DNA of 64,000 nucleotides, from positions 1,056,501 to 1,120,500 of the forward strand of contig NZ_CP072347.1 of assembly GCF_018127925.1 (NCBI RefSeq), written 5' to 3'. Under the pieces are notes generated by a model, which saw only the letters and a program-made list of their open reading frames with translations, was not told where the DNA came from and searched no databases. Position 1 is the first letter of the stretch. The number at the start of each line of letters is the position of its first letter. Positions 1 to 64,000 of this stretch are shown piece after piece. The position numbers were made by a program, and so were the translations under genes. Source of the stretch: Prevotella melaninogenica (lineage in GTDB: Bacteria > Bacteroidota > Bacteroidia > Bacteroidales > Bacteroidaceae).

Positions 1-4
1 AGGT

Positions 5-12
5 TATCTTTG
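5..12 (+). promoter_or_regulatory. -7 element of a Bacteroidota promoter
   Basis: TATCTTTG matches the TAnnTTTG element of Bacteroidota housekeeping promoters and lies 38 bases before the start codon at 51. The matching TTTG element would fall outside the window. Confidence 0.5.
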
Positions 13-50
13 CAAACAAATCATCTTAATATTTAATTTTAATAAACAAT

Positions 51-1532
51 ATGAAGAAAACAGTATTAGGCTTCATCGCCAGCTTCATGGTGCTTTCCGC
101 ACATGCCCAGGATATGAAAATAAAGAAGGGAACGGTATTACTTAATGAAACACCAGTAGCGCTTCTAAAAGAAGAGAAAAGAACGTGCGAATTGTCTACA
201 CTTGATGGGAAGCAAGTTCTTACGTTTTTCATTACCAATAAGACGAAACAAGGCATCAGCGCGCCAGAAGAGTGGCTTAAGTTTATATCGCCTGAGGGTG
301 CAGTCTTTGAATTACCTAATCCGCAAGATAGGATAGTTCTGTCCAATACGAAGTTTTTTGCCTACAAACTATTAGATAGCAAGCCCAATCTCCTCGCAGT
401 GAACGGCATCAAGAAATCTATCATTGATAACCTCTTCGCACAGGGTTCATGCCCTTTCTCTGCAAAATGGGACAGCATCTATACCGTTGTTAAAAAGATG
501 GAGAAAGCCGATGAAGAATTTACAGCACAGCATCCTTTCTTCATCAATGACGATGGCGACATTATCATCAACAAGGTGATGGTGGGTAAGGTTCTTGTCA
601 ATGAACCATCATTGGGCAAAAGAAACTATTATATTAAGGACCGCGTGGGCAACCAAGTTGCCGAGATTAAACTGGAATCGTGGACTAACAGCGAGAATTT
701 CAGCAATATAACAACCTGTGATGATAGGAAACTTCCTTTCTTAGAATACAAGACGGCATTTAAACTCTCTGAGAACGAGATGGCACATCGTATGGTGTCT
801 AAACTACTTGCAAACGGCTATACATTGGGAGATATGACGGAGGACGTTAAGCAGCGACTGGCTAACAAGGCTAAGGCAGAGGAACAACAGGCTGTTGAGA
901 AAGAACAACAGTTGGTGAACGATGCTAAAAAAGCTTCCGTGAACATCTATAATATGCCTGGCAAGGTGGTACTTGCTGATGGCACGACACACGAGGGAAA
1001 CATCACCATCATCTATGAATCTATTGAAAAGAAGATGGGTAAAGGCACTAATGGAATTCTCGATCTTGATGCTCCGGCAATGGGTTCTTCTGTAACACTA
1101 ACACACAATGATGCAAACGGCAATACTGAACAGAGGTTCAAGGCTGCTGACAACGTAACCGTCTATGCTGGTGGTAAGACCTATATCGGTACAAAGGGTT
1201 TAAAAGACAGTGCGTTAAGAAATGCTGGTGGTAGCAGTTCTATCAATATCGGAACACGTCATCCGCAGTTCTTCGAGGTTCTCTTTACCGATGGAAAAGG
1301 CAATTATATTCTGCAACATCCATTAGATAAAGACGAACTTTATTTGAAGTTGAAGGACAAAAATGGAGCTATCTATCTTGGCGATAAAGCCTTATTAGGT
1401 ACACGAAGTGAGAAGACAAGAATAAAACTGACGGCTGAATATCTGGATACCCCAAGTATGGATGCCGCTAAGTATGACACTCGTACGAAAGAAGGACTGC
1501 AACAACTTATTGCAGATTATGCAAAAAAATAG
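51..1532 (+). CDS. Secreted protein of unknown function
   Basis: A 493-residue protein with a Sec signal peptide: a Lys-Lys start, a hydrophobic stretch (LGFIASFMVLSAHA) and probable cleavage after HAQ near residue 20, so it should be periplasmic or outer-membrane associated. I recognise no catalytic motif. Residues about 265-295 are rich in Lys, Glu, Gln and Ala and probably form a short coiled coil. The C-terminal half has alternating short beta-like segments with the pattern 'VVLADGTTHEGNITI', as in beta-sandwich proteins. The ATG follows a clear promoter element at 5-12. The gene stands alone and ends before a hairpin at 1545-1574. It may be a lineage-restricted envelope protein. Confidence 0.75.
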   Translation: MKKTVLGFIASFMVLSAHAQDMKIKKGTVLLNETPVALLKEEKRTCELSTLDGKQVLTFFITNKTKQGISAPEEWLKFISPEGAVFELPNPQDRIVLSNTKFFAYKLLDSKPNLLAVNGIKKSIIDNLFAQGSCPFSAKWDSIYTVVKKMEKADEEFTAQHPFFINDDGDIIINKVMVGKVLVNEPSLGKRNYYIKDRVGNQVAEIKLESWTNSENFSNITTCDDRKLPFLEYKTAFKLSENEMAHRMVSKLLANGYTLGDMTEDVKQRLANKAKAEEQQAVEKEQQLVNDAKKASVNIYNMPGKVVLADGTTHEGNITIIYESIEKKMGKGTNGILDLDAPAMGSSVTLTHNDANGNTEQRFKAADNVTVYAGGKTYIGTKGLKDSALRNAGGSSSINIGTRHPQFFEVLFTDGKGNYILQHPLDKDELYLKLKDKNGAIYLGDKALLGTRSEKTRIKLTAEYLDTPSMDAAKYDTRTKEGLQQLIADYAKK

Positions 1533-1544
1533 AAGATAATCGTT

Positions 1545-1574
1545 CTCTAATCCCTTCGAGAGGAGGGATTAGAG
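1545..1574 (+). terminator. Hairpin after the secreted protein gene
   Basis: CTCTAATCCC (1545-1554) pairs with GGGATTAGAG (1565-1574) as a perfect 10-bp stem with a 10-base loop, starting 12 bases after the stop codon. There is no strong T-tract, so termination is likely but not certain. Confidence 0.5.
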
Positions 1575-1764
1575 CGAGATACTTGTTGTTTTAGATAATT
1601 GGTTTGTGTTGTAATCTCAACTTTTTTATTCTACAGGCATGAAATCAAATAATTTTATGTAAGTTTGCAAAGTATAAAAATCAATACTTGGCAAATAAGC
1701 TGTATGCTTCTTCTGCCTTGCTCATATAGTTTATTCATTGTTTAAAAATAAAATGATTTGATTA

Positions 1765-2274
1765 ATGATTGACGTCAAAGTAAAAGATAGCGATATACGC
1801 AAAGCCGTTGAAGAAGGAATGGACAGTTTTGTTCAGGTCTTTGTTGATGCCATTGGCAATGCAATAGATAATAAGTTGACATTGGAAGCTATGCAGCAAC
1901 TAAATGCTGATCAGATAACACTATTGGCATGGAGTTATCTTCATCAAGAAGTGATGGATGGCGGTTATGTCCAATTGATATACAATGGTTATGGTGCTTT
2001 TATCTTCAAAAATCCTTTTGCCGTAGCTATGCGCAACTGGGGAATTCGTGAACTATACACACACATTCGTCACGGAAAGAAATATTACGAAAAATATCAC
2101 GAGGCGATTGAAGCTGTTGAATCTGACGAAGATTTCATGGCTTTATACGAACAGATGCCAGAATTTGACGAGTTTGATGATGAATTTGTGGTCAATGAGG
2201 AACGATGGAGTGCAATGATTGCAGCCTATGTCGATGACCATATTGAGAATTTTGCAACAATTGAAAATGAATAA
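1765..2274 (+). CDS. DUF4375 / DMP19-like protein
   Basis: A 169-residue acidic protein without a signal peptide. The central part ([19 protein letters not shown], then [15 protein letters not shown] and a YEKYHEAI segment) resembles the DUF4375/DMP19 fold. A DMP19-type protein of Neisseria is described as a DNA mimic, but that function cannot be assumed here. The C-terminal 50 residues are dense in Asp and Glu. Its last 8 bases overlap the ATG of smpB, so the two are probably translated in a coupled way. A TAAGTTTG element at 1660-1667 may be the -7 element of its promoter. Confidence 0.7.
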
Positions 2275-2746
2275 GGAACAACAAGAGAAAAGAAAGAAAT
2301 CACCTGTACAGATAAGAAACAAGAAAGCTTCTTTTGAGTATTTCTTCGTTGACACTTACACAGCAGGTATTGTTCTTACTGGTACGGAGATAAAGTCTAT
2401 ACGTGCTGGTAAGGCTTCGTTGGTTGATTCTTACTGCTATATTACAAAAGGTGAAATGTGGGTTCAGGGGATGAACATATCTCCTTATTTCTATGGCTCG
2501 TATGCCAATCATGAAGCAAAACGCCCACGAAAGCTCCTATTGAACCGAAAAGAAATACGCAACCTTGAGGCTGACTCAAAGACTCCTGGCTTCACCATTG
2601 TTCCAACACTTATCTTTATTGATGAGAACGGACGAGCAAAGGTTGACATAGCCTTGGCAAGAGGTAAGAAAGAATACGACAAACGACAAACACTAAAAGA
2701 AAAAGAAGACCGACGAGAAATGGATCGGGCAAAGAAACATTATTAA
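2267..2746 (+). CDS. smpB: SsrA-binding protein SmpB
   Basis: A 159-residue SmpB, the protein partner of tmRNA in trans-translation that rescues stalled ribosomes. Family hallmarks are the N-terminal basic stretch, [34 protein letters not shown], the SPY/NHE segment, and the Lys/Arg-rich tail ending [12 protein letters not shown] that inserts into the ribosomal decoding region. I chose the ATG at 2267, which overlaps the end of the upstream gene by 8 bases, because a longer frame from 2219 would add 16 residues absent from the family. metH starts 6 bases after its stop, so the two are probably cotranscribed. Confidence 0.95.
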
Positions 2747-2752
2747 AGCATA

Positions 2753-5500
2753 ATGAAGCTAAGGGATAACATTAAAGATAGAATACTGATTTTAGACGGT
2801 GCGATGGGTACTATGATTCAAGGATATGGGCTGACGGAGAAAGACTTCCGAGGTAACCTTGAACTTTTACAGATGCTTAATTATCAGGGTAATAATGATA
2901 TGTTGAACCTGTCACGTCCTGATATCATTGAGGATATTCATTGTCGTTATTTAGAGGCTGGAGCTGATATTATCAGTACAAATACCTTCTCTGCACAGCG
3001 CATTTCACAAGCGGATTACCACATGGAAAGCTTCTCTCGTGATATTGCCTTTGCAGGAGCAAAGCTTGCACGTAAGTGTGCTGATGAATATTCGACTGTA
3101 GATAAACCTCGTTATGTTGCAGGTAGTATTGGTCCGACGAACAAGACTTGTTCGATGTCGCCTGATGTAAGCGACCCTGCTAAGCGTGACCTTACGTATG
3201 ATGCACTCTTTGATGCTTATAGTGAGCAGGTAGCAGCGATGATAGAAGGGGGTATTGATGCTGTTTTGATTGAGACTATCTTTGATACGCTTAATGCTAA
3301 AGTAGCAATTGATGCATCTTTGTCAGAGATGAAGAAGGCGGGTGTTGATTTACCTATTATGCTGTCAGTGACCATTACCGACTTGTCTGGTAGAACGCTT
3401 AGTGGTCAGACACTCGATGCTTTCCTTGCGTCAGTATCGTCTTATCCTATCTTTTCTGTTGGTCTTAACTGTTCGTTCGGAGCAGAACAGATGCGCCCTT
3501 ATTTGAAGGAGTTGGCTGCTAAAGCACCTTATTATATAAGCATTCATCCAAATGCGGGTCTGCCTAACTCGATGGGAGAATATGATGAAACAGCAGAAAG
3601 CATGGTTCCACAAATGGCTTCATTTGTAGATGAAGGGCTTGTGAACATTATTGGTGGCTGTTGTGGAACAACGGAAGAGTTCATTGCTGGCTACGTAAAG
3701 GTTGTTGAGGGAAAGAAACCTCATATACCAGCTGATGCACCAAAGGAGATGATTCTCTCAGGACTTGAGCAGTTCCGATTGACCCCAGAAATATCATTTG
3801 TAAACGTTGGTGAGCGTTGTAATGTTGCTGGAAGCCGTAAGTTCCTTCGCTTAGTAAAAGAGAAGAACTATGAGGAGGCGCTGACGATTGCTCGTAAGCA
3901 GGTGGATGATGGTGCGTTGGTATTGGATATCAACATGGATGATGGCCTGTTGGAAGCTAAAGATGAGATGGCTCATTTCGTCAATATGATTTCATCAGAA
4001 CCAGAAATTGCTCGTGTTCCGTTGATGATTGACTCATCTGATTGGGAGGTAGTTGTATCTGCTTTGAAGTGTGTACAGGGAAAAGCCATTGTCAATTCGA
4101 TTTCTTTGAAGGAAGGAGAAGAACTCTTTATCCAACATGCAAAGGATGTACTGCGTTTCGGTGCAGCTGTTGTTGTGATGTGCTTTGATGAAGAGGGACA
4201 GGCAACAAGCTACGAGCGTCGTATCGAGATAGCTAATAGAGCTTATAAGATTCTTACTGAGAAAGTGGGTTTCCCACCTCAGGATATTATCTTCGACCCT
4301 AATATTCTTGCTATTTGTACGGGTATGAAGGAGCATAATAGCTATGCTGTCGATTTCATCCGTGCAACGGAATGGATAAAGAAGAACCTGCCTGGTGCGC
4401 ACGTTAGCGGTGGTGTAAGTAACCTTTCATTTAGTTTCCGAGGTAATAACTATATCCGTGAGGCTATGCATGCCGTATTCCTTTATCATGCCATTCAGGT
4501 TGGTATGGACTTTGGTATTGTCAATCCAGCTACCAAAGTGACATACGCCGATATCCCAGAAGACCATCTGAAGATAATTGAAGATGTTGTTTTAGATAGG
4601 GTAGAGGGAGCCGACGAACTACTGATAGAATTAGCTAACAAGATTCTTGAAGAAAAAGAAGCACAAAAGAATGGCGGTGCTACGCAGGAAGTAGCACAGG
4701 AAGCATGGCGTAATGATGCGTTGGAAGACAGATTAAAATATGCACTGCGCAAGGGTATTTCAACCTATTTGAATGAGGATATTCATGAAGCATTGGAGAA
4801 GTATCCACACGCTGTGAATATTATCGAAGGTCCTTTGATGCAGGGTATGAACGAAGTAGGCGACTTGTTCGGTGCTGGTAAGATGTTCTTACCACAGGTT
4901 GTCAAGACTGCCCGCACAATGAAAGATGCTGTAGCTATCCTTCAACCATATATTGAAAAGGAGAAGATAGACGGTAAGGCTATTGCAGGAAAGGTGCTAT
5001 TGGCTACTGTAAAGGGCGATGTGCACGATATTGGAAAGAATATTGTGGGTGTCGTTATGGCTTGTAACAACTATGAAGTAATTGATTTGGGCGTTATGGT
5101 GCCAGCTGATCAGATTATTAAGAAAGCCAAGGAAGAAAATGTAGATTTGATTGGACTGTCTGGTCTCATTACACCAAGCCTTCAGGAGATGGTAAATAGT
5201 GTTGTAGCTTTTAAGGAAGCAGGACTGAATATTCCTGTTATGATTGGTGGCGCAACAACCTCTCAACTTCATGTTGCACTGAAGATAGCTCCGTTATACG
5301 ATGCCCCAGTTGTGTGGGTTAAAGACGCTTCTGTCAATCCTTCCATAGCAGCAGCACTGCTTAATGAAAAAGAGTGTGAACATTTCTGCAAAGAGTTAGA
5401 CGCAACATACGAGCAACTCCGTGCAGGTTATAAAGAAGAACAACAAAAGGTTTTGTCTTTGAGTAAGGCAAGAGAGAACAAACTCAACCTTTTTGAGTAA
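2753..5500 (+). CDS. metH: Cobalamin-dependent methionine synthase lacking the activation domain
   Basis: A 915-residue MetH that moves a methyl group from methyltetrahydrofolate through cobalamin to homocysteine. In order: the homocysteine domain with zinc ligands in GLNCSFG and GGCCGTT, the folate (pterin) domain from about residue 340, the cap domain from about 640, and the B12 domain with GDVHDIGKN, where His758 is the lower cobalt ligand. The protein stops just after the B12 domain (ARENKLNLFE). The S-adenosylmethionine-binding reactivation domain of about 330 residues found in the 1227-residue E. coli enzyme is missing, with no sign of a frameshift. Reactivation would need a separate protein, none of which is visible here. 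No cobalamin riboswitch precedes it. It follows smpB by 6 bases. Confidence 0.95.
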   Translation: MKLRDNIKDRILILDGAMGTMIQGYGLTEKDFRGNLELLQMLNYQGNNDMLNLSRPDIIEDIHCRYLEAGADIISTNTFSAQRISQADYHMESFSRDIAFAGAKLARKCADEYSTVDKPRYVAGSIGPTNKTCSMSPDVSDPAKRDLTYDALFDAYSEQVAAMIEGGIDAVLIETIFDTLNAKVAIDASLSEMKKAGVDLPIMLSVTITDLSGRTLSGQTLDAFLASVSSYPIFSVGLNCSFGAEQMRPYLKELAAKAPYYISIHPNAGLPNSMGEYDETAESMVPQMASFVDEGLVNIIGGCCGTTEEFIAGYVKVVEGKKPHIPADAPKEMILSGLEQFRLTPEISFVNVGERCNVAGSRKFLRLVKEKNYEEALTIARKQVDDGALVLDINMDDGLLEAKDEMAHFVNMISSEPEIARVPLMIDSSDWEVVVSALKCVQGKAIVNSISLKEGEELFIQHAKDVLRFGAAVVVMCFDEEGQATSYERRIEIANRAYKILTEKVGFPPQDIIFDPNILAICTGMKEHNSYAVDFIRATEWIKKNLPGAHVSGGVSNLSFSFRGNNYIREAMHAVFLYHAIQVGMDFGIVNPATKVTYADIPEDHLKIIEDVVLDRVEGADELLIELANKILEEKEAQKNGGATQEVAQEAWRNDALEDRLKYALRKGISTYLNEDIHEALEKYPHAVNIIEGPLMQGMNEVGDLFGAGKMFLPQVVKTARTMKDAVAILQPYIEKEKIDGKAIAGKVLLATVKGDVHDIGKNIVGVVMACNNYEVIDLGVMVPADQIIKKAKEENVDLIGLSGLITPSLQEMVNSVVAFKEAGLNIPVMIGGATTSQLHVALKIAPLYDAPVVWVKDASVNPSIAAALLNEKECEHFCKELDATYEQLRAGYKEEQQKVLSLSKARENKLNLFE

Positions 5501-5598
5501 GTAGGAGGGCTTTCTATATAGACAAATGACATCGTGTTAAGAACCTTATTAACTAATGTTATTCTGTCTGTTTTCTATTTTTTCTTGATTTACTTTGG

Positions 5599-5625
5599 TG
5601 CTTTAATATTTTTTTGTTACTTTTG
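5599..5625 (+). promoter_or_regulatory. Bacteroidota-type promoter for the fimbrillin operon leader
   Basis: A TTTG near 5595-5598 lies about 20 bases before TTACTTTTGC, whose TACTTTTG matches TAnnTTTG. Transcription would start near 5630, about 380 bases before the first structural gene. Confidence 0.5.
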
Positions 5626-5649
5626 CCCCCGAATTAGAGAGTAATAACG

Positions 5650-5772
5650 ATGATACAAGCAATAAATATTAATTTTAATAAGCGTAGCGCCTTGCAAAAC
5701 AAAGGTGTTCGCCATGTTATTGCTATATCTAATTCATTGATGAACGAGAGTAAGAAAGTTGAAAAAAGATAG
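5650..5772 (+). CDS. Possible 40-codon leader ORF
   Basis: ATG at 5650 opens a 40-codon frame ending in TAG at 5770-5772. The peptide is basic at its end (ESKKVEKR) and matches nothing I know. It lies just after the promoter and before the CT repeat and terminator, so it could be a regulatory leader peptide, or simply a chance frame. Confidence 0.25.
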   Translation: MIQAININFNKRSALQNKGVRHVIAISNSLMNESKKVEKR

Positions 5773-5800
5773 CTAATTATTTGGTAGTTCCAAATATTTT

Positions 5801-5841
<41 letters not shown>

Positions 5842-5908
5842 AGCAGGTTTAACTAACTTTTTAATTTCTTTCGTACGCGCGCGAGGCTCGACGTGTACAA
5901 CCCTTGTA

Positions 5909-5946
5909 AACAAAGGACTTTTAGGAGTTTCCTTTGTTCTTTTTTG
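5909..5946 (+). terminator. Intrinsic terminator or attenuator in the leader
   Basis: AACAAAGGA (5909-5917) pairs with TCCTTTGTT (5930-5938), followed by CTTTTTTG. It lies after the promoter and CT tract but before the operon's first gene, so it can act as an attenuator. A short dyad TACAA-ccc-TTGTA lies just upstream. Confidence 0.6.
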
Positions 5947-6027
5947 TGCCTTTATGCGAAATGAATTTTTAGAAAATAAGAACGAAATAATAACTATATT
6001 TTATTAATAACAATGTTAGAAAATAAT

Positions 6028-6258
6028 ATGAAAAAGGAAAGAAAAAGAAAGTTACTGTACGTACAGCCTTCTTGTAGTGTTATAGCCACATGTGTTGAGC
6101 ATTACCTTTGTGATGTTTCTGTAACTCCAAATGGCAGTAGTTCAACCCAAGAGTCATGGGGAAGTGAGCAGACTCATACAGGAACCGTTATCATTGGAGA
6201 CGGAACAGGCGTAGCTCCAGCAAAGCGACAAATTAGCTGGGGTGAGAATGATGATTAA
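6028..6258 (+). CDS. Small protein upstream of the fimbrillin-like lipoprotein
   Basis: A 76-residue protein starting KKERKRKLLYVQPSCSVIA. An ATG at 6013 would add five residues. It has no signal peptide or membrane segment; the middle is rich in Ser, Thr and Gly and the end is QISWGENDD. Small genes of this kind, with a basic start followed by a Val/Cys-containing segment, often precede surface lipoprotein genes in Prevotella. Their function is not known to me. It ends 30 bases before the lipoprotein start and is probably in the same transcript. Confidence 0.6.
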   Translation: MKKERKRKLLYVQPSCSVIATCVEHYLCDVSVTPNGSSSTQESWGSEQTHTGTVIIGDGTGVAPAKRQISWGENDD

Positions 6259-6288
6259 TAATACTAAAATATTAAATTATACATAGAA

Positions 6289-8004
6289 ATGAAGAAACAA
6301 TATTTTTTAGCTATAGCAATGTTCATGCTGTTGACAGTGTTTGCGGCATGTTCAAGTGATGATAATTTAGACAATGGCAAAGGAAAGGTTGATGTAGCCT
6401 CAAAATTCGAGTTTCCTGTCACCTTTGCAGATTATAATAGTGATGTGCAAGTAGGCAATACTCGTGCAGCAGCAAACTCTTCTGACACGCTGAAGCATGA
6501 GTTCGTCAACATGGGTAATGGTATTGTTGCTGATGTGACTTTACAGAGAGACAAGGAAAACTTGTCTGGTAATCCTGATAAGAGTGCAAGTACACGTGCG
6601 TTGACAAACGATAGCTATACGATGCTTGCATATCAAGGGGGAACCTTAAAAGGTGAACTAAAAGGATTTATCTCTGGTGGTAGCTTTGTTCCGAATGCAG
6701 GGGATCCTACTGCAATGTCTTTAGCACCAGGCAACTATGATTTTGTACTTTATCCCACTTCCCGTTTTACACGTAGCGGCAACAATTTGACACCAACGTC
6801 TGCAAATGAATATGCCATATTAGGGCGAACCAATTATACAGTCACTGCCACTCCACAGAAGCAGAAAGTTTCATTTGCAATGAAGCATACGGCTGCCCGT
6901 GTAAGAGTAAAGTTCAATACTTATATCAAGGTTCAGCCAAGTTATTTTGATGTAAGCTTCTCAGCAGCAAATCCTGCAGAAGTCCCAAGTTCTGCTGTTT
7001 ACGATGCTGCTACAGGTACATGGAGCACTTCTGGCACAGGAGGATCTTTCGGTTTTGGTGGTAGTAGTGCTTGGACAGAAAGTAATAATGGATCTGGTGT
7101 TTATAGCTATACATCTCCTGATTACTCTTATATTTTCCCTGGTTCAAATATTACGAATCTCAAGGCAACCTTTACTAATGCTACAATTTATACAGAAAAC
7201 CTTAATGGTAAAAGCCTTACTTTTGCTTTGACCCCAGTATTGGCATCAGTTGCAAATGGTTCTTATCTTATTAGCATAACATTCCATTATAATTTCCTTT
7301 ACTTGATGACCGATGGTAGCACAGGGTTGTTTTCTGAGACTACGTATGGAGGTGGAACAAAGACTCCGATTGCTGTTGTTATTAGTCAAAGTAAAAAACT
7401 AGCTGCAGCATTAGAGAATACGTCATTTAGTATCGGTGGTTTATTTTATTCTGGTCAAGTTAATAGTAGTGTAGTAAATGTTCCACCATTTACACCTTGG
7501 ACAGGTTCAGGAGTTTTTTCCTCTGATGGTGCTGATGGTTATAAGTTTACATGGGAAGCATCAGGTAGTGCAGATGGTACAACAATAAAGGCAAATGAAC
7601 AGACTAGCTATCCCGCTTTTTATAGTGCAGCACATTACACTCCTACATTGCCCGCAGGAAAAACTCTTACTGGTTCTATTGTTGGCAAGAAGTGGTTTTT
7701 ACCAAGTTTAGGTGAAGTATTAAGGATTTATCCTGCATTAAAAGATCTAGATACCTCTGCAGGTTTTTATGCACGTGATATGGGAGGTGGAATGATAGAT
7801 AATACCTTTTGGCAGTTAGGTATGTATTCACCTGGAAATCCATCGGGCATGGCTTCGATGGCGTTTAGTCAAGTCAATGGAGTCTTACATACTGGATTAA
7901 TGATAACAAGTAGTCAATCTGATACAGGGCAGCCTATAATGGCAAACTTTTGGATAGAAATAGGTGCCTTTAATGGTGGTGTTCGCCCTTTCATTCATTA
8001 TTAA
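6289..8004 (+). CDS. Fimbrillin family lipoprotein
   Basis: A 571-residue lipoprotein. The signal peptide ends in a lipobox (TVFAAC, Cys near residue 21), followed by SSDDN as in outer-surface Bacteroidota lipoproteins. An Arg near residue 60 in VGNTRAAAN suits processing by a gingipain-like protease, as in type V pili. The middle matches the two-sandwich layout of fimbrillin-like proteins (LAPGNYDFVLYPTS, KQKVSFAMKHTAARVRVKF). The C-terminal part, with KKWFLPSLGEVLRIYP and GVRPFIHY, resembles tip or accessory adhesin domains rather than a major shaft subunit. Expression may vary through the CT tract and attenuator upstream. Confidence 0.8.
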   Translation: MKKQYFLAIAMFMLLTVFAACSSDDNLDNGKGKVDVASKFEFPVTFADYNSDVQVGNTRAAANSSDTLKHEFVNMGNGIVADVTLQRDKENLSGNPDKSASTRALTNDSYTMLAYQGGTLKGELKGFISGGSFVPNAGDPTAMSLAPGNYDFVLYPTSRFTRSGNNLTPTSANEYAILGRTNYTVTATPQKQKVSFAMKHTAARVRVKFNTYIKVQPSYFDVSFSAANPAEVPSSAVYDAATGTWSTSGTGGSFGFGGSSAWTESNNGSGVYSYTSPDYSYIFPGSNITNLKATFTNATIYTENLNGKSLTFALTPVLASVANGSYLISITFHYNFLYLMTDGSTGLFSETTYGGGTKTPIAVVISQSKKLAAALENTSFSIGGLFYSGQVNSSVVNVPPFTPWTGSGVFSSDGADGYKFTWEASGSADGTTIKANEQTSYPAFYSAAHYTPTLPAGKTLTGSIVGKKWFLPSLGEVLRIYPALKDLDTSAGFYARDMGGGMIDNTFWQLGMYSPGNPSGMASMAFSQVNGVLHTGLMITSSQSDTGQPIMANFWIEIGAFNGGVRPFIHY

Positions 8005-8067
8005 GAGATTGCAAAGCCTAAGGAATAGAACAAGGCTATTATAGCAAGCTATAATATTAACAAAACG

Positions 8068-8100
8068 CTCCGTGGGCTAAAAGGTCTCAAGCCCACGGAG
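8068..8100 (+). terminator. Hairpin after the fimbrillin gene
   Basis: CTCCGTGGGCT (8068-8078) pairs perfectly with AGCCCACGGAG (8090-8100). It lies between the lipoprotein stop and the HU-like start. It is stable but has no T-tract afterwards, so it could also be a 5' structure of the HU-like mRNA. Confidence 0.5.
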
Positions 8101-8132
8101 TTATCACAAAGAGAGACCACCTAAATAACAAT

Positions 8133-8603
8133 ATGGCTAATAAACCTATTCAATTTATCTTAAAAGAGCAGAAGCTGAACATTGGAAAACAAGCAGGAAA
8201 GACTGTTATTGTTGCTCGTCCAACAGGTAGGCAGCGTGTAGACTTCCGTAACTTTTGTGAACGTATTTCGAAGTCAACAACCTTTAATGCGCAAGAGGTA
8301 GCTGCCGTGCTTAATCTTGCCAGCGAAACCGCTCGTGATATTGTAGCCAATGGTGACATCGTAGAGTTTGGCGACCTTGGAACATTGACTCCTTCGTTTA
8401 AGAGTAAGGCTGTCTTGAAAGGCGAACAGTTTCGTGCGCAACAGCACATTGAGAAGCCTGTTGTGAAACTCCTTGCCTCTCGTAAGTATTTCACGCTAAA
8501 CGATGTTACCTTTGAGCAGGTAACACCAGGGGAAAAGAAGGCAAAGACGGAAAAGAAGACAGAGAAAAAGAACGAAAATCCAGGTCCTGTTCCTGCAGAT
8601 TAA
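8133..8603 (+). CDS. HU-like DNA-binding protein with a charged tail
   Basis: A 156-residue member of the histone-like HU/IHF-related group common in Bacteroidota, longer than classic HU (about 90 residues). Residues about 20-125 carry the fold: helices (NFCERISKSTTFNAQEVAAVL), the turn DIVEFGDLGTLTPSF, and a basic beta arm region. The final 25 residues are Lys/Glu-rich (GEKKAKTEKKTEKK) and probably disordered. It should bend or coat DNA as a nucleoid protein. A stable hairpin precedes it and the palindrome array at 8640-8699 follows it. Confidence 0.85.
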   Translation: MANKPIQFILKEQKLNIGKQAGKTVIVARPTGRQRVDFRNFCERISKSTTFNAQEVAAVLNLASETARDIVANGDIVEFGDLGTLTPSFKSKAVLKGEQFRAQQHIEKPVVKLLASRKYFTLNDVTFEQVTPGEKKAKTEKKTEKKNENPGPVPAD

Positions 8604-8639
8604 TAAAGATACAATTCGTTAGTCTAAGATATTCAATGT

Positions 8640-8699
8640 AAAGTTCGCGAACAAATTCAAAAAAGTTCGCGAACTTTTTTCGATTTGTTCGCGAACTTT
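8640..8699. repeat. Three GTTCGCGAAC palindromes at 22-bp spacing
   Basis: GTTCGCGAAC occurs at 8643-8652, 8665-8674 and 8687-8696, each start exactly 22 bp from the last. The middle copy sits in a perfect 22-bp palindrome flanked by A6 and T6. The whole block 8640-8699 is close to one 60-bp palindrome, because the outer copies continue into complementary AAAT and ATTT. T-runs after copies 2 and 3 mean it could terminate transcription in both directions. Confidence 0.95.
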
Positions 8700-8800
8700 T
8701 TTGTGTTTGTCATAGCTATCTGTTTAGGTTGATAAATCACAAGATGTAAGAGTTTATAGTAGTCTACGACTTTGAGACATCTAAAAAGGACAGGAATTAT

Positions 8801-8831
8801 TTTGTTTTGTCTTTGAATTATAGTACTTTTG
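8801..8831 (+). promoter_or_regulatory. Promoter for map
   Basis: TTTG (8801-8804), 19 bases, then TACTTTTG (8824-8831): a full match to the Bacteroidota consensus, about 85 bases before the map start. Confidence 0.7.
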
Positions 8832-8915
8832 CAAAGACTAAGTAGCATATAAGGAGAAAAGATTGTTTTCTTGTACTTATTTGCTTAATTCTTGCAAAAA
8901 GATAAAATTAACGAT

Positions 8916-9776
8916 ATGCAGTTGAAAAAGAAAAGGTGGCATTGTCTTCCAGGACAAGAGCCAACCGAAATGGACTTAAAGATAATGGCTCTTGAGAAGA
9001 AGGGCAAACTCGTTCCTACACGTGATATGATTAAGACACCTGAGCAGATTGAAGGTATCCGAAAGAGTGGTATAGTCAATACTGGCTGCTTGGATGCTGT
9101 CGCTGAGGCTATCCACGCAGGAATGAATACTCAGGAGATTGATGATATCTGTATGCAGTATTGCAAGGACCACGATGCAATCCCTGCCTGCTTGAATTAT
9201 GAGGGATATCCTAAGAGTGTATGCACAAGTATTAATGAAGTTGTGTGTCATGGTGTTCCAAAGGAAGAAGATGTACTCCAAGAAGGTGATATTATCAATG
9301 TTGATATGACAACGATTGTAGATGGCTATTATGCAGATGCAAGTCGTATGTTCATCATTGGAAAAACAACACCAGAGAAGGAACGATTAGTTCGTGTAGC
9401 CAAAGAATGCCTTGAGATTGGTGCAGAAGCAGCTAGGCCTTATTCCTTTGTAGGTGACATCGGTCATGCTATACAGAAGCATGCCGAGAAGAATGGCTAT
9501 GGTGTTGTACGTGACCTCTGTGGGCATGGTGTAGGTATCGAATTCCACGAGCAGCCAGATGTTGTTCACTATGGACATAAAGGTACTGGTATGTTACTGG
9601 TTCCTGGTATGGTATTTACCATTGAACCAATGATTAATATGGGCACATGGAAAGTCTTTATTGATGCTGACGACCCGTATGGTTGGGAGGTTATCACAGG
9701 TGATGAGAAGCCTTCAGCTCAGTGGGAGCATACTTTTGTTATGACAGAACATGGATTAGAGATTCTGACACATTAA
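8916..9776 (+). CDS. map: Type I methionine aminopeptidase
   Basis: A 286-residue cytosolic enzyme that removes the initiator methionine from new proteins. The metal ligands of the pita-bread fold are visible: Asp130 and Asp141 (NVDMTTIVDGYYADAS), the His in CGHGVGIEFHEQP, the Glu in VFTIEPMI, and the final Glu in QWEHTFV. There is an N-terminal extension of about 35 residues before the TPEQIEGIRKSG motif. I use the ATG at 8916 rather than an in-frame TTG at 8892. tsaD follows by 36 bases, probably in the same operon. Confidence 0.95.
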   Translation: MQLKKKRWHCLPGQEPTEMDLKIMALEKKGKLVPTRDMIKTPEQIEGIRKSGIVNTGCLDAVAEAIHAGMNTQEIDDICMQYCKDHDAIPACLNYEGYPKSVCTSINEVVCHGVPKEEDVLQEGDIINVDMTTIVDGYYADASRMFIIGKTTPEKERLVRVAKECLEIGAEAARPYSFVGDIGHAIQKHAEKNGYGVVRDLCGHGVGIEFHEQPDVVHYGHKGTGMLLVPGMVFTIEPMINMGTWKVFIDADDPYGWEVITGDEKPSAQWEHTFVMTEHGLEILTH

Positions 9777-9812
9777 TATCTGATATTCTTTTAGGAGAGA
9801 ATCTAACTGAAA

Positions 9813-10844
9813 ATGGAAAAAGAAGATATTTATATATTAGGTATAGAAAGCAGTTGTGATGACACAAGTGCTGCTGTATTGAGGAATGGTGTAATCCTCA
9901 GTAATGTAACAGCCTCACAGGAGGTGCATAAAGCTTACGGAGGAGTTGTTCCTGAGCTTGCATCAAGAGCACACCAGCAGAACGTGGTTCCTGTTGTTGA
10001 TCAAGCATTGAAGCGTGCAGGTATTACTAAAGAACAACTTTCAGCCATTGCCTTTACACGTGGTCCTGGATTGATGGGTAGTCTTTTGGTTGGAGTAAAC
10101 TTTGCCAAAGGTTTTGCTCGTTCTTTGAATATCCCAATGATTGAGGTAAACCATTTGCAGGGTCATGTCATGGCTCACTTTATCAAGGAAAGTGATGACG
10201 ACAATCACATGCCTCCATTCCCATTCATTTGTCTCTTGGTATCTGGTGGTAATTCTCAGATTGTTAAGGTGAATGCTTATAACGATATGGAAGTACTCGG
10301 TCAGACTATTGACGATGCTGCTGGTGAGGCTATTGATAAGTGTTCTAAGGTGATGGGACTCGGTTATCCTGGTGGTCCAATCATTGATAGGCTTGCACGC
10401 CAAGGTAATCCTTTGGCTTATAAGTTTGCAGAGCCAAATGTTGCTGGTTTTGATTACTCTTTCTCTGGTCTTAAGACATCATTCTTATATAATATGAGAA
10501 AATGGGTAGAGGAAGACCCTGATTTCATTGAGCATCATAAAGAAGACATTGCAGCCAGCCTTGAGCATGCAATTGTTAGTATATTGATGAAGAAGTTACG
10601 CTTAGCTGTTAAAGAGACTGGTATTAAACATGTAGCAGTTGCGGGTGGCGTATCAGCTAATAATGGTCTTCGTGATGCGTTCCATGACCATGCAGAGCGT
10701 TATGGTTGGACAATTTACATACCAAAGTTTAGCTATACGACAGACAATGCAGCAATGATTGCCAGTGTAGGTAACTTAAAGTATCAAGACAAAGACTTTA
10801 CACAGATGGATATCCCAGTATTTAGTAAAGTAACTTTTGAATAA
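9813..10844 (+). CDS. tsaD: tRNA N6-threonylcarbamoyladenosine synthase subunit TsaD
   Basis: A 343-residue TsaD/Kae1 protein, the catalytic subunit that transfers threonylcarbamoyl to A37 of tRNAs reading ANN codons, working with TsaB, TsaE and TsaC. It starts with the typical GIESSCDDTSAAV, has the metal-binding His pair in NHLQGHVMAH, the nucleotide loop LLVSGGNSQI, and the C-terminal GGVSANNGLR and TDNAAMIA segments. The length is usual for the family. It lies between map and a CinA-C gene, whose ATG is 34 bases downstream. Confidence 0.97.
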   Translation: MEKEDIYILGIESSCDDTSAAVLRNGVILSNVTASQEVHKAYGGVVPELASRAHQQNVVPVVDQALKRAGITKEQLSAIAFTRGPGLMGSLLVGVNFAKGFARSLNIPMIEVNHLQGHVMAHFIKESDDDNHMPPFPFICLLVSGGNSQIVKVNAYNDMEVLGQTIDDAAGEAIDKCSKVMGLGYPGGPIIDRLARQGNPLAYKFAEPNVAGFDYSFSGLKTSFLYNMRKWVEEDPDFIEHHKEDIAASLEHAIVSILMKKLRLAVKETGIKHVAVAGGVSANNGLRDAFHDHAERYGWTIYIPKFSYTTDNAAMIASVGNLKYQDKDFTQMDIPVFSKVTFE

Positions 10845-10878
10845 TAACAAAATTAAGTCCTATAATAAGAATAAGTTT

Positions 10879-11382
10879 ATGGAATTTGAAAGTAAGATAA
10901 TATCACGTCAGATTGGTGATATCCTTTATGCTTCAGGTTACACAATTGGAACAGCAGAAAGCTGCACAGGTGGTCGTATCAGCGAAGCGATTATGGCTAT
11001 CCCAGGATCATCTAATTATTATAAAGGAGGAGTAGTTGCTTATACGGATGAAGTAAAGGAGAAACTACTTGGCGTATCTCACGAAGTACTTGAGGAGAAA
11101 AGTGCAGTATCAGAGGAGGTTGCACGTGAGATGGTATTAGGCACTATAAAAACTATTGGAGTAGACTTTGCCATTGCATCTACAGGAGTAGCTGGCCCTG
11201 GAGGCGGTACAGCAGAACATCCAGTGGGTACTATTTGGTTGGCATATGGCAACAAAGATGAGGTAAGAACATTTAAGTTAACCGAAGACTTCGGACGTGA
11301 CATAAATCTTGCCATTGCAACAAACAAAGCAATCCGTCTATTCCTTGATTTCCTAAAAGAATTAGATATTAAGTCCGAATAA
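10879..11382 (+). CDS. pncC: CinA C-terminal family nicotinamide-nucleotide amidohydrolase
   Basis: A 167-residue stand-alone CinA C-terminal domain. Members of this family hydrolyse nicotinamide mononucleotide to nicotinate mononucleotide and ammonia in NAD salvage. Hallmarks are GTAESCTGGRISEAI, the SSNYYKGGVVAYT segment, and STGVAGPGGGTAEHPVGTIW. The ATG at 10879 is preferred; the frame could extend to a TTG at 10837 inside tsaD, but the family normally starts near this Met. It is the last gene of the map-tsaD group. Confidence 0.85.
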   Translation: MEFESKIISRQIGDILYASGYTIGTAESCTGGRISEAIMAIPGSSNYYKGGVVAYTDEVKEKLLGVSHEVLEEKSAVSEEVAREMVLGTIKTIGVDFAIASTGVAGPGGGTAEHPVGTIWLAYGNKDEVRTFKLTEDFGRDINLAIATNKAIRLFLDFLKELDIKSE

Positions 11383-11425
11383 ACTCGCAAAAAAGTTTAA
11401 AAGCAACAATTATTGTAGTAAAAGT

Positions 11426-11456
11426 TTTGCTTATTTGAAACTTTTTTGTAATTTTG
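11426..11456 (+). promoter_or_regulatory. Promoter for the rpmB operon
   Basis: TTTG (11426-11429), 19 bases, then TAATTTTG (11449-11456), a full match to the Bacteroidota consensus. The rpmB start is 51 bases downstream. Confidence 0.75.
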
Positions 11457-11507
11457 CACCCTGTTTGGAATAGGTATCAATTAACGAATCACAAAACAAA
11501 GATAGAA

Positions 11508-11771
11508 ATGTCTAAGATTTGTCAAATCACAGGAAAGAAGGCACAGATAGGTTGTAACGTGTCTCACTCAAAGCACCGTACAAAGAGAAGCTTTGACGTT
11601 AACCTCTTCAGCAAGAAGTTCTACTACGTAGAGGAGGCTTGCTGGATTCAGCTGAAGATTAGTGCTGCTGGTCTTCGTCTTATTAACAAGGTAGGTCTTG
11701 ATGCAGCACTCAAGCAGGCTGTTTCTAAGGGTTATGTTGACTGGAAGGACATTAAGGTAATAGGAGACTAA
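11508..11771 (+). CDS. rpmB: 50S ribosomal protein L28
   Basis: An 87-residue L28, starting [20 protein letters not shown] with the expected [14 protein letters not shown] segment. It belongs to the large ribosomal subunit. The ATG at 11508 is the family start; the frame is open upstream to 11454 but that part lies across the promoter. rpmG follows by 5 bases in the rpmB-rpmG-DUF4295 order seen in Bacteroidota. Confidence 0.97.
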
Positions 11772-11776
11772 ATATC

Positions 11777-11965
11777 ATGGCAAAGAAAGCTAAAGGAAAC
11801 AGAGTCCAAGTTATCTTGGAATGTACCGAGATGAAGAACAGCGGTGTAGCTGGTACAAGTCGTTACGTAACTACAAAGAACCGTAAGAATACTCCAGAGC
11901 GTCTTGAGCTCATGAAGTATAATCCTGTTCTCAAGAAGGTTACCCTTCACAAGGAGATTAAGTAA
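11777..11965 (+). CDS. rpmG: 50S ribosomal protein L33
   Basis: A 62-residue L33: [18 protein letters not shown], then [18 protein letters not shown] and [16 protein letters not shown]. It lacks the zinc-type Cys pairs of C+ forms (only one Cys), so it is a zinc-free L33. It is 5 bases after rpmB. Confidence 0.96.
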
Positions 11966-12011
11966 GCTCGCTAAAAAGAGTAGTATAGTTAATAGTTAAA
12001 ATTAATAGACT

Positions 12012-12170
12012 ATGGCAAAGAAAGCGGTCGCTACCCTCCACGAAGGTTCTACGGATGGTCGCGCATATTCAAAGGTTATCAAGATGGTAAAGAGCCCTAA
12101 GACTGGTGCTTACATCTTCGATGAGCAGATGGTCCCAAACGAGGACGTCAAGGAGTTCTTTAAGAATTAA
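12012..12170 (+). CDS. DUF4295 small protein
   Basis: A 52-residue basic protein: MAKKAVATLHEGSTDGRAY, then KVIKMVKSPKTGAYIF and an end DVKEFFKN. DUF4295 proteins are conserved in Bacteroidota right after L28 and L33, and have been regarded as ribosome-associated because of this context. The start at 12012 is 46 bases after rpmG, and an intrinsic terminator follows. Confidence 0.88.
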   Translation: MAKKAVATLHEGSTDGRAYSKVIKMVKSPKTGAYIFDEQMVPNEDVKEFFKN

Positions 12171-12192
12171 TTCTATAAAGATACAATCAATA

Positions 12193-12230
12193 AAAGGCTA
12201 TAGATTTTTCTATGGCCTTTATTTGTTTTT
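12193..12230 (+). terminator. Intrinsic terminator of the rpmB operon
   Basis: AAAGGCTATAGA (12193-12204) pairs with TCTATGGCCTTT (12209-12220; one G-U pair), loop TTTT, then ATTTGTTTTT. Confidence 0.8.
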
Positions 12231-12650
12231 ACATAACCATCAACTTAATCCACACACGACAAACTGCCAAAGGTTAGTCTTGTAAACAACTTACAAGATA
12301 ACAGAGTAGGGGAGTTGCTTAGAACCTCAAATATACATTCTAAGAGCATCTACACTTAACTACAAGCACACATTTTAAATACACAAGATAACTTTTACTA
12401 AAGAATTACGATTTAATTTCGTTTTACACACACATATCTTACAAGAATATTTCTTGTTTTATTTTACTGTCACTTTTAACATTTCATTTATTCTACTGTA
12501 AACAAACAAGTTAAGTACTCACAATAAATGACAGAAGTGACAGCAAATTTAATTTAACATATCCATTTGGTGCAATCCGCAAAAACAAATAAGCATATAA
12601 AACAAAAAAAAACTGCCCCCTTCTACCTCCCCACAAAATCACATAACCTT
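12231..12650. other. AT-rich gap, no gene seen
   Basis: This 420-base stretch is very AT-rich. I see no coding frame, RNA gene or clear promoter in it. Confidence 0.6.
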
Positions 12651-12654
12651 ATAT

Positions 12655-12686
12655 AATAAAAAAGTCCAGCTTAATAGCTGAACTTT
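12655..12686 (-). terminator. Terminator after the tRNA genes
   Basis: On the minus strand, AAAGTTCAGCT, a 4-base loop and AGCTGGACTTT form a stem (12661-12671 with 12676-12686) followed by a T-run, just after the last tRNA-Glu. Confidence 0.75.
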
Positions 12687-12690
12687 CGTT

Positions 12691-12765
12691 TGGTAGTCGA
12701 TAGGGGAATCGAACCCCTATGCCAAGATTGAGAATCTTGTATCCTAACCATTAGATGAATCGACC
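12691..12765 (-). tRNA. tRNA-Glu (CTC), copy 2
   Basis: The reverse complement folds as a complete cloverleaf: acceptor GGTCGAT, anticodon stem CAAGA/TCTTG with loop TTCTCAA (anticodon CTC, reads GAG), T arm AGGGGTTCGATTCCCCT, encoded CCA. The first acceptor pair is G-U rather than G-C. It is identical to the copy at 12796-12870. Confidence 0.93.
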
Positions 12766-12795
12766 AGAATAATTATTTCTTACTAAGAGGATGTT

Positions 12796-12870
12796 TGGTA
12801 GTCGATAGGGGAATCGAACCCCTATGCCAAGATTGAGAATCTTGTATCCTAACCATTAGATGAATCGACC
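12796..12870 (-). tRNA. tRNA-Glu (CTC), copy 1
   Basis: Same 75-base sequence as the gene at 12691-12765, including the encoded CCA and the loop TTCTCAA. The copies are 30 bases apart, a recent tandem duplication or one kept uniform by gene conversion. Confidence 0.93.
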
Positions 12871-12898
12871 AAAATACATTTGAGATTATGAGATAAAG

Positions 12899-12985
12899 CG
12901 GAAGGAGGGGGATTCGAACCCCCGGTACGCAAATGCGCACGGCAGTTTAGCAAACTGCTGGTTTCAGCCACTCACCCATCCTTCC
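12899..12985 (-). tRNA. tRNA-Ser (GCT)
   Basis: An 87-base class II tRNA with a long variable arm (CGTGCGCATTTGCGTACC) on the minus strand. The anticodon stem GCAGT/ACTGC encloses TTGCTAA, anticodon GCT, reading AGC and AGU. Acceptor GGAAGGA/TCCTTCC, discriminator G. CCA is not encoded, unlike in the two Glu genes. Confidence 0.93.
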
Positions 12986-13349
12986 AAGATGGTCTATAAC
13001 CGAATTACCAAGCATTATCTCAAATGCGAGTGCAAAGATAGTACTTTATTTTCATACCTCAAAATTTTTCGTTGTCTTTTTCTTTTATTCTATGAAAAAA
13101 CACAGCAATGACAAGAATATTATTGATAGAAATTGAATATATTTGTTTTAGAATAGAAAATGTAAATACAGTCTAATCGAATTGAGTTTTCTTGAAAAAA
13201 GTTTGCATATATGAAATGTAATAACGACTTTTGTATAACATATTTATTAAGGATGATAGTTTAAACTACATTTTCTATGCGTTGATTAGCTTCAACTAAT
13301 TAATCGCCTCATTAAAATAATATAGTGTGAAGAATAAAGACTTAACAGC
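12986..13349. other. Gap between tRNA-Ser and the radical SAM gene
   Basis: An AT-rich intergenic stretch. It should hold the promoters of the leftward tRNA operon and the rightward radical SAM gene, but no full consensus match stands out. No coding frame is supported. Confidence 0.5.
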
Positions 13350-14795
13350 ATGAGGGTAAAAATGATATTACCAGCTTTGCAAGAGGCAGAAAGCCCTTAT
13401 TGGCGACCAATCAAATACTCGCTTTTCCCACCTTTGGGCCTGGCGACACTTGCAGCCTATTTCTCAGATAATGACGAAGTAGAGATACAAGATCAACACA
13501 TTGAGAAACTTAAGTTGAATGATACTCCAGATTTGGTTTGTATTCAAGTCTACGTTACTAATGCTTATAGAGCTTACAAGATTGCTGATGAATATAGAAG
13601 AAGAGGTGTGTATGTAGTTATGGGAGGACTTCACGTTACAAGTCTTCCTGATGAAGCTGCACAACACGCCGACACACTTATCTTAGGGCCAGGGGAAGAA
13701 GCATTCCCACGATTTATCAAAGACTTACGCGAAGGGCACTCTCAAAAACGATATGTAGCAAGTTGGAGAAGCATTGAAAACATTCCTCCAGTACGTCGTG
13801 ACCTTATTAAAAGAGAGAAGTATTTCGTACCAAACTCGCTTGTTGTTTCCCGTGGTTGTCCTCATCATTGTGACTTTTGCTACAAGGATGCCTTCTATAG
13901 CGAGGGTAAATCGTTTTACACCCGTAAGGTAGACGATGCCTTAGCAGAAATTGATAGTCTACCTGGCAGACATCTTTATTTCCTTGATGATCATCTTTTA
14001 GGTAATCCTCACTTCGCATCAGAATTATTTGAAGGTATGCGCGGCATGGGTAGAGTTTTTCAGAGTGCCTCTACTGTTGCAGCAGTACTAAATGGTAATT
14101 TGATAGAAAAAGCCGCCGAGGCAGGATTACGAAGTTTGTTTTTAGGCTTCGAGACATTTTCTCCAGACAATCTTCGTTCAAGTAACAAACTACAAAACTT
14201 ATCGAAAGATTATGTAGCAGCTGTTGAACGCCTGCATAGTCTTGGTATTATGATTAACGGAAGTTTTGTTTTTGGTCTTGATCATGATGATAAAGATGTA
14301 TTTCAAAGAACTGTTGATTGGGGGATTGAACATAGCATAACAACAGCTACTTTTCATGTTTTAACTCCTTATCCAGGAACTCGTCTGTTTCAACAGATGG
14401 AACGAGATGGACGGATTACGTCCTATGACTGGAGCAAGTATGATACTCGAACGGTTGTGTACAAAACATTGGGATTAACTGCAGAGGAGTTAAAACAAGG
14501 CTACGAGTGGGCTTACCATAACTTCTATTCATGGAGTAATATTTTTAAGGCAAGCTTTGGGCACGATAATATAAAGCAACAATTGGCTCATCTCCTTTAT
14601 ATGGGAGGCTGGAAGAAGTTTGAACCTTTCTGGAACTTTATGATTCAATATGGTAACCTCAATCGTATGTTACCCGTGCTGGAGAACCTATTGGCCAACA
14701 CAAACTGTCATAAAACAAAAAGCAGGATGTCAAAACAAGATATAGAACTTCTTAAAAAACAGCTTTATAAAACATCAAATAGGATAGAGCTATAA
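13350..14795 (+). CDS. B12-binding radical SAM protein
   Basis: A 481-residue enzyme. The N-terminal 130 residues resemble a cobalamin-binding Rossmann domain of class B radical SAM enzymes (DLVCIQVYVTNAYRAY, YVVMGGLHVTSLPDEAA, LILGPGEEAF). The radical SAM core begins at SRGCPHHCDFCYKDAF, with the CxxxCxxC cluster that binds the 4Fe-4S centre, followed by YFLDDHLL and LFLGFETFSPDNLR. The C-terminal 130 residues are a helical extension of the kind seen in this family. Relatives are methyltransferases or ring-forming enzymes of lipid, tetrapyrrole or natural-product pathways. No partner gene is nearby, so the substrate cannot be told. Confidence 0.85.
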   Translation: MRVKMILPALQEAESPYWRPIKYSLFPPLGLATLAAYFSDNDEVEIQDQHIEKLKLNDTPDLVCIQVYVTNAYRAYKIADEYRRRGVYVVMGGLHVTSLPDEAAQHADTLILGPGEEAFPRFIKDLREGHSQKRYVASWRSIENIPPVRRDLIKREKYFVPNSLVVSRGCPHHCDFCYKDAFYSEGKSFYTRKVDDALAEIDSLPGRHLYFLDDHLLGNPHFASELFEGMRGMGRVFQSASTVAAVLNGNLIEKAAEAGLRSLFLGFETFSPDNLRSSNKLQNLSKDYVAAVERLHSLGIMINGSFVFGLDHDDKDVFQRTVDWGIEHSITTATFHVLTPYPGTRLFQQMERDGRITSYDWSKYDTRTVVYKTLGLTAEELKQGYEWAYHNFYSWSNIFKASFGHDNIKQQLAHLLYMGGWKKFEPFWNFMIQYGNLNRMLPVLENLLANTNCHKTKSRMSKQDIELLKKQLYKTSNRIEL

Positions 14796-15192
14796 AATAA
14801 AAAGCTGAGAACTAAACTTACCTTAAATAGAATTAACCCTCTCCAATAAAACTTTAATAGCCATACTTTCTCACAAAGAATTTCTTTGAAAAGTTAGCGA
14901 CTTAATCAAATAGGTATTGACTGCTTTTGATAATGCATCTCTATCTAACAACAAGTTGAATACAACAAAAGCATATTTACAAGGTATTAAACGCTCAACA
15001 CTATTGGTGCTTACCATCAACACGATATGTGCGAAGCACCAACACAACTGTAAAATATGAAATATTAGAGTTATAGTGGTCGTTAAAATCTGTAGAGAAG
15101 AGTGGCATATCAAACTTATAGAGAGATGACTATCAGGAAGTGCTATACAAAACAAGAGAGTAAACTTTATCCCTTCTATGATACTATGTTAT
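14796..15192. other. Intergenic gap
   Basis: About 400 bases between the radical SAM gene and the convergent OmpH-like gene. A 94-codon minus-strand frame at 14871-15155 has no start context and no recognisable family, and I do not call it. Nothing else is clear. Confidence 0.5.
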
Positions 15193-15226
15193 AAAAACAA
15201 AACCAGCCGTAAATTACAACTGGTTT
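15193..15226 (-). terminator. Terminator of the OmpH-like gene
   Basis: On the minus strand AAACCAG (15220-15226) pairs with CTGGTTT (15200-15206), followed by TGTTTTTAT. Confidence 0.65.
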
Positions 15227-15264
15227 CATTATGTCTATTTTATAAGTAACTGTTAACTCACAAA

Positions 15265-15867
15265 TTACTTCTTCATGCCCTTGTAAGCCTGGTTCATACC
15301 CTTAACAACATCGTCTGTAATGTTGTAAGCAGGATCAGCATAAAGGATATTATCACCACTCTTAGCAAGAATGATACTATACTTCTTATCCTTGTTATAC
15401 TCCTTCAGATAGTTATGCACGCTGTCAGAGAGAGCTTTGTTATACTTAGCAACCTCGTTCTGATACTCAGCACCAAGACGCTGCTGTAAAGCATCAGCAT
15501 CCTGAGCCTGCTTCTGGATACTTGCCTGAATCTGCTGTGCCTGTGCCTGTGTGTACTTATTAGCCTGAACATTCTGCTGGAAGTTAGCAGCTGCAGCCTG
15601 AATAGCCTTCTGCTTACCAGCCAATGTACGCTGGATATTAGCTTCTTTTGCCTTTACAAGCTTAGTAACATCTTTCCAATAAGTATACTGGCTCATGATA
15701 GAGTCTATCTCAACATAAGCTACTTTCTGACTATTTGCAGCTGGAGCAGCTGTAGATGTTTCAGCCTTACCTGCTGCTGTATCATTCTTCACTGGCTGAT
15801 TGTTACATGCAACAAAAGCGAATGCTGCCATAGCAAGCACTGACATTTTGCTAAATGATTTCTTCAT
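15265..15867 (-). CDS. OmpH/Skp-like lipoprotein
   Basis: A 200-residue protein with a lipoprotein signal (MKKSFSKMSVLAMAAFAF then VAC). After a linker rich in Ala and Thr comes KVAYVEIDSIMSQY, the usual start of the OmpH/Skp chaperone fold, a Gln/Ala/Lys-rich coiled coil (about residues 75-145) and the closing beta strand YSIILAKSGDNILYADP. Skp-type chaperones hold unfolded outer membrane proteins in the periplasm; here a lipid anchor would keep it at a membrane. Start at 15867 (ATG before the signal peptide). It lies 28 bases after the small membrane protein gene and shares its promoter. Confidence 0.88.
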   Translation of the reverse strand: MKKSFSKMSVLAMAAFAFVACNNQPVKNDTAAGKAETSTAAPAANSQKVAYVEIDSIMSQYTYWKDVTKLVKAKEANIQRTLAGKQKAIQAAAANFQQNVQANKYTQAQAQQIQASIQKQAQDADALQQRLGAEYQNEVAKYNKALSDSVHNYLKEYNKDKKYSIILAKSGDNILYADPAYNITDDVVKGMNQAYKGMKK

Positions 15868-15895
15868 TTCTATTGTATTTAATTGATTATTTCTC

Positions 15896-16090
15896 CTAAT
15901 ATGCCTTATTTCTAACTCGGGCTTCCTTGTCTTGGTCGATAACACAATGGATACCTTTCTCCTTTAGATATGCATTATCCGATATATGCTGCGACTGAAA
16001 CTCCCCACCTTTCTTGAATAACACACGTACTCCGAGGAGCAACATAGCTATAGCAATTATTAACAATGTTAACAATAATGTTACAAACAT
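15896..16090 (-). CDS. Small conserved membrane protein
   Basis: A 64-residue protein starting at the Met at 16090: one membrane helix (FVTLLLTLLIIAIAMLLLGV), then KKGGEFQSQHISDNAYLKEKGIHC and a basic tail. Bacteroides and Prevotella carry similar small proteins with the KKGG...H(I/V)..N..L...GIHC pattern; their function is unknown to me. First gene of a two-gene operon with the OmpH-like lipoprotein. The conserved Cys and His near the end might bind a metal or form a disulfide, but this is only a guess. Confidence 0.75.
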   Translation of the reverse strand: MFVTLLLTLLIIAIAMLLLGVRVLFKKGGEFQSQHISDNAYLKEKGIHCVIDQDKEARVRNKAY

Positions 16091-16119
16091 TTTCTTTATC
16101 TTTGCATTTATATTGACCG

Positions 16120-16150
16120 CAAAGGTAATATAAAACAGCAAGATTACAAA
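16120..16150 (-). promoter_or_regulatory. Leftward promoter for the OmpH-like operon
   Basis: On the minus strand TTTG (16147-16150), 19 bases, then TACCTTTG (16120-16127). On the plus strand TATCTTTG at 16097-16104 may be the -7 element for pepD, so the divergent promoters would overlap. Confidence 0.7.
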
Positions 16151-16167
16151 AAAAAATATTATTAAAA

Positions 16168-17619
16168 ATGGCAAATGTAGAATTAAAACCTGCTTGTGTC
16201 TTTGAGCAGTTCGCTAAAATCAATCAAATACCACGCCCATCTAAGCATGAAGAGCAGATGATTAGTTATTTACAGGAGTTTGCTAAGGAGCGTAACCTCG
16301 ACGTAAAGGTTGACAAAGTTGGCAATGTTCTGATTTCTAAACCTGCTACAAAAGGTATGGAAAATGTTCCAACTGTAGTACTCCAGAGTCACATGGATAT
16401 GGTATGTGACAAACTCGTTGACATAGAATTTGACTTCCACAAGGATGCTATTCAAACCTATGTGGATGGCGAGTGGCTTCATGCAAAGGGTACAACACTC
16501 GGTGCTGATGATGGTATCGGTATGGCTTATGAGTTGGCTATCCTCGACTCTAATGATATTGAGCACGGACCTATCGAATGTCTCTTTACACGTGATGAGG
16601 AAACTGGCTTGACTGGTGCCTTCGGCTTGGAAGCTGGTTTCATGACAGGAAACTATCTCATCAACCTTGATTCTGAGGATGAAGGTCAAATATTTGTAAG
16701 TTGTGCGGGCGGTAATAGTACAACAGCAGTATTCAACTTTGAGCGTGAGAATGCACCAGAAGGCTACTTCTTTATGGAAGCAAGTTTGAAGGGTCTGGTT
16801 GGTGGTCACTCTGGTGATGACATCAATAAGAAGCGCGCCAATGCTATCAAACTCCTTGCACGCTTCCTCTATGCTGAACAGGCTAAGATGGACCTTCGTT
16901 TAAGCTACTGGAATTCAGGTAAGATGCACAATGCTATCCCACGTGATGGTAAGGTACTCTTCGCCGTTCCTTCAGCTAATAAAGAGACCGTTAAGGCAGA
17001 TTGGAATATCTTTAGCACAGAGGTTGCAGACGAGTTCCATATTACTGACACCGCTATGGTATGGAATCTTGAGAGTGCAGATGCTGCTCCAGTTATGCCA
17101 AAGCAGATTTCACATAACGTTATCCTTGCTTTGCAGGCACTCGACAACGGTCCATTGACCAACTGTCAGGATGAAGCCTTGGCTTATATGGTTGAAACTT
17201 CAAGTAATGTTGCAAGCATACAGACAGAGAAGAATAAGTTAACAGTTGTCTCTTCACAGCGTTCAAACGTAATGAGTAACTTAGTAAACATGACCAATAC
17301 TGTTCGTGCATGTTTCGAGTTGGCTGGTGCTGAGATTGTTGTAGATGACAGTTATCCTGCATGGAAGATGAATCCTAACTCAGAGTTAGTACATGTTGCA
17401 GTTGAGCAATACAAGAATATCTTCGGTAAGGAACCACTCGTTCTTGGTATTCACGCAGGTCTTGAGTGCGGTCTCTTCTCTGAGAAGTATCCACATTTAG
17501 ATATGATTAGCTTTGGTCCAACACTTCGTTATGTTCATACACCAGACGAATGTCTGCTTATTCCTACAGTTCAAATGGTATGGGATCACCTCCTTGCCGT
17601 TCTTAAGAATATCAAGTAA
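16168..17619 (+). CDS. pepD: Aminoacyl-histidine dipeptidase
   Basis: A 483-residue M20 family metallopeptidase (PepD, carnosinase type) that cleaves dipeptides with C-terminal His and related substrates in the cytosol. Zinc-site motifs: QSHMDMVCD, GTTLGADDGIGMA (bridging Asp), FTRDEETGLTGA (catalytic and metal Glu), NLDSEDEGQIFV, and the C-terminal GIHAGLECG with SFGPTLRYVHTPDE. The insertion characteristic of the dimerisation lid is present around GLVGGHSGDDI. An intrinsic terminator follows. Confidence 0.95.
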   Translation: MANVELKPACVFEQFAKINQIPRPSKHEEQMISYLQEFAKERNLDVKVDKVGNVLISKPATKGMENVPTVVLQSHMDMVCDKLVDIEFDFHKDAIQTYVDGEWLHAKGTTLGADDGIGMAYELAILDSNDIEHGPIECLFTRDEETGLTGAFGLEAGFMTGNYLINLDSEDEGQIFVSCAGGNSTTAVFNFERENAPEGYFFMEASLKGLVGGHSGDDINKKRANAIKLLARFLYAEQAKMDLRLSYWNSGKMHNAIPRDGKVLFAVPSANKETVKADWNIFSTEVADEFHITDTAMVWNLESADAAPVMPKQISHNVILALQALDNGPLTNCQDEALAYMVETSSNVASIQTEKNKLTVVSSQRSNVMSNLVNMTNTVRACFELAGAEIVVDDSYPAWKMNPNSELVHVAVEQYKNIFGKEPLVLGIHAGLECGLFSEKYPHLDMISFGPTLRYVHTPDECLLIPTVQMVWDHLLAVLKNIK

Positions 17620-17644
17620 TTGGACACAACCATAATTATTTACA

Positions 17645-17687
17645 CGCCATCTTGCTCCTTAGAACAAGATGGCGTTTTCTTTTTTCT
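17645..17687 (+). terminator. Intrinsic terminator of pepD
   Basis: CGCCATCTTG (17645-17654) pairs perfectly with CAAGATGGCG (17665-17674), followed by TTTTCTTTTTT. Confidence 0.92.
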
Positions 17688-17788
17688 ATGATTGTATATT
17701 GACTAATATAAGATAGGTTGTCATATCATGGCACGGAGTTTGTTATATACGACGAAGAAAATAGAAAACAATTAAAATTTATATTGCT

Positions 17789-19843
17789 ATGCAAAAAGGA
17801 AATATCGGAGTTACAACTGAGAACATCTTCCCCGTTATCAAAAAGTTCTTATATTCAGATCATGACATTTTCTTGCGTGAGATGGTGTCAAATGCTGTTG
17901 ATGCTACTCAAAAACTGAAGACTCTTTCTGCAACAGGTGACTTCAAAGGCGAGTTGGGTGATTTGACTGTTCGTGTCAGTTTAGATGAGAAGGCAGGGAC
18001 ATTGACTATCAGCGACCGCGGTATCGGTATGACCGCTGAGGAGATTGAGAAGTATATCAATCAGATTGCTTTCTCTGGTGTCAATGACTTCCTTGAGAAA
18101 TATCAGGACAAGGCAGAGGCAATCATCGGTCATTTCGGTCTTGGTTTCTATTCTTCTTTCATGGTTTCAAAGAAGGTAGAGATTATCACAAAGAGCTATA
18201 AAGAAGGTAGCAAGGCTGTGAAATGGAGCTGTGATGGTAGCCCAGAATATACACTTGAAGACGCAGAGAAGGAGGATCGTGGTAGCGACATCGTACTTTA
18301 TATCGATGATGATTGCAAGGAATTTCTGCAGAAATCAAAGATTGAAGAACTGCTAAACAAGTACTGTAAGTTTATGGCTGTTCCTGTTGTCTTTGGTAAG
18401 AAGACTGAGTGGAAAGACGGCAAGATGGTTGATACTGAAGAAGATAATGTCATCAACAGCGTTGAACCTTTGTGGGTAAAGGCGCCATCAGGTCTGAAGG
18501 ACGAAGACTACAAGAGCTTCTATCGCACCCTCTTCCCAATGAATGACGAGCCATTGTTCTGGATTCACTTGAACGTTGACTACCCATTCAACCTCACGGG
18601 TATTCTTTATTTCCCACGTGTAAAGAACAATATCGAACTGCAACGTAATAAGATTCAGCTCTATTGCAACCAAGTATTCGTAACCGATCAGGTCGAGGGA
18701 ATTGTACCAGAGTTCCTTACATTGCTCCATGGAGTTATCGACTCTCCAGATATTCCTCTGAACGTGAGCCGTAGCTACCTGCAAAGTGATGCGAATGTAA
18801 AGAAGATTGCAACTTATATCACTAAGAAGGTTGCTGACAGACTACAGAGTATTTTCAAGGAGAGTCGTAAGGAATTTGAAGAGAAATGGGATGACCTAAA
18901 GCTCTTCATCAACTACGGAATGCTTTCAGAATCAGACTTCTACGAGCGTGCAAAGGACTTCTCTCTTATCAAGGATACCGAAGGCAAGTACTTCACCTTT
19001 GAAGAGTATAACACACTCATTAAGGATAATCAGACCGACAAAGAGGGCTACCTTGTAAACCTTTACACAAGTAACAAGGAGGAGCAATACAGCTATATTG
19101 AAGCTGCAAAGCAGAAGGGGTATAGCGTTATTGATGCAAGCGGACAGTTGGATGTACCATTACTTTCAATGCTTGAGCAGAAGCAGGAGAAGACACGTTA
19201 CGTACGTGTTGACTCAGATATCGTTGATCGCATTATTCAGAAGGAAGATGCACCAAAGAATAATCTGTCAGTAGAAGAGACTGACAATTTGTCAGAGGCT
19301 TTCCGTTCACAGATTCCTACAATCGAGAAAGCAGACTTCACTGTAGACGTACAGTCTCTCGGAGAGTCATTCCAGCCAGTTCTCGTAACACAGAACGAGT
19401 ACATGCGCCGTATGAAGGAGATGAGTCAGTTCCAGCAGGGAATGGGTTTCTATGCTCAGTTGCCTGACTCTTATAATCTCGTTCTTAATGCCGACCACCC
19501 ATTAGTGAAGAAGGTTCTTGACGATATCACTGCTAACACAGCAGAGGAATTGAAGCCTATAGCCAGCGAACTGAAGGGACAAGAGGCACGTTTGGCAGCT
19601 TTGCATCAGTCACAAGACAGCAAGAAGGCTGAGGAACTGACACAGGAGGAGAAGGACGATATGCAGAACACTCAGAAGACTGTTTCTGAACTTCAGGACA
19701 AGAAGAAAGCTATTGTTGCTGCATATGCTAAGGGTAATGATATTGTTCATCAACTCATCGACTTGGCATTGCTACAGAATGGTATGCTTCAGGGTGCTGC
19801 ACTCGATAAGTTCCTCAAGCGTTCTATCAGTTTGATTAAGTAA
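17789..19843 (+). CDS. htpG: Molecular chaperone HtpG (Hsp90)
   Basis: A 684-residue bacterial Hsp90. The ATPase domain has the GHKL signatures FLREMVSNAVDATQ (Glu and Asn of the N box), ISDRGIGMT and GHFGLGFYSSFMV. The middle domain has LYCNQVFV and the catalytic-loop Arg in NVSRSYLQ. The C-terminal dimerisation domain ends in ALDKFLKRSISLIK. The length is slightly above the E. coli 624 residues through a Gln/Lys/Glu-rich helical insert around 610-640. Stand-alone gene with a long terminator hairpin. Confidence 0.96.
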   Translation: MQKGNIGVTTENIFPVIKKFLYSDHDIFLREMVSNAVDATQKLKTLSATGDFKGELGDLTVRVSLDEKAGTLTISDRGIGMTAEEIEKYINQIAFSGVNDFLEKYQDKAEAIIGHFGLGFYSSFMVSKKVEIITKSYKEGSKAVKWSCDGSPEYTLEDAEKEDRGSDIVLYIDDDCKEFLQKSKIEELLNKYCKFMAVPVVFGKKTEWKDGKMVDTEEDNVINSVEPLWVKAPSGLKDEDYKSFYRTLFPMNDEPLFWIHLNVDYPFNLTGILYFPRVKNNIELQRNKIQLYCNQVFVTDQVEGIVPEFLTLLHGVIDSPDIPLNVSRSYLQSDANVKKIATYITKKVADRLQSIFKESRKEFEEKWDDLKLFINYGMLSESDFYERAKDFSLIKDTEGKYFTFEEYNTLIKDNQTDKEGYLVNLYTSNKEEQYSYIEAAKQKGYSVIDASGQLDVPLLSMLEQKQEKTRYVRVDSDIVDRIIQKEDAPKNNLSVEETDNLSEAFRSQIPTIEKADFTVDVQSLGESFQPVLVTQNEYMRRMKEMSQFQQGMGFYAQLPDSYNLVLNADHPLVKKVLDDITANTAEELKPIASELKGQEARLAALHQSQDSKKAEELTQEEKDDMQNTQKTVSELQDKKKAIVAAYAKGNDIVHQLIDLALLQNGMLQGAALDKFLKRSISLIK

Positions 19844-19882
19844 ATATAAAGTAGCTATCCTACTTATACACACAAAGTAATT

Positions 19883-19957
19883 AAAAGGTTCTTCCGTTAA
19901 ATGTGTAGACGCTTATTTTATAGGCGTATATCTTTAACGGAGGAACCTTTCCTTTTT
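19883..19957 (+). terminator. Terminator of htpG
   Basis: AAAGGTTC-TTCCGTTAAA (19884-19902) pairs with TTTAACGGA-GGAACCTTT (19933-19950) with small internal loops, followed by CCTTTTT. Confidence 0.8.
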
Positions 19958-20000
19958 ACACCTCGAAAAACATATCTTTAACTACGAAAAAATTTATTGC

Positions 20001-20221
20001 TGTCCGGTAAAAATAAACTGAAAGCTCTGTATCTCTTTATCCATCGGTGTTGCAGCCGTTTTACTTATCCATGGGCTTGGCTTTCAGTTTTAAACTGTAA
20101 GCATTATAAAATGCGCTTATTTTGACAAGGAAAGCCCTATAATAACCAAATAAATTAATGAAATCATAAGTTTAAGCCTATTTTATCTAACACAGATAAC
20201 TCCCAAAAGTTTTATCGGACA
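20001..20221. repeat. Small inverted-repeat-bounded element (MITE-like?)
   Basis: TGTCCGGTAAAA at 20001-20012 is the inverse of TTTTATCGGACA at 20210-20221 with one mismatch. The 221 bases between hold no gene but have an inner perfect 11-bp inverted repeat (AAACTGAAAGC at 20015-20025; GCTTTCAGTTT at 20080-20090). I see no clear target duplication. It may be a miniature or decayed insertion sequence. Confidence 0.4.
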
Positions 20222-20319
20222 CCAATAGAAAAAATTATTACATAAATCCAAATAAAAATCCTCAAAGAAAGGCAAAACAACCTATCACGAATAGGTTTAT
20301 AACCTTCAATGAATCAACA

Positions 20320-20440
20320 AGTTACAAAACAGTAAAAGTAAAGATGCTTAATTGGACTTCAAAAGGGCGTTAGTAACATTGTAAAAGGGCACCTATTGCA
20401 AGTCAATTGGGCGTCTTTAAGAAGCTAAAAGAGCATGTAT
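20320..20440 (+). repeat. Dispersed Prevotella-type repeat, copy A (complete)
   Basis: The left part has GCTTAATTGGACTTCAAAAG and GGGCGTTAGTAACATTG; the right part has AAAAGGGCACC, AAGTCAATTGGGCGT and CTAAAAGAGCAT. The left part recurs at 32913-32981, the right part at 50079-50165. Confidence 0.85.
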
Positions 20441-20667
20441 TGTTTTCGAAGAGTTATAAAAAAGTTTACATTCCTCTATAAACAAAGCGAGGAATTACTT
20501 GCAAAAATAAAAGATATACTTATCGACTAACTTCATTTTTAACTTCTATGGGAATATTTACTGTACAGTAGTAGGGTTAATTTGATTGTGTTATTGTTCA
20601 GATTTTTAAAGCTGTTTTTACAGAGGAAAAAACTCCTTCTTCCCGCTTGCTATCGGATAAGATTTAG

Positions 20668-20675
20668 TACCTTTG
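20668..20675 (+). promoter_or_regulatory. -7 element for mtgA
   Basis: TACCTTTG, 22 bases before the mtgA ATG. The upstream partner is an imperfect CTTG at 20646-20649. Confidence 0.5.
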
Positions 20676-20696
20676 CAGATAATTAACTCATTAGCT

Positions 20697-21386
20697 ATGT
20701 TCAAGAAGATTTTTAAAGTGATAAGATGGGTATTATCCCTAACCTTTATCTCCACAATATTGGCGGTAGTTGTCTATCGCTTTATACCTGTATACTTTAC
20801 CCCTCTGATGATTAGTCGTTGTTTCGAACAGATTGGTAAAGGAGAGTCTGTGAAACTTTACCATGAATGGGTTCCGTTAGAAAAGATGTCAAAATCAATG
20901 CCTGTAGCAGTGATGGCAAGTGAGGACCAACGTTTCCTTACGCATCATGGTTTCGACTATCAAGCTATCGAGAAAGCTGCAGAAGACCACCTGAAGAAAG
21001 GGAAGAAACTACGTGGTGGCTCTACCATCTCTCAGCAAACCGCAAAGAATGTCTTTCTGTGGCAGGGACGCTCATGGGTAAGAAAAGGATTGGAGGTTTA
21101 TTTCACTTTCCTCATAGAGACACTATGGAGCAAACAACGTATCATGGAGGTTTATCTTAATTCAATTGAGATGGGCGATGGAATCTATGGTGTTGAAGCT
21201 TGTGCTGAACAGAATTTCGGTATGGAGGCCAGCCAACTTAGTCGAAGAGATTGTGCACTCATAGCAGCGACATTACCTAATCCACGTCGCTTCTCCTCAA
21301 AGAATCCTGGACCTTATATGCGCAAGAGAATCGGACAGATTGAACACCAAATGACTTTTATACCAGCTTTCCCAGAAGAACATTAA
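20697..21386 (+). CDS. mtgA: Monofunctional biosynthetic peptidoglycan transglycosylase
   Basis: A 229-residue GT51 enzyme that polymerises lipid II into glycan strands at the outer face of the inner membrane. One N-terminal membrane helix (WVLSLTFISTILAVVVYRF) is followed by the GT51 motifs ASEDQRFLTHHGFD (catalytic Glu), RGGSTISQQTAKNVFLW, WSKQRIMEVYLNSIEMG and IAATLPNPRRFS. It has no transpeptidase domain. The ATG at 20697 is used; an in-frame TTG at 20673 falls within the promoter. Confidence 0.94.
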   Translation: MFKKIFKVIRWVLSLTFISTILAVVVYRFIPVYFTPLMISRCFEQIGKGESVKLYHEWVPLEKMSKSMPVAVMASEDQRFLTHHGFDYQAIEKAAEDHLKKGKKLRGGSTISQQTAKNVFLWQGRSWVRKGLEVYFTFLIETLWSKQRIMEVYLNSIEMGDGIYGVEACAEQNFGMEASQLSRRDCALIAATLPNPRRFSSKNPGPYMRKRIGQIEHQMTFIPAFPEEH

Positions 21387-21443
21387 AAAGGCTGTATATT
21401 AGCCTATTAAACAATTCTGTTCGATAAAAACAAAAAAGATAAG

Positions 21444-23999
21444 ATGATAAATCAAGATAAGGAAGAGGCTATCCTCTCCGCACTGAACGAAAGCCAGCGT
21501 GAGGCAGTTGAGTATTGTACAGGACCATCACAGGTAATTGCTGGTGCAGGTTCTGGAAAGACACGCGTACTTACCTATAAGATTGCCTACCTACTTAATA
21601 AAGGCTTAGCCCCATGGAACATTCTTGCGCTTACGTTTACAAACAAAGCTGCAAGAGAGATGAAGGAACGTATCGCACAGATAACAACTGCTAAAGATGC
21701 GCAACATCTTTATATGGGTACTTTTCATTCCATCTTTGCACGTATCCTACGTCGCGAAGGGGAGGCTATCGGCTTTGGAAGTAATTTCACTATTTATGAT
21801 GAAAACGACTCTCGTTCACTGATTAAGAGTATTGTAAAAGCCTTAGATCTTGACGAGAAAACGTATAAGCCTGCCTCGGTGCATAACTTTATTTCAATGG
21901 CAAAGAACCATCTTATTACTGCTTCAGAATATGCAGAAGACCGTGCTGCCATTGAGCGTGACCGAGGTGCACGTATGCCTGCAATCCACATGATTTACAA
22001 AGCATACGAAGCAAGATGTCGTCAGGCAAACGCTATGGACTTTGACGATATTCTGCTTTATACCTTCTTGCTCTTCCGTGATAACAAAGAGATTAGAGAG
22101 AAGTATGGACAGCAGTTTGAATATATCTTGGTAGACGAGTATCAAGACACAAACTATGCACAGGTTAGTATCATCAGCCAGTTGGCTGAGACACATCGTC
22201 GTATCTGTGTTGTGGGTGATGACTATCAGAGTATCTATTCTTTCCGTGGTGCAAATATCGACAATATCCTTGACTTCAAGCATAAGTTTGGCGATGCTAA
22301 ACTCTTTAAGTTAGAGCGCAATTACCGTTCAACACAGCTCATCGTACAGGCAGCTAATTCGTTAATGAAACACAACGAACGACAGATTCCTAAGGATGTA
22401 TTTTCTAAGGAAGCCGAAGGAGACAAGATTCTCTATAAGCCTTGCTACAGTGATAGGGAAGAGGCTATGGTTGTTGCGAGTGAACTGAAGCGTATCAAAC
22501 GCAATGATGATTGTGACTATGGCAACTTTGCCATTCTCTACCGCACGAATGCACAGAGTCGTTCTTTCGAGGATGAATTCCGTAAACAGGGTATTCCTTA
22601 CAAGATTATCGGTGGACTTTCTTTCTATCAACGTAAGGAAATCAAAGATATCATCGCATATTTCCGCTTGGTTTCTAACCCTGATGACGAAGAAGCCTTC
22701 CGACGTATCATCAATTACCCAACACGTGGAATTGGTAATACGACCATTCAAAAGATTATTGATTGTGCCCAGCGAAATTCTGTATCGCTATGGGAAACTA
22801 TCCTCAATCCTATTCAATATGGATTAGATATCAATAAGGGCACAATGACAAAGCTTTTTGCTTTCAGAACGCTTATCAGTGGATTTATTAAGAATGTTGC
22901 ACTGAAGGATGCATATGAGCTGGGAAAGGAGATTATTGAAGAGAGTGGGGTGAGTGCTGATATCCGGTCGGGAAGTGAGCCAGAGGACTTGGCTCGTCGA
23001 GAGAACTTAGAAGAGTTTATGTCGGCTATGCAGGGCTTTGTGGACTCTGGACGCGAAGAAGGACGAGAAGAGAATGTCTACCTTACTGACTACCTTCAGG
23101 AAGTAGCATTATACACAGATGCTGACAAGGAAGACGATGACACGCCGAAAGTTACATTAATGACAATTCACGCAGCAAAGGGTTTGGAATTCCCTACTGT
23201 GTTTGTCGTTGGATTGGAGGAAAATATATTCCCAAGTCCTATGTCAGCAAGTTCAAAACGTGAGATAGAAGAAGAGAGAAGATTACTCTATGTGGCTATA
23301 ACACGTGCCGAACGACATTGTATATTGACGAATGCAAAGAACCGTTTTCGATATGGAACAATGCAAATTGACAATCCAAGTCGATTCTTAAATGATTTCG
23401 ACCCTGCATTGATTCATGTAGAAGATGAAGCAAACAGTGCTTTTGGAGGTGAACGACGTAAGATGCCATGGGATGAGGATAATAGCGCAAGAAGTCCTTG
23501 GGGACGTAATGGTTCAGGAGATAACTTCCGTGAATACGAGCCAAACAAGGCATATACTGGTAGCAGACCTTGGGGACAAGAATATCGTCAAATGGGCTCA
23601 AGATGGCAGAATTCAAATCCTGTTGCAAGCCAATTTCGTGCTGACCCGAAGCCTAAGATAACTGAACGTAAACGTCCTGAAGCAGCTGTTGACCCACTAT
23701 CAGAACGTACAAAACTTAGATTAATAGCAGGAGGGGGTAACTTCAAGCGGCTTTCGTCTGCAATGACAAATGGTGGTAGGACATTATCGACAGAGAGTAC
23801 TTCAATATCCTCAGTTTCATCGACAGCCTCAATAGCTGGACTCAGTGTTGGTGTGACCATTGAACATCAACGCTTTGGTATCGGAAAGGTATTAAACCTT
23901 GAAGGTTCTGGAGAAAATGCTAAGGCAACTGTTGAGTTCCGTAATGCAGGAACCAAACAACTACTGCTGAAGTTTGCCAAGTTTAAAATTATTGGTTAA
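21444..23999 (+). CDS. UvrD/PcrA-type superfamily 1 helicase
   Basis: An 851-residue 3'-5' DNA helicase of the UvrD/Rep/PcrA group, for repair and removal of roadblocks. Motifs: Q motif LNESQREAV, Walker A GAGSGKTR, motif II VDEYQDTN, motif III GDDYQSIYSFRGA, motif IV ERNYRST, motif V TIHAAKGLEFP, motif VI YVAITRAERH. The last 50 residues (GVTIEHQRFGIGKVLNLEG to the end) form the Tudor-like domain that in PcrA and UvrD binds RNA polymerase. The region before it (about 660-790) is low-complexity and likely disordered. The strict orthology (uvrD or pcrA) is not decided. Confidence 0.93.
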   Translation: MINQDKEEAILSALNESQREAVEYCTGPSQVIAGAGSGKTRVLTYKIAYLLNKGLAPWNILALTFTNKAAREMKERIAQITTAKDAQHLYMGTFHSIFARILRREGEAIGFGSNFTIYDENDSRSLIKSIVKALDLDEKTYKPASVHNFISMAKNHLITASEYAEDRAAIERDRGARMPAIHMIYKAYEARCRQANAMDFDDILLYTFLLFRDNKEIREKYGQQFEYILVDEYQDTNYAQVSIISQLAETHRRICVVGDDYQSIYSFRGANIDNILDFKHKFGDAKLFKLERNYRSTQLIVQAANSLMKHNERQIPKDVFSKEAEGDKILYKPCYSDREEAMVVASELKRIKRNDDCDYGNFAILYRTNAQSRSFEDEFRKQGIPYKIIGGLSFYQRKEIKDIIAYFRLVSNPDDEEAFRRIINYPTRGIGNTTIQKIIDCAQRNSVSLWETILNPIQYGLDINKGTMTKLFAFRTLISGFIKNVALKDAYELGKEIIEESGVSADIRSGSEPEDLARRENLEEFMSAMQGFVDSGREEGREENVYLTDYLQEVALYTDADKEDDDTPKVTLMTIHAAKGLEFPTVFVVGLEENIFPSPMSASSKREIEEERRLLYVAITRAERHCILTNAKNRFRYGTMQIDNPSRFLNDFDPALIHVEDEANSAFGGERRKMPWDEDNSARSPWGRNGSGDNFREYEPNKAYTGSRPWGQEYRQMGSRWQNSNPVASQFRADPKPKITERKRPEAAVDPLSERTKLRLIAGGGNFKRLSSAMTNGGRTLSTESTSISSVSSTASIAGLSVGVTIEHQRFGIGKVLNLEGSGENAKATVEFRNAGTKQLLLKFAKFKIIG

Positions 24000-24010
24000 G
24001 AACAATAGAA

Positions 24011-24062
24011 AACGATAGGCGGTCATAAATGTATTCGCATTTATGACCGCCTATTATCGTTT
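24011..24062. terminator. Bidirectional hairpin between convergent genes
   Basis: AACGATAGGCGG...AAATG pairs with CATTTATGACCGCC and TATTATCGTT over about 20 bp with one bulge. It sits between the helicase and the leftward AddB-like gene. No T-tract follows on the plus strand; TTTTC follows on the minus strand. Confidence 0.7.
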
Positions 24063-24072
24063 ATAGCTGTAA

Positions 24073-26949
24073 TTATCGTCCACACATCTGTTTATAAGGA
24101 CAGTATTGACAACTATCAGTATTGTCGGTTGGAGCAAAAGCTATATTGGGATTATGTATTTCTTCGAGTTTCTCCGTGAGATTTCTAAGAAACTCCTCTT
24201 CATATACAGTGACATCAGTAACTTCCTCCTTATCTATTGATAGTACAGGAGTATAATCTTCACTACCTGCATGTTGGATAAAGAGCAAAGCTGGACTAAC
24301 AGCACGATGATTTGGATTATGCTCAGAATCGTTCTTTGCTTCAATAAGACTGTAGAGCATCGCCTGCATTGTGTAATCACTCTTCTTACTTAGGTTCTTT
24401 GAATCGAACATTTCATCAACACTTTTCAATGACTCCGCTGCCTTTCCACCAGTCTTATAGTCTACAACTCGCAAGCGTGCGCTATCACTATCAACGAGAA
24501 TCTCGTCTAAACGGTCAATACGTCCACCTGTTTCTATTTGCTTCTCCAATCCATTCACATTAATTATCAATGAGCGTTTAACAGGAAACTCATGACCTAC
24601 CACACGCAATGGGGCAGAACGTCGATCAATCCGTAATAATTGATGAAGATACTTTATGATTACTTCACGATTGATAAGTTGGAGTCCATTGAGCTTTGGA
24701 TGTTTCCTTACTCCTCGTTGTTGATGAAATAGTTCAGTAGCAAATGCCTCGTCGACAATATCATCCAATGTAAGTTCTGCATTCCCAGATGTGAGAGACT
24801 GGGTACTCTTTCCTGTCTTCAACAAATAATCTATGTTCTTAGCTGTGATGACTTCTCTTGGCAGTAACTTTTCATACATAAGCTGTGCTGCAGTATGAAA
24901 GATATTACCAAACATTCGATTATCAACATCATCTACATCGACTTCATCGAGTTCATTAATACCTGCAATATACTTAAAGTAATACTTTAGCTGGCAAGTT
25001 ATATATGTATTAATAGCAGTTGGGGAGAAATAACTGATTTCATCGAGTCTATTCAGTACAGCTTCATTCTTTTCAACCACTTCTGCTTCACAGTGCATAG
25101 GCTCTTGCCCAGCTTGCAAAGTTAATCGATGAATTGGGTGATTCCACTCTACCATCAACTGTAAAATAAAACGACTCATCTCTCCTGTATGGCTACCTTG
25201 AGTGGAGTTATTATAAAGGAAAGTAACATCTTTTGCCCGCTGAATCATACTATGGAAATAGTAACTGTAGATAGATACCTTATTATCAATTGTTGTTAAC
25301 TCGTATGCCTTACGAATAAGATGAGGTATGAATGATGCATCGTCTATTCCCTTTGGCATATTACCTTCATTACAAGAGAGCACAAGTACATGATCGAAAT
25401 CGAGATTACGCGTTTCAAGAACGCCCATCACTTGAACACCACGTGCTGGTTCACCATGGAAAGGGATACTTGTAGCAGCAATTAGCTGTGTTAATAGACG
25501 ACGGAAGATAATCTTATCTGCATCTAAATCACCATTTGTCATCAAATCAGACAAACGTGTGAGTAAGGTGTACATACGAAAAACAGACTCTTCAAAAAGT
25601 GGGTCTTTGTCAGCTGCACCATTTACACCGATGAAACGGATAGTTTCTGCCAACCAATTAACTAATACTTGTAGGTTCTGCTTATCACTTGGATGGTATT
25701 CAAAGATTGAGCCTTCTTTTGGCTTTACATAAAACTGTCGTTCACTATTCAATCGTTCGATGATTTCGGCAACTTTTGGTGTGAGATACTTCCCATAAGG
25801 ATGTCGTAAGACTCTGTTTACATAGTGAAGTCTATAACTCTGTTCTTGTACTGAATAACCTTCTGTCTGTAACGCCCAAAGCTGCGTAACCATCGATGCA
25901 ATCGGAGTTTGTTGTAACGGATAACCCGTTGTGACATTCAGAGTCTCGACTTCATCAGGTATACAATGGATTACTGTCTGCAACAGATGTTCATCACAAA
26001 GAACAATTGCTGTTCGCTTACCATCTTTATATCTTTCATTCTCGCGCAACCACTCGGTGATATAACGTGCTTGTAAGTTCTCTGTAGGAGCAGAGATAAT
26101 GTTTATTTCCTTCTCTTTTCCTAAATTATCATACAATTCATCGCTATCGTTTGGTAAAGTATTGGGGAATTTATCAAGCCAACGACAAATATAGTTACCT
26201 GCTTCATTTGTTGGCTTCATATAATATCGGTCATAATCCCAATAGAAACTTGCCTTTTCTTCCTTTAAGAAGCGTTTGAAAAGAAGCTGTTCTACCTTCT
26301 GAAGTACGTTGAATCCGACAAAAACATAGTGTTCATATTGTGCTTCTATCTTTGTTTTCTCTACCACATCACGATAAAGCATACCCTCGTATGCAAGCTT
26401 TTGAGATTTAAGCCTTTGCTTGAAATCATTATATATATCATTCAACTTATTCCAAAGAGTTATAAAACGCTCTCTAATACCCTCTGGATTATCATCGAAA
26501 TTAGCGAAGAAACGGCGTAATTCTACTTTCTGTTCATCGGTAAGATAACTAATATCATCTAACTCTTTAAGGTTACTAATATTAGAGAAGACCATCTCAG
26601 CGTTTGCCATATTCTTATCGATGTCATCGAAATCGGCTAAGAGCAGTTGCCCCCAACCATAGAAGTGGTCTAAGGTTTCATTCGTATTGCCTATTACCTC
26701 GATGTAACTCTTATAGAGATCACAAATACTTTTAATAGGATCAGCTATTGTTAGCTCTGAATGTTGACGAAAGAAGTCAGAAATAGTAATATATGCAGGA
26801 CTCCATACAGGACCATCAGCCAATCGAGCTAATGCTTGATTCAAAAAGAGTGCAGCACGCTTATTAGGAAAGACAACAGCTATATGCGCCATGTCATTAC
26901 CATACTTCTTTAGTAAATCAGCTGCAATGTGTTCGAGAAATGTATTCAT
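24073..26949 (-). CDS. AddB-like nuclease subunit (PD-(D/E)XK)
   Basis: A 958-residue protein resembling AddB, the second nuclease subunit of AddAB-type double-strand break resection complexes. The N-terminus has an inactive-helicase fold (VFPNKRAALFLNQAL). The C-terminal nuclease domain has LRVVDYKTGG (catalytic Asp and Lys) and a downstream YTMQAMLY. Four Cys suit an iron-sulfur staple: one in ITCQLKYYFKYI and three in DSCQYCPYKQMCGR at the very end. It lies 52 bases downstream of the AddA-like helicase gene, so both are probably one operon. Confidence 0.85.
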   Translation of the reverse strand: MNTFLEHIAADLLKKYGNDMAHIAVVFPNKRAALFLNQALARLADGPVWSPAYITISDFFRQHSELTIADPIKSICDLYKSYIEVIGNTNETLDHFYGWGQLLLADFDDIDKNMANAEMVFSNISNLKELDDISYLTDEQKVELRRFFANFDDNPEGIRERFITLWNKLNDIYNDFKQRLKSQKLAYEGMLYRDVVEKTKIEAQYEHYVFVGFNVLQKVEQLLFKRFLKEEKASFYWDYDRYYMKPTNEAGNYICRWLDKFPNTLPNDSDELYDNLGKEKEINIISAPTENLQARYITEWLRENERYKDGKRTAIVLCDEHLLQTVIHCIPDEVETLNVTTGYPLQQTPIASMVTQLWALQTEGYSVQEQSYRLHYVNRVLRHPYGKYLTPKVAEIIERLNSERQFYVKPKEGSIFEYHPSDKQNLQVLVNWLAETIRFIGVNGAADKDPLFEESVFRMYTLLTRLSDLMTNGDLDADKIIFRRLLTQLIAATSIPFHGEPARGVQVMGVLETRNLDFDHVLVLSCNEGNMPKGIDDASFIPHLIRKAYELTTIDNKVSIYSYYFHSMIQRAKDVTFLYNNSTQGSHTGEMSRFILQLMVEWNHPIHRLTLQAGQEPMHCEAEVVEKNEAVLNRLDEISYFSPTAINTYITCQLKYYFKYIAGINELDEVDVDDVDNRMFGNIFHTAAQLMYEKLLPREVITAKNIDYLLKTGKSTQSLTSGNAELTLDDIVDEAFATELFHQQRGVRKHPKLNGLQLINREVIIKYLHQLLRIDRRSAPLRVVGHEFPVKRSLIINVNGLEKQIETGGRIDRLDEILVDSDSARLRVVDYKTGGKAAESLKSVDEMFDSKNLSKKSDYTMQAMLYSLIEAKNDSEHNPNHRAVSPALLFIQHAGSEDYTPVLSIDKEEVTDVTVYEEEFLRNLTEKLEEIHNPNIAFAPTDNTDSCQYCPYKQMCGR

Positions 26950-27001
26950 AATTTATATATCAGAACGCTTGTTAAGAATGAAATGAAGTTAGTTATATAG
27001 G

Positions 27002-30000
27002 CTATTCGCCCTTTAATGGGAGAAAAGGAGTTGGTATGATCTCGTTTCTAACGACATACCAAATATAGCCAGAGACCTTCTCATAGCCCATGCGCATAAG
27101 CAAAGTCATATAGCGTTGTACTTGCTCATGATATTCTTCACGTGGTTTACCAAACTTGAAATCTACTACAATAATCTCCTTTCCATCGGTCATTACACGG
27201 TCAGGACGATGTTCATGAATATCTCCACTCTCCTTATCATAGTCAAGAATGGTGCACTCATTAAACAGCTTCCATCGTGAACTAAACCAATCTTTTACTT
27301 TCTCATTCATCAGAGCATTGGCAATCTTATTCTGCAATTTTCTCGATGTAACCTCATCATTATAGATAACTCCTTCTTGCTCTAATTCCTTTAAGCGAGG
27401 TTCAATATCATCTTCTGTAAGGATAGTAGAAAAGAGTTGGTGAAGTATATTTCCAACCTTTATGTAACGATTTGCGTCTGAAGGATCAATATCCTCACCA
27501 TTGATAAAGTCATGACTCTTATTACTCTGTCGGAAGCTAACAGGATGGGGGAAAGTTTCTATCTTTAACTTATGCGTCTTAGGTGTAAGTTCAAAAGGAT
27601 TCTCCGTAGACTTCTCCTTATCAACACGCTGTCCACAATCCAACAAAGTACCAAAATCAAAACTGATAGCCTCCTTATCACCAGCATCATCAATCGTTGC
27701 TCCTGGCAATTCATTAGCAAGATCATCAATAACTAATTGAATAATCTGTGAACGATCTGTGGCAGTATTACCATTTTGTAACTTAGTAAAAGTGGTTTTA
27801 GAAGCCTTTTTACCAGTAATAAATAGGTTCTTTCCTGCACGTGTAAAGGCAACATAAAGCAAATTCATGTTATCAACAGTATTCTGAAGATGCTCCTCTT
27901 TGTAATCATCTTCAAAGACAGTACCTATCATCTTTTTAGAAAAATCTATCGGAATCAACGGTAATTCTCCATAAGGTCTTTCCTTATTATCTCCTGGACA
28001 CCATATTGTATTACCAACAGTCTTCTCCAATCCCCAATCACAGAAAGGAATCAGAACGTTATCATATTCCAATCCCTTACTCTTATGAATAGTAATCAAA
28101 CGTATTCCATCAACTTCATCGCTTTGAATTGTATTGCTTGAAAGACTATCTTCCCATTCTTCGATGAAATCATCAATATCTGCAGGATGGTCTCTCAAAT
28201 ACTCATTCAATGTATCGTAGAATGTACATACGTATGCACTTTGTCCTTCAAGACTACCGAGATTAAAAAGTGAGTAAATCTCATCAACAAGGTCTACAAG
28301 TGACAATCTTAATAAAAAGTCAAACTTATTTACATAACCACTTGGTAAAAAAGACTTTAACTCTCTTTCACCTTCATCTACAAATAAAGCATTATTATCT
28401 TTATCCGACTGTATTACTTGTTGTTGATAGAGCTTAACCAACTTACTTTCTGTAAGTTTATCATCAGGATGTGTAAGCAATCGCAGAGCAGCAATAATCA
28501 CATTAACAGCTAACGAAGCATCCAATTGGAATGCCTCATCAGAAACAATACTTACATCTGTACCAAACTCACTTTGGAACTTATCAGCAATATCCTGTAT
28601 TACTCCTTTTGATCGGACAAGAATAGCAATATCCTTTTGTTTATACCCACGATTTAATAGTTCACGGATATTACTAACTAATTCATTGAGAACATTCTCG
28701 TTGTATTCTGATACTGCCTTTTTATCATAAGGAAAGAGTTTTATATGCACAAATCCCTTACCATCATCTTTCCTCGGTTTCTGTTCAATCTCTTTATAAG
28801 CTTCAATCAACTGAGCAGCACCTTTTATATCATCACTCTCTAATTCTTTAACTGTTTGTATAACAGCCTGCGTAAAGAAAGCATTATTAAATCGGATTAT
28901 ATTCTCTTCAGAACGATAGTTAGTTTCAAGAGGTTCTATCTTTATTTGCTCTTCAGAGAAGTCATACTCAATATTATTTAGTAATTTCCAATCACCTTGA
29001 CGCCATCGATAAATACTCTGCTTGACATCACCCACAATCAGATTATGTGACTCTATTTGAGCCATACAGTTATCAAGTAACTTGCGGAAGTTATTCCATT
29101 GGATAGTACTTGTATCTTGAAACTCATCAATCATGATATGCTTCAAGTAAGCTCCCATCTTCTCAAAAACAAAAGGCGTATCAGAATCTTTCATTAAAGT
29201 GCTAAGCAATGATTGTGTGTTACTTAGCATAAATCGGTTCGTGTCTTTATTTATCTCATCAACGGCTCCTGAGATAGCATGTAAAAGACGAAGTTGAGAA
29301 AGATGCTTAAGCGTAAGATTACTGGATTGATACTCCTTCCAACATTCTTTCCTATACTGTTCTAATAGTAGTAAGTCATCATACCATGACTCTGAAATAA
29401 AAGCACTAATACGCTCTTTCTCTCCAGCTGGACATTTCTTCAACAACCAGTTATCAGGACTCTCAAGACATTTCAAGACATTTGCTGATGGTCCTTCATC
29501 AGTAGGTTCATTCTCTACCAATTTAGTGATATATCCATACAATCCTTTAATAAAGTAACTTGTATCAATACCAGCATCACTTATTTTCTGAAGCAGTTTT
29601 CCAGCCTGTTCTTTGACCTTCTTAGGGCTTTCCTTACGTCTCCTACGCAAATCCGTGATTAAATCGTCAAAAAAAGATTCTTCACGAAACCGATTATCAA
29701 GTTCAGCTTTATGGTCTTTATAGAAGTCCTTAAAGATATTTTTTCCGAAGTCCTTTATCTGTCCAATAACATTCCATCCCTTGTCATCTTCTATATTTTT
29801 ATCGATATAATCGCGAATCCAACTAAGAACCTCTTCCCCTTCTTCAAGACTATTAATCAATTCATCAACAGCCTGAGCCTCTACTTGTTCATCATTGAGA
29901 TCAATACGAAGATTAGCTGTAAGATTCAACTCACGAGCAAGATTACGCAATACAGACTGAAAGAAGGCATCAATCGTCTGTACACAAAATTCATTATAAT

Positions 30001-30304
30001 GATGGGTAAGCAGCGATAACGCTTCAGCAGCATTCTCTCTAATTGTTTGCTCAGGAAAGCCAGTCTTCTGTAATACTTGCTCATAGTAAGCCTGCGAATC
30101 TGGCAATTTATGTGCAATACCATACAGTTGAGAAAGAATACGCGTTTTCATTTCTTGCGTCGCCTTATTAGTAAAGGTTACGGCAAGAATCTTCTTATAA
30201 TCTTGTGGATTCTTTACCACTAAGGTGATATATTCTGATGCTAATGTAAATGTTTTGCCTGAACCTGCTGATGCTTTATAAACCGTTAATGCTTTTTCCA
30301 TCAT
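27002..30304 (-). CDS. AddA/RecB-like helicase-nuclease
   Basis: A 1100-residue protein with SF1A helicase motifs: YKASAGSGKTFTLASEY (Walker A), TFTNKATQEMKTRI, MIDEFQDTSTIQW, GDVKQSIYRWRQGD, ETNYRSEENI, RLITIHKSKGLEYDNV and LLYVAFTRAGKNLF. The C-terminus holds a RecB-family nuclease (IIVVDFKFGK, YHEQVQRYMTLL). It likely pairs with the AddB-like protein to process DNA ends for recombination, and may act in anti-phage degradation. The start is ATG-ATG, so 30301 is equally possible. It is followed 52 bases later by the partner gene. Confidence 0.88.
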   Translation of the reverse strand: MMEKALTVYKASAGSGKTFTLASEYITLVVKNPQDYKKILAVTFTNKATQEMKTRILSQLYGIAHKLPDSQAYYEQVLQKTGFPEQTIRENAAEALSLLTHHYNEFCVQTIDAFFQSVLRNLARELNLTANLRIDLNDEQVEAQAVDELINSLEEGEEVLSWIRDYIDKNIEDDKGWNVIGQIKDFGKNIFKDFYKDHKAELDNRFREESFFDDLITDLRRRRKESPKKVKEQAGKLLQKISDAGIDTSYFIKGLYGYITKLVENEPTDEGPSANVLKCLESPDNWLLKKCPAGEKERISAFISESWYDDLLLLEQYRKECWKEYQSSNLTLKHLSQLRLLHAISGAVDEINKDTNRFMLSNTQSLLSTLMKDSDTPFVFEKMGAYLKHIMIDEFQDTSTIQWNNFRKLLDNCMAQIESHNLIVGDVKQSIYRWRQGDWKLLNNIEYDFSEEQIKIEPLETNYRSEENIIRFNNAFFTQAVIQTVKELESDDIKGAAQLIEAYKEIEQKPRKDDGKGFVHIKLFPYDKKAVSEYNENVLNELVSNIRELLNRGYKQKDIAILVRSKGVIQDIADKFQSEFGTDVSIVSDEAFQLDASLAVNVIIAALRLLTHPDDKLTESKLVKLYQQQVIQSDKDNNALFVDEGERELKSFLPSGYVNKFDFLLRLSLVDLVDEIYSLFNLGSLEGQSAYVCTFYDTLNEYLRDHPADIDDFIEEWEDSLSSNTIQSDEVDGIRLITIHKSKGLEYDNVLIPFCDWGLEKTVGNTIWCPGDNKERPYGELPLIPIDFSKKMIGTVFEDDYKEEHLQNTVDNMNLLYVAFTRAGKNLFITGKKASKTTFTKLQNGNTATDRSQIIQLVIDDLANELPGATIDDAGDKEAISFDFGTLLDCGQRVDKEKSTENPFELTPKTHKLKIETFPHPVSFRQSNKSHDFINGEDIDPSDANRYIKVGNILHQLFSTILTEDDIEPRLKELEQEGVIYNDEVTSRKLQNKIANALMNEKVKDWFSSRWKLFNECTILDYDKESGDIHEHRPDRVMTDGKEIIVVDFKFGKPREEYHEQVQRYMTLLMRMGYEKVSGYIWYVVRNEIIPTPFLPLKGE

Positions 30305-30325
30305 AAATATTAGTAAAGATTGATG

Positions 30326-31165
30326 TTAGAGTCTGACACAATAGGTGAACATATCGGGGAAGAGTTCCTCTATATTTGTTGGCTTTTGTCCAAAGATACC
30401 AAAAATGGTACTACCACTTCCCGACATCTGTGCATACAAAGCTCCATTCTCATACAGTTTCTCTTTAACTGTTGCCAATATAGGGTGTATAGCAAAAATA
30501 GACTTTTCAAAATCATTTGTTAGTTCAGCGCGCCATGTATCAATTGGTTGACGTACAATATCACGACAACTTTTCACTGGTTTCTTAGGAGTAACACCCG
30601 CGAATGCTTCAGCTGTTGAAACGGCTACATCAGGCTTTACAAGTGCAAGATAATACCCTTCTAAATTGTTCCCCTCATTGTCTGCTGGGGCAAGAACATC
30701 TCCAATGCCCGTCGCATAAGCAATTTCAGAGCGAATAAAGAATGCACAGTCAGCACCCAATTGGGCTGCATAACGCTCCATCTCTGCATTACCCATATTC
30801 AAACGAAAACGCTCATCAAGTAATCGAATCATATAAGCAGCATCAGCTGAACCACCACCAAGTCCTGCCTGCATAGGAATACGCTTAACAAGGTGAACAT
30901 GTATACGAGGTAATTCATAATCTTTTGCAAGGAGATGATAAGCCTTAACTACCAAATTATTGCGCTCATCACATTCTACAGCATGACCAGTCACTTTTAA
31001 GTCTATGGGAGTAGGAGAGGGAAACTCCTCATCCATCTTTTTAATTTCCAACACATCACATAAAGGAACAGGATAAAAAACTGTTTCAAGGTCATGATAG
31101 CCATCAGGACGTTTTGCAACAATATTTAAACCAAGGTTGATTTTACAGCAAGGAAAGGTAATCAT
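30326..31165 (-). CDS. ispE: 4-diphosphocytidyl-2-C-methyl-D-erythritol kinase
   Basis: A 279-residue GHMP kinase of the MEP isoprenoid pathway that phosphorylates CDP-methylerythritol. Motifs: CCKINLGLNIVAKRPDGYH at the start, the ATP loop PMQAGLGGGSADAAYM, and the C-terminal AQMSGSGSTIFGIF. The length is usual. The addA-like gene begins 21 bases downstream, so they may be one transcript. A CAAAGATA at 31199-31206 gives a leftward -7 element. Confidence 0.95.
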   Translation of the reverse strand: MITFPCCKINLGLNIVAKRPDGYHDLETVFYPVPLCDVLEIKKMDEEFPSPTPIDLKVTGHAVECDERNNLVVKAYHLLAKDYELPRIHVHLVKRIPMQAGLGGGSADAAYMIRLLDERFRLNMGNAEMERYAAQLGADCAFFIRSEIAYATGIGDVLAPADNEGNNLEGYYLALVKPDVAVSTAEAFAGVTPKKPVKSCRDIVRQPIDTWRAELTNDFEKSIFAIHPILATVKEKLYENGALYAQMSGSGSTIFGIFGQKPTNIEELFPDMFTYCVRL

Positions 31166-31249
31166 AGTCTAAAATTATAATTAAAGAATTCTTTTTTGCA
31201 AAGATAATAAAAGGTTACAAGATTGATGTTAGAAATGGAATATTTTTTG

Positions 31250-31257
31250 TAATTTTG
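31250..31257 (+). promoter_or_regulatory. -7 element just before dnaB
   Basis: TAATTTTG ends only 7 bases before the dnaB ATG at 31265, leaving almost no room for an untranslated leader. The -33 partner is weak. Confidence 0.5.
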
Positions 31258-31264
31258 CCACCAT

Positions 31265-32785
31265 ATGGCAGAAAGAAGTAATAACAATAAAAGTAGTCGT
31301 AGAACCAAGCAGGCTCCTATCGACACGACGTTTGGTCACCTACAACCACAAGCAACTGACATTGAAAAGGTTGTTTTAGGTGCACTTATGATTGATAAGG
31401 ATGCCTTTACTGTTGTCTCAGAGATTATCAAACCAGAAACATTCTATGAGTCTCGTCATGAGAAAATCTATGAAGCTGTACAATCTCTGAATCTGCAGGA
31501 GAAGCCTGTAGATATTATGACCGTAGTAGAAGAACTTCGACATAAAGGAACACTTGAAGAAGTTGGTGGTCCTGCATATATCGTTGAGCTTAGCTCCAAT
31601 GTTGCTTCATCTGCACACATTGAGTATCATGCACATATTCTTGCACAAAAGTTCTTGGCACGACAACTCATCCAGTTTGCATCAATGATTGAGACTGATG
31701 CTTTCGATGAAACCGTGGATGTTGACGAGTTGATGCAGAAAGCCGAGGGTGCTCTGTTTGAGATTTCCCAGAAGAATATGCTACAAGATTATGTACAGAT
31801 TGACTCTGTCGTTGAACAAGCCCATCAATTACTTCTCAAGGCTGCAAACAATAAGGGTAGCTTAACTGGCGTACCAAGTGGTTTCCACGACTTAGACAAG
31901 ATAACAGCAGGTTGGCAGGCATCCGACTTGGTTATTATTGCTGGTCGTCCTGCCATGGGTAAGACTTCTTTTGCACTTAGTATTGCTAAAAATATTGCCA
32001 TTGACTATCGTAAGCCAATTGCGTTCTTCTCTCTTGAGATGAACAACGTACAGCTTGTCAATCGTTTAATATCAAACGTTTGTTCTGTACCTGGTAACAA
32101 GATTCTTAATGGTCAGCTAACACCTGACGAGTGGGAGCGTTTCGACTCTAACATACGAAAGATGCAGGGTGCACCGATTTATATTGACGATACACCTGGA
32201 CTTTCAATCTTCGAACTTCGTACAAAAGCGCGTCGATTGGTGCGTGAACATAATATTGAAGTGCTCATGATTGACTACTTACAGCTGATGAATGCCAATG
32301 GTATGCGCTTCAATAGCCGTCAGGAGGAGGTTTCTACTATTAGCCGTTCCTTGAAGGGACTTGCAAAAGAGCTGAACATTCCAATATTAGCACTGTCACA
32401 GTTGAGTCGTGCGGTTGAACAACGCGATCCACGTGAGGGTAAACGTCCACAGTTAAGTGACTTGCGTGAGTCTGGAGCTATCGAGCAGGATGCCGATATG
32501 GTACTCTTTGTGCATCGACCAGAGTATTATCATATTCTGCAAGATGATCATGGTAACGACCTTCATGGTATGGCTCAGATTATTATTGCCAAGCATCGTA
32601 AGGGTGCAACTGGTGATGTTCTACTCAACTTCCGTGGTGAATACACTCGTTTTGCTAATCCTGAGGATTTGGATATGGCTGCTCCAATGCCTAATGACCC
32701 ATTGGGTGGTGAGATTATTGGTAGCAAGATGAATGATGATCCTATACCACCATACCCAGGTGGGGATATGAGAGTACCCTTCTAA
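31265..32785 (+). CDS. dnaB: Replicative DNA helicase DnaB
   Basis: A 506-residue hexameric 5'-3' helicase of the replication fork. The N-terminal domain begins with QATDIEKVVLGALMID; the RecA-like domain has GFHDLDKITAGWQ, the Walker A PAMGKTSFAL, FFSLEMNN, LMIDYLQLM (Walker B) and the arginine-finger region LSRAVEQR, then LSDLRESGAIEQDAD and AKHRKGATG. The length fits with an extended N-terminus. No intein is present at the usual Walker A position. The promoter element lies directly against the start codon. Confidence 0.96.
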   Translation: MAERSNNNKSSRRTKQAPIDTTFGHLQPQATDIEKVVLGALMIDKDAFTVVSEIIKPETFYESRHEKIYEAVQSLNLQEKPVDIMTVVEELRHKGTLEEVGGPAYIVELSSNVASSAHIEYHAHILAQKFLARQLIQFASMIETDAFDETVDVDELMQKAEGALFEISQKNMLQDYVQIDSVVEQAHQLLLKAANNKGSLTGVPSGFHDLDKITAGWQASDLVIIAGRPAMGKTSFALSIAKNIAIDYRKPIAFFSLEMNNVQLVNRLISNVCSVPGNKILNGQLTPDEWERFDSNIRKMQGAPIYIDDTPGLSIFELRTKARRLVREHNIEVLMIDYLQLMNANGMRFNSRQEEVSTISRSLKGLAKELNIPILALSQLSRAVEQRDPREGKRPQLSDLRESGAIEQDADMVLFVHRPEYYHILQDDHGNDLHGMAQIIIAKHRKGATGDVLLNFRGEYTRFANPEDLDMAAPMPNDPLGGEIIGSKMNDDPIPPYPGGDMRVPF

Positions 32786-32841
32786 GCGACATTAGGCAAT
32801 CATTTCAAGACGCATAAAGTCTACGAAATTTCATTACAAAA

Positions 32842-32888
32842 ATGACGACTATCAAACCTCATGTAAGGTCAAAATAGTCGTTATTTTT
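32842..32888 (+). terminator. Intrinsic terminator of dnaB
   Basis: ATGACGACTAT (32842-32852) pairs with ATAGTCGTTAT (32874-32884; one G-U pair), followed by a T-run. Confidence 0.8.
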
Positions 32889-32912
32889 TGTCTTTGTAAC
32901 TAACCGATTATC

Positions 32913-32981
32913 AAGTAGTTGCAAAACACTATACAAAAAGGTGCTTAATTAGACTTCAAAAGGGCATTAGTAACATTGCAA
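32913..32981 (+). repeat. Dispersed repeat, copy B (left half only)
   Basis: Matches copy A from CAAGT...CAAAACA through GTGCTTAATTAGACTTC, AAAAGGGCATTAGTAACATTG, then diverges at 32982. The missing right half is found at 50079-50165, beyond the mobile element. Confidence 0.8.
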
Positions 32982-33018
32982 GATAATTATTAAAATGTAT
33001 CTAATTGAAAATAAAGAA

Positions 33019-33060
33019 GTTACCTTATCGCATAAGCCAAACAGGTAACGATTTGGAAAC
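33019..33060. other. GTTACC/GGTAAC inverted site near the left end
   Basis: GTTACC (33019-33024) and GGTAAC (33044-33049) form a dyad. The right arm and its flank (33042-33060) match 49935-49953 at 16 of 19 bases in the same orientation, so this is probably a recombinase-binding or attachment-associated site. Confidence 0.4.
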
Positions 33061-33203
33061 GAGCGGACTACTGGGCTTCGCTGTTTTCTGCCTAACAAAG
33101 AACGCTTATTATTCTGTTTGCAAAGATAATACTTTCTTGCCGAATAATGAGCATTATGATGAGAATAAATATAAAAAAACATATAACTTAATATAGTATC
33201 ATA

Positions 33204-35096
33204 TCACTTCTGAATAGCATCTTCAAGACTTGGATAACCGCCAGAACCTCTATATACATAATTACAAAGTGTGTTGTAAATACTTTTTATGGTTTTTTCT
33301 CTTCCAACTACATATTGTGGCACATTAGAAGAGGTAATGTGAAGCAAAGGATTTGAAAAATAATCCATACCATTCAGTGTGTATTTCATCCACTCAGCAC
33401 AAAAATAAAAGTGTACCTCCGCATCTATACCATCCTTAGTGAAATGGATAAAAAATTCATTTGAAAGCGTACAATCTGCATATTGGACTAGAAATGAAAC
33501 CGATATTGTTCTCAGTTTTGAAATTTCATCAATAGCTTTTAGCAACTCACTCTTGTATATTGGAGTACGAGCATCGTGATGTGATAACGGATTGAGGATT
33601 CTCTCCCTATACATCTGTATATCTGGAGTAATATCAGGAATTCCTGTGTCTGAATAAAACTGATTGAGAGCACCCATCATGTTGGATAGTTGTTTAGGAG
33701 AAGTTTTTGGGAAAGGGGCTCTCTGAAATTCTACTGTAGCATTGAATGGTAGCAATCTTTTAAGCTGCTCTTCACATTCACGTCTTAATGCATTGGCAGA
33801 CGCAGCATAGTCACGTTGCTCATAAAAAGCTTTTGCCCTATCAATTGCATTCTGATTATCAACAAGTAGATAGTCTGGTATATTGTCTATATCATCATTC
33901 AAACTGTATAATTCCTTGAACAACCAGCTGCTATCATGTTTCTGCTGTCTAATCTTTGACCTTAGAATATCGAAGAAGGTGTAATCATGCGTGAAAAGTA
34001 GTATCTGATAATTACTTTCATAACTCAAAATAATGTCCATTACTTCAAGTCTTGTAGACATATCTAGACTAATCAGCAAATCATCGAGGAATAGTGCAGA
34101 GGCACCATCATCCTCGGCACGGTGCATAATTTCAACAACTGCAAAACGCATCGCAATGGCAAGGCAAGTAAGTTTTGCCTCATTGAAAAAGGAGCGAGGA
34201 TGTAATATGTCATTATGTCCAACAATATGGTTATGGCTGAATTCTGCCTTAACCTTTATTTTGGGAGGTAATATTTTTTTGTTATATAATACTCCTGGCC
34301 CCATCTGGACATCTGTAATCCTTGCATTCTCATAGTCCATCTGAAGTCTTGCATTCAATTTGAAGCTATTAGAAATCATCTGATTGGCCTTAGTTTCAAT
34401 TAGGGTCACATTATTCTTTATCTGTCTGTTAAATTCTTTCAGCAGTCTGGAATAACGTATGTATTCATCAGAAGTCTTCAAAATATAATGTGGATTAGAA
34501 CCTCTCTTTAGATTCTGAAGGTTATTATTTAAATACTTCCACCAGTAGTCAGCTGTCATTACAGATGATTGTGTACCATCATAGTGAATGAGTTTCATGG
34601 ATGGTTGTAAAATTAGAGCTGGGAAAATATCACTGACGAAAATATTGAAGATCTCGGGCTGCTTGCTATTTTTAAAATCGAAGATGGCAGAAAGAAACTT
34701 GTAGTTCATGAAGGTACTAGATCCTGCAGTAATGCTCATAAAAGGGTCTGTAGAAGTATTACACCTGACATTTGAGTCTTCATAAGACTTTCTACGACCG
34801 TCATCTTCAGATATAAATTCTAAATCAATACCAGACCTCTGAGTATCAGGTAAGAATTTGTTACGAAGATTTTCCGTGTTATCTGCTACAAAATATTTCT
34901 GTGCATCATCTATTGTTGGTCTTTTATAACAACTCTGAAACAAGGTATAGATAGCCCAATAGAGAGAACTCTTTCCACTACCATTCTCTCCATACAGAAG
35001 CAAATTCTTACCTTCAATATCCATCTTGAAAGGGCGATGGAAAAACTTGAAGTTTTCTATCTTTATGCTATTAATCTTCCACTTTGTCATGGTCAT
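33204..35096 (-). CDS. SMC/RecF-type AAA ATPase, candidate defence protein
   Basis: A 630-residue ATPase. The N-terminus KINSIKIENFKFF leads into Walker A (GENGSGKSS, residues 36-44). A conserved SFFNEAKLTCLAIAMRFA stands near residues 300-318, where ABC-type ATPases have the signature motif, and Walker B is ALFLDDLLISLD (Asp338-339), followed by QILLFTHDYTFF (switch His). The region between the Walker motifs is short, with no long coiled coil. The C-terminal 200 residues hold a helical part (YAASANALRRECEEQLKRLL, LNPLSHHDART) that recalls HEPN-like or ATPase-linked helical domains, but no nuclease motif is certain. ATG at 35096 or 35090; it overlaps the 243-residue partner gene by 26 bases, so translation is coupled. 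Confidence 0.75.
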   Translation of the reverse strand: MTMTKWKINSIKIENFKFFHRPFKMDIEGKNLLLYGENGSGKSSLYWAIYTLFQSCYKRPTIDDAQKYFVADNTENLRNKFLPDTQRSGIDLEFISEDDGRRKSYEDSNVRCNTSTDPFMSITAGSSTFMNYKFLSAIFDFKNSKQPEIFNIFVSDIFPALILQPSMKLIHYDGTQSSVMTADYWWKYLNNNLQNLKRGSNPHYILKTSDEYIRYSRLLKEFNRQIKNNVTLIETKANQMISNSFKLNARLQMDYENARITDVQMGPGVLYNKKILPPKIKVKAEFSHNHIVGHNDILHPRSFFNEAKLTCLAIAMRFAVVEIMHRAEDDGASALFLDDLLISLDMSTRLEVMDIILSYESNYQILLFTHDYTFFDILRSKIRQQKHDSSWLFKELYSLNDDIDNIPDYLLVDNQNAIDRAKAFYEQRDYAASANALRRECEEQLKRLLPFNATVEFQRAPFPKTSPKQLSNMMGALNQFYSDTGIPDITPDIQMYRERILNPLSHHDARTPIYKSELLKAIDEISKLRTISVSFLVQYADCTLSNEFFIHFTKDGIDAEVHFYFCAEWMKYTLNGMDYFSNPLLHITSSNVPQYVVGREKTIKSIYNTLCNYVYRGSGGYPSLEDAIQK

Positions 35097-35802
35097 GGAT
35101 TTTGTTCGCAAAAGACATCAAATTAGTAAACAGAATACGCACTTTACGTACATCGTTCATAACTTCAGTTTTATTATCAAGAAGGGCATCGAATATAGTA
35201 TTGACACCATTTTCTTTTATTTGGCTTTTATCCAAAAGAGCTTTCCAAGAATTAAATAAATTCAAGTTGACCCCCATTTCTTTTAGAGAAGGTTGCATAA
35301 TCTGAGCAATGCTTAGAGAATCACGGACATCTGTAAACATACTCAACCGAAGCTGAAAATACTTGTCGTTTATATGCTTAGAAATATTCATCGACATATC
35401 TGAAACTATTAAGGCACTGTAACCGTAAACTCTTTGAGTATCTTGGTCTTCTTTTCTAAATTCAAAGTTCAATAATTGTGTTTTTGTCAGTTTTTTTTTG
35501 AATTTCATTTTGTCCTTGCTGAAGAACAAGGCAACATATCCAGCTATACTACCAATTTCAAACATCAAATAATCATAACTCACTTTTTTCTGATAATCAG
35601 GATTAAGTCCCACATAAAGCCCATCGTCATCTCTCATTTTATTGGTAATAATCTGCGAGTTTGTTAGGAATTTTTCACAATCTATAGGAACAAAGATAAA
35701 AGGAGCCCTATTATCCATGTCCATCAAACTCCACTTCTGCTCAACTTGAGAGCGGTTGTAGACAAAGCCGATATCACCAATACGAAGCCTATCTTCAGAC
35801 AT
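35071..35802 (-). CDS. Partner protein of the ATPase, unknown function
   Basis: A 243-residue protein with no signal peptide or membrane helix. I cannot name a family with confidence. The start RIGDIGFVYNRSQ, the middle DGLYVGLNPDYQKK with YDYLMFEIGSIAGYV, and LTKTQLLNFEFR vaguely recall target recognition domains of type I restriction S subunits, which have a 'GD...', 'sDGLYVav', 'iskt.L.niei' order. The second half is helical. It has its own consensus promoter, is the first gene of the two-gene operon, and its end overlaps the ATPase gene. A DNA- or effector-recognition subunit is a reasonable guess only. Confidence 0.6.
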   Translation of the reverse strand: MSEDRLRIGDIGFVYNRSQVEQKWSLMDMDNRAPFIFVPIDCEKFLTNSQIITNKMRDDDGLYVGLNPDYQKKVSYDYLMFEIGSIAGYVALFFSKDKMKFKKKLTKTQLLNFEFRKEDQDTQRVYGYSALIVSDMSMNISKHINDKYFQLRLSMFTDVRDSLSIAQIMQPSLKEMGVNLNLFNSWKALLDKSQIKENGVNTIFDALLDNKTEVMNDVRKVRILFTNLMSFANKIHDHDKVED

Positions 35803-35829
35803 CTATCATTATAAATGTTTAATAGATTG

Positions 35830-35862
35830 CAAAGATACTGTTTTTTATCAAGAAATTGCAAA
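35830..35862 (-). promoter_or_regulatory. Promoter of the ATPase operon
   Basis: On the minus strand TTTG (35859-35862), 21 bases, then TATCTTTG (35830-35837), 28 bases before the start codon at 35802. It separates this cargo from the upstream mobilization genes. Confidence 0.7.
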
Positions 35863-35909
35863 TAAACTCGGATTTCTGCGTAATATGATGTATTCTTTAT
35901 TGCTGCGAG

Positions 35910-36968
35910 TTACATTCTCCTCCCTCGCTTCTTTCTGTTGGCTTGGTTTCTGAGTTTGCGCTGCCACGCTGTTTCTGCATAGTCATTGTCCTGTGCGGTT
36001 GGTGTAATCAAATCGCCTAACCCTTCCACAACTTCATCGGCTGCGCTAACGATGGTGTCTGCCACTGCACCAATGGAGTTCTGCACTTGTGGCGTATTAT
36101 TGTCTCGTGAGATTGAGGAACGGCTCTTTGGTACAAGCTCATAACCTGTATCAGGCAGTTCGTTCTTTTCTCTTGATTTTTGTACTGTTTGATGTAATTT
36201 CCTTGATTCTTCCCTGTTGGTTGGTTCAAAGCTTTTCTGCAAGGAACGGTAGCCGAATTCCCTGCCGATTTCGGAAGCCTTGAAGGATTGCCCTGCGTAT
36301 GAGAACTTTAAACCATAGACATTACCTTGCTTGTTCTTCATACGCTCTATAATAATGCCGTTTTTGTTCAATTCATAAAGGAACATAGAATGCCCTGTAA
36401 CGCCTGTTCCTTTGTATTTGTCAAGCAGGGAATAACAGATTTGTTGCACCACTTTCTTTGCTTGCTCTCGCGTCTGGCTGACTTTTTCCTTTTGGTATTT
36501 CCTTTCCGCCTTGACCTCCTTTGCGATGGTCAAGCCTTTCTCCCTGCTGATTTCCTCTGCCACCCTTGCAGCCCTGTTGCTCACAAAAGTGGTATCATAG
36601 ACTTCTCCATATAGGCTGATGCGGTTGGCGATGATGTGAATGTGTCTGTTGTCGGTGTCCTTGTGCGTTACCGCCACCCATTGATGGTTGTCAAGTCCCA
36701 TTCGCTTGGCAAACAAATGGGCAATCCGCATCAGTTCGGACACGGGCAGTTTTTTCTCGTCCTGCGGTGCGATGCCGATTTCGATACGGAGAAACTTGTT
36801 CCTGCAACGGCTGTTGTAGTCGCTGACCACTTTCATTTCCTCATAGATTGTCTTTGGCTCCCTGCTGCAAAGATTGTGAAAGGCAAGCCGATAGCCGAGC
36901 TTGCCATCTCTGAAAATATAGTCCAGAGCCGTACTGCCGTGCGCTATCGCCTTACATTTTCCTATCAT
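35910..36968 (-). CDS. Relaxase / mobilization protein
   Basis: A 352-residue relaxase that would nick oriT and pilot the transferred strand. It starts MIGKCKAIAHGSTALDYIF; an RIEIGIAPQDE segment is followed by HKDTDNRHIHIIANRIS, the His-rich metal motif of MobA/relaxase-family enzymes. A basic linker (ERKYQKEKVSQTREQAKK) and a helical C-terminus with YGLKFSYAGQSFKASEIG follow, and the end is very basic (QANRKKRGRRM). Its start overlaps the end of the mobC gene by 17 bases. Base composition is richer in G and C than in the chromosomal neighbours, consistent with origin in Bacteroides-like hosts. Confidence 0.9.
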   Translation of the reverse strand: MIGKCKAIAHGSTALDYIFRDGKLGYRLAFHNLCSREPKTIYEEMKVVSDYNSRCRNKFLRIEIGIAPQDEKKLPVSELMRIAHLFAKRMGLDNHQWVAVTHKDTDNRHIHIIANRISLYGEVYDTTFVSNRAARVAEEISREKGLTIAKEVKAERKYQKEKVSQTREQAKKVVQQICYSLLDKYKGTGVTGHSMFLYELNKNGIIIERMKNKQGNVYGLKFSYAGQSFKASEIGREFGYRSLQKSFEPTNREESRKLHQTVQKSREKNELPDTGYELVPKSRSSISRDNNTPQVQNSIGAVADTIVSAADEVVEGLGDLITPTAQDNDYAETAWQRKLRNQANRKKRGRRM

Positions 36969-37383
36969 CTCTTCTCATATTTAAGACCTTATATACCTCA
37001 TCATCCACACGAAAATGGGGGTCGTAAAATCGCTTAAATGCCTCTTTGGCACATAGCGAGAGGTTCTTTGTGATATGTAGCCAATCTTCGTCCTTGCCCT
37101 TGATGAGGTTGGAAACCTGCCCATAGAATCTTCCTGTATGTTGGAGGATGGCAATGGCTTCCCTCTCGTTGTCGGTCATCTTGGGGACGGCTATTATCTC
37201 GCCGTTAAGGAGTATCTCACGGCAGTAGTCGGAGAACCTCCGCCCTGTATTTTCCGCCCTTGATTTGATACGTTGCTTTTCCTCTAAGGTACATCTTACT
37301 TTGATGAACTCTGTCTTGTTCATCCGCAGTTCTTCCTTATCCTTTGGCTGCCATCGGGCAGCTTTTCCTTTGTATCTATTCAT
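36952..37383 (-). CDS. mobC: MobC-like relaxosome protein
   Basis: A 143-residue basic protein of the relaxosome accessory type, expected to bind oriT next to the relaxase. It has a ribbon-helix-helix-like start (TEFIKVRCTLEEKQRIKSRA, NTGRRFSDYCREILL) and a typical helical end (AILQHTGRFYGQVSNLIKG). It lies directly downstream of the oriT-like hairpins and overlaps the relaxase gene by 17 bases. Confidence 0.88.
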   Translation of the reverse strand: MNRYKGKAARWQPKDKEELRMNKTEFIKVRCTLEEKQRIKSRAENTGRRFSDYCREILLNGEIIAVPKMTDNEREAIAILQHTGRFYGQVSNLIKGKDEDWLHITKNLSLCAKEAFKRFYDPHFRVDDEVYKVLNMRRDDRKM

Positions 37384-37469
37384 ATAAGTTTCCTTTGAAA
37401 GTTAATCATTATAGATAATTTGTTGTTGCTTAATTTCTGAATGCTGACCGATGAGAACGGAGTGATTAC

Positions 37470-37556
37470 GGTCTTATCTCCCCGACAGTCTGACGAGGGG
37501 GAGCAAGAGCAGTTTGTGGGTACAAACTGACGTCTTGCAATGTCAGTGATAAGACC
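37470..37556. other. oriT-like nested inverted repeats
   Basis: GGTCTTATC (37470-37478) and GATAAGACC (37548-37556) enclose CTCCCC/GGGGAG (37478-37483 with 37498-37503) and a perfect 8-bp hairpin CAGTTTGT-GGGT-ACAAACTG (37510-37529). It lies in the gene-free stretch 37384-37787 upstream of mobC and the relaxase, where transfer origins of such elements are found. The nick site is not identified. Confidence 0.6.
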
Positions 37557-37658
37557 ATTTACGCACGAGGCGTTTTGCAGCCAAAAAGTGAATGCCGTGC
37601 ATTCTGTGTTTAACTGTGTTCGTGGTGTTCTCATCATTCAGATGTCTACTTGCTAAAA

Positions 37659-37718
37659 ATATGATGTCATATTTGCCCAAATATGACGTCTCATTTACGA
37701 GAATATGACATCATATTT
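37659..37718. repeat. Three 22-bp iterons
   Basis: ATATGATGTCAT (37659), ATATGACGTCTCAT (37681) and ATATGACATCAT (37703) recur at exactly 22 bp. The first and last also form an inverted pair (AATATGATGTCATATT and AATATGACATCATATT). They lie between the DUF3408 gene and the oriT-like region. Confidence 0.75.
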
Positions 37719-37787
37719 TAATGCGATAGTAGGATTAGGGCGGGAAATAAATCTTTTGAAATTCATCCCTCGCCCCCTTCCTGCGGT

Positions 37788-38216
37788 TTATAACCTTCTC
37801 CATTTCTCTATGTCCTCTCCATATTCATCCAGATGCTGACGAACGATGTTCTCCACAAAGCTTGAAAGGTTGCTGCCCCTGTCGCCTAATCTACGCACAA
37901 TAAAGTCGGCACGTTCCTGTGTCTCCCTACTCAGATAGACTGCCTTACGATTGTTTAACTTGGTCGGCACAAGATAGGCTCGCTTGTAGGCTTCGAGTGT
38001 TTTCTTTCTCATCTTGGCACTGATACGTTTCTGAACGGTTACGTTCTCAGCATTTCGTGCAGGCTCGGAGTGCATGGTATTCTCTGTATCCTGCTTGTTT
38101 GTTGGGCTTTCTCTTTCAGGAACCGCAGTCGCTTCTTGTGAAGTAGATTCGTTCTCTGTTTCATCTTCCACACCCAAGAACCACGAAAGGTCTTTGTCGC
38201 TCATCATAGTTTCCAT
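37788..38216 (-). CDS. DUF3408 protein
   Basis: A 142-residue protein typical of Bacteroides mobilizable and conjugative elements. The first 65 residues are acidic and disordered (NESTSQEATAVPERESPTNK); the DUF3408 part follows (SAKMRKKTLEAYKRAYL, KLNNRKAVYLSRETQERADF, SNLSSFVENIVRQHLDEYG) and looks like a ribbon-helix-helix DNA-binding domain. It may bind the 22-bp iterons lying next to it. It starts 2 bases after the primase gene and is in the same operon. Confidence 0.85.
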   Translation of the reverse strand: METMMSDKDLSWFLGVEDETENESTSQEATAVPERESPTNKQDTENTMHSEPARNAENVTVQKRISAKMRKKTLEAYKRAYLVPTKLNNRKAVYLSRETQERADFIVRRLGDRGSNLSSFVENIVRQHLDEYGEDIEKWRRL

Positions 38217-38218
38217 TT

Positions 38219-39193
38219 CTATTTCATTTTAAGTTTAACTTGTTTTGATTTCTTGTTTTGTCCTGTAATTGATATGTGTGTCTGTTCCTGCGCTTTCCGT
38301 TCCTGCCGCTCACGGACACGGCTGACATGATATTCATTGAGATCCTTGAAGTCTTTGTAATGTATGTTCATGTCCTCAACATGGAAGCCTGCCTTTATGA
38401 AATCTTGAACAGTCCTCCGTCCTGCTTCGTCATTGTCAAGGAAGGCACGGATATGGGTGAGGTGTCGGTCATTCAAATAACGGATAGTCCTTGCCACGTT
38501 GCTCACGGAGTTCATCACAAGGCAGTGGTTGGTAATCTCTTCTTTCATTGAAAGGAAGGAGAGGAAGTCCATGAAGCCTTCAAAGATACATACAGACTCC
38601 GCTCTATCCGTGAATATCGGAGTAATGTCCTTCGGGGCTATCGTTCCCTTGAACGTCTTGTCGTCCCGAAGCTCATAGCCGCCAGAGAGATTGGCAAAGC
38701 CAATGGCTTGATAGCGCCTGCCCCTTATCTCATAGCTGATACATTTGAGGAATGGCATAGCCTTTTCCAAGTTGATGCAACGCACCTTTGTAAGGTACTC
38801 CTGAAAATGTGGTGGCAGAGTGTCTGATATTTCAATCAGTCTCCTTGCTCCATTTACAGCCATCACAGGTTGGGAATTATTTGGCACGAAGTCATTAAGA
38901 AAACTAGATGTGCCATTATCGGAAGCGTTCTGTCCCAAACGATGGATAGCTTCCGATAGCGTGCATCCCTCCATACGCATACAGAGGTCGATTATGCTTC
39001 CGCCCCTGCCTTCGGCATAGTCTATCCAAAGGTTCTTCTCAGTGTCCACCTTAAAACTCGGATGTGTTTCCTCCCTGAGCGGTGAACAATACAGGGTATA
39101 GGCAGCAGTCCTACGTACAGGCTTGATACCCCTCCTTTCGAGATACTCCACGATGGGGTATCGCTTGATAAGTGATAAATCTTCTTCTTTCAT
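38219..39193 (-). CDS. CHC2/Toprim DNA primase of the mobile element
   Basis: A 324-residue primase-like protein. The N-terminal zinc-finger-like part has TLYCSPLREETHPSFKVD and WIDYAEGRGGSIIDLC; the second half is a Toprim domain (VCIFEGFMDFLSF with the catalytic Glu, and IRAFLDNDEAGRRT with the DxD-type acidic pair). It should prime replication of the transferred or excised element. It precedes the DUF3408 gene by 2 bases. Confidence 0.88.
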   Translation of the reverse strand: MKEEDLSLIKRYPIVEYLERRGIKPVRRTAAYTLYCSPLREETHPSFKVDTEKNLWIDYAEGRGGSIIDLCMRMEGCTLSEAIHRLGQNASDNGTSSFLNDFVPNNSQPVMAVNGARRLIEISDTLPPHFQEYLTKVRCINLEKAMPFLKCISYEIRGRRYQAIGFANLSGGYELRDDKTFKGTIAPKDITPIFTDRAESVCIFEGFMDFLSFLSMKEEITNHCLVMNSVSNVARTIRYLNDRHLTHIRAFLDNDEAGRRTVQDFIKAGFHVEDMNIHYKDFKDLNEYHVSRVRERQERKAQEQTHISITGQNKKSKQVKLKMK

Positions 39194-39375
39194 TGTTTTG
39201 ATACATTAATGGGTTGAATGATAATTATTTATGTTTGTCTGTTTTTATGGTTTTACCTTTTCCAAAGTTTTTCCCCTCCAAACTTTTTCATCTTTCTTCT
39301 TACTACATACTATTCTGTGATAAGTGATTGATAATCAGTGTTACTTTGTAGTATAAGACAATACTACACATTCTA

Positions 39376-40659
39376 CTACATTTGGCTACTACAAGTTTGA
39401 AGGAGCGGGCAGGGCAAGATTTTCCTAATCTTGTAGACATAGATGGGGCTACTACCGTTTCTTCGTTTGCTCACCTTTATGTATCCTGCTTTCTTCAAGG
39501 CTTCGCCCATCCGCTTGGCAACAAGTGGCTGGTGGGTATAAATACCCAAATAAGTGAGTATCTCCGTAGTGGTCATTAACGAATAACTTTCATCCTCCGT
39601 TGGCTTTTCAAAACAACGCAACAAAAGCTCCATCTCTGCAGTTTGTACTTGAAAGTCCTCACTCTCTCTGTATAGTTCGGCAATCTCATCATCATCAAAC
39701 CAATAGCGAAAGCCTGACTTTAACAGGGCTTTGGCTTCCGCATAGACATTGTTCATCGAGATAGCTTTTGCTCTCTCAATATCTATGGAAAGCACTTCAA
39801 AGGGCAGGAACCGTCTGCTTCCTGTAGGGTCTGTAAGAAAGTCATTGCCGTTCACTGATGCCACAAAGCTTGCCAAGTGGGGATGTTCCTCCACATACTT
39901 GTCGTAGGGCATACGGTATTTGACCATCGGGCAGGTAATGAGGTTCTTCAGCTCATTCTCATCACGTTTATTTAGAGCTTTGAGTTGATCGTCGATGTTT
40001 ACTATGAGGTTCTGTCCTATATAGGTGAGCGTGTCCTTCTCCTGTGGATATATCTTACCCGTATAGCTGTAACTGTGCAGGGCTGGCGGACAGAACAAAT
40101 CCAAGAATGTAGTTTTGAACTTGCCCTGCTCGCCCGTCAGCACGAGGCAGGTGTGGTTACGGCACTCACGGTCGTCCATTGCGTTGGCAACCACTGCCAC
40201 GATCCATTTTGTAAGATATAGTAGCCATTTTTCGTGATTGCGCACCACAACGCAACTTGCCAGTTCGGGAATGGCTTTCAGTGAAAGAGAGGAGATACTA
40301 CTATTACCTTCATCACAGCCTATATCCGCCAATGGCAATCCCTTGAAATACTCCTGTATGGGGTTGATGCGTGGAGAGAAGCTGCTCTCGATGATAGAGT
40401 ATAGATTTTCTGATGAGGTTATTATCCCGATGTCGTTGTCTATCTCCCTTCGGAGCGTGTTGATTTCATAGCGACCCACTTTTGAGAAATGAGCATCGTT
40501 CTTGCTTCGGTATTCGGTTCTTCCCAATACAGTGTTGTATCTGAACTCATAGCGAGAGGACAGATAGATTTCTATCTCACCGTTTTTTGAGGAAGTCTTT
40601 TTTCGCTTGGGCATATTGTTTCCTCCCTCCGATTTGCTTTTATCTGCATTCTTCTTCAT
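39376..40659 (-). CDS. VapE-family P-loop protein
   Basis: A 427-residue protein of the virulence-associated E (VapE) type, a D5/SF3-like ATPase found in mobile elements and phage satellites. Walker A is LTGEQGKFKTTFL; Walker B is LIVNIDDQLK; SVNGNDFLTDPTGSRRFLPFEV is the family's strongest block. The N-terminal 75 residues are basic. ATG at 40659 is preferred; an upstream ATG at 40737 would add 26 residues of poor fit. It probably acts with the primase gene 182 bases downstream. Confidence 0.88.
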   Translation of the reverse strand: MKKNADKSKSEGGNNMPKRKKTSSKNGEIEIYLSSRYEFRYNTVLGRTEYRSKNDAHFSKVGRYEINTLRREIDNDIGIITSSENLYSIIESSFSPRINPIQEYFKGLPLADIGCDEGNSSISSLSLKAIPELASCVVVRNHEKWLLYLTKWIVAVVANAMDDRECRNHTCLVLTGEQGKFKTTFLDLFCPPALHSYSYTGKIYPQEKDTLTYIGQNLIVNIDDQLKALNKRDENELKNLITCPMVKYRMPYDKYVEEHPHLASFVASVNGNDFLTDPTGSRRFLPFEVLSIDIERAKAISMNNVYAEAKALLKSGFRYWFDDDEIAELYRESEDFQVQTAEMELLLRCFEKPTEDESYSLMTTTEILTYLGIYTHQPLVAKRMGEALKKAGYIKVSKRRNGSSPIYVYKIRKILPCPLLQTCSSQM

Positions 40660-41130
40660 TATATGCTTGGTTTGGTTTCTAAGAGTGAAGTTATGAAGAG
40701 AACTGGAAAGTTCCAAGCATTCAAAGAGTGCTTGCATGATGTTGCGTTCATTCGCAATAAAGTTCGCACGTTTTTTTGAGGAGACAGGAAAAGAAATGAC
40801 TGATTTAAGCCCGAATTAAGTCAAAACAGGGGATAAAATAATAAGGAAAGACAGAGGTAGAAGTGTACCCTTTGCACACGTTTGCAGTATTCTGCACCTA
40901 TATTGCAAACAATAGAATCCGCGCAGAAATAGGGTAGCGTTTGTCCATACTAAGAGTGTTACAAGGTGTCTCTTGAACGAAGAATGATTGAATAGGACAT
41001 ACACCGCCCTATCTTTGTTTCAAACGGACGGCGAAAGAAGAAAACAGGGAAAGAATGTGCAAACAGCTGCCGATAAAATGCGTTAGCTTTTCCTTCAACT
41101 TCCCGATGTTTCCCTGCTGTTCCCTGCTGC
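40660..41130. other. Gap between VapE-like and HTH genes
   Basis: Divergent intergenic region. I see no supported gene. It should contain the VapE operon promoter on the minus strand, which I cannot place with confidence. Confidence 0.5.
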
Positions 41131-41161
41131 TTTGAAGTATGACAAACTCATTATACTTTTG
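41131..41161 (+). promoter_or_regulatory. Promoter for the HTH genes
   Basis: TTTG (41131-41134), 19 bases, then TACTTTTG (41154-41161). The leader to the ATG at 41251 is about 85 bases. Confidence 0.75.
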
Positions 41162-41250
41162 CAGGCATAAACGTGCGATGAAACGCAGAACAGACAAAGG
41201 TGTTGTCAATACCAATAAGACAGAATTACAAACAAAACAATAATAAAACT

Positions 41251-41553
41251 ATGGGATATTTTATCATTACGGATTCAAATTGGACAAGGCTCAGGAATGA
41301 GATTCTCAGCCTTGCCGAGACCTGCCACAAGGCATTCGGGGAACAGAGCAAGCATACCGATTGGCTGCACAATGGTGATGTATGCAAGTTGCTCAACATC
41401 AGCAAGCGCACATTGCAGCATTACCGGGATACAGGTGTACTTCCATTCTCTCAAATCGGGCATAAGTGCTATTACAGGCGTGAGGATGTGGAGCTATTGC
41501 TCCAAACTAAATCGGAGAAATCAAAAACGGACAAATTCATGAATAACAAATAA
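41251..41553 (+). CDS. Helix-turn-helix (excisionase-like) protein
   Basis: A 100-residue protein with a MerR/excisionase-type winged helix: WLHNGDVCKLLNISKRTLQ, HYRDTGVLPFSQIG and HKCYYRREDVELLL. Such small HTH proteins in Bacteroidota elements regulate excision or the replication and mobilization genes. The start at 41251 fits the promoter. The paralogue at 41566 follows by 12 bases. Confidence 0.85.
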   Translation: MGYFIITDSNWTRLRNEILSLAETCHKAFGEQSKHTDWLHNGDVCKLLNISKRTLQHYRDTGVLPFSQIGHKCYYRREDVELLLQTKSEKSKTDKFMNNK

Positions 41554-41565
41554 GGCGAAAGAACT

Positions 41566-41871
41566 ATGGAACAAGTAAGAGATTTGAACATGGAGGCAGA
41601 CGATATGCAGGTGGTGCTGTCCGCACTAAAAGGGGTAAGTAAGCGGATTAAGGAAGTGGCAAAGACACACAAACCGCTCTTTGGCGGTGAGCACTTTCTC
41701 ACGAGTAAAGAGGTGTGCGAAAGGCTGTACATCAGCCCTCGCACCTTGCAGGACTATCGGGATAGGGGAATTATCCCCTACACCCAGTTCGCAGGAAAAA
41801 TCCTCTATAAGGCCTCAGATTTGGAAAAGATGCTAAAAGATAATTATAGGGAACAGAAACAAGTGCCTTAG
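41566..41871 (+). CDS. Helix-turn-helix (excisionase-like) protein
   Basis: A 101-residue paralogue of the previous gene: FLTSKEVCERLYISPRTLQ, DYRDRGIIPYTQFA and GKILYKASDLEKML, after a 40-residue helical start. Two such genes in tandem are typical of these elements; one may be the excisionase (directionality factor) of the recombinases at 47241-49794. Confidence 0.85.
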   Translation: MEQVRDLNMEADDMQVVLSALKGVSKRIKEVAKTHKPLFGGEHFLTSKEVCERLYISPRTLQDYRDRGIIPYTQFAGKILYKASDLEKMLKDNYREQKQVP

Positions 41872-42082
41872 GATATTTAGATTACATTTCAAAAGTTAAA
41901 CTAATAGCTTATGATTTCACAAGTACCCTGCAAGAAGGAAGCAGCTATTCCTATGGATTTGGAAACCATAAGATGCTTTCACATAGAATCATTAACAACT
42001 TAGACTTGCGACTATAGCATTACTACTTATATTTTTCTGAGATACAGAAAAAAAACGATTTTCCCAAAAAATAACGATATTA

Positions 42083-42114
42083 TTTGCATGTATCAGATAT
42101 TGTTCGTAATTTTG
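42083..42114 (+). promoter_or_regulatory. Promoter of the arsenic operon
   Basis: TTTG (42083-42086), 20 bases, then TAATTTTG (42107-42114). The -7 element lies inside the first ArsR-type dyad (42103-42118), so repressor binding would block it. Confidence 0.75.
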
Positions 42115-42118
42115 CAAA
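42103..42118. promoter_or_regulatory. Putative ArsR operator 1
   Basis: TTCG-N8-CAAA, a degenerate form of the dyad TTCG-N8-CGAA found again at 42487 and 44028. Confidence 0.5.
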
Positions 42119-42144
42119 CAACAAACAATGATACATATAGAATA

Positions 42145-42468
42145 ATGGAAGATAAACTGCACACAACAAATCTGGAACAGATAGCTCATTTTGCCAAAGC
42201 AATGGGACATCCAACGAGGATGGCAATTCTTGCTTTCTTGGCAAAACAAGATAGTTGCTTCTTCGGTGATATTCACGAAGAACTACCTATTGCCAAAGCA
42301 ACCGTTTCGCAGCATTTGAAGGAATTGAAAGAAGCCGGCTTAATCCAGGGTGAAGTGGAAGCGCCCAAAGTCAAATATTGTATCAACAAGGATAATTGGC
42401 AAGCTGCGAAGAAGATGTTTGCAGATTTCTTTGCGCAACCCTGCAATAATAAGGGCTGTCGTAGGTGA
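42145..42468 (+). CDS. arsR: ArsR-family repressor
   Basis: A 107-residue winged-helix repressor that releases DNA on binding trivalent arsenic. The HTH is [15 protein letters not shown], then [19 protein letters not shown] and the wing [15 protein letters not shown] Cys in SCFFGDI, a Cys in YCIN and a C-terminal pair (PCNNKGCRR) could bind As(III); this differs from the CVC motif of E. coli ArsR. The ATG at 42145 follows the promoter. First gene of the arsenic operon. Confidence 0.92.
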
Positions 42469-42486
42469 TTTTTTTTGAAGAATATG

Positions 42487-42502
42487 TTCGTAGTTTTGCG
42501 AA
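42487..42502. promoter_or_regulatory. Putative ArsR operator 2
   Basis: TTCG-TAGTTTTG-CGAA, a clean dyad overlapping a TAGTTTTG -7-like element, in the gap between arsR and the ArsF-like gene. Confidence 0.55.
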
Positions 42503-42529
42503 TAACTAACAACAAAATATAAAAAAGGT

Positions 42530-42970
42530 ATGAAAAAGTGTTTATTTTTAATCGTGGCATGTTTCACCTTTATCTTTTGCAACATGAATGCAAAGGACGG
42601 AACAGATGCCCAGGCTCTAAAAAAGACGACGGTAAAGGATTATGTAGAAGTGTTGTATTTTCATGGGAAACAGCGCTGTGCCACATGTATGGCTATCGAA
42701 AGCAACACAAAAGCTACAATGAAAAAGAACTTCGCTGACCAGATAAAAAAAGGCAAGGTGACTTTTAAGGTAATAGACATCAGCAAAAAGGAAAATGAGA
42801 AGATAGCAGAAAAGTATGAGGTAACATGGTCTTCACTATTTATCGTTAGACATAAGAATGGAAAGGAAACATACAAGAATATGACTGAATTTGCTTTTGC
42901 TAATGCACGCAAATCACCAGATGTATTTAGGGCTGGTGTCGTAAAATCCGTAAATGAAATGCTGAGATAA
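42530..42970 (+). CDS. ArsF-like thioredoxin-fold exported protein
   Basis: A 146-residue protein with a signal peptide (KKCLFLIVACFTFIFCNMNA) and a thioredoxin-like domain: VEVLYFHGKQRCATCMAIE (CxxC motif), then VDISKKENEKIAEKYEV and WSSLFIVRHKNGKE. It matches the family annotated as ArsF in Bacteroidota arsenic operons, a subunit tied to reduction of nitro-aromatic arsenicals. That function is family knowledge and not shown here. Its stop shares one base with the ArsG-like start (TAATG). Confidence 0.8.
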   Translation: MKKCLFLIVACFTFIFCNMNAKDGTDAQALKKTTVKDYVEVLYFHGKQRCATCMAIESNTKATMKKNFADQIKKGKVTFKVIDISKKENEKIAEKYEVTWSSLFIVRHKNGKETYKNMTEFAFANARKSPDVFRAGVVKSVNEMLR

Positions 42971-43686
42971 TGGTGGATATGGATTGGTTACAGACATTGC
43001 TGGATAACAGTTCCACGCCTATACTGACAGCATTTCTGCTCGGACTACTGACAGCACTTTCACCTTGTCCGTTAGCAACGAACATAGCAGCTATAGGGTT
43101 TATCGGAAGAGATATTGAAAACAGGAAGCGAATATTCCGAAATGGCCTGCTTTATACGCTGGGGCGAATTCTTTCATACACCCTACTTGGTGTAATACTG
43201 ATTACTATTCTGAAAGAAGGTTCCAGTATGTTCGGCATACAAAAGACAATAGGAACGTGGGGGGAGCTTATACTTGGACCTCTTCTACTCGTAATAGGCC
43301 TGTTCATGCTTTGGGGAGATAAACTCAACCTCCCCAAGTTTGGATTCACTGGAAATCCGGAAGGTCTTGCCAGGAAAGGCGGCTGGGGTGCTCTGATGAT
43401 AGGGGTTCTGTTCGCCCTGGCTTTCTGTCCCACCAGTGGCGTGTTCTACTTCGGCATGCTGATACCGATGTCTGCCACGACCTCGGCAGGCTATCTTCTA
43501 CCCATGATATTTGCTGTCGCTACGGCTATACCGGTGCTTGCTGTTGCATGGGTTCTCGCCTTCAGCATACAACAAATGGGAAATTTTTACGGAAAGATAC
43601 AGAAAGTGCAAAAATGGGCGAACCTTATTGTAGGCGTGGTATTCATCATCATCGGCATATATTATTGCTGGATAATGTATTTGTAA
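42970..43686 (+). CDS. ArsG-like aromatic arsenical permease (CcdA/DsbD type)
   Basis: A 238-residue membrane protein with six helices of the CcdA/DsbD-transmembrane fold. The paired Cys-Pro motifs LSPCPLATN (first helix) and FCPTSGVFYFG (fourth helix) are the redox-active or substrate-passing sites. It matches the ArsG family of aminobenzylarsenical efflux permeases described beside ArsF in Bacteroidota. It may instead transfer electrons to ArsF. It overlaps the ArsF-like gene by one base, which suggests that they work together. Confidence 0.8.
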   Translation: MVDMDWLQTLLDNSSTPILTAFLLGLLTALSPCPLATNIAAIGFIGRDIENRKRIFRNGLLYTLGRILSYTLLGVILITILKEGSSMFGIQKTIGTWGELILGPLLLVIGLFMLWGDKLNLPKFGFTGNPEGLARKGGWGALMIGVLFALAFCPTSGVFYFGMLIPMSATTSAGYLLPMIFAVATAIPVLAVAWVLAFSIQQMGNFYGKIQKVQKWANLIVGVVFIIIGIYYCWIMYL

Positions 43687-43719
43687 AATGAATTTAATAA
43701 CAATAATATTTTTACTAAT

Positions 43720-43953
43720 ATGGAAATAAAAGTTTTAGGGCCGGGTTGTGCCAAATGTAAATCAACCTACAATGTAATTGAAAAGGTACTTAAAGAGAAC
43801 GACATCGATGCAAAACTCACCAAGGTGGACGACATCATGGAAATGATGAATTACAATATCATGACATCGCCAGCCGTTGTCATTGACGAAGTGGTAAAAT
43901 TGAAGGGGAAGGTACCGACAGAAAGTGAAGTAAAGGAACTTCTGGGCATCTGA
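43720..43953 (+). CDS. Small thioredoxin/glutaredoxin-like protein
   Basis: A 77-residue cytosolic redox protein: EIKVLGPGCAKCKSTY (CAKC motif) and the cis-Pro region NIMTSPAVVIDE, ending LGI. This is the minimal TM0996/MTH895-type thioredoxin. In arsenic operons such proteins probably supply electrons to a reductase or to the ArsF/ArsG pair. A strong terminator follows, so a new promoter is needed for the genes downstream. Confidence 0.88.
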   Translation: MEIKVLGPGCAKCKSTYNVIEKVLKENDIDAKLTKVDDIMEMMNYNIMTSPAVVIDEVVKLKGKVPTESEVKELLGI

Positions 43954-43976
43954 TTGACAGAATATGTTTAACCACG

Positions 43977-44016
43977 AGCGGCAGAAACAACCATTATGGT
44001 ATCTGCCGCTTTTTTT
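43977..44016 (+). terminator. Intrinsic terminator inside the arsenic cluster
   Basis: AGCGGCAGA (43977-43985) pairs perfectly with TCTGCCGCT (44002-44010), inner ACCAT/ATGGT, followed by TTTTTTC. Confidence 0.92.
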
Positions 44017-44024
44017 CAAGAACA

Positions 44025-44046
44025 TTGTTCGTATTTAAGCGAACAA
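44025..44046. promoter_or_regulatory. Putative ArsR operator 3
   Basis: TTGTTCG (44025-44031) and CGAACAA (44040-44046) form a perfect 22-bp dyad with the same N8 spacing as the other two, 12 bases before the arsP-like ATG. Confidence 0.65.
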
Positions 44047-44058
44047 AAAAAGACTTCT

Positions 44059-45027
44059 ATGATACAAGAATTTGCAGACAGGCTTGTTTACGGACTGTTC
44101 GGACTAAGTGCCGACACACCGATAGGAATTGCCGTAAACTTTTTCTTTTATGATACGATAAAAATACTTATCCTTTTGTTCTTCATCAGCGTATTGATGG
44201 GAATTATCAACGCCTACTTCCCAATTGAACGTTTGAGAAAATATCTGGTTACACACAATATGTACGGATTGCAGTACTTGCTGGCTTCCATATTCGGAGC
44301 GGTCACTCCTTTCTGTTCATGTTCTTCCATTCCTCTGTTTATCGGATTTGTAAAGGGCGGCATTCCTTTGGGCGTAACATTCGCATTTCTTATCACATCA
44401 CCGTTGGTAAACGAGGTGGCTGTTGCTATGTTCCTTGGCTCCTTCGGATTGAAGGTGACTCTTATCTACGTCATCAGCGGCATTCTGTTAGGAGTAATAG
44501 GCGGTATAGTACTCGGTCGCATGCGCCTTGCTCCTTATCTGAGTGACTGGGTAAAGCAGATGCAGGCAAATTCATCCGCTCAGGCAGGGGAATGGGAAAA
44601 AGACCATACCACCTTTACCAAGAGGCTTCCCACTATTATCCGTGATGCATGGAAAATTGTCAGTGGTGTACTTATATATATTCTGATAGGTATAGGTATC
44701 GGTGCTTTCATGCATGGCTTTGTTCCTGAAGGATTCTTTGAGCAATACATGTCAAAAGACAACTGGTATGCAGTTCCTTTGTCTGTTATACTTGCCGTAC
44801 CGATGTATGCTAATGCCGCAGGTATCGTCCCAGTAATCGAGGTATTTGTAGCGAAAGGCATTCCCATCGGAACGGCGATAGCCTTCATGATGGCTGTCGT
44901 TGGTCTTTCCTTGCCAGAGGCAACACTGCTCAAGAAAGTAATGACATGGAGACTTATCGGCATATTCTTCGGCACTGTGACGTTTTTCATCATCTTGTCC
45001 GGCTATCTGTTTAATTATATTCTATAA
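44059..45027 (+). CDS. arsP: ArsP-like permease
   Basis: A 322-residue permease with about eight membrane helices, of the DUF318/ArsP family, whose studied members export trivalent organoarsenicals such as methylarsenite or reduced roxarsone. Family blocks: GAVTPFCSCSSIPLFIGF (conserved Cys pair), FAFLITSPLVNEVAVAMF, and PMYANAAGIVPVIE near the end. The ATG at 44059 lies just after operator 3; the frame is open upstream to 43996 through the terminator. Substrate specificity is inferred from family and context. Confidence 0.85.
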   Translation: MIQEFADRLVYGLFGLSADTPIGIAVNFFFYDTIKILILLFFISVLMGIINAYFPIERLRKYLVTHNMYGLQYLLASIFGAVTPFCSCSSIPLFIGFVKGGIPLGVTFAFLITSPLVNEVAVAMFLGSFGLKVTLIYVISGILLGVIGGIVLGRMRLAPYLSDWVKQMQANSSAQAGEWEKDHTTFTKRLPTIIRDAWKIVSGVLIYILIGIGIGAFMHGFVPEGFFEQYMSKDNWYAVPLSVILAVPMYANAAGIVPVIEVFVAKGIPIGTAIAFMMAVVGLSLPEATLLKKVMTWRLIGIFFGTVTFFIILSGYLFNYIL

Positions 45028-45099
45028 TATGTAGAAATTCCTTCCAAAAAGCATTCAAACTATATAGTAAGTCAAATCCCCAAATTTAAAAATAAAAAG

Positions 45100-45528
45100 A
45101 TGAAAGTATTGATTCTTTGTACAGGAAACAGCTGCCGTAGCCAAATGGCTCATGGCTTTCTACAGTCATTCGACAAAAATATAGAAGTGTATTCTGGTGG
45201 AACGGTACCAGCGAAACAAGTAAACGCCAAGGCGGTGGAAGTAATGAAAGAAGCCAGAATAAACATTGCCTCACATGTCCCAACACATGTTAATACCTAT
45301 CTTGACAAGGAATGGCATTACGTAATAACCGTTTGCGGTGGTGCAAACGAAAGTTGTCCTATGTTTACAGGTAAAGTAAGAAACAGGCTGCATATAGGGT
45401 TTGACGATCCCTCGGAAGCAACCGGAAGTCCCGAGTTTATCAACAGTGAGTTCCATCGGGTACGGGATGAAATTAAAGCCTGTTTCTATGACTTCTACCT
45501 GAACGAATTAAAACCACAATTAAAATAA
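45100..45528 (+). CDS. arsC: Arsenate reductase (LMW phosphatase type)
   Basis: A 142-residue thioredoxin-linked arsenate reductase of the low-molecular-weight phosphatase fold. The P-loop ILCTGNSCRSQMAHG holds Cys7 and Cys12, and VCGGANESCP holds the further Cys pair for the disulfide relay. FDDPSEATGS has the general acid Asp. It converts arsenate to arsenite for export by Acr3, whose gene follows by 12 bases. Confidence 0.95.
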   Translation: MKVLILCTGNSCRSQMAHGFLQSFDKNIEVYSGGTVPAKQVNAKAVEVMKEARINIASHVPTHVNTYLDKEWHYVITVCGGANESCPMFTGKVRNRLHIGFDDPSEATGSPEFINSEFHRVRDEIKACFYDFYLNELKPQLK

Positions 45529-45540
45529 ATAGATATTGTT

Positions 45541-46593
45541 ATGGAAAAGAAACAAGGAATTGGATTTTTTGAAAAATACCTGACTGTCTGGGTTGCCTTG
45601 TGCATCATTATTGGAATTGCCGTGGGACAATGGCTTCCGGCAATTCCGCAAACATTAAGCAAATTTGAATATGCCAACGTGTCTATACCCGTGGCAATCC
45701 TGATTTGGTTAATGATTTATCCGATGATGCTAAAAGTAGATTTTCAAAGTGTTAAGAATGTCGGCAAGCGTCCGAAAGGAATAATAGTCACTGGCGTTAC
45801 AAATTGGCTGATAAAGCCATTTACCATGTTTGGAATTGCTTATTTGTTCTTCTATGTGATTTTCAAAGCCTTTATACCTGCCAGATTAGCCGAAGAATAT
45901 TTAGCCGGGGCGGTATTATTGGGCGCTGCACCTTGTACAGCTATGGTGTTCGTGTGGAGTTACCTTACTAAAGGGGATGCCGCTTATACACTGGTACAAG
46001 TGGCAGTGAACGATTTAATCATATTGGTAGCGTTTGCCCCTATCGTTGCTTTCTTGTTGGGAGTTGGCGGCGTATCTATCCCATGGGACACTCTGTTGCT
46101 ATCCGTAGGGCTGTTTGTTGTGATACCACTTGCTGCCGGGGTCATTACCCGAATAATGATTGTCCGCCGCAAAGGTGTGGAGTATTTCAACAATGTATTT
46201 ATTGAGAAATTTAATAATTACATGGTAGGTGGATTGCTATTAACGCTTATTATCCTGTTTTCATTTCAAGGAGAAACGATACTAAACAATCCCCTGCATA
46301 TCTTATTGATTGCAGTTCCGCTTGTGTTGCAAACGGTTCTGATATTCTTCGTTGCTTACGGTTGGGCGAAATGGTGGAAATTACCCCATGATGTTGCCGC
46401 ACCTGCCGGAATGATTGGGGCAAGTAATTTCTTTGAATTGGCGGTTGCTGTAGCTATTTCTCTTTTTGGTTTACAATCTGGGGCTGCATTGGCTACGGTG
46501 GTAGGCGTGTTGGTCGAAGTTCCGGTGATGTTGATGTTAGTAAGGATTGCCAATAACACACGACATAATTTCACAGAGACATATCATTCTTAG
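45541..46593 (+). CDS. acr3: Arsenite efflux transporter Acr3
   Basis: A 350-residue permease of the Acr3 family with ten membrane helices that exports arsenite. Hallmarks are IPVAILIWLMIYPMMLKVDF, AGAVLLGAAPCTAMVFVWSYL (catalytic Cys) and APAGMIGASNFFELAVAVA (Glu of the second signature). The last arsenic gene; the following 234 bases hold no gene. Confidence 0.96.
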   Translation: MEKKQGIGFFEKYLTVWVALCIIIGIAVGQWLPAIPQTLSKFEYANVSIPVAILIWLMIYPMMLKVDFQSVKNVGKRPKGIIVTGVTNWLIKPFTMFGIAYLFFYVIFKAFIPARLAEEYLAGAVLLGAAPCTAMVFVWSYLTKGDAAYTLVQVAVNDLIILVAFAPIVAFLLGVGGVSIPWDTLLLSVGLFVVIPLAAGVITRIMIVRRKGVEYFNNVFIEKFNNYMVGGLLLTLIILFSFQGETILNNPLHILLIAVPLVLQTVLIFFVAYGWAKWWKLPHDVAAPAGMIGASNFFELAVAVAISLFGLQSGAALATVVGVLVEVPVMLMLVRIANNTRHNFTETYHS

Positions 46594-46827
46594 AGGCAAT
46601 TGCATAATAAGAAGATATAATAAAGGTAAGATACCTAAATATTATGCCCCCAAAGGGCTAAACGGCTCTCAGTTATTCCCATATAAGATAGAATGTAGTC
46701 ATAGGGTAGTAATTTTCATTTCTTGTTCTAACTACATTATAACCCTTTTTCTTTCACTGCCTTATCTCTTGTTGTAGTAAGTAGTAGGATAATATCGGTG
46801 AAAGAAAAAGGAAATCAATACAGATTA
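46594..46827. other. Gap after the arsenic operon
   Basis: No gene or strong terminator is visible between acr3 and the convergent hypothetical gene. Confidence 0.4.
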
Positions 46828-47244
46828 TCAGTTATCCGTGCTGCCAAGCAGAAATATCGGTGTTATCACGGATGCAGGTTTCTGCAACCTCTCACAAAGA
46901 TACTTCCTGAACAAATGCGCTTCTGTGCTGTCCAACTGAAAAGACATGGCAATGATGATTGGAAGCGGATAGAACGGAGCATAACCTTTTAGTTGTTTGT
47001 TTGCATAAATATTTTCCTCGCCTGCACTCCTTTCATCGGGGTGCAGATTGGAAGACTTCACCAATATTTGCAGTCTGTAATTGAGTTTTCTCCATGTTAC
47101 ACCGAAGAAACTCACGAGTTCGTTCTCCGTCATGGCTATGTCTCCGTTTCCTTTTCTGACAACCTGCATATTGCTGCCCCAATCAAAGATACTGCGATGA
47201 CAGGCAATGTTTGTTACGGCTTTTAAGTTATCGTTTGCTTTCAT
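46828..47244 (-). CDS. Small protein coupled to the recombinase gene
   Basis: A 138-residue soluble protein. The middle has a helix-turn-helix-like part (MTENELVSFFGVTWRKLNYR), the rest is not recognised. Its ATG overlaps the stop codon of the recombinase gene as ATGA, so its translation depends on the recombinase. Genes of this kind often follow recombinases in Bacteroides elements; it may be an accessory or directionality factor. Confidence 0.65.
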   Translation of the reverse strand: MKANDNLKAVTNIACHRSIFDWGSNMQVVRKGNGDIAMTENELVSFFGVTWRKLNYRLQILVKSSNLHPDERSAGEENIYANKQLKGYAPFYPLPIIIAMSFQLDSTEAHLFRKYLCERLQKPASVITPIFLLGSTDN

Positions 47245-48536
47245 GCCGTTTCCTCCATTTTATAGATTGATACCTCCAAAGATTCACAAGCCTCTCTCTC
47301 CGCTATTTCTTTCTCCTTTGCCGATTGTTTGGCTATAAGCCTGTCCATATCCTCCGAAATCTTGTTGTCCGTTACCTGCGCATAAATCTGCGTGCTTGAT
47401 ATGGAAGCGTGCCCCATCATCTTGGCTATACTCTCAATAGGTATTCCTGCACTTAGGCTCATCGTACCGAAGGTATGCCTTGCAACATGATACGACAATC
47501 CCTGTCTGATACCGCAAGCCTTGCCAACAATACTCAGTCTGCCGTCTATCACGCTCCGGCTGCACTCACGGGGAAAGATATGTTTTTTACCTTTTTCTTT
47601 CACCGTCTGCTGTTCTTCATTCCCTTTCTGCTCTTCCAGACAATGGCGGATAATAGCCTCTGCTATCGGGTGCAATGGTACGACAAACTCAACCTTTGTC
47701 TTCTGACGCTCCTTGCGGATATACTTCCGCCCATCCGCTGCCGTTTGGATATGCCTGTATTCCAAATTTTCCATATCAGCGATAGCCATACCTGTGAAGC
47801 AGGAGAAGACGAACATCAGCCGTGCCAATTCCGATTCTCTGTCGTTCATCGTCATTGCCATAAGTTTCATTACATCACTCTTTTGCAGGAAGCGTATCTT
47901 CTTTTCCTCCTTCTCATACTTGGCATTCTCAAAAGGATTGCAGCGGATAATCCTGCTGCTCACAGCACGAAACATCAGTCGGCTCAGCCAACAGAGATTG
48001 GTATTGACAGTCGATGCTTTCAGCCCACGCTTTTTTAGGAAGAAACGGTATTCCTCGAACAAACTCTCCGTAATGGTGACGATAGATATGTCTTGTACTC
48101 CTTTGTTTTCGATAAAATCTCGGAGATTTTTATCAGAATAGTAAAGGTTCAGATAAGTCCCCTCTGTCCTTGACTTTCCAACGCTTTCCTTGACGGCTTG
48201 CAGTTCTGCCTTGCTCATTGCAAGGAGCGTGGTGGGGTTAGTGGCAATGCCTTGCAAACTGTTCTTGATAAGTTCCACACTTACCACTCCGTCCCTCGTC
48301 AGTATGTCCCGATAGGTTTTTTCTATCAATTCCCTGAACTCATTGATTCTTTGGTTGGTCTTCCTATTGGTTGTCAAACCCTGTTTGGAGTTCCACTCGG
48401 AGACTTTACACTCTTCTCCTGTGGTAATGGCGGTGCTCTTTCCGTCTATGGTGATACGGCAGAGAATGGCGGTATTGCCGTCTGCCTTAGTTTTCTGTCT
48501 GTTGATATAGAACAGTATCTTGAATGTACTTCTCAT
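47241..48536 (-). CDS. Tyrosine site-specific recombinase (second of the pair)
   Basis: A 431-residue integrase. The N-terminal arm-binding part (TFKILFYINRQKTKADGN) and the SAM-like core-binding domain (LRDFIENKGVQDISIVTI) precede the catalytic domain: Arg in FSCFTGMAIADMENL, HVARHTFGTMSLSAG, GHASISST and the nucleophile Tyr in QIYAQVTDNK. It is 28 bases after the other recombinase and is translationally coupled to the small gene downstream. Confidence 0.92.
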   Translation of the reverse strand: MRSTFKILFYINRQKTKADGNTAILCRITIDGKSTAITTGEECKVSEWNSKQGLTTNRKTNQRINEFRELIEKTYRDILTRDGVVSVELIKNSLQGIATNPTTLLAMSKAELQAVKESVGKSRTEGTYLNLYYSDKNLRDFIENKGVQDISIVTITESLFEEYRFFLKKRGLKASTVNTNLCWLSRLMFRAVSSRIIRCNPFENAKYEKEEKKIRFLQKSDVMKLMAMTMNDRESELARLMFVFSCFTGMAIADMENLEYRHIQTAADGRKYIRKERQKTKVEFVVPLHPIAEAIIRHCLEEQKGNEEQQTVKEKGKKHIFPRECSRSVIDGRLSIVGKACGIRQGLSYHVARHTFGTMSLSAGIPIESIAKMMGHASISSTQIYAQVTDNKISEDMDRLIAKQSAKEKEIAEREACESLEVSIYKMEETA

Positions 48537-48564
48537 AATGATTTTAGTTTTAATATGTCTATTG

Positions 48565-49794
48565 CTAAATACTCATCTGCATATCCTCCGTGAAAGAAAG
48601 AAAACGATTAAACTCCTCAAAGAGTTTTTGGGGTGTAACCTTTGCATAACGCTCGGTCATACTTACGTTGCTATGTCCGAGCATCTTGCTCACAGTTTCA
48701 ATCGGAACTCCTTGCTCAAGCGTGATGAGCGTAGCAAAGGTGTGCCTTGCCGTATGCGTGGTAAAGGGAAAGGCAATGCCCACTCTAAGGCGCAATGCTT
48801 TAAGATACGATTGATAGGTGGCATACTTCATCTGTGGCAGCAGCGTTTCCCTTTCTTCGCTTCGATACTTCTCTATTATCCTAATCGCTTCGGGCAACAA
48901 CTTAATACGGCAAAGTACACCTGTCTTCTGCCTATTGAACTTCATCCAAAGATTTTCCTCATCATCACGGACAAGATGTGTCTTACTTAATCCCATTAAA
49001 TCACAATAGGCTGCACCTGTATGACAGGCAAAAACAAACAAATCCCTTGCTGTTTCCATTTCTTCCTCCAACTCTCCGAAGTGGGTATTCATTAGTTTGT
49101 CAAGTGAACGTCTGTCAAGTGCCTTTGGGAGTTTCTTATCACCTCTTGCTATCTTTACATTAGCAAATAATAAGGTGTCAGCCAATCCTTCACGGTATGC
49201 CAACTTGCATATGGTCTTTATTTGGGATGCAACTGCATAGAAACTACTTTGCTGAAATCCTAATTTGTTCAAGTAGTAGTCCCTAAAATCATAAATGAAA
49301 TTTTCTGTAAGTTGCGAGAAAGACAGATCTTCCACCTTATACTTGTCTTCGATAAATGTACGAAGATTATTACGGGTAGTATGGTAATTGGAAATCGTTT
49401 CTCTCTTAATGTCAATTCCAACATGTTCTTTCTTCTCCCTGATGAAAATATCCAATCGTTCGATAAGCATACATCGTGTCTGTACGCTGCCTTGAAACAG
49501 TTCCTTTACGTCGGTTGCATCAAAAGGGTAACCTTTGGAAAGTAAGGCTTGATAAGCCGACTGAACAGACAACAGCAAACTCTCCAACCTGCTGTTTATC
49601 TCCACCGCCTCACGACTCTTTCCGTCCATCCTACTCTCTCGTGGATTCCACAAATTAGGATTGCAGGAGAGTTTACAACTGAACTGCGCAATACTCCTTC
49701 CAAGTGTGATACGTCCCATGATGGGAGCCTTGCCCGACTTGTCAAGACCGCTCTTTTTGAGGTAGAGCAACACCTTCATTTTCGCTTGTTTCAT
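48565..49794 (-). CDS. Tyrosine site-specific recombinase (first of the pair)
   Basis: A 409-residue integrase with the same layout: arm-binding start MKVLLYLKKSGLDKSGK, core-binding domain, then FACHTGAAYCDLMGL (catalytic Arg region differs: no Arg in this short block), HTARHTFATLITLEQG, GHSNVSMTERYAKVTP (Tyr nucleophile). The catalytic Arg must be sought in the neighbouring residues; in this group it is often replaced or shifted in FACHTG-type motifs. Its promoter and an inverted repeat (49795-49836) lie at its start. Confidence 0.9.
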   Translation of the reverse strand: MKQAKMKVLLYLKKSGLDKSGKAPIMGRITLGRSIAQFSCKLSCNPNLWNPRESRMDGKSREAVEINSRLESLLLSVQSAYQALLSKGYPFDATDVKELFQGSVQTRCMLIERLDIFIREKKEHVGIDIKRETISNYHTTRNNLRTFIEDKYKVEDLSFSQLTENFIYDFRDYYLNKLGFQQSSFYAVASQIKTICKLAYREGLADTLLFANVKIARGDKKLPKALDRRSLDKLMNTHFGELEEEMETARDLFVFACHTGAAYCDLMGLSKTHLVRDDEENLWMKFNRQKTGVLCRIKLLPEAIRIIEKYRSEERETLLPQMKYATYQSYLKALRLRVGIAFPFTTHTARHTFATLITLEQGVPIETVSKMLGHSNVSMTERYAKVTPQKLFEEFNRFLSFTEDMQMSI

Positions 49795-49836
49795 ACGCTT
49801 TAATTTTTATGGGCAAAGTTACCCGAATTAAAGCGT
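49795..49836. promoter_or_regulatory. Inverted repeat over the recombinase promoter
   Basis: ACGCTTTAATT (49795-49805) and AATTAAAGCGT (49826-49836) are perfect inverse copies. Between them lies CAAAGTTA, a minus-strand TAACTTTG -7 element. This would suit autoregulation by the recombinase or an HTH protein. Confidence 0.55.
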
Positions 49837-49892
49837 TCCTCACTTATGCAGAAAACTGCCGACCGCAGCAACAGCCACACGAGCGAAAATAA

Positions 49893-49957
49893 TTCAGTTA
49901 CCGGACATTACTCCATCGTTACCTATCCCAAAATCAGGTAATGCTTTGGTAACTGAA
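49893..49957. other. Nested GTTACC/GGTAAC sites near the right end
   Basis: TTCAGTTACC (49893-49902) inverts to GGTAACTGAA (49948-49957); inside, TTACCT (49919-49924) inverts to AGGTAA (49936-49941). The segment 49935-49953 matches the left-end site 33042-33060. Probably recombinase arm sites or the attachment region. Confidence 0.45.
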
Positions 49958-50078
49958 CTTTTGCCTAAATCTGCATATTCCTACCCTTTTTGGAAAGAGC
50001 ACTTTTATGCAAATCGTTCTGTTTCTTCCTCATTATCAATTAGTTTACATCAACTTCGATTTCTCTTCATTTTCGTTG

Positions 50079-50165
50079 ATTAGTTACATCGCAAAAGGGC
50101 ATCTTTTGGAAGCCAATTAGGCGTTAATTGCAAGCCAAAAGAGCATCTTTTAGTTTTCAAGATGT
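50079..50165 (+). repeat. Dispersed repeat, copy C (right half only)
   Basis: Matches copy A from TTAGTTACATCGCAAAAGGGC, through AAGCCAATTAGGCGTTAAT, to CAAAAGAGCATC. The left half of the repeat is at 32913-32981, beyond the mobile element. Confidence 0.8.
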
Positions 50166-50209
50166 GATTTTATTTTACAAATAGCGATTCTGACAAAGAC
50201 AAATCAACA

Positions 50210-51904
50210 GTTACTTAGGGAATTTCAGTTAATTCCCTCTTAGAGCTCTCCAAGGCAGCCAAAAACTGCATTCTTTTCCTTGGAGAAGGTCCCAGAAAAA
50301 GAATATGCTGTGTTATTTGTTCAAAAATCTCAAATAATGAGTCATATGAGCACACCTGCCCTTTCCATACTATCTATGGACTTGTAAAATTATCCTTAAG
50401 TTTTATTAGGCAGCCTTCTTCACCCTCCGAGCCATCTCCCTTGCGGCAAGAATGGCAGCATTTGCTGTATGGATTCCGAAGAAGAGTAGTAGCCTCTCGC
50501 TAAACATATTGCGTGCCTTGATGCGTCCAAGGCTATAGTGTTGCTTTTGATTTCCAAAGCTACCCTCCATTACCGTAGCTCTGAGGTTTCCAATAATCTT
50601 TCTCGCTGTCTTGAGACATTCAGCTTCTTCTTTGGGTCTTGGACCTTTTCTAGTGAAACAGGTCGTTATGCCTTTTTCTGTACACATAGTGCGGTTGGCA
50701 TTGTTGGCGTATATGGAATCGGCACCTACACGCTTGACTTTGATTCCCGTCAAAGATTCTTGATATTCTATACATAGCTTAAGACGGACACCCTCGTTGA
50801 ATGCCTCAAAGCTGTGGTGCTCTATGAATGATATGCCGTCTATCTGTATGTTGTTGACCTTTGCCCCAAACTCTACACGCTTGTTTTCCTTGCCTCTGAC
50901 AATAGGACGGAGGTAGGGGCGGTCGATGCTGACGATACGGTGCTTGACTTCCTTGCCGGAGAATAGTTCTGACTGTTGGAGGCATACCTCACGCACAGCG
51001 GACAGCCGCTTTTCTTGTTCTGCCGACAGACAGATGCAAGGACTGTACTGTTTACGCAGACGATTCCATTGGGACAGGAGTTTGGACAGAAGCCTCAGGA
51101 GTCTTCTCCTGAGCTTGCGCGTGGACGAGGCTGTGTGCTTGCGCTGCTTAGCGTATGCAAGCCTGGCCTTGTCAATATTATTATACTTGCTTCTCGGAAT
51201 ACGCTCTGAGAGGTGTTTACACTCGGAGACCAGCAGAGTGTGAAGCCAATAACAACACTCCCAGAGCAGCTTGATATCCGTAGGAAAACGCAGGTAGCTC
51301 TCGTAACAGGTTGCATCCGTCAAGCACAGGTCTTTGTCTTTAAGGTTGTCTTTCCATTTGGCATACAATATGCCCTGAAAGCTGTCTATGTCAAGAAACT
51401 GACCAAGACGATTGCGTATGGCACTTACAATCTTTCCATCCTTGATGGGACAGGAGGGGTCTATCAGAACACCACAGAACATCTGCATGTGGATGCTTCC
51501 GTTAAGCATTTCTATCAGACCATCGTCAGACAGACCTGTGTATGACTTAAGGAACATTAGGGCTATTTCTCCTTCACCCGAGAAAAGAGGCTTTTTGCCT
51601 CGCTTGCTCTTATGGCTAAGGTTCGTATACTCTGCTGCCAACTCCTTTAGTGGGAGCTGGGAATGAATGCGTCCAAGTTCGCTTTGTGCAAAGCTTTCAC
51701 GATAGCTCTGTAAAAAATCGAACTCTGTAAAGGGCAAAGTTGGTGTTATATCAGAAATTTTTTGTATCTTCACGACGATTTATTTTAAGTTTTCCCCCGA
51801 TTCTGCCCGTGATGGGTCGTTCGGGGGATTTTATGTAAAGGTACAAATAATATATTATGCTGACAAACAATTAGTTAGAAAAATTCTGAATATCCCTAAT
51901 TAAC
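50210..51904 (-). mobile_element. IS element with terminal inverted repeats (IS5/IS1182-like)
   Basis: Ends GTTACTTAGGGAATTTCAG (50210-50228) and CTGAATATCCCTAATTAAC (51886-51904) are inverse copies at 16 of 19 positions, enclosing one intact transposase gene. Length 1695 bp is usual for IS1182-type elements. A hairpin (TCCCCCGA 51793-51800 with TCGGGGGA 51821-51828) lies just upstream of the transposase start on its own strand. I see no exact target duplication. Confidence 0.75.
50406..51773 (-). CDS. IS transposase (DDE, DUF772 N-terminus)
   Basis: A 455-residue DDE transposase. The DUF772-type N-terminus has FSGEGEIALMFLKSYTGLSD; the catalytic acids probably lie in LCLTDATCYESYLR (Asp), RVGADSIYANNANR (Asp) and RATVMEGSFGNQKQHY (Glu). 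A basic helical insert stands at about 215-270. The frame is intact, so the element may be active. It lies just outside the inferred right boundary of the mobilizable element and is a separate insertion. Confidence 0.9.
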   Translation of the reverse strand: MKIQKISDITPTLPFTEFDFLQSYRESFAQSELGRIHSQLPLKELAAEYTNLSHKSKRGKKPLFSGEGEIALMFLKSYTGLSDDGLIEMLNGSIHMQMFCGVLIDPSCPIKDGKIVSAIRNRLGQFLDIDSFQGILYAKWKDNLKDKDLCLTDATCYESYLRFPTDIKLLWECCYWLHTLLVSECKHLSERIPRSKYNNIDKARLAYAKQRKHTASSTRKLRRRLLRLLSKLLSQWNRLRKQYSPCICLSAEQEKRLSAVREVCLQQSELFSGKEVKHRIVSIDRPYLRPIVRGKENKRVEFGAKVNNIQIDGISFIEHHSFEAFNEGVRLKLCIEYQESLTGIKVKRVGADSIYANNANRTMCTEKGITTCFTRKGPRPKEEAECLKTARKIIGNLRATVMEGSFGNQKQHYSLGRIKARNMFSERLLLFFGIHTANAAILAAREMARRVKKAA

Positions 51905-51962
51905 AACTAAATTCGGCTTTATCATCAAGAACAACAGCAAACCTCTAAAATGAACACTAACA

Positions 51963-52643
51963 TCATTCATTGATATAAGAGCGGATAATATTTGCCCAAA
52001 CTTCATAACCTTTATTCGAAAGATGCAGTCCATCACGACAATAGTCTGCGTGCATTTCCTTAGCATTGACACCTAAGAGGGGATGATAGAGGTCGATAAA
52101 AACAAGTTTATTGTCATTACAGTAACCCTTTAACTTCTCATTTAACTGAATAATCATATCATCCTTACCCTTAAGTAGTTTCCATACACCAACCTTTTCA
52201 TTCAAAGGTAAAAGACTTTGTACGTACAGCTTGGTTTGTGGACATGTTGCTCGAATTGTCTCTATGATATTAACAACTCCCTGAAAGATACGATCAACCG
52301 TCCAACCATGACTTAAATCATTTGTTCCGCACTCAAAGAAAATCTTACTGGGATTATAAGGCAGAATCTGATTTAAGCGTTTAGAGATTCCACGACTATC
52401 ATCTCCAATAATCCCTCTATTGATAATCGTTTTCACATTTGGGAAAAAACGATTCCAGTCTTTCCCATATTCAGAATGACTATCGCCCAACATAACTATC
52501 GCATTATCCGGCAAAGAGCCTTCTTGTTTAAATTGATTCACTCTTACGTTATAGTGTTTTGAGCCGTGATACGTAACATTTTGAGCATGCATTGATAGGG
52601 TAGTAACTGAAAGGAAAAGATAAAATAATAGCTTTGTCTTCAT
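51963..52643 (-). CDS. SGNH/GDSL-type secreted hydrolase
   Basis: A 226-residue exported esterase-like protein. Signal peptide MKTKLLFYLFLSVTTLSMHAQ; block I is VMLGDSHSEYG (nucleophile Ser), block II has NRGIIGDDSRG (Gly), block III FECGTNDLSHG (Asn) and block V DGLHLSNKGYEVW (Asp and His). The family removes acetyl or acyl groups from sugars and lipids; the substrate here is unknown. The ATG at 52643 is chosen because it begins the signal peptide. A TACTTTTG element on the minus strand at 52710-52717 may be its promoter. Confidence 0.9.
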   Translation of the reverse strand: MKTKLLFYLFLSVTTLSMHAQNVTYHGSKHYNVRVNQFKQEGSLPDNAIVMLGDSHSEYGKDWNRFFPNVKTIINRGIIGDDSRGISKRLNQILPYNPSKIFFECGTNDLSHGWTVDRIFQGVVNIIETIRATCPQTKLYVQSLLPLNEKVGVWKLLKGKDDMIIQLNEKLKGYCNDNKLVFIDLYHPLLGVNAKEMHADYCRDGLHLSNKGYEVWANIIRSYINE

Positions 52644-52742
52644 ATAAATACTTGTATAACACGTCAAACTCATCAGAATACGAAATAATAATCTGATGTA
52701 TTCCTACTGCAAAAGTAAGAAAAAAGAAAGAGAAAAGAAAGG

Positions 52743-52787
52743 AAAAGTCCGGTTATCTGTTCCAAAGGAAAGGATAGCCGGACTTTT
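52743..52787 (-). terminator. Terminator of the SLT-like gene
   Basis: AAAAGTCCGG (52743-52752) pairs perfectly with CCGGACTTTT (52778-52787), with inner TTATC/GATA-type pairing and pyrimidine-rich sequence after it on the minus strand. Confidence 0.75.
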
Positions 52788-52821
52788 AAATAAGAGGATT
52801 CTTAAATAATAATTGCGCTTA

Positions 52822-53241
52822 TTAGTTCATGTGACGCATTACCTTGCGTAAATAAGCTTGTGTCTTAGCCACATTATATCGAATACCTCCGCTCCATAAG
52901 CGAATAGCTCTTTCAATACTGTTCAATGGATTGTGGAAACTCTGAATGATAATAAACATTTCCTTAGACTTTGCAGCATTAAAGCGATCCGAAAGCGAAT
53001 AACGATTGTTGCTACCAGTACTTTTAAGGATGTTGTTGCACTCCTTTACCAAAACTGGGGAAATCTGCAGTACACCAACATAAGGACCATTTACAGCTGC
53101 AGGATTACCCTTGCTTTCAATCTGGATGATTGCATTCATTACTGGTTCCCAATCAAAGCCATTTTTTTGGGCTGACACTTCAACATGTGAAGCAAAAATC
53201 ATTAAGAAACAAATACTTACTACTTTTAAAATTCTCATCAT
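52822..53241 (-). CDS. SLT-like (lytic transglycosylase fold) exported protein
   Basis: A 139-residue exported protein: signal peptide ending EVSAQ, then IQIESKGNPAAVNG with the Glu expected as catalytic acid in SLT domains, GVLQISP, and AIRLWSGG near the end. The order matches a minimal lysozyme-like SLT domain, which cuts peptidoglycan. It is shorter than typical full lytic transglycosylases and could be an inactive relative. Two adjacent ATGs (53241, 53238) are equally possible. The GH25 gene starts in the other direction about 375 bases away. Confidence 0.75.
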   Translation of the reverse strand: MMRILKVVSICFLMIFASHVEVSAQKNGFDWEPVMNAIIQIESKGNPAAVNGPYVGVLQISPVLVKECNNILKSTGSNNRYSLSDRFNAAKSKEMFIIIQSFHNPLNSIERAIRLWSGGIRYNVAKTQAYLRKVMRHMN

Positions 53242-53489
53242 TAAAAACTTTCCGAAACCTTGGAAGAGTAAGTCAATAGAACTACTCTCTACGGCGTGTT
53301 CCTATGTGAGAATGAGTTACCACCACGCCTCAGTTTCATATTAACGCTACAAAGTTACAAAAAATATTCCTGATACACAATACTTTAACATTTAATTAAT
53401 AAAGTTAGAGATGAATGTTAGATTGGTTAAACAATTACTTTAACTTGCATATGATCGATGAAATCATATCCTTTTTACGATATACGCAA
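53242..53489. other. Divergent region between SLT-like and GH25 genes
   Basis: Leftward promoter: CAAAGTTA at 53350-53357 (TAACTTTG on the minus strand) with CAAT 20 bases away as imperfect partner. The leader of about 100 bases has GGCGTG and CACGCC as distant inverted arms near 53290-53330. The rest is AT-rich and shows no gene. Confidence 0.5.
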
Positions 53490-53521
53490 TTTGTAGTATT
53501 GAAAAAGAATGTTTACCTTTG
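53490..53521 (+). promoter_or_regulatory. Promoter of the GH25 gene
   Basis: TTTG (53490-53493), 20 bases, then TACCTTTG (53514-53521). The leader is about 90 bases. Confidence 0.7.
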
Positions 53522-53616
53522 CCATGTTTAAAAGTCGTAAGAATGCATATTTTTAGGCTTATCGCCCCTAATATGCTTAACAATCCAGATATAAGCTCTA
53601 CAAGTTAAGACAACAG

Positions 53617-54408
53617 ATGATAAAGCGTAAACGTAGGCGCAGAAAGCAAATGCGCAACAAACATAGTATTTGGTGGTGGGTCTGTGCTGCTTTAGCGGTG
53701 CTGACTGTTATTCTTATCATTGACCTTAAACCATGGCGAAAGCCCCACTCTGTAGTCAGCGACCAATGGCCTTACCACGATATGACCAAAGGACCGTATT
53801 CAAAAGACTTTGATGGTCTTGACATTTCACGCCATCAAGGGAAGATACATTGGGATGAGTTAGTGGAGGAGAATCCACAACTTCGCTTTGTCTATATCAA
53901 GGCTACAGAAGGTAGTTCTATCGTTGACCCATTCTATAAGAGAAACTTTAAAGCTGCAAAGGAAAGAGGCTTATTAGTAGGTTCTTATCATTTCTTGACT
54001 TATCGAACTTCCATGGAACGTCAGGTAGAGAACTTTCTTGCTAACATTGACCTTAGTCAGCAAGACTTATTACTACTTGTTGACATAGAAAAGGATGGAA
54101 CACGCAGTTGGGGACGTGAGATTATTCAGAAGAATCTTGCTGAGTTTATCCGATTAATAAAGGGACGAACAGGACATTCTCCGATGATTTACACCAATGA
54201 AGCTTATTATCATCTGAACCTTTATCCAGAGTTTAACAGGTATCGATTATTCATTGCAAACTATAACCTTCCACCTCAACTACCAGACACTAAGCATGAT
54301 ATATGGCAGTCGAGTAAGCGTGGGAGAGTGCGTGGAATATGGACATACGTAGACATAAACCAGCTACGTGAAGGTGTTTCTGTAGATAATTTCAAAATGC
54401 CTAAATAA
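53617..54408 (+). CDS. GH25 family lysozyme, membrane-anchored
   Basis: A 263-residue muramidase of glycoside hydrolase family 25. A basic start (KRKRRRRKQMRNK) and one helix (WWVCAALAVLTVILIIDL) anchor it with the catalytic domain in the periplasm. Catalytic positions: Asp in FDGLDISRHQG, Glu in YIKATEGSS, and the acidic pair in LLVDIEKDG. The C-terminal DIWQSSKRGRVRGI and VDINQL are family blocks. It cuts the N-acetylmuramic acid linkage of peptidoglycan and may remodel the wall. Confidence 0.92.
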   Translation: MIKRKRRRRKQMRNKHSIWWWVCAALAVLTVILIIDLKPWRKPHSVVSDQWPYHDMTKGPYSKDFDGLDISRHQGKIHWDELVEENPQLRFVYIKATEGSSIVDPFYKRNFKAAKERGLLVGSYHFLTYRTSMERQVENFLANIDLSQQDLLLLVDIEKDGTRSWGREIIQKNLAEFIRLIKGRTGHSPMIYTNEAYYHLNLYPEFNRYRLFIANYNLPPQLPDTKHDIWQSSKRGRVRGIWTYVDINQLREGVSVDNFKMPK

Positions 54409-54423
54409 GCGTTTGCACCGATT

Positions 54424-54490
54424 AAACCCCAAATCAATCATTAGACCATAATAAGTATATTGGTCAAGACTCTAATGATTGATTAGGGTT
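54424..54490. terminator. Bidirectional terminator hairpin
   Basis: AATCAATCATTAGA (54432-54445) pairs perfectly with TCTAATGATTGATT (54471-54484), extended by AACCC/GGGTT outside. It lies between convergent genes. Confidence 0.8.
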
Positions 54491-54493
54491 AAA

Positions 54494-54928
54494 TCAGCAA
54501 TCTGTCGCAAACTTATTTATAATTCGTATTTTATCTGAAGCCTTATAGGTTGTTTTGCTCAGTGAACTAAAATCGATTACATTACGATAAATACTCGAGA
54601 AGGCGACAAGCTTATTCCCCTTTATAAAGAGAAGTGTACAGATACTGTCAAATAAAGTATTATCAAGGATGGCAGCTCTGTCCCCAGCATAGCCCATATC
54701 AATTCTCTCATCAGAGGCAGTACGCTTATCGTAAGGCTTAATAACGATCATCGTATCCCAGTCTTTCTCTTTATACAACTCATGAACAGAGATACAAGAT
54801 TCAGACTTTTGGATCGTTTCTAAGTTATCATTTAGATTTACTTCACGATAGGGTGCATTGACACACCAAATAATTGCACCTATAAGGATTATTGAAAAGA
54901 TAATTAGTAGTATTGTCTTTTTCTTCAT
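54494..54928 (-). CDS. Membrane-anchored protein of unknown function
   Basis: A 144-residue protein with one N-terminal helix (TILLIIFSIILIGAIIWCV) and a soluble periplasmic part. Residues DTMIVIKPYD and SICTLLFIKGNKLVAFSSI suggest a small alpha/beta domain. I do not recognise the family. It stands alone between the GH25 gene and fhs. Confidence 0.7.
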   Translation of the reverse strand: MKKKTILLIIFSIILIGAIIWCVNAPYREVNLNDNLETIQKSESCISVHELYKEKDWDTMIVIKPYDKRTASDERIDMGYAGDRAAILDNTLFDSICTLLFIKGNKLVAFSSIYRNVIDFSSLSKTTYKASDKIRIINKFATDC

Positions 54929-55062
54929 ATTATTTTCGTTAACATCCTAAGTTATATCTGGTAATAGTAATAGCTTGTGTCAAGAAGAAACTTGTATAGT
55001 TTGTATAGGAATCCTATAAAACTATACAAGTATAGAATTAAACAAAAGAATATTGATACTCG

Positions 55063-56730
55063 TTAAGCCAAACCTTCAATCTGACCACGAACAATATCAA
55101 TCTTTTCTGCTTGAGGAATCTTAGGTAAGCCAGGCATACGCATTATCTCACCAGCAATAACAACAATCATCTCAGCGCCTCCATTGATGACAAAGTCACG
55201 AATGGTAATGTCGAAATTCTTAGCTACACCCACCTGCTTAGGGTCTTCACTGAATGAGAATTGTGTCTTAGCAATGCAGATAGGGAATCTATCCATTCCC
55301 CAAGACTTGATACGTGCGAGTTTGTTTTGAGCTGACTTCTTAAGGATAACAGAGCGTGCACCATAGATATTCTTGGCTACCTTATTAACTTTTTCTTCAA
55401 TACTATCCTCATCTGCATACGTCATCTTGATTTCCTTAGCACCCTGCTTATCAATGGTTTCAACGACAAGACGAGCCAAATCCTCAGCACCTTCGCCACC
55501 TTTCAAGAACACATTGTTTTCTGCAAAGCCTACGCCCAACACCTTACAGTGCTCAGCGAGAAGAGCAATTTCCTCCTCAGTATCATCACCATATCGGTTT
55601 AGTGTGACAATCACTGGCTGTCCAAAGCGTTGCATATTCTCAACATGACGGTCGAGATTAGCAAACCCATCCACAAGTGCTTGCCGTTCCTGTTCATGCG
55701 ATGCACCATCAACAAGTCCGCCATGCATCTTCAATCCACGTAAAGTTGAAACAAGAACAGTTACACGAGGATGAATTTCAGCCTTACGACACTTAATGTC
55801 TAAGAATTTCTCTGCACCAAGGTCTGCACCGAATCCAGCCTCAGTAATAGCATAATCACTCAGTGACATAGCCATCTTGGTTGCAACTAAACTGTTACAG
55901 CCATGGGCGATATTCGCAAATGGTCCACCATGAACAAAGGCTGCTGTCCCCTCAAGTGTCTGAACAAGGTTAGGCTTGATAGCATCCATCAACAGAACTG
56001 TTATTGCACCAGCGACGCCGAGATCGCGTACTCTAAATGGTTTGTCGTCAAAGGTGATACCCAAAACCATATTCTCAATACGACGACGAAGGTCTTGCTC
56101 ACTATCAGCAAGACATAATGCAGCCATAATCTCACTCGCAGGCGTAATATCAAAACCAGACTGTGTTGGTAAGCCATCAGTAGAAGCACCCAGACCAGTA
56201 ACGATGTTGCGAAGGCTACGATCATTTACGTCCAAGACGCGCTTCCAGAGAATTTGCTTCAAAGTAAAGCCCTCACTACGATGCTGATAAATATAATTAT
56301 CAAGCAAGGCTGCAATCATATTGTGTGCACTCGTGATAGCATGGAAATCGCCTGTAAAATGGAGATTAATCTTCTCCATAGGTACTACTTGGGCATATCC
56401 ACCACCTGCAGCACCGCCCTTCATGCCAAAGCAAGGACCAAGACTTGGCTCGCGTAAAGCGAGAACCGAACGCTTACCAATGCGATTAAGTGCCATTGAT
56501 AAACCAATACTAACTGTAGTTTTACCAATACCAGCGCGGGTAGGGGAGATTGAACTAACAAGAACAAGACGGTTGCAAGCTACTCGATCTTCATTAATCA
56601 ATGAGAGAGGCACTTTTGCCATATACTTACCATAATGCTCCAAAGCATCAGCTGGAATACCGATCGTAGCTGCTACTTCCTCTATTGGCTTCATATTACA
56701 TGAGCGTGCAATTTCGATGTCAGATTTCAT
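55063..56730 (-). CDS. fhs: Formate-tetrahydrofolate ligase
   Basis: A 555-residue enzyme that joins formate to tetrahydrofolate with ATP, feeding the one-carbon pool. The P-loop is TRAGIGKTT, preceded by SSISP; the GPCFGMKGGAAGGGYAQV and NLHFTGDFHAI segments are the strongest family marks, followed by QTLEGTAAFVHGGPFANIAHG. The length is usual. It stands alone with a TATCTTTG (minus strand, 56761-56768) about 30 bases before its start. Confidence 0.96.
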   Translation of the reverse strand: MKSDIEIARSCNMKPIEEVAATIGIPADALEHYGKYMAKVPLSLINEDRVACNRLVLVSSISPTRAGIGKTTVSIGLSMALNRIGKRSVLALREPSLGPCFGMKGGAAGGGYAQVVPMEKINLHFTGDFHAITSAHNMIAALLDNYIYQHRSEGFTLKQILWKRVLDVNDRSLRNIVTGLGASTDGLPTQSGFDITPASEIMAALCLADSEQDLRRRIENMVLGITFDDKPFRVRDLGVAGAITVLLMDAIKPNLVQTLEGTAAFVHGGPFANIAHGCNSLVATKMAMSLSDYAITEAGFGADLGAEKFLDIKCRKAEIHPRVTVLVSTLRGLKMHGGLVDGASHEQERQALVDGFANLDRHVENMQRFGQPVIVTLNRYGDDTEEEIALLAEHCKVLGVGFAENNVFLKGGEGAEDLARLVVETIDKQGAKEIKMTYADEDSIEEKVNKVAKNIYGARSVILKKSAQNKLARIKSWGMDRFPICIAKTQFSFSEDPKQVGVAKNFDITIRDFVINGGAEMIVVIAGEIMRMPGLPKIPQAEKIDIVRGQIEGLA

Positions 56731-56768
56731 AGTTATATTCTTTTTATAAAGTTATAATCGCAAAGATA

Positions 56769-57227
56769 GAAATAAAATTTGAATATTACCATTTCTTGCG
56801 AAAAAAGTTTTTTGCTTTTAAGTATTATGACCCAACCTTTTGTCGTTTCAAGATGCTTATCTTGTTCTTCGATCTTTCTATTGTGCCACTTGATTATAGT
56901 TTATCCATAGAATACAAGCGCATAAACATCTGCCTACATGCTAAATCCTATCTATCGCATAATGTCTGAATAGACTCATCTATGCACCTTTTTATCAACG
57001 TGAGGATATTCCGCACATGTGGTGCGAGTGCTGAGCACATATGGTGCGAATGCTAAACACCAATAGTGCGGATGCTAAACAGTAATTATCTTGAGAGCTT
57101 TACTCCTTATTATATATTACTAAGATGCTATCAAGTTATTGATAGAAGAATATTGTACACACTAAAGTATTTCAAATATTCAATGAGGAGTAACATCACT
57201 TATGGATATGTCCTTTGGATAAAAAGA
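56769..57227. other. Intergenic region with a 22-bp tandem repeat
   Basis: A 460-base gap upstream of fhs. It holds the three-copy 22-bp repeat described at 57013-57078, and otherwise AT-rich sequence without a supported gene. Confidence 0.6.
57013..57078. repeat. Three degenerate 22-bp tandem repeats
   Basis: Copies at 57013, 57035 and 57057 share GCACAT-TGGTGCGA-TGCTAA; the third is the most diverged (ACACCAATAGTGCGG). The arms CACAT/ATGTG and GCAC/GTGC make each copy partly palindromic. Confidence 0.85.
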
Positions 57228-57680
57228 CTAAAAGAAAGAGCTTGCACCCCAAATCAAAACTGCATAACGAAGCACTTTACCTATCGTGATACTTAATACA
57301 GACAAAACAATATTAGCACGTGTCAAACCTAAAACGATGGTGATAGCACTACCTAAAATAGGCAGAAAGGCAAAGAATCCCATCCATGCACCATGTCCAC
57401 CCATAAAGCGATAAGCTCTATCCAATGATTCTTTTTTCACTCGGAAATATCGTTCAAGCCACTCCAGTTTACCTAACCTGCCAAGACCATAATTTAACAT
57501 TCCTCCCAAAACGTTACCTATACTACCATAGACAAGTAAAAGAACAGGATCTACGCCAGCTGCAAGCAAGCCAAGCATTACTGCTTCACTACTAAAAGGT
57601 AAGAAACTTCCTGCAAGGAATGCTGATAGGAACATTCCCCAATAACCATAATCTACAAGTAATTGTGTAAGAGATTCCAT
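57228..57680 (-). CDS. YqaA/DedA-like membrane protein
   Basis: A 150-residue membrane protein of the SNARE-associated/DedA-like superfamily (YqaA group). It has about four helices, with FLAGSFLPFSSEAVMLGLL, GSIGNVLGGMLNYGLGR and FFAFLPILGSAITIVLGL as family blocks. DedA relatives move lipids or couple to proton flow. The ATG at 57680 is used; it overlaps the end of the upstream membrane protein gene by 28 bases. Confidence 0.8.
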   Translation of the reverse strand: MESLTQLLVDYGYWGMFLSAFLAGSFLPFSSEAVMLGLLAAGVDPVLLLVYGSIGNVLGGMLNYGLGRLGKLEWLERYFRVKKESLDRAYRFMGGHGAWMGFFAFLPILGSAITIVLGLTRANIVLSVLSITIGKVLRYAVLIWGASSFF

Positions 57681-58597
57681 AAGTTGAATAGGGTGATGAT
57701 GATAGCTGAATAAGAAAGAATGATAAACATCCAATTGGTTATCCTTGTGCGTGTTAGTGCAAAGAAATGGGCTATGAGCGGAGCTGTAGTAACAATCATT
57801 ACGCTCAGTAATGCTTCATAATGCTGAGGTTGCAGAAAGAAGAAGACGATTGCTAAAAGATCTATTGTTACGAAAATCTGATAGAACAAACGGGTTCTAA
57901 TATTGTCATTACGCTTTTGATTCATAAAATGAACAATACCAATCACAGCGCATACTAACACAAATGATAAAGTCAATACTTGACTAAAGTTCAGAAACTT
58001 TAAGTTGAATGGTTCGCCAAAAACAGCAATCTTAGTGAAATGATTGATGAGTATTGTAATGTCTCCTTTGACCACTAAGTATCCTGCATAGAACCAATAA
58101 GGAAGGATTATACCGAGAAGAGAGGCAACAAAATTGCGTGGACTCATCGAGAGAATATTGGTACGCATAATAACCCAGAGTACTGGTAGGAAGAAAAGAG
58201 TTTGTACCCAAACAATACTTGCCATACCTATACAGAAGAATGCATAGAATGTCCAACCAGGCGCATGTATGTTTTGATAGCAACGAAAAGCAAAGGTATA
58301 GAACCCTACAAAGCCTAACATGATGATGGCTGATTGGATAGATGGGAACATGAAGACAGCCATAGTCGCAAAAACTATAAACGAACATGACACCATTCTA
58401 CTATAGATACGAATAAGCGCATTGGCATTATTCAGCTCCATCATAAGATAAGTAGACAGCAAAAGGCATATACCTGGTACTATTACTGAAGGGTTATATA
58501 TCCCCGCAATAACCCATACAAGAGCAGCCGCTGAGACAACATATGCTTGTGTCCAGCGGCTTTCTGCTATTCGATTTTGAATGCGTTTTTGTTGCAT
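57653..58597 (-). CDS. Multi-spanning membrane protein, unknown function
   Basis: A 314-residue protein with about eight to nine hydrophobic helices, such as VVSAAALVWVIAGIY, IIMLGFVGFYTFAF, LIAHFFALTRTRITN and FIILSYSAIIITLF. It resembles the DUF6427-like membrane proteins of Bacteroidota. No catalytic residues are recognised. Its end overlaps the YqaA-like gene by 28 bases and purD lies 86 bases upstream on the same strand. Confidence 0.75.
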   Translation of the reverse strand: MQQKRIQNRIAESRWTQAYVVSAAALVWVIAGIYNPSVIVPGICLLLSTYLMMELNNANALIRIYSRMVSCSFIVFATMAVFMFPSIQSAIIMLGFVGFYTFAFRCYQNIHAPGWTFYAFFCIGMASIVWVQTLFFLPVLWVIMRTNILSMSPRNFVASLLGIILPYWFYAGYLVVKGDITILINHFTKIAVFGEPFNLKFLNFSQVLTLSFVLVCAVIGIVHFMNQKRNDNIRTRLFYQIFVTIDLLAIVFFFLQPQHYEALLSVMIVTTAPLIAHFFALTRTRITNWMFIILSYSAIIITLFNLWNLLHNYL

Positions 58598-58683
58598 AAT
58601 AGATAATATGTGGAGATAGCCATGAGAAGTTGCTAAGTTATAAACAACTTAAAAGCTATCTCCTTACTTTCAAAGGGCTAAGA

Positions 58684-59952
58684 CTATAGGTCTTGTCCTA
58701 TATCTCTTCTAAAATATTTATCCGTAAATTCAATCTTCTGAGCTTCCGCAAAACTCTTCTTTAGTGCTTCTTCTTTATTCTCACCATAAGAAGACACTGC
58801 AATTACACGACCACCAGCAGTAACGACCTGACCTTCCTTCACAGCTGTACCGCTATGGAAAACTACAGAATCTTCAACCTTATCAAGTCCTGTGATTGGA
58901 TAACCTTTCACATACTCTTCAGGATAACCACCGCTGACAAGCATTACACAAACGGCAGAGCGTGAATCAAATTCAACCTGTCGCTGATTGAGGTTTCCCT
59001 CTGCAACTCCTTCAAAGAGATCAACAATGTCACTCTTTAGACGTAACATGACACTCTCAGTCTCTGGATCACCCATACGACAATTGTACTCGATAACCAT
59101 AGGTTCACCTTCTACATTAATCAAACCAAAGAAGATAAAGCCTTTATAATCAATACCCTCTGCCTTTAAACCATCAACAGTAGGACGGATAATGCGCTCT
59201 TCTACCTTTCCCATCCACTCCTTGGTAGCAAATGGAACAGGAGTAACACTACCCATACCGCCTGTGTTCAAGCCTGTATCATGCTCACCAATGCGCTTAT
59301 AGTCCTTTGCTTCAGGTAATATCTGATAGTGAGTACCATCGGTAAGTACAAATACAGAGCACTCAATACCAGAAAGGAACTCCTCAATGACCACCTTTGC
59401 AGAAGCATTACCGAACATACCACCAAGCATTTCGCGTAGTTCCTTCTTAGCTTCTTCAAGCGTTGGAAGAATGAGAACACCCTTACCAGCAGCCAAGCCA
59501 TCAGCTTTCAATACATAAGGAGCCTTAAGCGTCTCCAAGAAACGCATGCCTTCCTCTATTGTAGTACCATCGAATGTTTCGTAAGCTGCTGTCGGAATAT
59601 TATGACGCTTCATGAAAGCTTTGGCAAAGTCCTTAGACCCTTCGAGTACAGCACCAGCTTTTGAAGGACCAATAACAGGAATATTAGCTGTGCGGCTGTC
59701 TTCCTTAAAACAGTCATAAACACCATTTACCAATGGGTCTTCAGGGCCAACAACAACCATATCAACCTTCTCTTCGACAACGAAATCTTTCAGTTTGTCG
59801 AAGTCATTTACTCCGATTGCAACGTTCTCACCGACTGCTCCCGTACCAGCATTACCTGGTGCGATGAAGAGTTTACTACACTTTGCACTCTGTGCAATCT
59901 TCCATGCCAAGGCGTGTTCACGACCGCCGCTACCTAAAAGTAATATTCTCAT
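58684..59952 (-). CDS. purD: Phosphoribosylamine-glycine ligase
   Basis: A 422-residue ATP-grasp enzyme for the second step of purine synthesis. It begins [18 protein letters not shown]; further blocks are [49 protein letters not shown] and [15 protein letters not shown]. The length is usual. It follows the DPP IV-type peptidase gene on the same strand after 123 bases that contain a small CCCCTCC/GGAGGGG hairpin (59967-59986). Confidence 0.97.
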
Positions 59953-60075
59953 AAAGCTTTGCCCGTCCCCTCCGATGAAGGAGGGGGAGTGCAGTCTTGC
60001 TGCACATGGGTATTTTTTAATTGTTAGATATGATTATAAGCAATGCTCAAGCGTATTATTAACTTATTAGTTACG

Positions 60076-62286
60076 CTATTTTATTGGCTTCAGATAATCC
60101 TCAAAATACTGTGTAATACGCTCATGTAAGTGTACACTCTGGTGTCCACGCATGTTATGAGGTTCGCCAGGATAAACGAAGAAGTCGGGTTGTGTACCAG
60201 CAGCAATACAAGCCTTTAAGAAGGAATAAGAATGCTGAGGAACTACAACTGGGTCATTCAAGCCTGTAATAATCTGAAGTTTACCTTTAAGATCCTTTGC
60301 CTTTGTAAGGAGTGATGTCTGTGCATATCCTTCTGGATTAGTTTGTGGAGTATCCATATAACGCTCACCATACATCGCCTCATACCACTTCCAATCGATA
60401 ACAGGACCGCCAGCAACTCCTACTTTGAACACGTCAGGATAGTTGGTAATCAATGAAGTCGTCATGAAACCACCAAAAGACCAACCATGAACACCTATAC
60501 GATTCTGGTCAACATATGGGAGAGACTTTAAATACTTAACACCTTCCATCTGGTCTTTCATCTCTTCTTGACCAAGATGACGGAATGTTGCTTGCTCAAA
60601 CTCCTTACCACGATTATCACTACCACGGTTATCAAGGATGAAAAGTAAATAACCTTTCTGTGCCATGTAGGTTTCCCAACCACGTGAACCCCAGTTCCAT
60701 GAAGCCTCAACATTATGCGCATGAGGACCACCATAAACATAGATAACAGTAGGATACTTCTTATTTGGATCGAAGTTAACAGGCTTCACCATACGCCAGT
60801 ATAAGTCTGTCTTACCATCTGCAGCCTTTATTGAACCGTTTGTATATTCTGGTACCGTATATCCTTCCCAAGGATTAGCAGCTGCAAAGTAATCATGACG
60901 CTGTGGCTTAGCATTCAAACTGATAATTTCATACTTACGAGGCACAGATGGTTCACTGTAATTATCCATGACAGCATTACCGTCTTCACTCAGTTTTGGA
61001 TAATGATAACCACGGCCATTATCAAGTAGTGTGCGCTTTCCAGATGCTATATTCACAAGCCAAGTATTGCGTTGAATAGGATTACACTCGTTAGAAACGT
61101 AGACAATACTCTTCTGTTTGCTATTGAAGCCGAGTACTTCCAGTACAACCCACTTACCACTTGTGATCTGCTTAAGCTGTCGACCATCCTTATTAAAGAG
61201 GTAAAGATGATTATAACCATCCTTCTGACTCTGCAAGATAAACTCATTGTCGTTCCATGGTAAGAACTGAATTGGATGACATGGCTCAACAAATTTTGCG
61301 TCCGTCTCACGATAAAGTTCTTTCAGCTTAGCACCTGTAGCAGCATCATAAGAAACTAAACGGCAATCATTCTGGTCACGATTAAGTTCAAACATATAAA
61401 CTGTTTTCTCATCAGGACTCCATGAGATGTTCGTAAAATAACGGTCGGTTGGGTCACCAGCTTGAAGATATACGGTCTTGTCGGTTGTAAGGTCATACAC
61501 ACCTACAGTTACCTTATGAGATGTTTCACCCACCATAGGATACTTAATAAGGTCAACCTTAGCAGCATGTGACTCACCCTTAGCAGGTTTCCAGTCTAAC
61601 TCTGGAACATCAACGAGAGGATAGTCAGCAACCATACTCTGGTCCATACGATAGAAAGCTAAACGATTTCCCTTTGGACTCCAGTAGAGACCACCATTAA
61701 TTCCAAACTCATCACGATGTACACTTTGACCATATACGATATCTCTTGAACCGTCTGTTGTTAACTGACGCTCTGTACCTTTCGCATCTGTAACATATAA
61801 CTGATGGTCCTTTACCAGTGCAGTTGCACCAGATACCTTATTCCAATCACGTGCTTGAAGACCAGCTGGTCGATTCAAACGCTGCTCAAGTTTGTGTGTT
61901 TTGAAGTCTACATATAAGTCCTCATTACCATTCTGAACCTTCACAATAGGGCGATCAGCATAAGGGAATTCAGCACCATAGAGATGACGCACAACCTCAT
62001 CCGAAGCTGATAAACCTGCCCATTTATTGATGTCATCTAATGAGAAGAGCGGTGTCTCCTTACCAGTCACTAAGTCAACTAACGAACAATTGTTAAGGTC
62101 TTGGCGTACCAACTTTCCTCCCCACCACGTAAGATAACGTGCTTCAGGGCGCATGTTGTAGAAGTTTTTACCGCCAAAGTTCAAATCCTCAAGGGTGAAC
62201 TGCTTTTGTGCCATACTTTCAGTAGGACTTAAAAGTCCTGTGAAAGCACAAAGCCCGACAAGACTAATAAATGATTTAATCTTCAT
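60076..62286 (-). CDS. Prolyl dipeptidyl-peptidase IV-type S9 peptidase
   Basis: A 736-residue secreted serine peptidase of family S9B that removes X-Pro dipeptides. The signal peptide is KIKSFISLVGLCAFTGLL..ESMAQ. A beta-propeller (about 60-480) precedes the hydrolase domain: GWSFGGFMT with Ser603, GLNDPVVVP (Asp) and YPGEPHNMRG (His). Homologues such as DPP IV of Porphyromonas aid peptide uptake in asaccharolytic species. The ATG at 62286 begins the signal peptide. The frame is open further upstream only because the methyltransferase gene end overlaps; the overlap is 11 bases. Confidence 0.93.
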   Translation of the reverse strand: MKIKSFISLVGLCAFTGLLSPTESMAQKQFTLEDLNFGGKNFYNMRPEARYLTWWGGKLVRQDLNNCSLVDLVTGKETPLFSLDDINKWAGLSASDEVVRHLYGAEFPYADRPIVKVQNGNEDLYVDFKTHKLEQRLNRPAGLQARDWNKVSGATALVKDHQLYVTDAKGTERQLTTDGSRDIVYGQSVHRDEFGINGGLYWSPKGNRLAFYRMDQSMVADYPLVDVPELDWKPAKGESHAAKVDLIKYPMVGETSHKVTVGVYDLTTDKTVYLQAGDPTDRYFTNISWSPDEKTVYMFELNRDQNDCRLVSYDAATGAKLKELYRETDAKFVEPCHPIQFLPWNDNEFILQSQKDGYNHLYLFNKDGRQLKQITSGKWVVLEVLGFNSKQKSIVYVSNECNPIQRNTWLVNIASGKRTLLDNGRGYHYPKLSEDGNAVMDNYSEPSVPRKYEIISLNAKPQRHDYFAAANPWEGYTVPEYTNGSIKAADGKTDLYWRMVKPVNFDPNKKYPTVIYVYGGPHAHNVEASWNWGSRGWETYMAQKGYLLFILDNRGSDNRGKEFEQATFRHLGQEEMKDQMEGVKYLKSLPYVDQNRIGVHGWSFGGFMTTSLITNYPDVFKVGVAGGPVIDWKWYEAMYGERYMDTPQTNPEGYAQTSLLTKAKDLKGKLQIITGLNDPVVVPQHSYSFLKACIAAGTQPDFFVYPGEPHNMRGHQSVHLHERITQYFEDYLKPIK

Positions 62287-63823
62287 GATTATACGTGTTT
62301 TTACCACGGAATCCTCCGTGCTTGTTAGATTTATCAAATCGTTTGCCGCCAAACTTACGGTCATCATCACGACTGAACGAACGCTTGCGATCGTCATCAC
62401 GTCGGAATGAACGCTTACGGTCGTCGTCTCCTCTTCTAAAAGAACGTTTGCGGTCTTCCACATCACGATCGAAACGAGGGCGACGCTCACGGTCTTCACG
62501 GAACTTACCACCACTGAATTTATTACGTTCTAAGCTATGGAAGGTGAATGAACGAATATCAGCTTCAGTATTCTCCTCATTTTCATCAAGACGTTTCTTA
62601 AACTCACGCTCCTTCTTGAAGCGATGCTTCTGTGCCATCTCACGCTTCTCATCTTCGGTCTTTACGACACCACCTTCGTGTCGGAAGTCACTCATCTTAC
62701 CATCAAACATCTGGTAACGACGGAATTCACACTCCAATGAGCCATTGTAAACAGGAATCTTAATACTTGGTTTCAATCCAATCTGACGGAAACATTCCTC
62801 ACGATAAGACAGAATCCAAGCCTCATTACCCATGAACTGATGCTTCAAACGTTCACCAATCATCTTATAGGTGCCGAGCAAATTAGGTGTAGAGATACGC
62901 TCACCATATGGAGGATTCATCACAATCATGCTCTTCTCCTTTGGCTGAGTGAAGTCTTTGAAGTCCTGCTGTTCGATGGTTACATATCTTGACAAACCAG
63001 CTGCGGCAACATTCATACGAGCCGTATTGACAGCCTTCATCTCTGTGTCATAGCCATAGATATGATGTGTAAACTCACGTTCTTGTGAATCATCATTATA
63101 TATCGTATCGAACAATTCTTGGTCAAAATCAGGCCACTTCTCAAAAGCAAATTCTTTACGGAACACACCTGGAGAAATATTAAGAGCAATAAGAGCAGCC
63201 TCAACAGGTAAGGTACCAGAACCACACATTGGGTCGATAAAGTCTGTTTCACCTTTCCAACCCGTCATAAGAATTATACCTGCAGCCAAAACTTCATTCA
63301 ATGGTGCCTCAACACTCTCTTGACGATAGCCACGGTGATGCAAAGACTCACCACTTGAGTCCAATGATAGGGTAGCATTATCCTCTGCCACGTGGATGTT
63401 CAAACGAATATCAGGATTGCTGACAGAGATATTTGGACGAGTACCAGTAAGCTCACGGAACTGGTCTACAATAGCATCTTTAACTTTGTATGTAACGAAG
63501 CGTGAGTTAGTAAACTCTTCAGAATAAACGACAGAGTCTACAGAGAAAGTCTTTCCAGGGAGGATATACTTACTCCAGTCTATCTTCATTATCTCCTCAT
63601 ACATATCTTCAGCACTCTTCGCCTTGAAATGTGCGATAGGTTTAAGGATACGAATAGCTGTGTGTAACTGGAAATTTGCACGATACATCATTTCCTTGTC
63701 ACCCGTAAATGACACCATTCGGCGTCCTATTTGTACGTTATTGGCACCTAACTGTGTCAGCTCTTTTGCTAATACTTGCTCCAAACCCATGAAGGTTTTG
63801 GCGATGAGTTCAAATTCTTGCAT
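62276..63823 (-). CDS. THUMP-domain RNA methyltransferase with a charged tail
   Basis: A 515-residue protein. Residues about 45-160 are the THUMP RNA-binding domain; the methyltransferase follows with DFIDPMCGSGTLPVEAA and the MNPPYGERI motif (Asn303), which place it with RlmL/TrmN-type N2-guanine methylases. From about residue 430 the tail is very charged, with repeated RKRSFRRDD and GDDDRKRSF units and FGGKRFDK, as in RGG-type RNA-binding tails. The peptidase gene begins within its last codons (11-base overlap), so the two are probably coupled. The exact rRNA or tRNA target is not decided. Confidence 0.88.
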   Translation of the reverse strand: MQEFELIAKTFMGLEQVLAKELTQLGANNVQIGRRMVSFTGDKEMMYRANFQLHTAIRILKPIAHFKAKSAEDMYEEIMKIDWSKYILPGKTFSVDSVVYSEEFTNSRFVTYKVKDAIVDQFRELTGTRPNISVSNPDIRLNIHVAEDNATLSLDSSGESLHHRGYRQESVEAPLNEVLAAGIILMTGWKGETDFIDPMCGSGTLPVEAALIALNISPGVFRKEFAFEKWPDFDQELFDTIYNDDSQEREFTHHIYGYDTEMKAVNTARMNVAAAGLSRYVTIEQQDFKDFTQPKEKSMIVMNPPYGERISTPNLLGTYKMIGERLKHQFMGNEAWILSYREECFRQIGLKPSIKIPVYNGSLECEFRRYQMFDGKMSDFRHEGGVVKTEDEKREMAQKHRFKKEREFKKRLDENEENTEADIRSFTFHSLERNKFSGGKFREDRERRPRFDRDVEDRKRSFRRGDDDRKRSFRRDDDRKRSFSRDDDRKFGGKRFDKSNKHGGFRGKNTYNHED

Positions 63824-64000
63824 TTATGTGATAAATATTTTTATATACGATGTTAAAATTAAATTAGCGGAAAACATTGTCTGATAACTTCAATAAGAAT
63901 AACCTATTGGTTGCTTATCAAGTGCTCCCCTTTTCCCTTTCGAGGTGAGAATAGGGTAGACCCTTTATATTCCTCCGCCATATTCAAAGTCAATATCTAA
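63824..64000. other. Right edge, no gene seen
   Basis: The 177 bases after the methyltransferase start are AT-rich. No gene or clear promoter is visible; the window ends here. Confidence 0.5.

Follow-up and report, generated by a model that had tools for sequence, protein, structure and literature searches.

A two-gene module on a mobilizable element of Prevotella melaninogenica encodes an ATPase with a putative C-terminal RNase domain and a small partner protein. By analogy, the pair is best read as a methyltransferase-free variant of the PrrC-type guardians of restriction-modification (R-M) systems. PrrC is the textbook second line of defence that watches a restriction enzyme, and the R-M systems to which it is known to be wired are of type I. 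The ATPase described here, termed P0001, represents a family that displays a triad of the same kind and appears to be wired to partners with a TaqI_C domain, mostly of the Eco57I type. In some lineages the methyltransferase is gone and the partner position stays. Such a minimal two-gene system allows the direct question of what a guardian RNase senses. The window is the whole stretch of DNA analysed, 64,000 nucleotides in length, and the features of interest in it are the following.

32973-33164, no strand: left end region of the mobilizable element, common to copies without the pair (blastn to L124 and L125)
33204-35096, minus strand: P0001, ABC-ATPase with C-terminal HEPN-like domain, 630 amino acids from the ATG at 35096 (open reading frame)
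33498-33875, minus strand: HEPN-like domain of P0001, residues 408-533, a predicted RNase (triad conservation and model helices)
35071-35802, minus strand: P0002, small partner, 243 amino acids (open reading frame)
35830-35862, minus strand: match to a Bacteroidales-type promoter, TTTG-N21-TATCTTTG (pattern search)
35910-37383, minus strand: mobilization genes adjoining the pair, a relaxase and a NikA-like protein (context, outside the module; Pfam)

Both open reading frames are intact, with P0002 upstream and an overlap of 26 bases, as an earlier note on this DNA had read them; an alternative in-frame start of P0001 at 35111 gives a protein of 635 amino acids. The system occupies 2.6 kb. The note had also assigned the pair a consensus promoter of its own. 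The Bacteroidales-type promoter pattern TTTG-N21-TATCTTTG is indeed present 27 bases before the P0002 start codon, and is found 11 times in the window against 2.96 expected (11 or more in 0 of 100 shuffles). The pair is AT-richer than the mobilization genes, again as had been claimed (GC 0.354 vs 0.467 for the relaxase and NikA-like genes). Since the two proteins recur with 100% identity in another Prevotella and the partner position recurs across the ATPase family, P0001 and P0002 do not represent a chance pair of open reading frames.

The pair is a discrete cargo at one end of the mobilizable element. Its location at the left end, proposed previously, is confirmed by two copies of the same element backbone without the pair, in P. 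nigrescens F0103 and Prevotella sp. oral taxon 299. In both copies the sequence of window positions 32973-33164 is followed by ∼65 other bases and then by position 35918/35928, so that ∼2.75 kb containing the pair is absent there. On the mobilization side, the genes at 35910-41871 encode mobilization, replication and HTH proteins (Pfam); the other flank, outside the element, carries a dnaB-like gene at 31265-32785, assigned by eye. Prevotella sp. HJM029 has the element with the pair, and both P0001 and P0002 are 100% identical to those of the window. Identity is base for base over 33068-36100 except for one extra base at 33172, whereas the mobilization genes at 36301-37500 (six 200-base steps) are 84-91% identical. 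The pair therefore represents recently moved cargo, a move explained most simply by recombination between elements. Within the family, P0002 is found in 2 of 399 genomes and an ATPase of the P0001 family in 14 of 399, the window's own genome being counted in each case.

Residues 6-420 of P0001 display an SMC/Rad50/RecF-type head in a predicted structural model. This is the ABC/SMC-type ATPase head that is a feature of PrrC and RloC, and in a structural search it is closest to SMC/Rad50/RecF proteins, with RecF among the best matches and the retron PtuA matched as well. The motifs named in the earlier note are all present: Walker A, GENGSGKSS (36-44), Walker B, LFLDD (335-339), and the FFNEAKL block (303-309). 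Residues G36, K42, N305, E306, D338, D339, D345 and R349 are identical in 90 of 90 aligned relatives. A match to the RecF model TIGR00611 (E 2.5e-8) reaches 33.5 bits against a cut-off of 172. PADLOC matches of P0001 lie mostly around Walker A, and the ATPase family named here has only partial matches from the PADLOC models of 2023. The longest helix of the head in the model is 210-243, and a search for CxxC in P0001 gave zero matches.

In the C-terminal domain at residues 408-533, R438, E442 and H506 form the only invariant columns among 81 relatives. The spacing in P0001 is R438-x3-E442-x63-H506, with S505 before the histidine, and at the sequence level the three columns are arranged as in the anticodon-nuclease triad published for PrrC and RloC. 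That the pair has no recognisable effector signature does not stand given this triad; the earlier note's proposal of an effector in the C-terminal helices gains support from the triad, by analogy. Counted over the non-gap rows of a 90-row alignment, conservation of the three residues is 89/89, 89/89 and 88/88. The domain alignment was made from 81 of these 90 rows; two rows are too short, and another seven (L070, L077, L079, L082, L083, L099 and L101) were left out for their long inserts or gaps. The triad is kept in those seven in the 90-row alignment, apart from a gap in L101 at N502. Helices are predicted at 417-426, 430-448, 470-484, 490-499 and 515-530. The E-to-H spacing ranges from 49 to 131 in 88 rows, with a median of 62, and is mostly wider than the X36-52 published for RloC (PMC2610378, in part). 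Pfam matches to the relatives' domains at E up to 0.5 are weak: DUF4145 in 22 of 81 (best 1e-3), HEPN in 8 of 81 (best 2.5e-4) and TPR_8 in 9 of 81. The domain of P0001 itself has no match in Pfam, to DUF4145, HEPN or other families, and a profile of the C-terminal domain matched no HEPN chain among PDB sequences.

The pair does have relatives: the ATPase falls in a family that, judged by sequence, usually has a TaqI_C protein as its partner, in most cases an Eco57I/type IIG-like methyltransferase, across labels of eight or more phyla. TaqI_C is the specificity domain of TaqI-like methyltransferases. The loci examined are the best 80 of at least 260 species-genome loci, plus others, and the counts are thus no frequencies in nature. 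We took as partner the longest open reading frame on the same strand that ends near the ATPase start, so that adjacency arises partly by construction. By this rule, a partner gene is found directly upstream and in the same direction at 96 of 101 loci (window and copies included, many loci cut by contig ends). The distance from partner to ATPase is -17 to +90 nt in 72 scanned partners. Among 74 partners scanned against Pfam, in two sets of 44 and 30, TaqI_C was detected in 70, Eco57I in 59 and TPR repeats in 10; the usual partner carries a TaqI_C domain and then a helical tail. PADLOC models REase_MTase_IIG and PglX match 42 and 36 of 44 partners, respectively. Four of the five TPR partners with domain tables listed also carry a TIR domain. 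At a Latescibacteria locus with the methyltransferase kept, a TIR protein is encoded by a separate downstream gene.

The records in the tree are labelled Bacteroidota, Chlorobiota, Campylobacterota, Thermodesulfobacteriota, Latescibacterota, Poribacteria, Gemmatimonadota and Bacillota; these labels are the records' own, many of them from metagenome bins, and the two Bacillota bins, placed among Bacteroidales, are doubtful. Plasmid matches add a cyanobacterium, with a TaqI_C partner, and a spirochaete.

Most of the Bacteroidota partners scanned carry a full methyltransferase. Eco57I is absent from 15 of the 74 partners, and none of these 15 has an NPP-type methyltransferase motif. They comprise ten TPR proteins, four others and one doubtful GmrSD/HNH neighbour; the last is the scanned L096 gene (Nonlabens), perhaps not a true partner, which is also counted among the four without TaqI_C. 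The four others are a 338-amino-acid TaqI_C protein of Nostoc, a 386-amino-acid TaqI_C protein of Desulfonema, and proteins of 285 amino acids in Thiospirochaeta and 864 amino acids in X. ruminicola D31d, both without a Pfam match. In the set of 30, the five partners lacking Eco57I are taken to be the five TPR proteins, the rows there without the NPP-type motif being L085, L086, L090, L097 and L098. The L095 partner is without this motif yet counted with Eco57I. On the tree, which has a midpoint root, a long branch at L005 and X. ruminicola D31d unlabelled, one change is needed for the ten TPR loci and two for the TaqI_C-only or short partners of Nostoc, Desulfonema and Thiospirochaeta.

The partner scan did not include partners truncated where a contig or flank ends (L009, L011-L015, L017, L018, L020, L031, L035, L057, L079, L082, L087, L092, L123 and L126-L134), loci at which an upstream open reading frame was not found (L010, L036 and L091), loci that are broken or split (L016, L019, L021, L135 and L143), the window-type loci (L001, L002, L007, L008, L022, L129 and L130), the distant L006, L121 as a near-copy, the second ATPases of L070, L071 and L095, the partial matches L136-L142, and the uncut L039, of 613 amino acids and with NPPY.

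P0002 differs from the usual partners. Homologue searches gave nothing clear beyond identical copies, and there is no Pfam match to TaqI_C at E up to 1, in contrast to 70 of the 74 relatives' partners. An HMM built from the final 480 residues of the usual partners did not detect P0002, whose score was equalled in 147 of 1000 shuffles and in 40 of 642 natural open reading frames. Three cut-down tail HMMs, built only after this null result, detect it weakly: the score with a tail-only HMM (10.3 bits) is equalled in 0 of 1000 shuffles and in 5 of 642 natural open reading frames, one with the tail plus the LNS-motif helix in 0 of 1000 and 6 of 642, and a longer tail in 5 of 1000 and 6 of 642. Residues ∼120-225 of P0002 weakly match the helical tail that lies behind TaqI_C. 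This match runs collinearly and, like the tails of the relatives, stops next to the ATPase gene. In a free MAFFT alignment, too, IGS (83-85) of P0002 falls on the LNS motif, and FTDVRDSLSIAQ falls on FExIIDxxVYEL.

The ATPase nearest to P0001 in the tree is that of L014 (SH-aLRT 99), whose sequence is also that of L030, X. ruminicola D31d, left out as a duplicate. The C-terminus of the L030 partner, itself among the sequences behind the tail HMMs, shows 21% identity to P0002 150-224, a score reached by 8 of 2000 shuffles and by 2 of 642 natural open reading frames; both of the latter, in L019 and L021, are fragments of a usual partner. A predicted model of P0002 is good at 70-243 and poor at 1-65, with an input alignment that presupposes the homology, and it matched no PDB fold. 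Given the weak collinear tail match and these limits of the model, P0002 is called a tail-like docking protein, with moderate confidence. The small protein had been proposed as a recognition unit. The part of this proposal that stands is a probable relation of P0002 to the C-terminal end of R-M recognition proteins, on weak statistics; a full unit is not supported, a recognition domain is only a possibility, and the likeness to a whole type I S subunit was not confirmed.

On balance, and with PrrC and RloC as analogues, we lean towards the pair being a compact mobile abortive-infection module of their kind, with P0002 restraining the RNase of P0001 until an infection signal arrives. This would agree with the earlier proposal of a two-gene ATPase-plus-partner module that is probably anti-phage, also supported by analogy. 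The reading draws on the gene layout, the conserved triad and the position and domains of partners in relatives, together with the modelled head fold and, weakly, the sequence homology of the P0002 tail. The R-M partner of PrrC keeps it silent, and inhibition of that partner by a phage sets PrrC off (PMC3710099 and PMC12707154, each in part). In the proposed mechanism, P0001 is an ABC-ATPase fused to a HEPN-like domain with putative RNase activity, and P0002 a methyltransferase-free partner that may have been reduced to the C-terminal end of TaqI_C-type recognition proteins. In the resting cell the helical tail of P0002 would dock on P0001 and keep the RNase silent. An infection signal, which might be a phage anti-restriction protein binding the partner, altered DNA or altered nucleotide pools, would change the ATPase state and free the RNase; this would then cut tRNA, by analogy at the anticodon loop, and translation would stop. 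A partner without a methyltransferase cannot mark self DNA, so that simple recognition of unmodified sites would harm the cell itself, barring protection of those sites by another enzyme. At E up to 0.001, the window's own genome has no match to Pfam TaqI_C. Its Eco57I-like matches number five, of which four exceed the cut-off and none lies inside the window. A phage protein, DNA damage or nucleotide pools are favoured as the trigger.

More tentatively, P0002 might be a decoy, that is, an R-M methyltransferase cut by selection to a docking tail and a short remnant. It would act as bait for anti-restriction factors, or as a lock opened by attack on R-M-type machinery, and would fire the ABC-HEPN RNase. 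If so, methyltransferase-free partners, with or without TPR and TIR, would represent repeated outcomes in several phyla.

Overlapping genes, the small one upstream, carried as mobile cargo are also what a plain toxin-antitoxin pair stabilising the element would display, with P0001 as the RNase toxin, P0002 as its neutraliser and neither phage sensing nor a methyltransferase needed. This is an unlikely reading, as the ATPase head and the R-M-type partners in relatives point to regulated sensing over simple addiction. In biochemistry, the toxin-antitoxin and guardian readings overlap. A little less likely still is a system acting on DNA, comparable to Wadjet, Lamassu or Septu, in which P0002 recognises DNA, the ATPase loads on or processes foreign DNA and the C-terminal helices are structural. 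The relatives' partners are DNA-recognition proteins, the nearest structural neighbours of the head are DNA-handling SMC/Rad50/RecF proteins, and the retron PtuA is matched as well; however, a triad as conserved as the Walker residues is unexpected in a purely structural domain, and no DNase family was found for P0001 or P0002 among the matches listed (Pfam, NCBIfam, PHROGs and the best 25 of 54 in PADLOC).

That the pair is a decayed relic, functionless passive cargo with its methyltransferase part deleted, appears improbable. The full methyltransferase in most of the scanned Bacteroidota partners and the lack of a confident fold at residues 1-65 of P0002 fit such decay, but the open reading frames are intact, the promoter match is there, the motif residues are kept, the identical pair reached a second Prevotella by recent exchange, and methyltransferase-free partners are kept in other lineages too. 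It is hardly credible that P0001 serves in house-keeping DNA repair as a RecF/RecN-type protein: the TIGR00611 match (far below its cut-off) and the placing of RecF with the best matches in the structural search of the head suggest it, whereas the patchy distribution, the mobile setting and the R-M-type partners argue against it.

With respect to precedent, ABC-HEPN proteins in R-M operons are in general already known, and the general plan of an ABC-ATPase plus HEPN beside R-M genes was described in 2013 (PMC3710099, in part); the portion of that paper considered here makes no mention of TaqI_C/Eco57I coupling or of a methyltransferase-free partner. The coupling and the methyltransferase-free variants were likewise not found in a literature search whose range did not extend to the principal classification of the ABC ATPases of conflict systems.

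Among known systems, BREX shares the partner type, as relatives' partners match the PglX and type IIG models; the window module differs in having no methyltransferase, and a PglZ- or BrxC-like gene is absent among the adjoining genes scanned. PARIS (AriA/AriB), Septu (PtuA/PtuB) and Gabija share the plan of an ATPase plus partner on mobile DNA, and PARIS, too, watches over R-M and cleaves tRNA (PMC12707154 and PMC12839542, each in part). The HNH and Toprim motifs that the earlier note did not see in either protein are indeed absent among the matches listed (Pfam, PADLOC, NCBIfam and PHROGs). P0002 thus differs from the HNH nuclease partner PtuB of Septu and from the Toprim or helicase proteins of PARIS and Gabija, and P0001, beyond generic GajA/AriA ATPase matches, has no Toprim or helicase family among those listed.

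RloC shares an ABC-ATPase with an Arg-X3-Glu-Xn-(Ser)His domain (PMC2610378, in part). Its CXXC zinc hook and coiled-coil insert are absent from P0001, and a directly upstream R-M-type partner, typical of the P0001 family, is mostly absent in RloC (PMC2610378, in part). PrrC of EcoprrI, a type IC R-M system, differs from P0001 in its partner, HsdMSR, as against a tail-like protein of 243 amino acids in the window and TaqI_C proteins, mostly Eco57I/type IIG, in relatives. The E-to-H spacing is 31 in PrrC, from residue numbers in part of PMC2610378, and 63 in P0001, which also has an extra C-terminal part of ∼100 residues (533-630). Cleavage of tRNA is a feature of PrrC and putative in P0001. 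P0001 and PrrC are alike in the missing zinc-hook motif (0 CxxC in P0001) and in the order of an ABC-ATPase followed by an R-x3-E...H domain, and in both PrrC and the relatives of P0001 a DNA-recognition/methylation protein is adjacent.

Comparison with Prevotella sp. HJM029 suggests that the cargo pair, the ABC-ATPase gene and the partner gene directly upstream of it, was exchanged recently. Apart from one extra base, positions 33068-36100 of the window are identical in that strain, while the adjoining backbone shows 84-91% identity in most 200-base steps. Positions 37778-47305 are common to P. nigrescens F0103, whose element lacks the pair, at 96% identity. The element in the window also looks to bear an arsenic-resistance operon, annotated thus in F0103, and two open reading frames that, judged by eye, look like tyrosine recombinases:

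Window 42088-46593 and 47241-49794: apparent arsenic-resistance operon and two recombinase-like open reading frames, same element

In another genome of the genus, G337, the ATPase gene is divided between the two strands, with pieces encoding 198 and 399 amino acids, a layout that looks like an inversion of the segment:

L135:1525-3236 and L143:395-2106 (loci of G337): parts of the split ATPase gene

A 13-nt perfect inverted repeat lies near the ends of this segment (1503-1515 and 2646-2658 of L135), one among 14 inverted pairs found. The split may represent phase variation or decay. The Thiospirochaeta ATPase (L005:7596-9338) has ~135 additional N-terminal residues, which by eye looked like an EVE-type domain, a reading that has no Pfam support.

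Partners upstream of the ATPase also vary among relatives. At four loci, L076, L078, L084 and L094, from Poribacteria, Latescibacteria and Gemmatimonadota, a TIR-TPR-TaqI_C fusion stands in place of the methyltransferase; the L089 partner is TPR-TaqI_C, with no TIR match. At L081, where the upstream partner retains the methyltransferase, a separate TIR gene (7422-8633) directly follows the ATPase.

Other downstream genes were also observed. That of L033 (7882-9012) has a weak match, below the cut-off at E 4e-4, to CTD7 of ABC-three-component systems, and those of L012, L015, L048 and L055 are, like it, 376 amino acids long. Against PADLOC models, four of 37 downstream genes (alignment A8) match LmuA of Lamassu and three match Argonaute-associated REase models, both being raw counts without a control set; these matches hint at defence neighbourhoods.
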